Shown piece after piece: positions 1 through 52,040 of a DNA stretch of 52,040 bases. The stretch's first letter is position 1. Each line of letters opens with the position of its first letter. The notes under the pieces were generated by a model. The model was not told the DNA's origin. It was given only the letters and a program-made list of their open reading frames with translations, and did not search any database. A program made the position numbers and the translations under genes. This DNA is from Ectocarpus siliculosus (Eukaryota > Sar > Phaeophyceae > Ectocarpales > Ectocarpaceae), in assembly GCA_000310025.1 (NCBI GenBank), contig FN648493.1, positions 13,873 through 65,912 of the forward strand, written 5' to 3'.

Positions 1-21
1 CGGGGGGGGGGGGGGGGGGGG
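1..21. repeat. Poly-G tract at the left window edge
   Basis: One C followed by about 20 G. The right edge ends in a similar run. Long G runs stop sequencing reads, so this probably marks the end of an assembled contig or scaffold rather than a biological boundary (inference). Confidence 0.9.
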
Positions 22-72
22 CACCAGCGAGGTGGGTACCAGCAGCAGCAATAGCAACACCAAAAACAACAT

Positions 73-108
<36 letters not shown>
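73..108. repeat. CAG/CTG trinucleotide repeat, about 12 units
   Basis: A nearly perfect CAG run, read as CTG on the minus strand. It lies just past the inferred donor site at 128, so it should sit in an intron of the DLST gene. Read through in the exon frame it would give a run of cysteines, which argues that it is not translated. Confidence 0.85.
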
Positions 109-128
109 CTGGGGAATCCCCCCCGTAC

Positions 129-601
129 CTTCGGTGGGGGAGCGTTTGCGTCTTCCTCGTCCTGCTGAGCCTGGACCCTAGCCTTCACCACCGAAGCTTC
201 GTCCCCGTCTATCGTGCACAGGGGCTTCCCAACCTCCACCTGCGTTAAAACAGAGCACAAACCCATCACGCGAGCTGTTTGTTGAAAGCGACACAGAGGG
301 GCGGCAGGGCGATACGTACACGAACAGAGGTGCAATCCGCCAACCTCATCCCCTGAGTGAAAACACTAACCCATGCCTTAGCACAATCCCAACCCCGTCC
401 AAAGCGTCGGGGAGGGGGACTTGGCTCACCACGTCATCGACGGCCGCGAAGAGCTTCACCACAACCCCGACGTGCGTCGACTGCACGTCAACGCTGACCT
501 TATCGGTCTCGACTACGGCAATGACCTCGTCCTCCGACACCTCGTCGCCTACCGACTTTCGCCACTCCACCACGGTGCCCTCGGAGATGGAGTCGCCAAG
601 C
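129..601 (-). CDS. DLST: Dihydrolipoyl succinyltransferase (2-oxoglutarate dehydrogenase E2), lipoyl-domain exons, partial
   Basis: This is part of the E2 core enzyme of the mitochondrial 2-oxoglutarate dehydrogenase complex, which passes succinyl groups from lipoate to CoA in the TCA cycle. Two exons are visible on the minus strand: 601 down to 430, and 239 down to 129, joined in phase 0 across a GT-AG intron (429-240). Exon one encodes [12 protein letters not shown], then ETDKVSVDV, whose lysine is the expected lipoylation site. Exon two begins [13 protein letters not shown], completing the lipoyl domain, and passes into an acidic Ala/Pro linker. A donor (GGTACG) follows at 128. The SISEGT and ETDK motifs favour the 2-oxoglutarate type over pyruvate E2; branched-chain E2 is the main alternative. 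The catalytic domain lies beyond the left edge. Upstream exons for the presequence were not found between 602 and about 3400. Family call is firm, subtype fairly firm. Confidence 0.83.
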
Positions 602-818
602 CTGCCGAGCCATGACAAGGAGAAGCGCAGGGGGGAAAGTACGACAAGATATTACGGCATTACAGTAGGCTAAGAAAGGTCGTGAGCCCCACCCAAGAAG
701 ACAAGAGACTACGGTAGGCTAACGAAGGTCGTGGACTGCCGAGCCACGATAACAAGAAAGAGCCCAGGGGGGAAATATGACACAGGATTACGATATGAGG
801 CTAAGAAAGGTCGTGAGC
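602..818. repeat. Imperfect direct repeat, about 85 bp units at 134 bp spacing
   Basis: Unit one (602-687) and unit two (736-818) both begin ctgccgagcca and end ggctaagaaaggtcgtgagc. A third partial copy (about 701-735) lies between them. The first unit starts at the inferred splice acceptor of the DLST lipoyl exon, so the duplication copied intron sequence next to that acceptor. Confidence 0.7.
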
Positions 819-3532
819 ACGTCGAGATCTTGTCTAGCAATACGTGATGGCGTTGCTGCTCCTGCTGCTGGTGCTGAGCTGCCGTCGAACCGTTACCCAT
901 TTGTCCCCTGGCTGCGAGACGTTGAGACTTATACCTGTCATGGAGGGTGGCTTGACGGGAAAGATTGCAGATGTGTGCTTCGCACTATAACCATCAACCG
1001 CAATAAATGCAAAATGAGCAAGGGCTGCAACATGGTAGATGGGAATCACCTCTGCTACTACCAAGTACGGAGTTGCCAAACTATTGCCACCAGCCGCGTG
1101 CCCCCCCGCAGTGAAACACTTACGCATACGAAAGACAAACAAGTTTGTTATTATCAGTGTGCGCCTTGGACAGGTGAATCGGTTGTGCGGACGCTTGTTT
1201 GTCCGTATCATGAGAGTACTCTTTCGAACCACCCAATCTCCTCAGAAATCCTAAAAAAACGTGACAAAAGCAGTCGCGTTCTGTCTGCTGTCTCACCCGG
1301 GGAGCTCCATGACATGTTCGCCCCTCCTAGGGGGTGACCCGCGGAATGACCCCAGCGACGACGATGTTCCGAATCTGCGGTGCCCCGGCTGCAGCTGGAG
1401 AACGCCTTCGGGCGGCCCTGCCCTTGCGACGCTAGATCGCAGCAGCGCCCCCGCCGGTATCGCTGGAGGCCGCTGTTGAACGGGGGGCGCAGGGCGGGCG
1501 GGCGGGACTTATGGATGGCTTGTCTTACTCACTTGACCATCGACGGCGAACCCATTCCAGACGACCATCATAGCCTGTCATCCTGCCCAAGTTGACCTCG
1601 GAACAACAAGGCCAAGCAAGGGGGGCCGCTGTGCGTGTCTGTATGTGCTTTTGCATCGACCGCGCTAGCCGGCCGATCGATGAAGAGGCGTCATTGTGTG
1701 TGCGTTTGTGTGTGCATGTGTGTGTGTTCCCTTTTAACTTGTATCGACCGCGCTGATCCAAGACCGGAACCAAGCGAACATCCATGTGTGAAAAATAAAT
1801 GTATGCTACATGTAGTTGGCGTCCCAGGCGGTATGCTGCTCTAGGTTTAACGGCAGGATCCAAGTCGTCCAGTCTCCGGATGAAGAGTGCTTGGCAAACG
1901 GAGAAAACCACAACAACTCTACGCAGCAATTTTGCCTGCGGTACAAGCTACTTCTGTGCTGACATGTCCCCTGCACTTGAGCCACTCGCTGCCCGATTTA
2001 TGTGCGAGTGTCGTCGAGCTGCTCGTACCGTCAGACTAACACAGCAGGTCGGGGGAGGGTAGGTCATTCTGAAGCTCATGCTTGCGCACAAATCGGTATA
2101 TTCAAAGCAGTGGAACCCGTGCCCAAAGCACCATGCAGGTGCGGTTTTACTCAGCTTTCCCGAGTGCTTTCCCAGCCAAGCCGGTTTGAACGCCACGAAC
2201 CCACAGCACCAAAACTATGAGGTTTACAAGTACTGTTGTAGGGGTACATCGTCTAATCCTTGCATCATGAACACGGCCAGTTATCGATTCGAAACATCGC
2301 AACGCCACAGCTTCTCCCAAGGCACGCACGTGCTAGTAACATTGATTGCACGCACTTGTAGCTAAACGGTGGGGATGTTCTTTTCAGTGAGGTTCGTCAC
2401 GAGTACGGCCCCTGTTGGTCTCTTGGTGCAGTGGGGGGGAGGGGGCAGCCGTAACACAGGGAGGACGTTGTTGTGTGCGATGTTCACTGCCCGAAATTTG
2501 GGTGTGGCCCCAAGAACAAGGAACAAGAGTAGGGCACAGATGCACCCCACAGCTTGGTGCCCTTTGGCTTGCTGCCACACGTCGTACCAGGGGCACACAT
2601 GCCATTGCCAGGCGCACACAGCAGTAACTTACTTTACTACAGCTGAGGTCAGGTGGAGGAGGACCAAAGGCGTGAGTTGAAGGGAAATGAACACGTCCTC
2701 TGCTTGAGTGCTTGGCCTGTACTCTCACCAACACCACAAAGGCTTGGACCAGACACGAGAGCCACGTGTGTGTAGGCTACATGTTGGGCGTACGCGACCA
2801 CCTTCCACTCTGCTGCCGCCCTGCTGCCGCTACAACAAGCGCTGCTGCAGTCCTTGGCAGGTGCGGGACAATAACGACAAATTCACACCGTCGTTACCTG
2901 CGGCACAAGTGCTGCCGAACTTCCGTGGCTCCTCTGACCGCGGAGAGCGGACGACGAGATACATCTCCGCGCTGACGCTACCGGCGCCACTGTCCGGTAT
3001 ATCGAAGCCATCTCTCCCCGTGGCGTCGCCTGAGTCAGGTCGAACTCGCCCTTGGACGGTGTGTGTGATGTGTCCGGTTCCCTCACAGCTCAAGAGACAA
3101 GTAGGGGGCTGCGTGAGATCACGAACGGAACAGAGGGCATCCCCGCGAAGATGCGCTGACAGACAGGCCGACCAGCAGACAACCCCACATATAGCAGCCA
3201 GCAAGGAAGGTCAAAGCAACAGCAGGGATAGTTCTACCGCAGACGAACGGCTTGAAGGTGAGATGGAGTAGGGAAACACGGCTTGGTTTTGTATCCCGCG
3301 GCGTGCGGCAGACAGCCAACATTGCATCCCATTTCAACGGCCCATTGCGATCAAACCACACCGCCGTTTCTCCCGTTGTTGCTGCGGAATAGATCGTCTG
3401 ATTCAGCAACATCGTCCCTCCTGTTGCAAGACACAGAGAAGCGCACCCAGCGAAAGGAACCAGGTTCTCTTGAGGAAGCTTTGGAATAACCGGGGTAAGG
3501 CACTACAGCTGCTGTAAGAGGAAGGAGGAGCG
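819..3532. other. Upstream/intron region between DLST exons and SDHB, no gene recognised
   Basis: Short open frames occur on both strands but none resembles a known family and none has consistent coding character. The stretch should contain 5' exons or introns of the minus-strand DLST gene and the promoter and 5' UTR of plus-strand SDHB. A GT-rich microsatellite lies near 1696-1730. The 50 bases before the SDHB start are purine-rich. Confidence 0.5.
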
Positions 3533-6500
3533 ATGCTTGCAACGACAGCAGCCGCCGCCGCGTCGGGCAGCCGGCGGTCTGCTGCTGCTGGAGCCAAAGC
3601 GGTAGCGGGGTGGAAGGCAGCCGGAGGAGCATCCAGGTGCAAGTCGGCCGTGGCTGCCGCGTCAAGCGAGAGCGTCAAGACCTTCAAGATATACCGATGG
3701 GACCCCAACGAGAAGGTGCGACATCTGCACGGCCGGCGCAGACAGAGGTCTGTGTCAGTCAATCACTAATCAATGTTGCACTACCGCCGAACAGCAACCT
3801 TCAGTTTTATGACCGGGCGACTGGACTCTGGCTGCAACCTGAGGAGGAAGTTCAAACACCGCAACGAAGATGTGCCGGGATCAGGCTGTAGCAGTTCCGC
3901 CGGTAGCACTTCAGTAGGCCGGGTAGAATCGAAGCGCTCCATGGTATTTTGGAAGCAGTGCCAACTCCTGCAGAGTGTCAGACCTCACATCGAACACATC
4001 TCGAAATTGAGTTCGTGTGTGTTTGATGCATTCTCCGCATTACATTATATCTCGAATGGGTAGTCTTTCTGCGCGTGTAATTATTTTTCCCTTAATTATC
4101 CCAGTCTGGTTCCCGGCGTAAGATAACACCCCCCAGAATACCATTGTTTTGTTTCGTTGAAAAGCAGTGTTTCTATGTTTCTATGTGTTAATCACCGGAT
4201 GTTCGGTGAATACGCGTGGCATTTTTGTATCTTCGGTGATTCGATGAGTACTTGACCTGAGATTTATGTTACCCTACATAAATAATACCAACATAAAGTG
4301 GTACTTCTAGTATTCAGTGTTTTAGGATCATGGGCTCATGTTTCGTCGCGAAAAAAATCCCCGGCGGGCCCCCGGGTGTGGTTTCCGTGGTGGGGTGTTA
4401 CCACCGTAAAGGACGGAGATATGGCACCCCCCTAGACCGACTTTCGAAGCTCGATTGCTCCGTAACGAAGTGGTCGCGGAAAGAGCCCGATACGTGTATC
4501 GGAAAGCCGTCGACGAGATAGACGTTTCCAATATCACCACTTTTGGTGTTGGCACAAGCTTGGTTGTGGAGCAATCGAGCTTTGAAAATCGTAGGGGGGA
4601 TGATGGTGCCATCTCTCCGCCTCTTACGGAACACCACGGTACGGTATACGGTACGGTACAGACAAGCTTGGTTGTGGAGCAATCGAGCATTGAAATCGGT
4701 TTACAAAGGGTGGGTGCCATATCTCAGCCTCTTGCGGGTACCCCCCGTGTGTTGTGTATCTTGTGTGTGGAATGCAGACAGTAAGCCGCGACTTTGACAA
4801 GGTCGCCTCTATGCTTATCCGTGTATGCAAAGCAGCCCCCAACATGGCAACCACCCGACAAAAGTGGCATGGAACGCGTGGGTTGCGTTGCGTGTGGTTC
4901 AGCCATTCGCCAAGATGGCGGAGCGGCACGACTTTTTTTGGCGCTTCCTGCGTTTGGATCGCTTTTACTCGTATGTTAAAGATGATACGAATGCACAGTA
5001 AACAAGGGATAATTTTCCTATGACAGTATCCACACACCCTTACAGCGGAGGCGGGTATGTTGGGTGTTGGGCAATCATGACGATGGTGTGCGTCGCTGAT
5101 TGAGGTTTACCACCAGCCGCCGTCTGGTCGCTTCGCTCGAAGTGCCGCTTCAATTTTCGCCTTCTGAAACCGTTGCCAATGCGTATGAACCACAACAAGA
5201 ATGATAAAGCTTCTGAATAGTTGAACGCGCAGCGTACAACAGGTGATGCCCCCCCCACCCCCCCCCCCCCGGCCCAAATGGTCTAGCAATTCAGGCATTC
5301 AAAACATGAGTACGCCCCTCCCGCGAATACCCACCTACCTTCCGATATATTCAGGACCAGAAGCCGTACATGAAGACGTACCCAATAGACAGAGACGACT
5401 GCGGGCCCATGGTGCTGGACGCACTCATCAAGATAAAGAACGAACAGGTGAGCTTTCTTGACACATCCCGCTTGCTACGCACAATTATGTACTGTTCCCC
5501 TCTGCGCGTTGCCCACGATATCCAAGGCTGAGAGCCTAGGCAAGTTGTGTGTGTGTGGACGCCATCACGGCTGCTGTGTCGGTACTGTGTTCCTTCGTGT
5601 GAGCGAGCGACTGCCGGCAGCAGGCCGTCCAGCTTGGATGTGACGATTTGTGTTGTGTTTCTTTCCTCCCCGCCCCACCCTCCTGGTTCTATGACAATGT
5701 GGCGACCTCACGTCGGGCCGCTTTATCGCTGACATATTTTTCGCCGCGTGTGTCAAGTACTCCGACGGCCATAAGCTGCCGGCAGTGGAGTGCATCTCGC
5801 TGTGGAGTGTCTTGCAATCGTGTTCTCCCTGCCATGCCCATGTTTCTGACGGCGGAAGCAACGTGTGTCGTTTTAGCTCTTGTCCTGGCATCAACGACAA
5901 CATGCCTGTCTTTGGCCGGTTCGTGTCGCCCCTTGTGCAGTGGTGCATGTCTTGAGAGGCTAGAACCCCCTCCCGCTACCCCTTACCCAAAGACACCAAA
6001 ACATGGTACGCTTAGATGTCTGCCAGAGACAAGATGGGATAACCTCTCTGCGTTAGACAAGAAATACGCCGCGTGAGGATGACAAAAAATACAGGAGATA
6101 AGATGAGAGGTCGTTGCTGTCCTGCTCTCCCTGCTTTCGTGCACCTTTTGACCTTTTCCTCTCTCTCCCTCTCTTGTTGGTTGTGCGTACCACGCAGGAC
6201 CCCACCCTGACGTTCCGGCGATCATGCCGCGAAGGAATATGTGGCTCGTGCGCCATGAACATCAACGGGAAGAACACGCTGGCCTGCCTCTGCGCCATCG
6301 AAGAGGTGAGCGTGGATGGCGTCGTCTGTTGGACAGAAGCATTAGAACCCACGTCTAAACCCATGAACCTTGAAACACCCACGGTCTCCTCACGGTACGG
6401 TATACCGGAGAGAAAGGCACAGGCAGACCTGCCGCTCTGATTGGGTGTTGCCCGTGGCGCGTGCTGCGTGTGGCAGTTATCGCGAAGCAGATATGTGTTG

Positions 6501-9259
6501 CCCTTTGCACCATCTCTCTGCCGTACGGTCGTCACGACTACTGTTTGTATTCTCGCGAATCGATTCATTTTTCTGGCCCTCGTTTTCTGCTTCCTTCCTT
6601 CCCCGGCCCCCGCTCGCTCGACGCCACCTCCCTCGACAAACCCCGACCTCTCACGCATCCATATCTCCCTGATTCCACGCCATTAACAGAAGCGCTTCTT
6701 TTTTCGTTCCTTGCCCCCCCCTCCCCCCCCCCTGTTGCTACCTGTGTTGATGCCCAGGACTCGGCTCCCATGAAGATCTACCCGCTGCCGCACATGTTCG
6801 TCCAGAAGGACCTCGTGCCGGACATGACCAACTTCTACGAGCAGTACAAGAGCATTGAGCCGTGGCTCAAGACGAAGAAGGACAAGGACCCTGACGTCGA
6901 ACACCTACAGGTGTGTCGTGTCGTCGTGCGGGCAGCAGCCGTTTTTTGGCGTCGAGAAACAATGCGTTGTGGTTGTTTGGTTCGAGCGTTGAGAGGGATT
7001 TGCGTGGGGTCGGCCCACGTCGCAGCTGGGAATTTAATTGCAGACAGCTCTGACTTCCCAACAACTCCTGAGAAAAAATCTACTTGCTGGCATATTTCGG
7101 GGACCACCTAAAGAGAGACAACTCTTCGGTGTGGCCTTCCCTTCTTCCTGCATGTCTGCGACTGATCCGTCCAAAGTTGCCGAAAGGTGGACATCCGGAA
7201 TGAACGGGGAGACGCACGCAGATGGTCAGGGTCGAAACCTCGAGTTTTGTGGAGCTTCGCGAGTTTTGGAATTCGCCTTTCTTTTCCTTGCACCAGTTTA
7301 CGACACCCCGAGCCGAAGCTAGCTGGTTCCTTTCACCGAAGGGACCTCCTCCAAGCACAGCATAAACGTCTATGATGATCATTTGTTGAACGTGGACGCC
7401 TGGAGACTTTGGCGTTCCCACAACGACAAATGTGTCCAACTCGAGGAGACTGTCTGGTTCTATCACGGCAGAGACAAAGAACATGTTTGGGCCATCCTCG
7501 TACCCTGATGCAGTTTGAGTCATTTGTCGGTGTTCCGACGGCAGCCAGCTTGCGGTATCGCAGGCAAACATAACCCCCGCGGGCATCGCGTTTTTTCAAA
7601 ACTCCCCCCTGGCAGTCCATCCAAGATCGCAAGAAGCTGGACGGCATGTACGAGTGCATCCTGTGCGCCTGCTGCAGCACTTCGTGTCCGTCGTACTGGT
7701 GGAACGCCGACAAATACCTCGGCCCCGCAGTCCTCATGCAGGTGAAGGACGAGATAGTAGAACAGAGGGGGGCAGTTGGACGTACAAGGGGCCTGCAAGC
7801 AGTCAGATTTGGTGCCAACCAGTGTTGGCTGCATGGCAGAGGCAGGCGTAATTGGAGGTGCACATAATTTGCATGCCTGCCGGTGTTGCCTGCATTGCAG
7901 AGACAGGGGGAAGTGGAGGTACACTGGCATGTAAACAATCGTATTTAACTTCTCCGAAGCTGTTGTTGTTGTTGTTGTTGTTGCTTTTTCGTAGCAGAAG
8001 TGCTGTCTGCTAGCCGCGCCCCCTTCCGCGGGACCTCCGCATAAAGCGCCGGTGTCTTACACCTGTGCTGGGTAGTGCACGAGAACAATGACTCTTCCTC
8101 CCCAAGGAGGTGGCGGATGATGAGTTCGGGGTGGGAGTTTTGCGCCCCTTCGTGTATTCCGTTGGCGTTATGTCCCCCTCCTCGAAAGATACGGAGATGA
8201 TAGATGCGCCCAGTTGCGGGACGGGTCACATCCCCATAAATTCACTCCCATTCGAATGTGAACCTTCTGCTGTTGTACTCTGCTGCGGGGGGGGAGGCAA
8301 TGTCCTAGCCGCAGACGGCAGTGCACATGTCAAGGTTGCTAATGGAAGCAGATTGAAGTAAATCTAGGATATTGCTTCCTCCCCCACAGCGGAGCACAAC
8401 AGCAGAAGGTTGATATTCGGAGGGAAGTGAACTTATGGGTTGTGACCCATCCCGCAACTGGGCATCTATCACCTCCGTGTAAGAAGTATCGAGGGGGCGC
8501 GGACGGACAGGATCTGCCGAAAATCAAAGCGTACAGCAGTGCACATCCTGTTTTTTGCACTCGGTTTGGTATACTATTCAAGCTCCATGCATTGACCTTC
8601 GTCTACTAAATTTTCTGACGCATTGATGCCTGTTGTTTGCCCCCATTTGGTCGTGTGACAGGCGTATCGCTGGATCGACGACTCGCGAGATGACTACACC
8701 AAGGAGCGCTTGGAGTCTCTCGATGATGCCTTCAAGCTATTCCGGTCAGTGTTTAATCTTCCTGGGGGGGAGAGGGGCGGAGGGGGGGGAGGGCAGGCAG
8801 CAGTGTACGCGATAACAACGAACAACGAACAACAATTCTCAGCTCTCGTTGGGACATTGTTTCAATCTCTCTCTGCTATATTCCCGAGGAAGTCGAAGCC
8901 GTGGCCGAAAGGAGACTCTTAATTATAGACGGCACCACTTTTTGTCTGATGTGACCGCGGCACCTTCCAAGCCAGCTCTCCTCGCAGCCAGCATTTCGAG
9001 CAGACGCCACACTTGACACAACCTCGGCGCTTTTCACGAGGGTTGAACTTCCGGGCATCCTACCTTCGAGACCCCATTCCATGTTATTTCCCTCCTATTT
9101 AATTGTTTCTCTTGCCCCCCCCCTACCCGTCTCTCGTCGCTTTACCTCTCCTCCTTGCCAAGGTGTCACACGATCATGAACTGCACAAAGACGTGCCCGA
9201 AACACCTCAACCCGGGGAAGGCGATCGCCAACATCAAAAAGCGGGTGCACGCCCTCTAG
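3533..9259 (+). CDS. SDHB: Succinate dehydrogenase iron-sulfur subunit, mitochondrial (complex II), seven exons
   Basis: SDHB carries electrons from the flavoprotein through three iron-sulfur clusters to ubiquinone in mitochondrial complex II. Exons: 3533-3715, 5355-5447, 6198-6305, 6758-6910, 7616-7741, 8662-8744 and 9163-9259 (TAG stop). Every intron is GT-AG; all junctions are phase 0 except the last, which splits an Arg codon (CG/G). The protein is 280 residues, equal to human SDHB. Residues 1-45 are Ala/Arg/Lys-rich without acidic residues, a typical presequence, which supports this ATG. [2Fe-2S] ligands are C102, C107, C110 and C122 ([12 protein letters not shown]). The [4Fe-4S] and [3Fe-4S] ligands come from [12 protein letters not shown] (C193, C196, C199, C203) and [12 protein letters not shown] (C250, C256, C260). 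The quinone-site segment CPSYWWN is present. No lesion is seen. Introns 1 and 5 hold inverted-repeat elements. Confidence 0.97.
4385..4748. mobile_element. MITE-like inverted-repeat element in SDHB intron 1
   Basis: The left end (4385 onward) and the right end (to about 4639) are inverted copies. Both contain ccgtggtg, a gatatggcacc-type block and gctcgattgctcc. The right terminal block occurs again as a direct copy (about 4661-4748), so the element is duplicated or nested at that side. There is no open frame for a transposase. A relative sharing the 'gagctttgaaa / tttcgaagctcgatt' termini lies at 23918-24120. It lies inside an intron and appears harmless to the SDHB frame. Confidence 0.65.
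5263..5275. repeat. C homopolymer-rich tract in SDHB intron 1
   Basis: Runs of C separated by single A or G. Similar G/C runs recur in the window (about 15708-15720, 30365-30410, 31138-31157) and are likely places for sequencing error. Confidence 0.6.
7820..7931. repeat. Two-unit tandem repeat of about 55-60 bp in SDHB intron 5
   Basis: Two adjacent, diverged units each read roughly gtgttg-c-tgcat-gcagag-cagg-g-a--tggaggt-cac and end in gcatg. No coding potential. They begin about 80 bases after the intron 5 donor. Confidence 0.55.
7960..7984. repeat. (TTG)n microsatellite
   Basis: About eight TTG units within SDHB intron 5. Confidence 0.8.
8172..8500. mobile_element. Foldback (long inverted-repeat) element in SDHB intron 5
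   Basis: The left arm (about 8172-8308) is matched in reverse complement by the right arm (about 8364-8500), with a 55-base spacer. Paired blocks include gatagatgc-cccagttgcggga, ccttctgctgttgt and the inner ends ctag at 8305 and 8364. The arms are about 80-85% alike by eye, with small indels. No transposase frame is present. In the transcript it could form a roughly 135 bp hairpin inside the intron. It is unrelated by eye to the element in intron 1. Confidence 0.75.
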
Positions 9260-11515
9260 GTCAGGGAGGTTACGGGGAGAATGACCCTTTTGAGGAAAGG
9301 TCTGGAAAGACGTTGGCGGCGGGAGAGATGGTATAGTGAAGACGCGTGTCATCGCACCGTGATTACGCCCTCGCTCTGGCGGAAGTGCGTAGCCCGAACA
9401 TGAGGGCACTCCCGGTACCGCCGCCAATGACAAACACCATCTAGGACCTGTTGGTGTTCACAAGCTGAGTTTTTTGCCCGATGGTTTCGGGCTGGATGAA
9501 ATGATACGCCTCCGGTATGTCGAGTGTTTTTTTGGAAAAGGGACGAAGATAGGACAAAGTTTAACGTTCTTTCGTTTTTTGCAGTCGAGATATTCTGCCC
9601 GCTGATAGATCTGGCTCTAAAGAGCTTGCGGTTGCAGCAACGGAGTTGCAAAGAGGAGGCGAACCGACGAAGGTGGTCTTAAGGCCATCGAGTGGCATCG
9701 AGGCGCCTGTAGTGGATCAACGCGCAAGCCTTCTGGGGGGTGCGCATCCTGGGCGGGGGGTAAAAGAGACTTGTTGCCAGCAGAAGTGATTGCCTGCACG
9801 GGCATTTTCCGGTCAGCAATACTCTCGTCGCACCCCCTCACGATGGGTCGTGAACGAAGGAGACGAGCGTGGATACGTTAGTCGTCGATTAGCCGGCCGT
9901 TCCAGGCGAGGCATGTTTTGAGGCGGACAGCAAAGTTTGAACACAGCGGAGGAACATATTGGTGGCGGCGGTGGCGACGAATGTCGCGTGCGTTTTGAGT
10001 TGGGCAGGAGGCTATATTTACTTTTTGGACATGATTCGACGAAGGCTAGGATAGCAGCGAACCTTGGACTATTCTAGGCGTCTTTTCCCCGCCGGACAAG
10101 GAATCCAGAGAGGTGATCACAAACAACACAAACAATCTTGACGCCACGGTAGAGGCAGTAATCACATGTTCATTTTCATCCCCCAAGGGCAGCTGCTTGC
10201 TGCACCCGTGCTGCTATGTCGACCTCTTCTGCCTCGTCAGTTGTGGGTGCTGTTGAGCGAAGCGTAATTCTCAAGAGGATGGTGCGCACAGGGGTACTGG
10301 TGGCGCTCGGGCCAATGTCGGGGTCCAGCTTTGTGAGTGTATGTTGACCTCACCGGAAGGAGCTCCCGAAGAATGTTGTTGTTGTGAGCGTTCGTTGACA
10401 TGGCTGCCCTGATCGGCTGGTCTCGGTTCGATCTAGCGACGATTGTGTGTACGTGGACTGTCGGGGTAAGTCAGCTGCAGCCCAACTGGTGGAAACACTT
10501 CATATGAAAGGTGTTGTCGACACAGCGGTTGTCGGGAAAGGTCGGGCTTCACAGCCCTACCAGCGATAGTGAGGCTGTCCGCCTGCCCTAAGGGAGAAAC
10601 GAATCATACCAATCTCTGTTTGCGGGCGTACACGGCAGTTGGAGGCCATTTCTCCGACTCCTGAAGCAGGTCGGAGCCCCGTTATTTTCCGCTACAGAAT
10701 GAAGTATGTCCTGCCTGACCTTTAATGAACAGAAGAACCGGGCGACTTGCGTGAAAAGATATCAACAGCCTGTGCTGTGCATCTACCGCTTCGTGCGACC
10801 AAAGACCCCGTTTAAGTTCTTCCTCCGCAACGAAAGACTCGGGCTTCAAGCTTCAAAGTCCGCGGAGAGGGGGGGAGAGGGGGCGCGCTCTCGAACAAGA
10901 AAAACAAAAAAGGCGAAGAATAAATAAACCCAAAATCATAGGTTGACGTCATTCACTCCTATCACATATCGTGCAGAAGATGTCAAAGGTACACGCAGAC
11001 ATTTCATCAGCGGCTTGCTGCAACGAAAGCAGCCCATGCAGCGTGTCATGGTGGCAAAACTTCGATCGAAAAGGCCGTTGTGTTGCGGTGCATCAAGAAG
11101 GCGAGAGCACTCGCTCTTCGCAGAACCGCTCTAGCCGAACCCGACCGGGTCAAGTCCGGTGTACATCGCAACAGATATCTACATGTCGGCAATCCTTTGC
11201 CGTCAAAAACAAAGGGGGACGTGGGCGCCAAAGACTCATGGTGCAGAAAAGTTCACGGTTTGCCGATTATCCAGGGTATCTAAGAACACCAATGACCCCC
11301 TTTGCGTCCGCATCTACTCCACAATATATCAGGCCTTCACTCAACCGATCTCACAATTCCGAGACACGGCATCATGACTCGCCCTTTGATCTCTACAGGA
11401 GAAAAAAAGGGGCCACCACACGAACCGACCAGAGAACATCCCACCACTCAACCAATACACAGTGGGGCGTTAGTCAATAAAGCAGACCGCTTCTCCGAGA
11501 CGTGCCTTAGTGGTA
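9260..11515. other. Intergenic region between convergent genes, no gene recognised
   Basis: SDHB ends on the plus strand at 9259 and the Arg/Ser-Gln-rich gene ends on the minus strand at 11516, so this stretch should hold both 3' UTRs. Open frames are short and of unconvincing composition. I see no tRNA, repeat array or known protein. Confidence 0.5.
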
Positions 11516-11614
11516 TCAGCGGCCCGGCAAAAAAAAATGCGTCGGCGGGGGGTGGGGCAGCAGCACAAGGTGTGGCGGCTGCTGTTGCTGAAGGCCTTGT
11601 TGCGGCTGCATCGG

Positions 11615-11645
<31 letters not shown>

Positions 11646-11844
11646 TGTGGCGGCAGTGGAAGCGGCGGTTGCTGGGGGTGTGAAAACTCCTGCTGTCGGC
11701 GGGGTGGTGGTGGTGGGTGATGCATTGCCGGTGCAGGCCCCTGCTGCTGCTGCTGCTGCTGCTGCGGCGGCGGCGGCAGTTGCATCTGCGGTTCCGGGTG
11801 GTTCTGGAAATGTTGCCCCGCCGGGGGTTGTGGAGAAAGAAGCA

Positions 11845-11888
<44 letters not shown>

Positions 11889-12609
11889 TGGGGCGGAGGC
11901 GGAGGAGGCGGATGTTGCTGCTGCACTTGGTGCTGTTGCTGCTCGTGCTGCTGACGGGGGGCAAAACGAGGCGCTTCGACGTTAGCTTCGGGGAATGCCG
12001 CCCCGCTGCCCGCAACACTCCCGTGGAACTGGTCCCCGCCCGGTGGTGGAACCCCCGGGTCGTAAGAATGGCCCCGCGTCGGCGGCGGCGGCGGCAGATG
12101 CACGTCCACGTCTGCAGAGGCCGGTGTGACGTACCCGACGGTTTCGTGCCGACGCCAATCGTCGGTAAACCCGCCGCCGTCAGCCCTCGTCCGATCGAGG
12201 CTTCGCTCTCGTTTTTCGGTGCCGTAGTCGAACCTTTGAGGGGGATAGGCATCAACCGTTGTAGCAGGAAAGGAGCCAGGTTCATGGTGCATGAAGACGG
12301 AAGCGCACATGCATACGAAACAATTATCGTCACTGATGCGGCAAACAAAAATTTTAACACTTCTATGCATACAACGACGCTGGTTGCATGCACAGGAGCG
12401 GATAAAATAGCGTCACCTTCGACACATCAAAAACGAAGGTCGTCCGCTATTCCCGATAACCCTCTCTGCGACGGCGGAACATTACAACTCACCCTGAATC
12501 GCCGCTATCCCGCCTACGGTCAGAAGCTTCGCGGCCGGCCCCTGCCCCGGACGCCCCCCTCCCCCGTTTCGAGTCCCCAGACGTGCGCCTACCAACGGCT
12601 GCCTGCGAG

Positions 12610-12641
<32 letters not shown>

Positions 12642-14513
12642 CGAGAGCGTGTCCCGCCGGCGTCTGCGCCTGCTGCCGTCGTCACGAGTAAGGCTGTCGC
12701 TGCTACGGCTGGTGTTGCTCGAGCTGCTCCTACTAGCGCTGGCACTCCTTCCCTCCGCCTTTCTCACGGCGTCTACCAGCTGCTTCGCCGCCGCCGGCGT
12801 CAACTTCGGCTTCCCGGTCACCGCGTCCCGCTTAACGGTAACCTCTCCCGGGTCGTACGCGTTGGGGTCGAACTGGTCGGGGTCGTAGGAAGAGTCCCGC
12901 CGCTCCAGCCCGTCGCCACCAACAGACAGCCCAGTCCCACCCGGGCTGTCCTCGCTCTCGCCGCGGTCAGCGCCGTTGCGATCCCCGCCCCCTTGCCTCC
13001 TCTCCGTCTCGTAGTCACTGCTATCTCGCCGCCGTCGTCGCCGCTGCCTCCGGCCATCGTCATCCTGCCGCCGCGGCGCCTCCGCGTCACCCGGAAACCC
13101 TCGCCGTCGGCGTTCTTCTCCGTCTGTCCCGGGCCGCCCGCCCCGGCGAGAGGGCGGCGAAGGAGCCGTGCTTCGCCGCGGGGACCGCGTGTACGATGAT
13201 GGCAGTGATGATGCTTGCGGGACGTACCGTTGGTCGCTGCGCCTGTTGCCGCCGCCGCCACCACCAGCGTTGCCTTGGGAGCCCCCATGGCCGTGAAAGC
13301 CGCCACCACCGCCGCGGCCGCCGTTTTTATGTCGGTGATCGTTGACGATCGCCCTCTGCGGCGCATCATCCCCCCGCCTGCCAGCCCACCCCCGGCCATC
13401 GTCCCACCGTCGATCTACCTCCTCCCGGCCCCCTGTTCTCCCGCTTCTGCCTCCATGATGATCTCGTCCGAAGCGACGGAAATCGTCCCGCCCCTGGTTG
13501 CTTCGGGGAGGGGGGCTCAGAGAATCGTCCCCGGGTTTCCACGGCATCCACACCTCGGCGTGGGCAGGCACCGAAGAAAACCGTCCCCGTTCTTCCTCGC
13601 CCCCGCCTCGGCTCCTGCTTCTCCGCCTGCCGCCGGCGCCGGCGCCTGCGCCGCCGACCCCCCCCTCCCACTCACCGCAGGCCCCCTCATCGCCGTGGGG
13701 GTACCCGCCTCGAGGAGGCGACATCACCGCCTCGGATACCACCGGAACGGGTGGCTGCTGGCTCCACGAAGGCGGCAACGTCGACGACCACACGGCGCTC
13801 GACCCCCCTCCCCCCGCCCCCCCCCGCTCGGGGCCCCCAGGGCCGCCGTCGCCACCATGGCCGACCCCGTTGCTGCTAAACTCTTCGCCTACCGGAGACA
13901 CCCTCCGGCCGACCACCCGGCCCCGCCCGCCCCCCGCAGCCGCGAAAAGGTCTTCCACGACAGCGTCCCCCCCATCGTCCGGCATGGCCGCTGCGGCCGC
14001 GGCGCCCGAAGCGCCCACGGCCCTCATGAGCCTCTGGATCAGGTGCGGCGGGACTCCTTCTTTCAGCGCTGCCGCGGCGAACGCCGCCGAGGGCACGGCA
14101 TCGCCGTTTCCGCCGACCCCTGCCGGAGGCGGTGGGAGCGGTTCACCGGCGCCGTCTTGCTCGCTTCCGTGTCCGAGCGCCGGTCTGCTTGGTTCATCGC
14201 CGGGCCACGACGGACGATCGTTGTCGTTGACACGGGAAGCGGCGCTACCGACGTTTTCGTCGTGGTGAAAATAGCCGTTGCTGGCCGGCGGTGGCTCGCG
14301 CCGCTGCCGTTGGCTGGGGCGTGCGGCAGCTGGCAAGAGATCCGGCTGCCGCCGCCGCCGCTGCTGCCCGGCTTCTTCCTGCTCCTCGTCGACATAATCT
14401 CCGTCCGCGGGAGGCGCCAAGAAATGCTGCTCCTTGGGGAGAAATATCTTCGTCGGTAGCCGCTTCAGCCTCGTCTTCATGTAGGACCAATCCCGGTTGG
14501 GAAACAGGGACAT
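11516..14513 (-). CDS. Low-complexity Arg/Ser/Gly-rich protein with Gln/Pro-rich tail, two exons
   Basis: Family not recognised. Exon one runs 14513 down to 12493 and exon two 12233 down to 11516. The intron has donor GTGAGT and acceptor AAAG, and the junction restores one Gly codon (GG/G), giving about 912 residues. The first in-frame ATG is 14513, just after a good acceptor (gctgcag), so a further 5' exon is possible; the frame stays open upstream to 14621. The N-terminus (NRDWSYMKTRLKRLPTKIF) is the only ordinary-looking part. Then come long Gly/Arg/Pro/Ser stretches, RRRRRRD blocks, a segment with DPDQFDPNAYDPGEVTVKRD, and SRSRSRSRSRSRS near the end of exon one. Exon two holds four polyGln tracts of 8-15 residues between polyPro runs, encoded mainly by CAG. 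The RS and Gln/Pro content suggests a nuclear RNA-related or condensate-forming role, but that is inference only. Confidence 0.62.
11590..11905. repeat. CTG/CAG repeat tracts encoding polyglutamine on the minus strand
   Basis: Several (CTG)n runs on the plus strand, for example around 11620-11646, 11742-11763 and 11847-11884. On the minus strand they encode Gln runs in exon two of the low-complexity gene. Such tracts vary in length readily. Confidence 0.85.
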
Positions 14514-14621
14514 GTTCCTGCAGCGCCGCGCCAAGGAGGGCAGGGGTTGTTGGTTACGGTGACGGCGCAGGCAGGCCGCGGCACAAGCGTCATCAGCCAC
14601 TCCACGCCATATTTTTTTCAA

Positions 14622-15576
14622 ACAGGAACGAAATGCCGCAGGTCGACCGGAGGCGAGGTCTGTTCGTTACATGCGGACATGTGCCTTTCCCCGCCCGGCC
14701 ATCAATGAAACACCATACCCCCCCCTGAGAAGCATCTGCCCCCGCTTTCCCCTTGACTAGCTTATGGCTCCGAGTACGCCGCACGCCTCCAACAGACACC
14801 ATCTCGAAAATCAACACCTCGAGGCGTGAGGTCGTCGCGGCACACACCCGGAGGTTGCTTGTCGATCTCACATGTTTTCCGAGAAGGCCTGCTTGTATCC
14901 GCTCTTGTGCTCGATGTGCCACGTCTTGGGCTTCCTCTCGTCGCCGCCGCTTTTGCTCTCGCTTTCCGCGATCTTTCGAAGCACGGCAGAGCAAACAGCG
15001 ACACCCAGACGAGCATGTCAAGCCCAGGCAACAGGGAAAGGAGACACGCGCAACAGCACAGAATGCAACCACAATAGGCAAGGCGAGGCGAATGCGAATA
15101 CCGAACTACAGCAGCAACACGGCAAGTGAGGCATGCGACATCATGCCCAAAATAAAAAGGGTGTGCATAGAAAAAAAAAAAAAGTTGGTCCTTGGAGCGC
15201 GGCACTTTTTGATTGCCACGCCACGCCGGCCCCCCTACGCAAACAGAAAGGACCGTTTCGCGGACACACACACCAGAGTTCATTCACCTCACAGTAGTGA
15301 CGTGTCAAAAAGAGCGCGGCTTCCGCGCGACAGGCGACCTCACTCTCTCTCTCTCTCCGACGCGCGTATATAGAGAGACGCCGAGCACCCTTCCCCTTGG
15401 GACCGTCTTCGTCAGAAATCAAGCGTACGAGGATACACAACAGGGAGGGGGTACGCAGACCCTATCATCCCTAACGGTAACCCTAACCCACACTTCCCCG
15501 ATCGCCTTCCTTACCCAGCATGTTTGCTACATACTTACAGATAAAACCTGCGAAGGGCACTGCCCCTCTCTCTCAC
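14622..15576. other. Gap between two minus-strand coding blocks, no exon assigned
   Basis: Could be an intron of one long gene joining the blocks on either side, or an intergenic promoter. I could not find an exon of matching phase. A CT microsatellite lies near 15342-15357, and two telomere-like units (ccctaac) occur near 15480. Confidence 0.4.
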
Positions 15577-16710
15577 CTCCACCTTGAAGACACCCAGCAC
15601 GAGATTTAGGATCACTTTGGTCGCCGGCGTGATGCCCTTCCCGGCGGTGTTTATCACCACGTCCCCGTTCGACCACACCTGCCCGCAGGCCGAGGCATAC
15701 GCGGGGGGGGGGGGGGGGTGTTGCCGGAAGTAGGCAAAAACAGCGCTTGGGCGAGCGAGTGTGTATTCTGGCGCCAGTCTACTCATACCACGCACCGTTC
15801 GGCGTTACACATGATTACCCCGGCCTACATTACCGTGACATAAATTTGGTGAACGATTCGTGAGCCGCAGACTAGCGAAAGCTACTTGCCATGTCTACAC
15901 AGAGGTACGCACCTTAGCCATGTCTGCCGCATCGATGGTCGCCGTGAGCTTTTCCCGCACTCCGCCCTTCCGCGGCTCCACGCCCCACGTATACGTCGCG
16001 GTAGCAGTGGAGGGAGGCCTTCTCCGCTGTGGGGCGGGTACAAGGCCTCGCCGCGACCCCTCCACCCCTCCTCCACTCCCCCCCGTGCCGCTCCCGCCAC
16101 GAGATGCCCCGCCTGCTCTATAGACGTTACCGCTGCCGGCAGTATCTCTCCCGACATGCCGTCCGTCTTGCATCGTCATCATCCCCACGTGCTGATGCCC
16201 CCCTACCGCCGCCATGTGGAACGGTTCGACAGGAGACATGGTGACGGTAGGTTCTCTAGTAGCAGCGGTACTTGTACTCCTCCGCTCAAGGTAGCCTCTC
16301 GTAGCGCCGCCGCCGCCGCCGCCATGGTCTTGGCCGGTCGTCTCGCGACGAAGCGAGTGCTGCCGGTGGTCCCCTTGCTGCTGCTGGTGGGGACCCCAGT
16401 CAGTCGGTGAGATACCACTGCCGTTGCCTACGTCCCTGTTGTTGTTGTTGTCGTTGTTGCCGATTTCGATGCTGTCGCTTGTCTCGTTATTGTCACGCCT
16501 GGCGATCGACCTCCCACAGCCGACGCCATCGCTGCCGCCCTGTACCATCAACTCGGCCGTCGCTTGGACGGTCTCTGTCTGTGGACCTCCCTGAGGCAGG
16601 CCAGGACCTGAAACAGCCCCTCCTCCGTCAGGCACGAGAGGTTCTGATGGTTGTGGGAGGGATGGTTCGCGAACGGTGCGTGTGTGGCCGTGACCGTGGC
16701 GAGGAAGGGG
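15577..16710 (-). CDS. Gly/Asn/Gln-rich protein with possible Alba-like segment, two exons, partial
   Basis: Not firmly recognised. The upstream exon is open from about 16710 to the donor at 15912 (exon end 15913, GTGCGT). Its first part is rich in Gly, Asn, Gln and Arg; no clear ATG was found, so a 5' exon may be missing. The second exon is 15678 down to 15577, phase 0 at both ends, followed by donor GTGAGA. The joined end reads ...GVREKLTATIDAADMAK / VWSNGDVVINTAGKGITPATKVI..., then LNLVLGVFKVE. The pattern 'DVVIxxAGKGI..A..VI' resembles the strand-loop-helix of Alba DNA/RNA-binding proteins, where basic Gly/Arg-rich extensions are also common. The match is by eye and short. Downstream exons should lie below 15577; whether they join the gene ending at 11516 is unknown. 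Confidence 0.4.
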
Positions 16711-17407
16711 TCAGGGGGTGACGCACGTTGGGCGATCGGGATCCGCGACATGCCGACAAATCCATATCGAGCGACGGCGGCGAGGTAATTAGCCCGCACT
16801 TTAAAACAGCAGTCGCGTGGAATTTTTCGTACGGGGGAATGGCTACTGCTGCTCATGGATGCCGCGACTGCTGCCGTGGGAGAGCTATTGAACGAAATGT
16901 CAAACAAAGTCGAGAGTTCCGAATTTTCAGTAGCTAGCGTGTAAAAATCCTTTCCATGCAGTTGTACCGTATCAGCACGCTTTCGTGTTTTCGTCCGATT
17001 TCTCGAAAGTGATGCTACGGCTTGTTTCCTGTAGGAGTCAAACATGCAGGGTGGGCGCAACCCTTTGGATTGTCGAGTATAGCAGTACTTCCCTTGCTTG
17101 AAAGAGGTATGTTGTACATCTTATCCAGGTGTTACTGACATGTTCAGATCGTAGGCCTGAATGACATCAAGTTAGAAATCGAGTATATGCAGGAGAAGAT
17201 GTGTGTGACTTGGAAGAAGACAGGGCGAAAGTAAGTCACTCCAAAAGATGTCCAACGCGCGTGAGACATCCATGAGCATGGGGGCTTCAATCTCACCGTG
17301 GTGTCCGCTGTCGCTTGCTGCAGTGTTGACCTGCCCCTCCGCTTCATCTCGCTTCTACAATAGTAGCATGGTCGTGTCAAATATGAGGCAAAAATAAGGC
17401 CGACGAC

Positions 17408-17466
<59 letters not shown>

Positions 17467-20400
17467 ACGAGAGAGAGACCAAAGTTGAGGAGTATTTCTT
17501 TGTAAAGAAAATAACGTGGCACGTTCCGCGTTGACGTGTGCATCATATGCATATCAGCGACTAGGCTAGGAGCGGTTCAAGGAATACCGAACCTCGCCGT
17601 GGCCGGTGGCAACCCCCAAGGATAAGCCGGCCGGCGCACACAGATCTAACATGGATTAGCCTCACTCTGCTACCAGTACTTGGCGACCGCTTGTATATGG
17701 GAAATAATTTCCGGTAATCGCCGACCATCAAGCGTAGACTCATATTTACACCAGCAACATACTCACACCGACCTACTGTTGTAGGCTTGCAGGGAGACGA
17801 GCACCTTGCACCCAACTGTTATCTTGAAGTGTTCCTATGCGTGGCCCTATCTATTAATCACGGCGGTAGTGGCGCGAAGGCACATGCGGAAAAGATACAA
17901 ACGACCACCCACACATATTCCTCACCATAGGAGGAACTGCTGTGCGACGTACGGACACAATGGTCTCGGCAACTGGCCTCAAGATCGAAGTACGCTGCAG
18001 GCACAGCAGTACGCGAGTACCATACAGCGATACCCCCGATCGTCGGAAGTAGGCATGGATCCAGACTGACGAAGTAGTAATTTGTCGGCAAACCGCGAAA
18101 GATAACGAAACAGGCACCGCAGTGCCCGGCCGCCTCACGAGAAAAAATGTTCAAGAAATTGCGCCCAGCCGCCGGCACTACACTAAATCCTGTACTCTTG
18201 CTCTAATGGCTAGAAGCTTTTGAGTATATGATGTCGTGCGCCAAGGCTGGCATTAACTGGAGCATAGACTGCGGTTCTAGGCACACATAGAATCGCCTCG
18301 TCTACCGCCGGAGACTACAATGGTACAAGCAACACCGCTGTGAGGCCTTGAGCTTTACTCATGGAAAAGGTGCTTCATACGGGCGGAACACCACTACTTT
18401 GTGTTCTCCATTGATACATGCGGTCTATTGCACACATCGCAAACTCGGCGAAAGCACGGGAAGTAATGTGAGATGAACGACGGACGACGCCACACAGAGC
18501 AGTATCGGGCGGTTCAAAAAGAGAGAGACTTGACTTTGTTATTTTTCAAAAAGAAGTCCAGACTTTCTGCCCGAAAACCCTGGTGTATCCCACCTCCCGC
18601 GGTAAATCTTCGTCTCCCTCATGAGCGGGCATCCTCCTCTCCAGCTTTCGCCCACTGCTGTGATCCAGTCAGCCTCGCTCTTGGTTGCTGTGTGTTTTGA
18701 CCAACCCAACCTTGTGTAGATCCTTTGCCCTAGTTTTGTCGACACGGTTGCTTGAAAACGCCTCATGGTTGAATCGAACACCGGCCGCTGAAGGTAGTAG
18801 GAAACCTGCGCGCCGCCATTCCCCCCTCCGTTCACCTTCAAACGCGATACACACTCAAGCAGCACACCGCACTCCAGGGCTCACAAGGAAATAAGGTGTG
18901 AGGATCGAGCTGTCGAATAACAAGTGATTCCTACCTCCCTCCCAACGGAAATTCAATAGCAGCCATAATCTATACAAGAACGCACCACCTCTGTACTTGT
19001 ATTGCAAAACAGAAACACCAGAGCAGTACATTACATTGTACTAGAGACAATACAGAAGTAGACTGCTGTACATCATGTTGCCCCCGCGGCGACGATTATA
19101 TGCATAATAGTGTGGGTTTCATGACTGACTGAGCACGCACCTGAGCACGTACCTGTTATTGATGTCTTTTTTAAGCTCAAGTTGTCTCAAGTTTTTATTG
19201 CCCTCGTATTTTACGTACAGTAGTACCCAGTCCCTCTGCAAAAAAGGAGTGTTACGAGAGCAACACAAAACAAAAAGTTTGTCACCATTGGTCGAGGGGC
19301 AGCAGTCCCTCCAAAGAATCTGAGCTCCTTGCCAGGCAAAGGGTGACTTGGCTTCAGAATGAAAAGTGTCCCCAAATTGATACTGAAGCCAAGTCAGCAA
19401 TTTTTTGCAGTACCAGGCGATGTACAGCAGTCTTCCCAATTTTACAGTACGACCTAGGGGGCACGCGGCTTGGGAAATGGTGAAGCAAGTCAGAGGTCGA
19501 GGAGAGGCGTCACATAGCATATCACACAGCGTACCACCTCAGCCAAGCATGATAGACCAAGGGCGCTCACGTGCGTTTCACACAGCGGAGCCTAGGGTGA
19601 CCAAGGTGCGGTAAATCAGCATTTGAGTGCTGTGTCCCGCAAGTACCCCCAATTTGGGCTTCAAGCACTAGAAGGGTTTACTGCGAAGTTCTTCAGTGTG
19701 GGACGTTCTGTAGCTTTTGGGTGTAATGAGCCGCGGCGCTGGAAACGCGAACGTTATTTTCCCTCCGTCCCAGGAGGGAAAACAGGCTCTAAATACTAAA
19801 TATCGGCCTGTTCCTCCGCGCGATGCAGGGGCCCAAAGTTTGATTTCCGGGAAGCCTAAACTAATGCTGTAGCAGGGATTGATACTGTTGGTTAGGTGTG
19901 ATTGGTGACAAGCATCCCACCTTTGGGACCAGAGCGAGATCTATTGGGCACCGGTTTACGATCTGTTGACTTCTAAGGAAGGAGAAAAGTAGCGCACTCT
20001 TCGTTCTTGGTGATAAGCTTGCAGCGGTAGCGCGTCGGGCTGCACCGCTTTGGAAAGCTCACCGCGGGTGCTCGCTGAGAAGCAAGACAGCCTGGAATAC
20101 GCAAGAGGTGGAACACTGCTGAGTGCTGTTACGCAACTCGGTGACCCTCAGAACGATGAGATACAAGGTATCGTTGATGTCGTTATAGCGTTATTACAGG
20201 CTGACCCCAGGGCCTGGTGTTGATGGTGGAAGATGAGAGTGACAGAGAGAGGCGCGCCGACCAGCTCTCGATCACTAGAAACAATAAAACAATATCTGCT
20301 GTTGTTGGGGAGACCCCGAATAATCAACCAGCTATCTTGGGGTTCCCCCGAAAACTATTCTGACCATTTGCTGACAGTCCCGTACGGGAAAGTGTCACAC

Positions 20401-21282
20401 AGCATGTGGTCTCTGCTCTACTATAACTGCACGTCTGCTAGCTGCTACTGCTGATGGCGGTACCATTCTACAGCACACATAAATATTTCTGTCGTAGCTT
20501 GGATACGACTAATTTTGTCTATGTTACCTGCAGCGAACACTGAAGGGATAGAACTTGGCTACTGTCTACATGGACACGGAAATGTCGCTAGCACGACCCC
20601 TCGATGGAGGTAACCTAGACCATAAATTCAGCGATTCAAAATCCAATGCTACTCGCTCTACCGATACTTGCCGCTACGAGATTTCCTTGATAAATGCCTT
20701 CATACCGAAAATGACTTGCCAACAAGCCATTCCTAGTTTGCTCTCTGGAACGTTGTCTCCACTTTGACATGTGGAATCATATATGACTTTTTACAACAAA
20801 GGTCCATTACTCCTTTTATGATCACTCAACAAATGAATCCGCTCTGCTTCGCTACGATGGGTGATCAATCCTTCTCACCTAAACAACAACTTACGCGCAG
20901 CTTTGACTAATACCAGAAAACATCCTCTGCTAAAAGAACCGCTCGGGTTCACAGTTCCTCGGAAACCGACTAAAATATGCGAACAGCGTAGTTGGCTGTG
21001 CTTACTCTCGCGATTACTTTCACTTGATGCATGTCCTGTATGCTTCCTATAAATATATTAGAAAAGTCTCCGAAGCCTCCCACCCGCCCTTTCATACTAA
21101 CTATAAATGTTCATGGCGTTCAGCAGGACGATCGTGCCCATTTCTCATTGCGTTCGGCAAGGCGATCTTGCTCCATAGATGTTGGTGCGACCCCAGATTC
21201 GATGCTTTCCGCGGTCCCCAGATGACGATGATCCTCCGGAGTCCAGGACTTATGCCCAGCAGCAATCCGAAGCGATGTTGTT
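16711..21282. other. Long non-coding-looking region
   Basis: No recognisable protein, RNA gene or large repeat. Open frames are short; the longest (133 codons on the minus strand at 19119-19520) shows no known motif. Base composition is more AT-rich than in the coding flanks. It may hold regulatory sequence, decayed transposons or unannotated non-coding transcripts, but nothing can be shown from sequence alone. Confidence 0.5.
17411..17480. repeat. (GA)n microsatellite
   Basis: A GA dinucleotide run of about 60 bases with two small interruptions. Frames through it on the minus strand code only alternating Ser/Leu and are not genes. Confidence 0.9.
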
Positions 21283-21600
21283 TTGCGGTCCAAACCCGGA
21301 GAAGTTTCCCCCGACGATTGATCCCGGCTTCCGGTCGAAGCGACCCGGCGGCTTGACGGCGTCCAAGCGACAGCATCGTAGGCATCCCGGAATGAGTCTT
21401 TCCAGCGACCTCCGGCGGTTTATCTTTGTTGCGGTTCAAGCCCGGAGACGTTTCCTCCGATGGTTGATTCGGTCTTCCTGTCGAAGCGACCCGGTGATTT
21501 CACGGCGTCCAAGTGACAGCGCCGTAGGCGTCCTGGAGTCTCTCTTCCCAGCTACCTATGGCGGTTTTGTTTCTGTTGCGGTCCAAACTTCGTGACACCG
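21283..21600. repeat. Tandem repeat, about 147 bp period, two units plus start of a third
   Basis: The block ttgcggt-caa-ccggag starts at 21283, 21429 and 21576 (intervals 146 and 147). Each unit also contains gtcgaagcgacccgg, acggcgtccaag and gtaggc. The units are about 75-80% alike by eye. More diverged copies may lie just upstream (21140-21282). No frame stays open and conserved between units. Confidence 0.65.
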
Positions 21601-22060
21601 GTTTGGTCGTGCTTCGGCGAGAGATGGTCGTGCTTCACAGGTATTTGTGCCCAAAGTTCGTAGGAGATACCTCACCCCATCTCCGGGTATTCCGGAAGAA
21701 AGGCGGGATTACTAAAGCGGATCTCAAGCGCGCGCGATTCGAACCACCAGGAGAAGAAAGCAGAGGTAGTATTCCGCTGTAAGTCTCGCACATCCACATC
21801 ATCGCACCCACCCGCCATGGTCCAATCCCTTCTGTCCATATTGTAGGTTGAGCAGTATCAGCAGACTCGCTCTCTGGCTATCAACATGAGGGAGAGTCTT
21901 GGCGGTTCTTTTCGCCGTTGGAAAATCGATGGGTGAAAGCAGGACAGAATATTTTGAGGTCTTACAGCAGCAACGAAAGCAGTGGAGAGGGAAGTTGAGG
22001 CGGTTGGTGCTGTTGACGCAATCGCCATGTGGGACTCAGAACGACGTAGGGATGGATGAC

Positions 22061-22875
22061 ATACCGTATATGACACAAGAAAACACACCCCGGTGATAAC
22101 ATGTTGGAGTTTGAAAATTATCACCGGGTGTGGTATCCTGTGAGGGGTGTGTTATCTTGTGTACCCCGGGTGATAAAGTGCAGCTCGCAGGGGGCCCTAA
22201 GGGGGTGTGATAAAACAGGGGGTGTGATAGCGCGTCCGAACACCCACAGCGTGTGTTTGGGGGTGTGATAAAAGGGGGTGTGATAGCACGTCCGAACAGC
22301 CACAGCGTGTGCTTTGGGGTGTGATAAATAAGGGGGGGTGATAGCAACTGTTGAGAGCAAGAGTGCAACTGGCTGCTGCTGAGGCGATGCGGAGGCTGTC
22401 ATGTTGGCGCCTGTTGCTGCTCCAGCTCCTGCTTCTGTTAGATCAGCAGGAGCAGGAGTAGGAGCCTCTTGCGTAGAGGAGTGCGCGGGCCCAAAGGAGG
22501 TGATCTGCTGTGGCGCCTGCGCTGCTGCAGTCGAAGCAGTTGTCGAAGGAGCGGAGGTACTTGCGGCTGCATTCTGCTCTGCCTGCACGTTCATGTTGTT
22601 GGGGGTCTCCATGCGGGGTGTTACCCCGCACACAGCTGACGTGGTTGTGTGTGTGATTGCCCAGGGCAGATGCTGTCACCCCGGTGATAAAGAAGGAGGG
22701 GCCCCGTGACTATATGCGGCGTAACTAAAAATATCACTGGGGTGTGTTATCTTATGTACCCCCGGTGATGAATCGATGGTTTGTCAGAAGCGCCCACAAC
22801 TATCACCGGGGTGTCGTATTTTGTGGGGGGTGTGCTTTCTTATGTAGGTGTGTTATCTTGTGTCATATACGGTAT
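22061..22875. mobile_element. Non-autonomous DNA-transposon-like element with about 25-38 bp terminal inverted repeats
   Basis: The left end ataccgtatatgacacaaga is repeated in inverted form at 22850-22875 (tcttgtgtcatatacggtat). Inside each end are acaccccggtgata / tatcaccggggtgt blocks, and this 'tatcaccgggg' motif recurs at least seven times in both orientations through the element. Six copies of gggggtgtgata-type units lie at 22200-22340. There is no transposase-like frame. The interior carries a 170-codon minus-strand frame described separately. Confidence 0.65.
22121..22633 (-). CDS. Low-complexity frame inside the 22-kb element, unrecognised
   Basis: A 170-codon frame. The first 100 or so residues are rich in Ala, Gln, Ser, Thr and Pro (for example NAAASTSAPSTTASTAAA, then PQQITSF), typical of disordered coding sequence in this genome. 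The rest is translated repeat (HTPKHTLW occurs twice with variation) and is unlikely to be functional. It may be a host exon fragment picked up by the element. Expression cannot be judged. Confidence 0.25.
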   Translation of the reverse strand: MCGVTPRMETPNNMNVQAEQNAAASTSAPSTTASTAAAQAPQQITSFGPAHSSTQEAPTPAPADLTEAGAGAATGANMTASASPQQQPVALLLSTVAITPPYLSHPKAHAVAVRTCYHTPFYHTPKHTLWVFGRAITPPVLSHPLRAPCELHFITRGTQDNTPLTGYHTR

Positions 22876-23917
22876 TTCGCTGGACAATATTCGAGCGGGG
22901 GATAAGGGAAGTAAACAAATGCCGCCGCCTCCAGCAAGCGAAACAGAGAGAGAGCGAGATGATCAAAGACGGTCCATGCGAGACAACGACCTGGCCCTGT
23001 CTATTGGAACTGTTGTGCTCCTGCCGCTTTCCACCTGCTTTCCACACCGCGCTGCCCCGTGAGTTCTGCTGCATTCTAACCCTGTCTATTGTTCATTTTT
23101 TGCCGGCGGCAGTGCTGTTAGGTGCCGATCGTTTTGCGGTACTGCTGTTGCATCGCGCGTGTAACAGCGTGTGTGTGTTCCTCTGGCGTTCGTTGGTGTA
23201 GCATTTGACACCAGCGGGGAGCGCATGCACAGTCTTGAAGATCCGCTCAATATATTCCGGACACGTATGAATGAAGCGGAGGAAGTGTCCACCACATACA
23301 GCATCGCAGATACAGACCGAGCCTACGGCTCATTACTCCTTCCTATCTTGTATATCGCACGCATGCTTACCGATCAGGCAGAGTTTCGTTGCTTTCTCTC
23401 ACACACACACATTAAACATGTTTGTCATCTGCTGTGGAACCCTCGCCAATCGAGGGGATTCGCTTGTTCTCTGAGGAGCCCTCCTGTTAGTTTCCTAACC
23501 TCTGAGATGCAAGCCCGTTGGTTAACATACCACGGAGCTTTCATGATTCAGGACTGACCTCGACAAGGCAGGCAGCCTTGATGGCTATCATGTGATCGTC
23601 GAAGTCACGCCGCATTTATTTCTCTCCTAAAACGTGAACCAACACCATTTTCATGAGCCTCCATACGACCTTGTATCCTACTTTGTCCCACACATAAAAT
23701 ATTTGACGGAGAAAGAAATCGCCCACCCACACCCCCAATGCCTTGCCCCACGTACGAAATAGAGCCGATCGCCTCGAGAAAGATGGTGTAATCATCTCTG
23801 CAACGGGTTTTGTCTGTGATGTCAACTGCTGTTGTGTATAGCATTATAATACTGACACAAAAGTAGTGTGGTACCTTATGTTGTGCTTATGTACAGCACC
23901 CAATGTACTCCTTACTC

Positions 23918-24120
23918 TACCGTACGTGACACAAGATACCACCCTCCTAGACCAATTTTCGAAGCTCGATTACTCCAAGACAAAGAGGATTCATAAATGA
24001 AACGACCTGTTTTCGGAAAGCTCTCGACGCCGTTTTCGGCGCTGCCACTTTTTCTGCCGTGGAGAAATCGAGCTTTGAAATTCGCTGGAGGGGGTTGGGT
24101 ATCTTGCGTGACCTACGGTA
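23918..24120. mobile_element. MITE-like element, about 200 bp, with about 60 bp terminal inverted repeats
   Basis: The ends taccgta-gtgac and gt-ac-tacggta are inverted copies. Further in, the left arm has caagatacc and ttttcgaagctcgatt-ctcc, and the right arm has ggagaaatcgagctttgaaa and ggtatcttg. The inner block matches the element at 4385-4748, and the outermost block matches the element at 22061-22875, so it links the two. The interior shares a cggaaagc-tcgacg stretch with the 4.4 kb element. Confidence 0.65.
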
Positions 24121-24646
24121 TATTCCTGGTTCCCTGGCGATTTGGGTGCATTGCCTAGCTGATTATGGGAATGCAATGTTTTCGAAGAGAGCCAAGGCAC
24201 CCGATTCGTACCGGTGTAGAAAATGTCTCTCCGTCGCAACGCACCATGTTGTGTGTAGGTGGGTGTCGTGTTTATCTCCTTTTCGCGTGTCTTGCGTACA
24301 TGTCGCCAAAACGCCGAACCAGGTTCCCCACATAGCTCCGCCGACGAGTGCAGGAGGACCAAGAGGGAGTGTTGCACCCGTTGGTGAAGGTTGACCGATG
24401 GCTACTGAAGGTGAGACGGATTGGGCAATACCTGTTGAAGTGGGAAGAACAGAGTGCAGGGCACACGAGGAGTGCAGCGACCAAGGTTACCAGGTTACAG
24501 GAGTAACATTCTGGTGTGGGGGCGGTGCAAGTGTCTAGGTTGTAGACAACCTACAGCAAGGCAGGTTCTGCCTCACAAACACGTGTCGTATGGTTTCCAC
24601 CCCCTTCACCGCGTTCACGCCCCTGTTTGCCCCTGTCCCCGGTTGA

Positions 24647-26560
24647 AATCATATTGGTATCAAGACGAGATTTACCGAATGTATCCTGCCGTTCCTGCTG
24701 AAAAATCGTTCGGTCATTGTTGCTGTAATAGGGCGCACCCGATGCATCGATGCCTTCGTCGCCGCCTTGAGCCAAGCAAGCGAGGGAGGGAAGAAGCGCT
24801 GGTATACGCCGACACTGGAGCTGCAGCTGACCTCGCTGGACATGTGTAGGGCGTGCCGAAGTACGTCGATCTTGCATGTGCGTGTAGACCATCTGACTCC
24901 TCACAGCTTGTGGTCTTCTCGGACAAAACAGACATGGCCGAACACAGGCAGCTCCAGGCTTCGTGTCTCGAGCCGTGTGCCGGTCGCGCGGGCTCTTCGG
25001 TTGACGTGGGCCCTGTCCATGGAAGATCTGCTGAAGAATGCCGCCATCGAGCTGTGGACGTCGTCGCAACGTCTTGAGCTGCAGGGATCGTCGTGTGCGT
25101 CTAGCTTAGGATCAGAAGTGGTTTGGCCCCAAGGGCTGACAGAGCTGGTGTTGGCAACGCACTCGGATGTTCCAACAGACACCATGCGGTGGCCCGTGCT
25201 CCTGCAATATCTGGCACTTTGGGGTAGTTTCAACCAGCCTATTTCGGAAGTCGTGTGGCCGGTGTCCCTGCAAAAGCTATCGTTCGGGGACGAATTCAAT
25301 CAGCCTATTGCCGGAGTCGTGTGGCCGCCCTCCTTGCAGAGGCTATCGATCGGGGACGACTTCAACCAGCCTATTGCTGGAGTCGTGTGGCCGTCCGCCC
25401 TGCGACAGCTATCGTTCGGGGACGAGTTCAACCAGTCAATTGCCGGAGTCGCGTGGCCGCCCTCCCTGCAGCAGCTATCGTTCGGGAAGTACTTCAATCA
25501 GCCTATTGCCGGAGTCGTGTGGTCGTCCTCCCTGCAACAGCTATCATTGGGGTACAGCTGCAATCAGCCTATTGCCGGAGTCGTGTGGCCATCCACACTG
25601 CAACAGTTATCGTTCGGGTCAAGATTCAATCAGTCAATTACCGGAGTCGTGTGGCCGGCCTCCCTACAGCAGCTATCGTTCGGGAGGAACTTCAATCAGC
25701 CTATTGCCGGAGTTGTGTGGCAATCCTCCCAGCTGCAGCTATCATTGGGGTACAGCTTAAATCAGCCCATCGCCGGAGTCGTGTGGCCGTCCTCACTGCA
25801 ACAGTTGTCGTTCGGGTCAAGATTCAATCAGTCAATCGCCGGAGTCGTGTGGCCGTCCTCACTGCAACAGTTATCGTTCGGGTACGAATTCAATCAGTCA
25901 ATCGCCGGAGTCGTGTGGCCGTCCTCACTGCAACAGTTATCGTTCGGGTACGAATTCAATCAGTCTATTGCCGGAGTTGTGTGGCAATCCTCCCTGCTGC
26001 AGCTATCATTGGGATACAGCTTCAATCAGCCTATTGCTGGAGTCGTGTGGCCGTCCTCCCTGCAGCAGCTATCGTTCGGGTCAAGATTCAATCAGCCTAT
26101 TGCTGGGGTGGTGTGGCCGTCCTCCCTGGGACAGCTATCATTCGGGGACGAATTCAATCAGTCAATCGCCGGAGTCGTGTGGCCGGCGTCCCTGCGACAG
26201 CTATCGTTCGGGTACGACTTCGATCAGCCTATTGCCGGAGTTGTGTGGCCATCCTTCCTGCAGCAGCTATCGTTCGGGAGGTGCTTCAATCAGCCTGTTG
26301 CTGGGGTGGTGTGGCCGTCCTCCCTGGGACAGCTATCATTCGGGGACGAATTCAATCAGTCAATCGCCGGAGTCGTGTGGCCGGCGAAACTGCGACAGCT
26401 ATCGTTCGGGCACGACTTCGATCAGTCTATTGCTGGAGTCGTGTGGCCGTCCTCCCTGCAGCAGCTATTGTTCGGGTCACAGTTCAATCAGCCTATTGCC
26501 GGTGTCGTGTGGCCAACCTCGCTACGATCTGTGACACGTGGTGGAGCAAGCCTGTTGTGA
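24647..26560 (+). CDS. FNIP-repeat protein, 20 repeats of 22 residues
   Basis: A single open plus-strand frame. The first in-frame ATG is 24842, giving 572 residues to the stop at 26558-26560; the frame is open without an ATG back to 24647, so a spliced 5' exon is possible. After about 130 unrecognised residues (including WALSMEDLLKNAAIELW) come 20 tandem repeats from 25229 to about 26545. The consensus is FNQPIAGVVWPSSLQQLSFG plus two variable residues, 66 bp per unit. This fits the FNIP repeat, a leucine-rich-repeat-like unit known from Dictyostelium and some giant viruses, generally taken as a binding scaffold. Units 10 and 11 are identical in DNA, and a three-unit block repeats near 26090-26480, so the array has expanded recently. 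The variable positions are mainly the pair before each F. Partner and cell role are unknown. A broken paralogue lies at 34302. Confidence 0.72.
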   Translation, partial: NHIGIKTRFTECILPFLLKNRSVIVAVIGRTRCIDAFVAALSQASEGGKKRWYTPTLELQLTSLDMCRACRSTSILHVRVDHLTPHSLWSSRTKQTWPNTGSSRLRVSSRVPVARALRLTWALSMEDLLKNAAIELWTSSQRLELQGSSCASSLGSEVVWPQGLTELVLATHSDVPTDTMRWPVLLQYLALWGSFNQPISEVVWPVSLQKLSFGDEFNQPIAGVVWPPSLQRLSIGDDFNQPIAGVVWPSALRQLSFGDEFNQSIAGVAWPPSLQQLSFGKYFNQPIAGVVWSSSLQQLSLGYSCNQPIAGVVWPSTLQQLSFGSRFNQSITGVVWPASLQQLSFGRNFNQPIAGVVWQSSQLQLSLGYSLNQPIAGVVWPSSLQQLSFGSRFNQSIAGVVWPSSLQQLSFGYEFNQSIAGVVWPSSLQQLSFGYEFNQSIAGVVWQSSLLQLSLGYSFNQPIAGVVWPSSLQQLSFGSRFNQPIAGVVWPSSLGQLSFGDEFNQSIAGVVWPASLRQLSFGYDFDQPIAGVVWPSFLQQLSFGRCFNQPVAGVVWPSSLGQLSFGDEFNQSIAGVVWPAKLRQLSFGHDFDQSIAGVVWPSSLQQLLFGSQFNQPIAGVVWPTSLRSVTRGGASLL

Positions 26561-28009
26561 AAGGTTCAGTTTTTTTTTTAAATGATTGCATGGATTCGTT
26601 CAGCGTGTGTTGAAGCGAAGTGCTTTTTTGTACCGGTGCTACAGTTCAAACGCAGCACATGTCAGTATTCATATCCACGAACTCAAATCAGGGAGAGTTG
26701 TTGTTTCATACTGTATGCGTGAAAGACATATTCGAATGCTACCTTTCAGGCGCATCAAATTATCATGGCAAGTGTGCAATCCTTGTCGGGTGTAGCAGCC
26801 GTTTTCCTGGTAGAAGGTAATGAGGGTTCTGGAAATCTCGGTAGGGGATTATTTTCTGTCCTTGAGAAACACATTTAAATAGTTCGTGCTTCGCGTGTAG
26901 TGGTATCTCTTGGGTTCATGTTGACCCGTAAAGGTCTTGCCACCATGCATTGTGTACGGGTGTAAATATCTTACGCATCGAATAGGTCGAGTCTGAATGG
27001 ACGAGAACAAACTGACCGCTTCGGGGTCAGATACATTGCGTCGACGTGTGCATCTTCACGAGTTCAATTTCTTGCCTTACAGAAATGGGTATGAGCATAT
27101 TCGAGTGACCACCGTTGGCATACCAAGGGATTTGTTGGAGAAGTACGAGCATGAAGTTTCGCCCCTTGATATCCAGGAACGTCCGCTACGGTGCCGTCAC
27201 TGGAGCGACAGGTGGCCGGAGATTCGTGTGAGGAAGAGTTTTTCTGTCTAACGTGGACCGTTGATGGGCTCGTGTCAAAGAAACGCAGTGGTTTGTGCGG
27301 CGCTCAGCAATGGGTCGATTCTCGTCGGTACCGATTGAATGTGCTGCCGAAAATCCGGCCGATCCAGTGTGTGTGTCGTATGTTGGGTTTCGTCCCAGTT
27401 GTTCTGGGAGCCATGGCTACTTGTTGGTGTTCTTCGATGGGCCCTATTTGTGTAGACTATGCTACCTCCTTTGTGGGATATTTCGCAGGCGACGCCGACC
27501 GTATGGATTTTTGTTTAGTTCTGTTCTGCAACAGTATTTGATGACGTTAATTTTCGTTTTTTCTGGGTCCTCTTTTGTTTTCATTCAAGCATCCACACAA
27601 TAGTGAGTTGCCAGTTTGCGGTAGTTGGCCTGTGACCACGGGGAGGAGGCATCGGCGTCAGTGGCACTGGTACGGACGCTAACAGGTCCCGACCAGAGAC
27701 CAGAACGGGTTTTCATGTGAAGACATCAATTTTCTACGGGCTAGCCTCTGCTTTAAGGGGGCACCGCAGCGTAGTTCTCTGTGTGAGATACCCTGGACCC
27801 GACCTCTTCTGTTGGAAAGGCAACGTGTTGGGGTAGATTGAAGGAGGAGCGACGGAGTTCAATGGTAGAGCAAAAGATGAGTTACTGCCAGTCCTTTCAA
27901 GGTTTGTCTCGAGCTTTCACGTCTGAAGGGGGGGAAGAACAGGGGTTTTGACGCTGGCTCTTTTCCCATGCTTTAATCCTACTCAAAGAAAGAAAACAAC
28001 CTTCCCGCC
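26561..28009. other. Duplicated flank downstream of the FNIP gene
   Basis: Up to about 27920 this matches the sequence downstream of the second FNIP copy (35421-36860) at perhaps 80% by eye, with indels. It may include 3' UTR. A 84-codon frame (26997-27251, starting MDENKLTASGSD) is broken by frameshifts in the second copy, so it is not clearly selected as protein. Confidence 0.55.
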
Positions 28010-28451
28010 AGGGTTAGGTTCGTCATTCTATTGTCATCAGTAGAGGGCACCATGAAGAGGCGTCGTGCGTGCTGGCACGTTCAGGTTTGCTACTGGAGCG
28101 GAAATATCGAAGGTCGCACCAGCCTCTGAAAACAGTCCGAAATCTGTGCCGGAACCAGGCGGCATCGAACATTTGTCACAGCCTTGCCCTGAACGGAGGG
28201 GTGTTAGCAACAGCTAGTGGCATCAGCTACTACTGTAAACCGTAGTTCAGGAGACTGGGGTCGGTGGCGGGGAGCATGGCTGTGACAAATGTTGGATGCC
28301 GCTTGGTTCCGGCGCAGATTTCGGACCGTTTTCCAAGGCTGCCGCCACCTTCGATATTTCAGCTCCAGTAGCAAACCTGAACGCGCCAGCACGCACGACG
28401 CCTCTTCATGATGTCCTCTACTGATGACAACAGAATGCCTAACCTAACCCT
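28010..28451. mobile_element. Foldback element: two about 177 bp inverted arms with an 88 bp spacer
   Basis: The left arm 28010-28186 pairs with the right arm 28275-28451 at about 85-90% by eye. Outer ends are agggttaggtt and aacctaaccct; inner ends are acaaatgt/acatttgt-type blocks beside cacagcc and ggctgtg. No protein frame is present. It is absent from the equivalent place after the second FNIP copy, so it was probably inserted after the segmental duplication, or lost there. Confidence 0.8.
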
Positions 28452-28923
28452 CAAAACTGACCTTATTTGAGCGCCTTTCGTTTTGGCTCTATTGACTTGA
28501 ATTTAGAATGGTGTGAATTTTTACTTGATTTCAAAGGAGGCCTGTGGAGGTAGACGTGTGAAATGTATGTTTTGAGCAGCCTCTACTGTCCCCCTGTGCG
28601 AGAATCAACGATTTCTGTTTTTCGCGGGAAATTATACTACCCTACAGGAAAGCCCGTGGCGCGATTGACAGGAGAACCCAATGGCGATCCATACAAGGTC
28701 AACACCGTCACTGTCTTCATGTCTACGACGATAGTGTCAACTTCCTGATTCTACTCCATTGACAACGAATACACCGCCGATCCTTCCCACCGCCCGCCTC
28801 ACGCACGTCTGCACTTCTGCTTTCATTAACCCACACTCGTGCGATATCTGTGCCTCCCCCAGAACCGTTCCATTCCCCCATTGTGTATACAAACACGCTT
28901 CGAAAGAAGTGCTGTCACTTCCT

Positions 28924-30273
28924 CTACTGCAGTACTTTCTCTTCCTCGGCGTTGCGCATCTCTATCGACTTGGACGGGACCGCGATAACCGCCTGCATCG
29001 CCGCGGACGGAACACCATTCTTCTCGAGAGACTCGATGGCCGCGATCGTCAGTCCCCCCCCAGGCTGCACGCACGTTGTCCTTCAGAATAGCTTCACAAT
29101 CAATCACCACAAACGGAGCAGAGGCATAGAAGGAGCGACGGAACACACATCACGGGCGTACGTTTGACGGCATCGATCGACGAATGCGTCCAGCCGAAAG
29201 GAGATCGAAGGCGATTCATCACGACGTAGCCGCCGGCGGGGAGAGGTCATCAACGAGATGTCCCTCGTGCGCAGCACCGTTGAGGCACCCGCCGTTTCTA
29301 CAGGGACCGGAGGTGAAGGGTGAAAGCGCAAGCTCATCCGCCGATAAGCACAACACATGCATATCGCATAAGGAGCTACCGTCGAAGAGGGGAAGGGCGA
29401 GTGAAAAATGGACACGCTAAGCACGCCATCGGACATCCCGACATCACCAACAACCAAACAAACGGGCGGACGAACGAGCCTAAGGCGCCCAATCCAATGG
29501 AATAGAGTTTCAAGATGTCACGCTAACCGGAGGTTATCGCAGTAGGCGGCAACTACAGCGGATTAGGGTTGACAGCATGTTGGTCGCCCTTAGAAATATC
29601 ACCGGTTGCAAACGTCCGTAGCCAGTGAGAACGTGGATTTTTCGATGCCATGGTTCTGTAGATGTGGTCTAACGGAGTCTCCCAACATGAAATACAGACA
29701 AGGAACAAGCGACGATGCACACTTTATCGGAAGCGGAAGTTTCCGCGGGAACAATGTCAAATAATGTGCCTGACCCGGAATAAGACCCTTGGTCACGACC
29801 CATAAAACCATAGCGAAATACCACGACAGCACCGCGAGAGCAAGGCCTCCGAAGACATGACCTCAACAAGGAAGGCTCATGGGAACAACACAACGGCAGG
29901 AATATCCCCTCGACTAACGATATGACTTCAACACCTGCTCTACAAACCATTGCCTTCAGCATTGCTCGTCTGCGCGAAGGAAAATACTTACGAAAATACG
30001 CAGACGAAACAGACAAGCGTTCTATACTGCAGACCCAAGAGTCAAGACAACCCACCCCTACCCGGCACCCTAGCCCCGAAAGCCCCTTGCCGTTCTTTGG
30101 CCCACTTGGGTGCTCTCCCGTCTCCAGAACCATCTCCGCGGCACCCTTGACGGTTTGCGCGGCGAGCTTGATCGCCATCGCTCTCGGCAAGCCCATCCGG
30201 ACGCCGCCGTCCGCCAGCGCTTCGATCAGCACGTACATTTACGCCGGCCCGCCACCGCTAACAACGGTCAGAC
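28924..30273 (-). pseudogene. P5CR 3'-half copy A, degenerate
   Basis: A copy of the last two exons of the intact P5CR gene at 37602-42260, in the same orientation. The penultimate-exon match (30273 down to about 30106) keeps [18 protein letters not shown], but an in-frame TAA follows GPA just before it. The final-exon match (29091 down to about 28924) has a net 4-base insertion after LKDNV and then runs out of frame. The 3' flank and the intron are also copied. No first-half exons are present upstream, so it cannot encode a whole enzyme. Confidence 0.85.
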
Positions 30274-30283
30274 CTGGTGAACC

Positions 30284-31130
30284 GCAAAGGGTAAAGAGAG
30301 ATCGGTACTCATGTTTGGCATACCTCAGCCGTTAGACCATTGACCGCGTGTCCTCGAGGTGGCGGGGGGGGGGGGGGCTGCCCATTTTAAAAAACCGGGG
30401 GGGGGGGAGGGAAATCGGGCATTTACATTTTCACCGATCCTCCGGAAGGCCCTCCACAGGCCGTAAACCCAGGGCACACAATATGGGATGCTAAAGGGGG
30501 ACCGGGGGTGGCTCTTCACCCCCAAAACCCTCTAACTACCCCCCCAAAAAACGTAAAAAGTCACCGGCAAAAGGAAAAAAAAAGGAACACACAAATCCAA
30601 GGGGATAAAGCCAAGGGGGAAATCAACACTATTGGTAAAAACCCCCAACAACAACTTCAAAAATGTCCACAAAAAAACTGCTGCTGTAACACACCCACCA
30701 ATAACCCAAAACAAGGGGCAATTATCAACTTCCCCCTCCATCAAAAGGACTCCAACCCCACCTAAATACCCCCCGTCCCCTGGAACCAAAAACCATTCTT
30801 CTCAAAAAACTCAATGGCCCCAATCGTCAATCCCCCCCAGGCTGCCCAAACTTTTTCCTTCAAAAAAACTTCACAATTACCACATACGAAACAAAAGCGT
30901 AAAAAGAACGACGAAACACACATTAANNNNNNNNNNNNNNNNNNNNNNNNNNNNNNNNNNNNNNNNNNNNNNNNNNNNNNNNNNNNNNNNNNNNNNNNNN
31001 NNNNNNNNNNNNNNNNNNNNNNNNNNGAAGGCGCCCCCTAAAAAAGTTAAACCCTTGTGAACCAAAAAAGGAAAAAAAAAATGGGTTCTCTTTTTTGGAA
31101 TCCCCCCCCCGTTGAAAAAAGGCCCGCGTG
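30284..31130. other. Assembly gap with low-quality overlapping contig ends
   Basis: Ninety N lie at 30927-31026. Sequence before the gap (about 30360-30926) is a noisy version of sequence after it (about 31130-31710): same order of blocks, with differences skewed to A or C homopolymers. Likewise 31027-31130 is a noisy version of about 30262-30360. The two contigs therefore seem to overlap and the intervening bases may not exist. Frames here should not be trusted. Confidence 0.8.
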
Positions 31131-31549
31131 TCCCGAGGGGGGGGGGGGGGGGGGGGGCTGCACATTGTAAGATACCGGGGGGGCGGGAGGGATATCGTGC
31201 ATTTACATTGTCAGCGATCGTCCGGATGTCCCTCCACAGGCCGTAAGCGCAGGGCACACAGTATGGAGTGCTAAGGCGGGACCGGCGGTGGCTCTTCACC
31301 ACCAATACGCTCTAGCTACCCGCCCGACATACGTAGTAAGTCACCGGCAGAAGGAAAGAAGAAGGAACACACGAATCCAAGGGGATGATGCCAAGGAGGA
31401 CATCAACACTATTGGTAGGAACCGCCAACAACGACTTCAAAAGTGTCCACGAAAGAGCTGCTGCTGTAGCACACCCACCAGTAACCCGAAACAAGGGGCG
31501 ATTATCAACGTCGCCGTCCATCAGACGGACTCGGACGCCACCTAAATAC

Positions 31550-33290
31550 CGCGCGTCGCCTGGGACCGAAAACCATTCTTCTCGAGAGACTCGATGGCCG
31601 CGATCGTCAGTCCCCCCCAGGCTGCGCATACGTTGTCCTTCAGAATAGCTTCACAATTACCACATACGGAGCAGAGGCGTAGGAGGAGCGACGGAACACA
31701 CATTAAAGGGGGTACGTTTGACGGTATCGATGGACGAATGAATCCAGCCGAAAGGAGATCGAAGGCGATTCATTACGACGAAAGCCGCCGGCGGGGAGAG
31801 GTCATCAACGAGATGTCCCTCGTGCGCAGAATTATTGAGGTACCCACTGCTTCTACAGGGGCCGGAGGTAGGGTGTGAAAGCGCAAGCTCATTCGCCGAC
31901 AAGCACAACACATGCATATCGCATAAGGAGCTACCGTCGAAGAGGCAAAATGCGAGTGAAAAATGGACACGCTAAGCACGCGATCGGACATCCCGACATC
32001 ATCCAGAACCAAACAGACGGACAGACGAACGAGCCTAAGGCGCCCAATCCAATGGAATAGAGTTTCAAGATGCCACGCTAACCGGAGGTTATCGCCGTTG
32101 ACGGTAAACCAAGCGGATTAGAGTTGACAGCACGTTGGTAGCCCTTAGAAGCATTCCCGGTTGCACACGTCCGTAGCCAGTGAAAAGGTGGATTGTTCGT
32201 GGGGGGCATAGATGCCATTGTTCTGATAGATGTGGTCTAACGGAAGTCTCCCAACATGAAATACCATCAAGGAAAACGACCATTGGTCGAGACCCACAAA
32301 ACCATCGCTTAGTACCACGCCAGCACCGCGAGAGCAAGGTTTCCGAAGACATGATCTCAACAAGGAGGGCTCATGGGAACACAACACAACGGCCGTTATA
32401 TGCCCTCGACTAACGAATGTGACTTCAATACCTGCTCTGCAAACCATTGCCAGCAGCATCGTTGCTCGTCTGCACGAAGAAAAATACTTGCAAAAATACG
32501 GAGACGAAACACACAAGCGTTTTACTCTGCAGTCCCAAGAGTCAAGCCAACGCACGCCTACCCGACACCATAGCCCTTAGCGCTGTTGGGCCCACCTGGG
32601 TGTTCCTCCGTCTCTAGAACCATCTCCGCGGCACCCTTGACGGTCTGCGCGGCGAGCTTAACAACCATCGCTCCGTCAAGTCGATCCGGACGCCGCCGTC
32701 CGCCAGCGCTTCGATCAGCATGTAGATATACGCTGGCCCGCCACATACCGCTAACACCGGTCAGGCCTGGTGAGCCGCAGAGGGAAAAGAAAGATCTGTA
32801 CTCATGACTGGCATACCCCAGCCGTTGGCTCATTGACCGCGTGTCCCAGAGTCCTCGACAGGAGGGCGGGACGGCAGATTGTAAGGTACAGGCGGGGCGG
32901 GAGGGATATCATGCACTTCTATTGTCAGAGATCGTCCGGGTGTCACTCCACAGGCCGTAAGCGCAGGGTACACACGATGTGGTGAGAAGGCGGGACCGCC
33001 GGTGGCCTGCCACCACCAATATGCTCTAGCCATCCGCCCGACAGAGGAAGTCGCCGGCCGAAGGAAAGAACTACAGTAAGCGTCGGAGTTTCCCCCCCCC
33101 AAGTAGAGTTTTCCCCTCCCCCCAATACTTTTTGGGCCTGGAAGCATGGTTTCTTTGATTTAGCCCCGGGGTAGATCGTTTTCGACCAAAAACAAAAAGA
33201 TCCCCCCGGGTATTTCAATTCCCCCCCGGGGTACCAGTGTTCCCCCCGGGGCGTGTTGGGCATGACGTGGACGACGCGCTTGCCGGGAGC
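31550..33290 (-). pseudogene. P5CR 3'-half copy B, degenerate
   Basis: A second copy of the P5CR 3' half. It has a stub of the MPNTP exon (33290 to about 33246, diverging right after MPNTP), the EALADGG exon (about 32770-32600) with at least two frame-shifting indels, and the start of the last exon (31649 to about 31560). The last piece keeps [14 protein letters not shown] but is cut short by divergence and a stop. The intron between is also conserved. It joins copy A's upstream intron near 31340-31556. Confidence 0.85.
33090..33250. other. C/G homopolymer-rich patch replacing the MPNTP exon in copy B
   Basis: Repeated ccccccgggg runs lie where the intact gene has the rest of exon four. It could be an insertion, or poor base calling at a contig join. 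It has no match elsewhere in the window. Confidence 0.45.
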
Positions 33291-34200
33291 GAGCTGAAGA
33301 GCGTAAGGCAGCGAAATAATGAATTTAGGACGATAAGGGGAACGGGGGCACAGGCAAAAGGGTGGCGCGGTGAAGAGGCGAGGGGGTTGAGACGCTCAAT
33401 TCTTTTATTGAACGTTGCTGTGACTGCCAGTGACTGCCGTGTTTCGAGGCCGAATCTCGCTTGAGAGGATGAAGAAAGGAGGAAACCCGATATTATTCTA
33501 TTGTTCAGCGTTGTAGCATGCCAGCAACAACGATTTCTAGTGGACCTTCTAGTGGACCTTCTTTGAGAGGTACGTACGCGACCAAAGGGCATAGCAGCAC
33601 GAAAAATCACGAATAGTATTAGAATACGAATTCTGAGCTCACTGCTGCAAGTTTTGTCGAGTGCCCACTACTGCGACACACAGTTGTTGAGTGCCACGAA
33701 ACGAGGGTCCGAGTTGCGCTTCCTACTCAACGTTCACAGAAGTCGGAACACGGCCATCGTCGGCCAACACGGCCTGGTTGAAACGGCCTCGTTGGAACCT
33801 AGAACGCCGGTGATATCGAGCGCTTGCGTATACAGCCTGGTGGGACCCTGGGAGCTCTATCGTGTGTCTTGGCAACGGAGGTTGGCCGCTTTCTCCCTTG
33901 CCACTCATGCCCCCCCCAAGGCAACGAGCAGTCTACCCGCCCTGTCAAGAAAACACCTATTCGCCAGCACTACCCACAAGGTTTCGATATCTCTGCCTCT
34001 TCGTATCCAGTTGCCGTAGACGTGTTTCCGGGAACAACCGAGGCGTTTTGGTAACACACGGGAACAGGGCAGCTGTTCCCTTCTGTCCCTGTCCCCGATC
34101 GAGATCGCCCATTCTGGCATCAACACGAGAAACTGCCCCACACATCCGACCTCTCTTGCTGGAAAATCGTTCGGTCATTTTTGCTAGGGCGCACCCAGTG
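33291..34200. other. Region between P5CR copy B and the broken FNIP copy
   Basis: Up to about 33610 this is a copy of P5CR intron 3 sequence (compare 39455-39730). From about 34078 it matches the upstream flank of the first FNIP gene (compare 24625 onward). Between them no gene is recognised. Confidence 0.5.
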
Positions 34201-34301
34201 CCTCGATGCCTTTGTCGTCGCCTTGAGCCAAGCGTGCGAGGGAGGGGAGAAACGCTGGTATGTGTCGACACTGGAGCTGCAGCTGACCTCGCTGGCTGGA
34301 C

Positions 34302-35420
34302 ATGTGCAGGGCGTGCCGAAGTACGTCGATTTTGCACGTGCGTGTAAATGATCAGACCCCTCAAAGCTTGTGGTTATCTCGGACAACACAGACCCGGCCG
34401 AACGCTCGCAGCTGGAAGCTCCGTATCTCGAGCCGTCTACCGGTCGTGCGGGCTCTTGGCTTGACGTGGGCCCTGTCCATGGAAGATCTGCTGATGAAAG
34501 CCGTCACCAAGCTGTGGACGTCGTCGCAACGTCTTGAGCTGTAGGGATTGTCGTGTGCGTCTAGCCTGGGATCAGAAGTGGCTTGGGGGCTGACACAGAT
34601 GATATTGTTCGCAGATTCGGATATTGCCGTGGAGAACGTGTGGTGGCCGGTGCAATTGCAATGTCTGGCACTTCGGGGAAATTTCATTTAGCTCATTGCC
34701 GGAGTCGTATGGCCGGCGTCCCTGCAACAGCTATCGTTCGGGCCCTACTTCAATCAACCTATTGCCGGAGTCGCATGGCCAGCGTCCGTGCAAGAGCTGT
34801 CGTCCGGCGACAACTTCAATCAGCCCACTGCCGGAGTCGCGTGGCCATCCTCCCTGCAAAAGCTGTCGTTCGGGTACAACTTCGATCAGCCTATTGCCGG
34901 AGTCGTGTGGCCGGCTTCCCTGCAAAAGCAGGCGTTCGGGGATAGCTTCAATCAACCTATCGCCGAAGCCGTTTGGCTGGCGTCCCTGCAACAGCTATCG
35001 TTCGGGTACAACTTCGATCAGCCTATCGCCGGAGTCATGTGGCCGGTTTCCCTGCACAATCTGTCGTTCGGGGACAGCTTCAATCAGTCGATTGTCGGAG
35101 TCGTGTGGCCATCCTCCCTGCAACAGCTATCATTCGGGGCAATATTCAATCAGCCTATTGCCGGAGTCTCGAGGCCGTCTTCCCTGCAAAAGCTAACATT
35201 CGGGTTCAGATTCAATCAGCCTATTGCCGGTGTAGTGTGGCCGTCCTTCCTGCAGCAGCTATCGTTCGGGATATGTTTCAATCAGCCTATCGCCGGAGTC
35301 GTGTGGCCCGTTTTTCTGCAAAAGCTGTCGTTCGGGGACAGTTTCGATGAACCTATCGCCGGAGTCGTGTGGCCAACTTCGCTGCGATCTGGGACACGTG
35401 GTGGAGAAAGCCTGTTGTGA
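34302..35420 (+). pseudogene. FNIP-repeat gene copy 2, 11 repeats, broken
   Basis: A paralogue of the 24.6 kb gene. The frame starting at ATG 34302 matches the first copy but ends at an in-frame TAG (34542-34544), where the first copy has CAG. A second TAG falls in the first repeat, where the first copy has CAG (FNQ). A 4-base insertion upstream also shifts the frame just before this ATG. From about 34692 to the stop at 35420 an open stretch holds ten repeats, with consensus FNQPIAGVVWPxSLQxLSFG. Array length (11 against 20) differs, so the arrays have changed size since duplication. A shorter protein from an internal start is possible but no ATG was seen early in it. Confidence 0.75.
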
Positions 35421-36886
35421 AAGGCTCGGGGGGGGTTCGAGACAATTGCGTGGTTTGGTTCAGCGTGAGTGTTGAAAAGAATGGATTGATGTTTGTACAG
35501 GTGCTACAGTCCAAACTCAGCACACGTGTTCAGCATTCATTTCCACGAAATCAAATGAGGGAGAGTTGTTATTTCATGTGCATGAAATACATAGACTATT
35601 TCGAATGCCTCCTTTCAGGTACATCAAATCATCATTGCAATTGTGCAATCCTTGCATGATGTAGCAGCCGTCTTCCTGGTAAAGAGTATTTAAGGTTTGG
35701 GAATCTCGGTGGGAGATTCTGTCCTTGTGAAACACATTTGAATGACTCGTTCTCCGCGTGTAATTTATCTCTTGGGTTCATGTTGACCCGTAAAGGTGGT
35801 ACAACCATGTGTGGTATTGTGTGTGGGTGTGATATCTTGCGCGTCGTATAGGTCGAGTCTGAATGGACGAGAACAAGCTGACCGCTTCGGGGTCAGATGC
35901 ATTGTCGTCGACGTGCGCATCGTCAAGAGTTTGGTTTCTTGACGTATTCAAATGTGTTGCTACACCATTTACCTGGACTAGAGCTTGTTAGAGTGCCCAC
36001 CGTTGGCATACCAAGGGGTATGTTTGAGAGGAACGAAGATGAAGGTTCGCCCCTTGATATCCAGGAACGCTGTCCGCAAAGGTGCCGTCACTGGAGCGAC
36101 AGGTGGCTGGAGATCAAGCCATTGTACGTGGTGTGACAACGATTTTTTCTGTCGAACGTAGACGGTTGATGGGCTGGTGTCCAAGAAACGTCGTGGTTTG
36201 TGCTGCCCTAAGCAATGGGTCCATTCTCGTCGGTACCGATTAACTGTGCTGCCGAAAATCCGACCGAACCATGTGTGTGTTGTACGTTGTGTTTCGTCCC
36301 CGCTGCTCTGGGAGCCAGGTCTACTCGTTGGTGTAAATGTATCGAAGGTACTGCGGTTTCTTCGATGGGCTCTGTTTGTGTAGACTTTGCATACCTCATT
36401 CGTAGGATACGTCGCCGGTGACGCTGACCGTATGGGGATGTTTCTGGCTCTGTTCTGCTACAGTATATTGTAACGTTGTTTTTGGTTTGTCTGGGTCCTC
36501 TTTGCTTTTCTCTTTTGAGGATCCATACAAAAGCGAGATGCCAGGTTGGGGTAGTCGGCCTGTGACCACGGGAAGGAGGCATCGCCGTCAGTGGCACCGG
36601 TACGGACGTTTACAGGTCCTGAGCAGAGACCAGAACGGGTTTTCATGTGAAAACATCCACTATTCAGCAAGCTAGCCCCTGCTCTAAGGGGGCACCGCAG
36701 CGTAGTTCTCTGTGTGAGAGATACCCTGGACCCGATGTCTTCGGTTGGAAAGGGAAAGGCAACGTCTTGGGGTAGATTGAAGGAGTAGCGACGGAGTTCA
36801 ATCGGAGAGCAAAAGAAAAGTAACCGCCAGTCCTTTCAAGGTATATCTCGAGCTTTCAGGTCTTAGGGTGATCATGTCTACAAGGT
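35421..36886. other. Duplicated flank downstream of FNIP copy 2
   Basis: Matches 26561-27920 downstream of the first FNIP gene up to about 36860. It has scattered indels that break the small frames shared with the first copy. No gene recognised. Confidence 0.5.
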
Positions 36887-37294
36887 ATGACGGCTAAAGC
36901 GTTAAAAAAACGCGGGAAAATGTCGGAGGACTATTTAGATTTTACATTAAGAGACTACGAGAAGGTGCTCTGTCTCGCAATGGATGAGTGGTCAATGCTC
37001 AAAAGGCTGAGGCTCTATTCTTGCAACAATCAGGTTCTCCATGAAAGCAGCGTCTTGGTAACATGCGGAGACAGATCGTGGTCACATTTCAGAAGCAACG
37101 CTCATTTCAGTGAGAGCCGAAGGCAGCAAGAAAGAACGGGGCAAACAAAACACCACCGCTGGTTTTTACTACGTTATGTGTGTCGAAGGTACAGATGCGT
37201 TGTTCAGGAACTCTTCGATCTGCTATTGCTACTACGTGAACACCTGACGCCCTCACCAAACTACAAACACGGGAAAATATACTCACCGAACTAG
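36887..37294 (+). CDS. Unrecognised 135-codon frame
   Basis: Starts at ATG 36887 and has an ordinary amino-acid composition (begins MTAKALKKRGKMSEDYLDF) with a leucine-rich end (LFDLLLLLREHL). It lies between FNIP copy 2 and the P5CR 3' end, and is not part of the duplicated blocks. No family or motif is recognised, and chance cannot be excluded. Confidence 0.22.
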   Translation: MTAKALKKRGKMSEDYLDFTLRDYEKVLCLAMDEWSMLKRLRLYSCNNQVLHESSVLVTCGDRSWSHFRSNAHFSESRRQQERTGQTKHHRWFLLRYVCRRYRCVVQELFDLLLLLREHLTPSPNYKHGKIYSPN

Positions 37295-37601
37295 AAACAC
37301 GGGAAAATTAACTAACGTACACGAAAGCCAATGGCGCTTTTTACAGGAGAATAGCGATCCATACAACGGTCAATGAAGACCATCACTTTCTTCGTGTCTA
37401 CGACGATGGTGCCAACATCCTGATTCCACTCGATTGTTAACGAGTACTCCGCCAATCCTTCCCACCGCCCGCCTCACAAACGTCTGCTCTTCTGCTTCTT
37501 CATTGAACCACACTTCGTGCAATATCTGTGCCTCCCTCAGAACTGTTCCACACTCCCATCCTGTAGAAGAATACGCTTTGAAAGAATTACTGTCACTTCT
37601 T

Positions 37602-40600
37602 CTACTTCGTGCGTTTCTCTTCCTCCGCGTTGCGCATCTCAATAGACTTGGACGCGACCGCGATAACCGCCTGCATGGCCGCGGACCGAAAGCCGTTCTT
37701 CTCGAGAGACTCGATGGCCGCGATCGTCAGCCCCCCTGGGCTGCACACGTTGTCCTTGAGAACAGCTTCACAATCACGACACGAGAAGCAGAGGCGTAGA
37801 AGAAGCGACAGAACACACATCAAAAGGCGTACGTTTGACGGCATCGATCGACGAATACATCCAGCGGAAAGGAGATCGATGGCGTTTCATCACGACGTAG
37901 CCGCCGGCGGGGAGGGGTCATCAACGAGATGTCCCTCGTGCGCAGGGTCGTTGAGGAACCCGCTGCTTCTACAGGGGCCGGAGGTAGGGGGTGAAAGCGC
38001 AAGCTCATCCGCCGACGAGCTCAACACATCAATATCGCTTAAGGCCACCGCTGGGCAGGATGAAGGCATGTGGAAGATAGACACGCCAAGCACGCCGTCG
38101 GACATCCCAACATCAGCAACAACCAAACAAACGGACAGACGAACGAGTAACAGACGCGCAATCCAATGGAATAGATGGCACGCTAACCGGAGGTGTTATC
38201 GCTGTTTGGCGGTAAATGGAGCGGGTTAGAGTTGACAACATGTTGGTAGCCCTTACAAACAATATCGGCTGCAACCGTCCATAGCCAGTGAGAGTGCGGA
38301 TTATTCGTAGGGGTTGGGCATCATTGCTCTGATAGATGTGGTCCACCTAAAGTCTCCCAACATAAATTACAAGAAAAACGACCCTTGGTCGAGACGAATA
38401 AAACCAAAGAGTAATACCACGACGGCAACGCGAGAGCAAGGCCTCTGAAGATATCATCCGAACAAGGAGGGGCCATGGGAACAATACAACGGCAGTAATA
38501 CCCCCTCAACCAGCGAGGGTGACTTCAACACCTGCTGTACAAACCATTGCCAGCAGCTTCGTTGCTCGTTCTGCGCGACGTAAAATACTGTTCAACAACC
38601 GGCGACGAATTCACAAGCATTGTTTTACTGCAGGCCCAAGGGTCAAGACAACCCACTCCTACCCGACACCCTAGCCCCAAAGCCCCGAACGTTGTTTGGC
38701 CCACCTGGGTGTTCTCCCGTCTCTAGAACCATCTCCGCGGCACCCTTGACGGTCTGCGCGGCGAGTCTGATCGCCATCGCTCTCGGTAAGCCCATCCGGA
38801 CGCCGCCGTCCGCCAGCGCTTCGATCAGCACGTAAATGTACGCCGGCCCGCTACCGCTAACACCGGTCAGGCCTGGTGAGCCGCAGAGGGTTAAGAGAGA
38901 TCGGTGCTCATGTTTTGCATGACTTAGCCGTTAGACCATTGATCACGTGTCTTCGACAGGGCGGGGGGGCACAGCAGATTGTAAGGTACAGGGGGGGCGG
39001 GAGGGATATCGTGCATGAAAATGGATATTGTCAGCCATCATCCGGGTGTCACCCCACAGGCCGTAAGCACGTGTAAGCGCAGGGTGCACACGATGGAGTG
39101 CTAAAGCGGGACCGGCGGGGGGGCGCCACCACCACTATGCTCGAGCCATCCGCCCGACATAGTAAGTCGCTGGCCGAAGGAATAAACTAACCCTTACCCC
39201 AACTGAGGCCAACAGACCCCCCGTACCCCATACCTAGATCCCTAGCCATGGGGGCCCCGATCCCCCCCCCCTCTCTCACCGTCAAGTAACGCCTCTTTGA
39301 CCTCCACCGCGAGGCCGACAGCCCCCATTAGGGCGTGTACCGTATCCCGGTCCTCGTCGGTGGCCAGAGACCCCATCGAGAAACCGGTAGCGCCCTCGGA
39401 CACAAGGCAGGGCGTGTTGGGCATGACACGGACAACGCGCTTGCCGGGAGCGAGCTGAAGATCGTAAGGCAACGAGATAATGAATTTGGGACGACAAGGG
39501 GGACGGGGGCGCCGGCAAAAGGGTGGCGCGGTGAAGAGGCGAGGGGGTTGAGAACCTCAATTTTTTTATTGAATGTTGCTGTGACTGCCGTGTTTCGAGA
39601 CCGAATCTCGCTTGAGAGGATGAAGAAGAGAGGAAACCCGAGATTACTCTATTGTTCAACCTAGTAGCATGCCAGAAACAAGAAAGTGCATTGCGGCCGT
39701 GGAGAGGTACGTACACAACCAAGCGCATAGCAGAACGAAAAATCAGTGAAAACTAGCAAAGCTGGAAGAGGAGATGCCCGTCCGATTCGCTCCCAAGTTT
39801 GTGCGCTGCTGCTCGCACTGTGGCAAACAACAACAGGGAACAAATGACGATCTTTTACGAAACCTCAAGTCAAACTGTGACGAGGTATATCCTCTAACCC
39901 TACCCACGCCCGAATCCGAGGAAAAATCACGCGACTGACTTGGCAAAGGTGTGCCATCACGGCAAACACAGCAAGAACGCGTCCATAAAGGGCCTGTCTT
40001 GCACGAAACAGAACCCATTTCGCCGCCAAAGCGCTTAGCACGGCGTTTTTTCACCTGCTCCAACACGGCGAGAGGGATTCCGGCCGCGATGGACACGACC
40101 AGCGCATCCTTCCTGAGGTGCGGGGCGATCTCTCGCAGCACCGCCGGGACGACGTCGGGCTTGACGGCAACGACAACCACGTCGGACCCGGATGCGACCT
40201 AGACAGGCAGCACGTCAGCCAGGCAGACAGACAGACAGACAGGCAGCCAGCCAGCCAGCCAGCCAGACAAACAGACAGACAATCCAGGTTTCGTCGGTGC
40301 GGGATTGGTTCTTGATTGATGCGAAGCAGCGCAATAAGAAGCGTGCGTGCGCAAGTACCTAGGAGCAACATGTCACGGACAGACTACAAAATAAAACTTT
40401 GTCGATTTCTATTCCACGAGCACAATGTTACCCGTGCGCGAGTACGCGCCGTTGTCGTACCCAACTTCACATATTCATCCATAGTTTGAATACTATATTA
40501 CCACAAACGTGAACCGACGCGCGGCTCCAGACGCAATGGGTGGGACGGGGGCGTGGGGTCTCAGTCTGCTATCTAGAGGTTGATGTGTCCAGTAGTCAAC

Positions 40601-42260
40601 TTCACATCAAGGCAACCAGAACGGTGATGAAGGGCAGAACGCTAAAATACAAATGAGAGCAATACCGGACAACCACCTTGACACATCAAAACACAAACAT
40701 GTGAAGAAACAGGCGAAACACACAAATAAACAGGTTCGGAGCCTCGTCAGCCACCTATGCATACCTCAAGGTTAATGTCAGAGGTGCGAACGCCCAGCTT
40801 AGCAAAGCGGTCCAAGCTCGACCTGTGCGGCGCGCTCACGAAGACATTGTCTGGTTCCGTCACCTGTGGTAACCAGATCACATAGAACCGTTCGAGGCAA
40901 TAGGGCATCAAACTTGCCGAAGAGAAGAACAGATTGCTCCATCCACAGCAATAATAGTTGGGTCGGGACAAATGCTCCTACGCTCGACTGCCGTCGAGTG
41001 CAGGTTGAACGGAAGCGGAGCGGAGAGCGGTGGACTGTTCGTTCGGAGCTCTGTCTTTGAACCGCGCCCACGACTCATGAAAAATCATCCTCAAGAAGAC
41101 AAACAAGTGCGCTAACACCCTAGCCGGAGAGAGGAGACATTCTAACACATTCTAGCTGGCAGAAGAGAGGATCCTGCTAGTGGTCAAGTCCTGCCGTACG
41201 CGTGCGCGACCGACACTACTGGTGGCGATGGCACATCTCGTTGCCCCTTGTTTCAACCAGCGTTTCGAGACGCGGATACCAACGAGATAGCCAACTCAAA
41301 AGTCGAGAACGAGGACAGGCGGCGTAGGGTATGGTGCCCAGAGCGTTATGACGATGTTTTCGCGACGACGGTGCGAAGAACCAAAGCAACCACGGATTCC
41401 AATCCGTTGTTCTCGTGTTGCGGCCACATTCATACGTTTGTCCCGTACCAGAAACAGCAGGTCCTTCCGGTTCCGATAAATTTCCAAACTAACTCCTTTT
41501 TTCTTCTTTCTCCCAGTCTACGTTTGCCTCGCATAGCGTGTAGAGGCGAGCGGAGGGTTCTAGACTACCTATCGTTGACTTCTATCGACTCTTGGACCCT
41601 TTCGGTCCATGTAATTTAGAATACCGCGTCAGGTGTGAGAACGGTACGGACAGAAGACGTTACTGGGTAGAGAGAACGGAACGGTTTTTCAATGTGAAGA
41701 TAACAACAGCAGTAGCAACAACAACCACAACAACAACCACAAAAACTCCTGCTGCTTTGATCGCCCACGGCAGCCGGATCTCCAAACCTATGTGCCCCCT
41801 CACCCACCCCACAGTAGCAGCGACCGCCCTTCGTGGCCACGCCTCCGTTCTAGTTCTTACGTACGTCTACGGTCGCCAACGGACAACACATAAGCAAGCA
41901 AACCAATTCTAGCCCGGCACCGCGACTATTTCGTACGAAGCAAACCTGGAAATATGGGCAAGAGTGCACATGCAGCTATTAATAGGAGCGAAGAGCATCA
42001 TTAGCACTGGTCGGCGCCATAGGCAGTACAAGACTTCCGACTGTGGTAATGGGCAGTCTTTCTGTGTCCTTATGAATATTTTCAAAAAGCAGGAGCAAAG
42101 AAAACAGGGCAGGGAAAGAGGGCGTAAGCGGACCGATTACCTTCGACGCCACGATACCGTTGACCATCGCCGTCGCCATCATCCCGGCACCGACGAAGCC
42201 TAGCCTGGGACCGTCCCCTGGCTCCGGCGCTTCCACCTCATCCTCGACGGTGGTGGCCAT
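37602..42260 (-). CDS. P5CR: Pyrroline-5-carboxylate reductase, six exons
   Basis: Catalyses NAD(P)H-dependent reduction of 1-pyrroline-5-carboxylate to L-proline, the last step of proline synthesis. Exons on the minus strand: 42260-42141, 40863-40765, 40198-40055, 39454-39280, 38872-38705 and 37765-37602. All introns are GT-AG; the first three junctions are phase 0 and the last two split codons (G/GC and G/CT). The product is 289 residues, normal for the family. Visible motifs: Rossmann [12 protein letters not shown] (G24, G26), [25 protein letters not shown] (132-136), GVSGSGPAY (183-191), [17 protein letters not shown] and [14 protein letters not shown] (234-247). The last two exons are copied twice at 28.9-33.3 kb as pseudogenes; this copy has no lesion. 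The start ATG follows an open in-frame stretch and a possible acceptor (ttcgcag), so a targeting exon could lie upstream. Confidence 0.95.
40201..40282. repeat. CAGA/CAGC tetranucleotide microsatellite in P5CR intron 2
   Basis: About 18 mixed units of cagg, caga and ccag. It begins three bases upstream of the splice acceptor of exon three (minus strand), so it sits in the polypyrimidine/branch region of that intron. Confidence 0.8.
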
Positions 42261-43899
42261 GGCTGTTGCTGTGCCTCGCCGCTGGGCGGTGCGCCTGCGA
42301 AGCGGAACAAAAAACAGGGACAGTTCAACGAGAGTGGTGTGGTGGCGTTTGGCCCGTCTTTCTACATGATACTACACAGCGACTTCTCGGTCGGCGTGTA
42401 CAGAACGCATATATATTCCCCTTTTGAACGAACCAACCGTTGTATCTGAAAAGTTAGCATGAAGTTTGCGAGCAACCGTGGGGGCGGGGATGAGATAGAT
42501 GCGGGGTTGGACAATGAGGATGCCGAAGTACAAGCTAGGCCTGGTCCTTGAGATGAAATGCAAAGCTTCGCCAATTAGAACTTTGGGGCTGGCTTGTGAT
42601 GCTCGTGCAGATGAAGTGCGTGGCTGTCGATACATAGCTCGAAAAATCGTCGTTCCGTTGCTCCATGGCAATTACAACGTTTTTGTGGGCTCTGCGAGAG
42701 AGTTGGCAAAGCCCGGTTTTCGTCTTGTGTGTGTTTGCCTGTCACGGGGGCTTGAGATGTCGTCCACTTGAAACCGTTAAGACGTGACGGCCCTTGTCCG
42801 CAAGGGTCGTCTGTCTTGTACGAGCGCTTGTCCGTTTTGTCGCTGATGCTTGGCAATGTTCTAATGCCAGTACTTACCGTGGGAGAACAAGGACGAGTGG
42901 ACGTCCACCTTGCTACGTAGACTAGCCAACGGAGGCGTTGATGCGACTTGCTAAATCGTGTAGAGCTACTGTTTTCTATCATCTTTATGTCGGACGTGCT
43001 CAACCATATCCCAAAAAAATAATCTCGCACACGAGGTGGTGTACCTGTTGGCGAGGGCAATGACTGCACAGTCTAGCTGTTTACCCAAGCTGTTCTTTTG
43101 GCTGAGATTGCGAACGCTCCAAGAAACAAATAACAAAAAAGTAGTAGACAAAAGAGCGACCGCACTGATCCCTCCCCCATCCACCAGCAGAAGCCTTTGC
43201 GAGGATATGGGGCTAGAGTTGGTTAGGGTCAGGATTACGAAACCTCTCAAATATTTCAGACCAGTTAGATATTCGATGTGTAGGGTGTACAGATAGGGCC
43301 CGGAGATAAGAAACGTCAAAATCGGGTCGAGCCTCAATTTCTTATTCTGGGCAGAAGGACCGGCCGAAGTCGGTCAATTTCTTAAAAAAGATTTCTTTTT
43401 CCTTTGGGCTGTCGCATCCTGCAGATTCTCCCATTCCTGCTGTATTTTCTCATTTCTAATGGCGAAGAAAACAACACACCAAAAAAGGCCTTCACGTAGC
43501 ATTAAACCGACAGCTCGGCGTGGCGAACATTGGGGGTTGTGGCAGTGCAGAAGTACAGCAGCAGTGGGTAGCGCAGCCCGCGGCGGCGCTGGGGCGCAGG
43601 GGACGCCGCGAAAATAACCACTCCGCCCCTACCAAAATATTACATGACATGAGCTAGGTTGTAGGAGCTGGGAGCATGGCAGCAGCAGCAGCAGTGGGAC
43701 TTTCTTTGGACACGCTCCCCCAGCTTCTACCCCTTGTTTTTTTTGTCTTTGGGTATCGCACGATCATGTTTCTTGTTGGGACGTTTCTTATGTTGTTCCC
43801 GAGATTGAGCTGTGTTTCTTCGACCTTTTCTCATATTTTCCGTAAAAGTTTGAGCCTTTTTTTCTTAGCAGATTTTTTCTTAACTGCGGGCCCCATCTG
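42261..43899. other. Upstream region of P5CR, no gene recognised
   Basis: Should hold the P5CR promoter and any 5' exon. Open frames up to 164 codons on the minus strand (42575-43069) have no recognisable motif. A T-rich plus-strand frame (43676-44011) has hydrophobic stretches but runs into an inverted-repeat element. Confidence 0.45.
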
Positions 43900-44060
43900 T
43901 ACAGTAGGTGGCCTGGTACAATGCCGGTGGTGGACATCCGGATTCACCGGCATTATAGCGGGAGATCGGCATTATGTAGAATCGGCCTCCATAATGCCGA
44001 TTCCGGCATGACTGAAGGTCTGAGAATCCCGCTACAATGCCGGTACCGGCACTATATAGG
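43900..44060. mobile_element. Palindromic 'ccggcattata' element, copy 1
   Basis: Begins acagtaggtggcc-ggta and contains at least seven direct or inverted 'atgccgg / ccggcat' units, including the hairpin atcggcattat ... ataatgccgat. A relative in opposite orientation lies at 45447-45604. Short, non-coding and MITE-like. Confidence 0.6.
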
Positions 44061-45446
44061 AAACCGTCGAGTTATTCAATACGAAAACGTTGAGCACACA
44101 CACACCACAAGCATGATGTAATGGGGAAATATGACAGTGGATGCTGTGCCAGGAGTTTGGCAAGCATTCCGCGATCAAGCAGATTTCAGACGCGCGTGCA
44201 TCGAAGGGCCCTCCTTATGTTAGCTCATTCCTCCATGTATCTTTGGTTCTACCCCCTGACCTTTTTGATGTTCTTGGCAGAGCAGTGTCGGTGGACGAAC
44301 TCTTCCTTGACGTACAATATTCACCTCTGGTGACTCCCCGTCACTTGCAAAAATACACATAATACAAGGTCTCCCTTCGGGATGTGGGTGTCTACCCTCC
44401 CTCAGGTGACGCAAGACCACATTCGCATTGCCCGAAGAGGGACTGCGTGTCTTACAACGTTTGTATTTCCGCACAAAACATCGCGCACGTTGTTATTCTA
44501 CATTGGAGCCAGCTCGAGCGGACAATATTTTGGCAGCGAAAACTCAGACTTCCATGATGTCTTTGATTGATGATGGCAGATTTCCGAGGAGAACCGAACT
44601 TGAAGCCGAAACAACACCACAAATGGGACATGTTCAACACTGCGGCTGGATGCATGCTCCCAGACTTGTCTACACTTGGCCCGCTGCGAAGTGTAGTAAA
44701 CGTGGGTACTGCTGTTGGACAATGCGATGACACGAAGAGTCACAACCATGAATAATCGAATTAGTGAATTAATGAACGAATGAAAGTGGAGAAGCAAGAG
44801 GCAAATATTTCAAACCGTCGCATTTGATGGGTTTGATGGGTTTGAGAATTGGTTCGCCAGGCTTTGTCAGCGCGGAACGCGTCCCCGGGGATTTGAGTCA
44901 GTTTTCGCAATTTTGACCGTCAACCACACGCGCCACGGAGGCCTACCGAGCTCCGGGCACGGGCGTTAATGTGCCGACGAGCCTCCTGCGTGCCCCTGAG
45001 AAGGAACCGCGAGAAGAGACTCGCTGCCGCGAGAGAAAGAAACGCCGAAGCATGAAAAGTGACCAAATATTTTTTATGTACATCTATTAAGCATATCGTA
45101 TGCAAGTATCGAGAAAGAAAGCAGAGCAACAGCAGTACGAAATATAACACCTGAAAACACCCATGCGCGTGTCGCATAACCGATAACCGACGAACACTCG
45201 CTCACACAGAACAAGAACAAAACCCAGAGGAAATCCAAACAAAAAGACAAAAAGTGGTCAGGCTGTTGGTGTTCAGCTAAAAACGACAACCTACCCCAGA
45301 CGCTTACCAACAGGTTCCACCGAACAAGCAACCGTGATGCTGAATCGACTCAAAAACTAGCATCAGACCTTGTCGAAGTAGCCCCAAATTGTGTGTGTGT
45401 GGCGGTGCGCTCAGTGTGCAGTCCTGTGTGCGCAAGCAATCTTGAG
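44061..45446. other. Region between the two palindromic elements, no gene recognised
   Basis: Only short overlapping frames on both strands; no known motif, RNA gene or large repeat seen. Confidence 0.45.
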
Positions 45447-45604
45447 AACCGGCATTATTATCCATGGGCCACCAACCCCCGGAACCGGCATTATAGAGGG
45501 GTCGGCCGGCCTCTATAATGCCGGTACCTGCATCATACCGGCTTACCGGCATAAAGCGGGCAACCGGCATTATTCGACCGGCAATATACCGGGCCACCTA
45601 CAGC
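45447..45604. mobile_element. Palindromic 'ccggcattata' element, copy 2, inverted relative to copy 1
   Basis: Ends in taccgggccacctacag, the inverse of the start of copy 1. It contains the hairpin ccggcattatagagg ... cctctataatgccgg and several further accggcat units. Confidence 0.6.
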
Positions 45605-46761
45605 ATGTAGTAATATTTGCTTGCTCTCTGTGTAGTCTAGCTATAAGCTGGTTTCCTGTTCGGTCAATATCGATTGCACGCCGTTATTGCGCAGATTTGT
45701 TGTCATTCCGCAATGTCAACTTGGCATCGCAAGCGATACTCTGCGTTACATGCCACGGTTTCCCAGCTGAAGAACGCGTGTAAGGATTCCACTCTATATT
45801 TTTGTAACTACAGAGTACAAATGTTTTGCTGGTTGGAGTGCGAGCATCAGACATGGGCACAAGAATTCGAACAGAAAGAAGCAACCAGCCTGAACCCCAG
45901 CATGAGGGGCATCACATGTCGCCAAACAGCGATCAAGGGGTTGCTAGATGAGGGTTTGCTCCGAACCCACAAAGGACACAGGCATGGGGGAAAATAAGGC
46001 AAAAGTCTGGTTTCCACGCTCTCTTCTCTCTTCTTTGGTGGACCACCTGTGCGCTGCTGGTTGGGGTCGCCATCGCCAAGCCCCGGTGTGTAGAGCTGAC
46101 GCTGGGGTTATCAAGAAAGGTGAACAGGCGAACGCCGCTACTCCTGGATTCGTCCGGCGACGGAGTCGGCTGCAGGATGGAGCCCCAGAAGCATTTCGTA
46201 GAGCCAACGACAGCAAACAGAGCGGCCGTAGGAAGGTCATCTTGCATGGGAAGTGCTCGGTACGCACATGTGCATCATCAGCTGATAGCTGATGTGCATA
46301 TTCCCAGCATCCCGGCATACGTACGTGTGTGCAACTTGCACATTTTTTTTTGGGGCTGTTGGACGACCAGCCAATGAGCGGGCGATTGAGTGTGCACCAG
46401 AGCTACAAGGAGCATCCACCAGCACACAGCAGTACCTTGACTTTTTGCAAAGAAGCAGAGGGCCATGCCACCATGCCATCACACAAGTAAGGGGGGCAGA
46501 GGAGAGAAAAAGAGGGCACGAGGAAAGACGTGGCATGGATAAAGTGCTGCAGTCGATCATCTCGTACAAAAGTCGACGCAAAGTATTTTATTAGTGTATT
46601 GGTCATGCACATGCCGACTATCATGATGAGTGGACATATAGCAGCAGTAGCCTACATGTCTACAAGTTCAAGTGTAAATCGCAGTGCAGCTGAAGTGTGT
46701 TGCACCCTCCGAGGTGCACACATGCCCTCCCCTCTCCCGTTCGTCGGCAGCACCCTGTTTC

Positions 46762-46785
46762 ATGTGCACACATGAAACACGATCG
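46762..46785. repeat. Perfect 11-bp inverted repeat with 2-base centre
   Basis: Two perfect 11-base arms (tgtttcatgtg / cacatgaaaca) around CA. Part of the core, gtgcacacatg, also occurs about 50 bases upstream. It could be a protein-binding site or chance. Confidence 0.5.
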
Positions 46786-48978
46786 ATGCTGCAAGTGTAC
46801 TATCACACCGCGGACGCTCCGCATTCATTCAGGTTGTGCATATGCATAAGCTGTCATGGTTATTTCTCGTTTGCCCACCTTCACTCACGCACACGTATTT
46901 ATCTTTGCATTGATCAATTGTTTCCACTCAATACACCCCTCCGACCTTTTCCCATTCAAGCTCAATGCGAACGTCGTCATGGTAATTTACAGCAAACGGG
47001 TAGGTACCCCGCACGAGTTACGCCCAAACACACAACGACCTGCTGACCAGTCCGACCATATGAGCACAACAACACTGCTGTGTAGTGTAAAACAGGGGAA
47101 CGACAACAAAAGAAAAAATAACTAAAAAAATACTAGATTTACCAACAGTTCGGGACCAGTAAACGAAATAATCCACCTTTTCATCGCGCCCCCAAGCACC
47201 ACCACTACTTCCGATAAAACCGAACAACAACAAGACAAACCGAGAGAGCAACAGACGTACGTCACCGCCGGCGCTCACGTCCCACCAACCAACCATCCAG
47301 ATCCAGTAGCAGTGGCATCAGATTCTCAACAAAAGGCTCCCGGCACAAAACGCAACGCGTTATTAGCGCTCAGGCAAACCAAACATGCATGACTACATGT
47401 TTACAAAGAAAACAAGTCAACAGCGTAGTGCCCTACGTGCATGCAACCAGGGCAACGCAGAGGGGAAAAAGAGATGCACGTAATAACGGTACACACAAGG
47501 GAAACCAAAAGAGAGAAAACAATCAAACAAAAACCAAGGGGCGAGCTCACGGCCAACAGGCCGAAGGAAAAAAAAAATGAAAAGAAAAATCGGAACCATG
47601 GTACATGCCCGGCGTAAGCCTGGGCACCCACTATTTACTTAAACATGACGAAGCGTGGTGGTGGCAAAATGTGACGTTAAGCGCTCAGATTGCCGGAAAA
47701 AATATCCGCCGAATGCCGACTGCATCCGGTGGACAAAACAACATAAAAGACACACACACATCCGACAGCACTCTTTATCCAGCAATATGAAGGAAAGCAC
47801 AACGTAGAAGTTAACAAACAACGAAAGGGTCATGTTCCAGACTCGCGACGTAAACTGCGAGTGAGTGCGTTCATGCACCTCTGAACCAAAAATATCCGGC
47901 CCAGTCGCGCCACCGCCGTCCGGGATGATAGTTCCCACAGTCGACATAGCTCTAGAAATTGCTTCAACAACATTAGTAGCCGTTTTTTGGCTCACGAAAC
48001 AAAACAACAACAGGCGGCACGATTCCCACGACACGGTATAAATGCCAACAAACGAACGGAGAATAGATAACCCGCACAAAACAAACATGTGGCGCTCAAA
48101 AACAATAGAGCAAGCCATCACCGTTCGAATCAGACACGCCTCCTTTAATAGGAGGCACAGCTCAAGTTTGCCACGGGGGGGCGGGGGCGGGAAAGAGAAC
48201 AATCTACACGTCGTCCAGAAGAAACGAGCTTCCAGAAACAACGCGAAAAAAACAGCCGTGTGAGCCGACGTATCGCTCCCAATGGGGTGGGGATAGAGCC
48301 GCCGATGCCTGGAAGACATGAAAGAAAACGCTTGCAGCTACCCCGTCCCTTGAACCAACTAGTATAATGCATTCGTGAGTCCCCATCTTTAATTACCGCA
48401 ATAAATACATGTATACACCGGCAAGAGGACGTGGAATCCCCTTAAATGTCGATCTTGCGCGTCCATCACGACCATGGAACACTAAATGTATCACCCGTTC
48501 ACGCTCCTTTGATATAACTACATTTACCGCACAAACTATTACCCTCCCCCCACATCCATCCCGGCTTGCATATACAAATGAGTGGAACAAAATCAATGTG
48601 GGGCTACCCGCGGCTACGGCAAAAATCCACAGCAACATTGCCCCCAGCGCCCATCACTCTTATAGATAAGCCTGGCCCGGCGTCGCTGGGCATGCACACG
48701 CGAAGGATATCTCCCCTCAAGTTGGTACCACGTCAACCATACAGCTCGACCAGAAACAAAATAAGTGTGTGTGTACGCGGGTGCACCAGCACGCCAACTG
48801 ATAGCGGCTAGCGCAAGGGGAGACGCGACGGAAAAAAAGAAAACGGGTCGGTACTGTTGTAGCATAGCGATCGACAAAATCACAAAAACAAACGAAAAAA
48901 ACAAGACCGACTACCCGGTAGGTAAATACCCTGTACTCTTGTGCACATCGGCGGAGGCCCAAAACAGCCGCGGCCAAA

Positions 48979-48997
48979 ACACACACACACACACACA
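48979..48997. repeat. (AC)n microsatellite
   Basis: About nine AC units without interruption. Confidence 0.8.
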
Positions 48998-49222
48998 GCA
49001 CCGATACTCTAGACGCGGTTCGCGTCATGCTACATCACTAATCATAAAACGCCCCACACTTGGAAAAAATGCAAGAGCCCCTCGCCCTCGTGCGCCATGT
49101 GGCTCATTACTTGCTCTTCAGACGTTTAGACTAGACAACAGATGTATTTATAACTCAACAGACCAAATTACATGCTTATTAGACGGCGAACAAATTGTGA
49201 ATCAATAAATCTTCCTCTACGT

Positions 49223-52018
49223 TCAGCTCCTCAAGGCCATGTCCCACGCACTCGCCCTCTGCCGCACGTTTCCGAATGCAAGCCCTTCCATCGGACCCTT
49301 CCTGCTCTCTACCCTCACCCGCCCCCCGTTCATAGACCCTGTCACCCCCCTCTCTCTCCCGGCTGCGTCGCCCCCGTAACGACCTTCTCCTTCTCCACGA
49401 CCTGCTTTCGCCGATATCAGCCTAGAGTCTCCCGCTTTGACGCCGTCTCCCAGAACTCCAGCCACGGTGCCCCCAGCACCTGCAACTGACCCCACCGGCA
49501 CCGCAGTGTCGCCTCCACGCCCCCAGTTTCCGGCCATGACTCTCGCGGCCATTGCGGCCACCCTGCCTTTGGCCTTGACCGGAGACGCTAGCGGCGGCGG
49601 CGGCGCGGCGGCAGCTTGGGCCCGCGCAGAGGAAGTCGATCGCAATTTTTCTCTCCGGCCGTCGTGACCGCCGGTGCCGTCCACCGCGCCGCCGGTGCCG
49701 CCTGTTCTCTTTGCGGTGGCCGAGTTCATCGCCTTCACGGTGCACCCGTCTGCCGTCGCCGCTTCCGCGGCTGCTGCTGCTGCTGCTGCTGCGGTTTCTC
49801 GGTCTCTTAGCTCGGCCGCCCGTGCCTTTGCCGATGCCGAACGGCCGCCCCACAGCTCGGAGGCGGCACTCACCGTCCCGGCCGCTACCACCACGCTGCC
49901 GCCACCGGTTGCCCTTACCTGCGTCCCGCCTCTTGCGCCCCCGGCGGCCACGGCGGTGGAGCCGTCTTGCGCTTTCCCACCGTCGCCCCCTACCGCTGCC
50001 TCGCTGCTGTTTCTCTGGCTAGATTCAAGGCTGGTGCCGAGGGCTCCGCATGCGGCCTCCTGTGGTGCCTCGTTATCGTCCACGCCCGTGGCCGTTCGCA
50101 ACCCCCCCTCCTGCCCACCGAGGTCGTGAGCGCCGCAGGCCGGAGCACTCCGCCCGAAAGGCTCCTGAGACAGACCGGCGGCAGCGGCGCCCGCAGGGGC
50201 CACCGGCTCCGGCTCCTCCAACTCACCGCCGGCAACGGCAACAGCGCGGTCCTCTCTCGACAAAGACAGACCCGCACCGGAGACCGCGTTCGACGGAGGC
50301 GTGACGGGCGTCGTCGAGGAAAGCGTCAGCCAAGTCGTGCCGGCGTCGCTGGACGGACTGACGGCGCTGCTCGCAGCTCTCGCGCCACTCGCTTGACCGA
50401 TCTGTACGCCACCATTGTTGCCGTCCCCGGACATGACGGCGGCGGCGGCGGCGGCGGGAGAGGCGAGTGCTTTCTGCTTGCTCCTTCTGGACTTCTCGGG
50501 ACCGACTGACATCGCCATCTCGCTGAAGTCGTCCGCCTCCGGGGCGTGGGTGCTGCCGTCCATCAACGGCAGGGTCATGGGCGTCTTGTCCGATTGCTTC
50601 ACGAGGTCGAGCTGATCCTGTCGGAGCCGCTGCCGCTCTTCCGTGCGCGGGGCACCGGTCCACCCCGCCGCCGTCGCCCCCCCACCTTTGCCGATAACAC
50701 CGTTGCTCGTCGTCCCAACGACGTCCGCCCGCCCTTTGCCCAGAGGGCATTCGCAAGCTTCCGCGGTGTCTTCCTTACCCACTGCGTCAGTGTTGCCGTT
50801 TCCCAGAGAACAAGCCGGAGCGTCGACAGCCGGGCGAGCGACATCGCCGCTGCCCGAGACATCATCAGGGCCGAGAGACGGCGGCTCCAGGGTGGTGCTG
50901 TGCGGGACCTTCACTTCCTTCGCACCCGCACGCAGAGCACCACCGGCGACAGCAGCGGCGGCATCGGGGCCGACGATGGGCCGAAAAGGTTTCCACATGG
51001 GCGGGGAGGCGTGCTCGTAGGGAACTACGGCGTGCGCCACCGCGCCGGTAGTCGCGCACAAGGAGTTAGAAGGCTCCACCACCACAGCTCTCGCAGCGCG
51101 CCCGCCAGCTTCATCGCTTTCGCCGCCGCCCGTTGCTGGCTTAGGTTCCGCAAAGGGGTTCGGCCGACGAGCCGCAACGAACGGAGACGGGCACAGCGGC
51201 GGCGACGAAGCGGCAGAGCCTACCCCCTCACCTCTAGGCGGCGTAACAAGGATCGCTTCTCTTGTCTGCCACGCGTTCCCCCGGGTCGAGCCGAGCTGCT
51301 TGGGCGTGCGAGACAGCTGCGAGTCGGCGTGCGCCGGGCCCTTCGCGTCGTCGGCCGGTGCCACCACCGCCGCGGCTAATGCGTCGTATTCCGCCCCCGG
51401 TTTTGCCTCCGCGGCCTCTTCTTGCCGCGGTAGAGCCTGCAGCTGCGGCTGCCAGTTTCTTAGCAATGAGCTTGACTCTGCCTCGTCTTCCTTTTTCTCC
51501 TCTGCTTCCTTGACTTTCATCGGTGACCCCGCCACCACTGATCCGTTCCCCGACCTTTCCCCCCTCTGCTTCTTCTGGAGCCTCTTCTTCTCGAAGAAGG
51601 CCATGGCGTTGGCCCCGATCGAGTCTACAGCAGAGATGTCGGCGGCGTTCATGCTCTTCGGCCGCCTGTCCCAGCTGTTCAGCCGCTGCTCGGTCTTCGC
51701 CTCCGCCTCCCCGCCGCCGTCCTCCTCCTCGTCCAAGAAGCCGAACATGGTCGCGGCTTCGTGGGACAGCTTGCGCACCGGCGGTTGCCTCGAAGGACCC
51801 TTCCCGCCCCCCCCAGTTCGTTTGCTGCTCCGAGCTTTGCCATCATCGCCGTCGTCACTGAAAACGCCAGCTTGGTCCGCCACGCCCACTCCTTTCGAGC
51901 CTGGAGGCGTGGAAACCCGACCGAGTGCAACGCCGGCAGGGGACTTTTTCTTTTCGCCGTTTGGTCGGTGCCGTCGGCGGGAGAACGATCTGTGGAGGGG
52001 GTTCACGTACAGGAAGAG
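49223..52018 (-). CDS. Large Ala/Gly-rich low-complexity protein, 3'-terminal exon, 5' incomplete
   Basis: Family not recognised. One uninterrupted minus-strand frame runs from the right edge to a TGA at 49225-49223, over 920 codons. No ATG is seen near its start; a pyrimidine-rich acceptor (ccctccacag) ends at 51990, so the exon may begin at 51989 with earlier exons outside the window. Near the N-terminal end is the least biased part, MFGFLDEEEDGGGEAEAK followed by RPKSMNAADISAVDSIGANAM and a basic FFEKKRLQKKQRGER stretch. The middle is rich in Ala, Gly, Ser and Val with polyAla runs (about ten residues near 49780). The C-terminal end is GLAFGNVRQRASAWDMALRS. Length without stops in this GC-rich strand, and codon-like composition, support real coding, though antisense frames are also open in places. 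Confidence 0.6.
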   Translation of the reverse strand, partial: LFLYVNPLHRSFSRRRHRPNGEKKKSPAGVALGRVSTPPGSKGVGVADQAGVFSDDGDDGKARSSKRTGGGGKGPSRQPPVRKLSHEAATMFGFLDEEEDGGGEAEAKTEQRLNSWDRRPKSMNAADISAVDSIGANAMAFFEKKRLQKKQRGERSGNGSVVAGSPMKVKEAEEKKEDEAESSSLLRNWQPQLQALPRQEEAAEAKPGAEYDALAAAVVAPADDAKGPAHADSQLSRTPKQLGSTRGNAWQTREAILVTPPRGEGVGSAASSPPLCPSPFVAARRPNPFAEPKPATGGGESDEAGGRAARAVVVEPSNSLCATTGAVAHAVVPYEHASPPMWKPFRPIVGPDAAAAVAGGALRAGAKEVKVPHSTTLEPPSLGPDDVSGSGDVARPAVDAPACSLGNGNTDAVGKEDTAEACECPLGKGRADVVGTTSNGVIGKGGGATAAGWTGAPRTEERQRLRQDQLDLVKQSDKTPMTLPLMDGSTHAPEADDFSEMAMSVGPEKSRRSKQKALASPAAAAAAVMSGDGNNGGVQIGQASGARAASSAVSPSSDAGTTWLTLSSTTPVTPPSNAVSGAGLSLSREDRAVAVAGGELEEPEPVAPAGAAAAGLSQEPFGRSAPACGAHDLGGQEGGLRTATGVDDNEAPQEAACGALGTSLESSQRNSSEAAVGGDGGKAQDGSTAVAAGGARGGTQVRATGGGSVVVAAGTVSAASELWGGRSASAKARAAELRDRETAAAAAAAAAEAATADGCTVKAMNSATAKRTGGTGGAVDGTGGHDGRREKLRSTSSARAQAAAAPPPPLASPVKAKGRVAAMAARVMAGNWGRGGDTAVPVGSVAGAGGTVAGVLGDGVKAGDSRLISAKAGRGEGEGRYGGDAAGRERGVTGSMNGGRVRVESRKGPMEGLAFGNVRQRASAWDMALRS

Positions 52019-52021
52019 TAC

Positions 52022-52040
52022 GGGGGGGGGGGGGGGGGGG
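52022..52040. repeat. Poly-G tract at the right window edge
   Basis: Nineteen G to the end of the window, mirroring the left edge; likely a scaffold end. Confidence 0.9.

Follow-up and report, generated by a model that had tools for sequence, protein, structure and literature searches.

The FNIP/FGxxFN leucine-rich-repeat proteins (PF05725) are described from Dictyostelium and brown algae and include Crov588 and Crov539, which come from a giant virus named in an excerpt of PMC9525666. The same excerpt counted 104 such FNIP sequences, mostly with WP sub-motifs, in a brown alga (printed "Endocarpus"), and the available part of PMC4421812 gave 121 putative FNIP proteins in Saccharina. FNIP genes and an FNIP pseudogene of brown algae are already in print, as far as the available parts of PMC4421812 and PMC2373305 go. 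Pyrroline-5-carboxylate reductase (P5CR, ProC) is a family with two domains, and tandem (segmental) duplication is a described source of partial gene copies. False duplication from unmerged overlapping contig ends is a known category of assembly error. All of these met at the locus reported here, for which searches on FNIP or P5CR with Ectocarpus and on duplication or pseudogenes in brown algae revealed no paper among the matches listed, judged by titles and the starts of abstracts.

The window, which means the whole stretch of 52,040 nucleotides of Ectocarpus siliculosus that was analyzed (contig FN648493.1, positions 13,873 to 65,912), was compared with itself by BLAST. Two FNIP blocks (A1, A2) and three blocks of P5CR 3' sequence (P1, P2, P3) were recovered as direct repeats of about 78-87% identity, which are all the copies that a previous sequence-only reading had named, and their order on the plus strand was A1, P1, P2, A2, P3. 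The single orientation described for them held among the copies of one gene and failed between the genes, since FNIP and P5CR were read from opposite strands, plus for the former and minus for the latter. A1 matched A2 in two segments (24628-25931 to 34084-35385, 79%; 25835-27924 to 34695-36863, 78%), P1 matched P3 at 81% (28625-29696 to 37300-38371), and P2 matched P3 at 80% (31528-33073 to 37645-39189) and 83% (33249-33609 to 39410-39745). The features of the locus were as follows.

24628-27928, plus strand: FNIP block A1, with an open frame at 24647-26560, about 20 units and 1.4 kb of copied downstream DNA
28010-28451, no strand: imperfect palindrome of 442 bp in the A1-P1 spacer, with no match in the A2-P3 spacer
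28625-31360, minus strand: P5CR 3' fragment P1, with exons 5 and 6, intron 5, most of intron 4 and the 3' flank
30255-30926, no strand: left contig end, the same DNA as 31035-31706, with poor base calls from about 30353 to the gap
30927-31026, no strand: assembly gap of 100 N between two contigs that overlap
31027-31706, no strand: right contig end, overlapping the left end, with poor base calls in its first 105 or so bases and good ones after
31361-31527, no strand: unmatched sequence of about 167 bp at the P1/P2 junction, matched within the window by nothing but its miscalled duplicate at 30571-30760
31528-33609, minus strand: P5CR 3' fragment P2, with part of exon 6, intron 5, exon 5, most of intron 4, the start of exon 4 and part of intron 3
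34084-36868, plus strand: FNIP block A2, a pseudogene of about 11 units with in-frame stops at 34542 and 34689
37300-39745, minus strand: P3, the part of the intact P5CR gene homologous to P1 and P2 by self-BLAST
37602-42260, minus strand: intact P5CR gene, exons 42260-42141, 40863-40765, 40198-40055, 39454-39280, 38872-38705 and 37765-37602

The gap at 30927-31026 was the sole N run in the window and measured exactly 100 N. In self-BLAST the 672 bp on its left aligned to its right side at 82%, and 30255-30926 repeated about 31035-31706 across it. The differences consisted of isolated bases replaced by the adjacent base and of lengthened runs. Within 30376-30926 (551 bp, no indels) every one of the 86 mismatches reproduced a base adjacent in the right copy, as did 29 of 30 in 31040-31128 with respect to the left copy. 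Such neighbour-copying accounted for 33-48% of the mismatches in seven comparisons of paralogues from the same region (7-18 gap openings per kb); in 20,000 trials of simulated divergence it averaged 37 of 86 mismatches and peaked at 57. An eighth comparison, that of the left contig with P3, reached 61%, as expected if the left copy was miscalled. In the part degraded on the left, four comparisons with third copies favoured the right contig at 27-28 of 31 sites and the left contig at 1-2; where the right contig is degraded, the left contig had the base of P3 at 27 and that of P2 at 24 of 30 sites. Because the third copies backed the opposite contig in each part, each contig was bad towards its own end and both were the same DNA. 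A scan of all 62 direct self-matching pairs with at least 150 columns and at least 15 usable mismatches ranked the 30.3/31.0 kb pair top at 0.77 over its full span, with both degraded ends mixed. The other 61 pairs reached at most 0.625 (a pair within an FNIP array; median 0.48), a smaller margin than that of 100% against 33-48%, since the latter comparison takes the two ends apart. Hence 30255-30926 and about 31035-31706 are one sequence, lying at overlapping contig ends with poor base calls. We take the neighbour-copying signature to resemble that of poor Sanger trace ends. The first Ectocarpus assembly was built from Sanger data, according to the available part of PMC7386250.

When the contigs were merged, with the left one kept to 30353 and the right one from 31134, 780 bases dropped out, gap included. 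The end of the first P5CR copy and the start of the second, as drawn earlier, fell inside the artefact, and three P5CR copies survived the correction. The assembly artefact that the sequence-only reading had named as its own possible undoing was real for about 30.3-31.7 kb only.

The intact P5CR gene comprised six exons from 42260 to 37602 on the minus strand, with GT-AG introns in phase and a product of 289 aa; the donor of exon 2 was picked among the in-phase GTs for keeping conserved sequence without a stop. The product scored 276.3 bits against TIGR00112 (ProC equivalog, cut-off 196.75) over profile positions 1-262 of 263, and carried both P5CR domains, the N-terminal dinucleotide-binding PF03807 (60.7 bits) and the C-terminal dimerisation domain PF14748 (139 bits). 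Solved P5CR structures matched its residues 12-279, with a best E of 1.1e-67. P3 extended from within intron 3 to 0.3 kb beyond the stop codon. A 30-bp direct repeat of 1.9 copies (37252-37308) overlapped the left edge of the P3/P1 homology at 37300.

The last P5CR and the first FNIP copy had been called the only intact members. This was upheld for P5CR by the six GT-AG exons and the score above the ProC cut-off, and was not for A1, which was open for 637 codons (24647-26560) but had its first in-frame ATG at codon 66 (24842), with the homology block starting just 19 bp ahead of the open frame. The A1 array contained about 20 units of 66 bp at 25229-26548, the last of them degenerate, and scored 301.8 bits against PF05725 (gathering score 21; 13 stretches, E 7e-92). 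The closest solved relatives in the PDB were Crov588 (E 6e-258) and Crov539 (E 1e-54). Four more Pfam names for A1 (Plectin etc., E 1e-6 to 7e-5) were rejected as chance similarity to the repeats, as no stretch passed alone. Scans of viral contigs for FNIP or P5CR relatives, which used exact query peptides and speak for close relatives only, gave three pattern-matching stretches in each of two scans, none of them confirmed by tblastn.

Relative to A1, A2 had one deletion of 5 bp and one insertion of 4 bp, and TAG codons interrupted its frame at 34542 and 34689. Pairs of A1 units were identical (10/11) or nearly so (14/17, 98%; 8/12, 95%; 15/18, 94%), and units within A2 shared at most 88%. Because the A1 identities exceed anything within A2, the A1 array has probably gained units since the two blocks split. 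The normalised N/S ratio among units, whose pairs within an array are not independent of each other, was 0.26 in the FNIP frame of A1 (other frames, 0.65 and 2.91) and 0.38 in that of A2 (other frames, 1.00 and 1.31). As most differences among A1 units are silent when read in the FNIP frame, this frame was probably under selection during array growth. In the copied 5' part, A1-A2 mismatches numbered 33, 20 and 30 at codon positions 1, 2 and 3 (about 176 sites each), which is little difference. A weakly supported unit tree (MAFFT; A2 rows phased 3 bases off) failed to part A1 from A2 units, with 6 label changes against a shuffled mean of 9.1.

The two P5CR fragments kept noncoding parts of the gene. 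P1 began in the 3' flank, took in exons 6 and 5 with intron 5 between them, and ended in intron 4 at the equivalent of P3 39186; its exon 5 contained a stop and its exon 6 a frameshift, and it was also broken by the false duplication. P2 started at about 31528, inside exon 6 (P3 37645), and reached P3 39745 in intron 3; its exon 5 was frameshifted twice, and the last part of exon 6 had been lost. At 33073-33249 of P2, about 175 unmatched bp stood where the start of intron 4 and the bulk of exon 4 would be. This stretch contained numerous homopolymer runs, as well as CCCCGGGG three times within 88 bp. It was also considered as a further low-quality stretch and rejected as such, being homopolymer-rich but with no adjoining gap and no P3 match. 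Intron 5 and most of intron 4 were present in both fragments, the 3' flank in P1 and part of intron 3 in P2. These adjacent direct copies with introns and flank bore out the earlier proposal of duplication at the DNA level, and a processed retrocopy was ruled out since introns were kept in both.

The region of exons 1-3, beyond 39745, had no second match in the window (BLAST E 1e-10; 39735-40300 also at E 0.01), so P1 and P2 were probably never able to make the enzyme. Where the conserved motif of exon 6 was SPGG, both fragments had AAWGG, with the frame kept in P2 and lost in P1. Five gaps were shared by P1 and P2, three by P1 and P3, and two by P2 and P3. The homology of both fragments to P3 broke at a nearly identical point of intron 4 (39186-39189), followed in each by unrelated sequence (from 31360 and 33073 in the window), so that P1, P2 and P3 continue past this point in three different ways with no mutual relation.

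The edges of the units were then compared. The A1-P1 and A2-P3 spacers (27900-28640 and 36850-37310) showed no homology (z 0.1 against shuffled sequence), and the alignment scores of nine pairs drawn from spacers, flanks and inserts lay in the range of shuffled sequence, with z from -1.3 to 1.5. The flanks before A1, between P2 and A2, and after P3 shared no sequence in any of their three pairs in word-7 BLAST at E 1; for two of these pairs the shuffled alignment scores agreed (z -0.3 and -0.1). No repeats were found at unit edges in the 0.5-0.7 kb tested per edge in the three flanks. Small edge and spacer hits were set aside: one of 25 bp linked the A2-P3 and P2-A2 spacers at 80% (E 0.04), and the rest measured 18-33 bp (E 0.05-0.6). 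Imperfect palindromes of 0.2-0.45 kb with 66-80% arm identity lay at 28010-28451, 8191-8478 and 23918-24120, the last related to a second site of the window at 4403-4599; they are possibly foldback elements. The palindrome at 28010-28451 is a probable insertion in the A1-P1 spacer, and the search for a target-site duplication around it gave only an unconvincing ACCTT several bases off each end.

K80 divergence between A1 and A2 was 0.171 in the 3' part (95% bootstrap interval 0.146-0.196) and 0.197 in the 5' part (0.157-0.242). Introns gave 0.203 (0.178-0.231) for P1-P3, 0.221 (0.191-0.246) for P2-P3 and 0.146 (0.124-0.171) for P1-P2, and exons gave 0.103, 0.134 and 0.136 respectively, with exon limits (37603-37768, 38711-38887) that depart by 1-15 bases from exons 6 and 5 as finally modelled. 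The P2-P3 value beyond 39186 (0.354) was left out, as this part contains unalignable sequence. Because exons were less diverged than introns against P3, and alike for P1-P2, P3 has been constrained, and P1 and P2 have been without coding constraint since their split. The intron divergence of P1-P2 was below both values against P3, and its interval overlapped that of the A1-A2 3' part; in intron 4 alone P1 was no closer to P2 (0.207) than to P3 (0.198). Site patterns showed no significant change between halves that would mark a mosaic history of P1 and P2 (P = 0.17). Given a K of 0.15-0.22 and 7-18 gaps per kb, the copies are unlikely to be alleles. At the rate of 4.07e-10 per site per generation given for Ectocarpus in the available part of PMC10254074, a K of about 0.17-0.22 corresponds to some 2-3e8 generations (0.6-22e8 over the interval of that source), and at this age related genera should share the duplication.

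Beyond the copies, introns, lesions, divergences and overlap signature established above, a history of the locus is proposed. Tandem duplication at the DNA level would have copied a block, with its edge in intron 3, that comprised an FNIP leucine-rich-repeat gene together with 3' sequence of P5CR; the original P5CR gene would have stayed whole as P3 and gained a 5'-truncated fragment as its neighbour. This fragment, its conserved exon 6 motif already changed, would have been duplicated again into P1 and P2 with unmatched DNA at the joint; P1, P2 and A2 would have decayed afterwards and the A1 array would have kept gaining units. P1 lies on a contig boundary of the assembly, where two overlapping low-quality ends were set end to end with 100 N, so that about 0.67 kb appears twice. 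The core of tandem DNA duplication, second duplication of the fragment, decay and contig overlap is highly probable. The decay suggested earlier was supported by the lesions in P1, P2 and A2 and by the equal exon and intron divergence of P1-P2 (0.136 against 0.146). Its description as decay of alternate members was not quite accurate: P1 and P2 retain no trace of exons 1-3 and seem to derive from one fragment, already altered in exon 6, that was duplicated a second time. They would be sisters, a kinship judged without an outgroup and with a P1-P2 intron interval (0.124-0.171) overlapping the A1-A2 3' interval (0.146-0.196). The near-coincident break of P1 and P2 at 39186-39189 is left unaccounted for by this explanation.

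The FNIP and P5CR divergence intervals overlap (K about 0.17-0.22), which suits one event, and the order and orientation of FNIP and P5CR match between the units. The alternative is that the FNIP and P5CR fragments were duplicated in separate events and interleaved by chance, FNIP being a large spreading family. Brown-algal FNIP families are indeed large, as in Saccharina (PMC4421812, available part), and the FNIP-P5CR spacers are unrelated between the two units; against this stand that matching order and the overlap of the A1-A2 intervals with that of the P1-P3 introns. Since the spacers (27929-28625 and 36868-37300) are not homologous, a single event needs later indels in both, and two events of like age fit too; our confidence in one event was lowered on this ground. 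We regard joint movement as moderately likely and separate events as rather unlikely.

As to the mode of joining, the sequence-only reading favoured unequal exchange. Unequal crossing-over between dispersed repeats whose edges have since eroded would explain the tandem direct copies, and about 0.2 substitutions per site with many indels could have erased the edge repeats. Yet the three flanks share no sequence, no repeats were found at unit edges in 0.5-0.7 kb per edge, and the P1/P2 joint holds about 167 bp matching no other copy, so that exchange is unlikely and the earlier proposal was not sustained. End joining or template switching with later insertions is favoured instead. For the repeat at 30.3-31.7 kb, a real younger duplication would be compatible with the paralogue-like difference at 16% of sites over 551 bp, but the neighbour-copying substitutions, the lack of indels over that length and the degradation towards the gap on both sides make it extremely unlikely, and contig overlap is retained. 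On a wider scale, the FNIP genes of the lineage might form a birth-and-death recognition repertoire, in which tandem duplication of whole genes would drag along the ends of neighbouring genes and surviving arrays would add 66-bp units; we consider this quite improbable.

Elsewhere in the window, an open frame at 6102-6437 (plus strand) contained a 2Fe-2S domain (PF13085); its sequence resembles succinate dehydrogenase B. Another at 349-651 (minus strand) contained a biotin/lipoyl domain (PF00364). The long open frames at 12492-14666 (minus strand, 725 codons) and 49226-52039 (minus strand, 938 codons, reaching the window edge) had no Pfam match at E 0.01. A 146-bp unit was repeated at 21283-21588 (2.1 copies, 79% match).

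Biologically the locus is routine, an old tandem duplication with decay, that is, ordinary genome evolution plus an assembly flaw. Its lesson lies in the flaw: where overlapping contigs are left unmerged, poor base calls can mimic an old duplication with 16% divergence. A simple test separates artefact from paralogue, namely whether mismatches copy their neighbours and indels are absent. Judging from the one case here, gene counts and duplication histories of draft assemblies could be inflated in this way. Compared with known systems, A1 shares the 22-residue LxxLxFGxxFNQPIxxVxWPxx with FNIP/FGxxFN proteins, its WP sub-motif included, and differs in the 194 codons ahead of its repeats, which match no Pfam family at E 0.01. 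The P3 gene has both domains of ProC, and no difference from the family was seen. As in other tandem duplications with partial gene copies, the copies here are adjacent, direct and intron-bearing, truncated at one edge and in apparently neutral decay; nothing differs in kind, and the second duplication of the fragment and the unmatched joint are particular to this locus. Known false duplications from unmerged contig ends likewise have the same sequence flanking a round-number N gap, but here, unlike in those, the ends look 16-34% different through poor base calls and so mimic an old paralogue.
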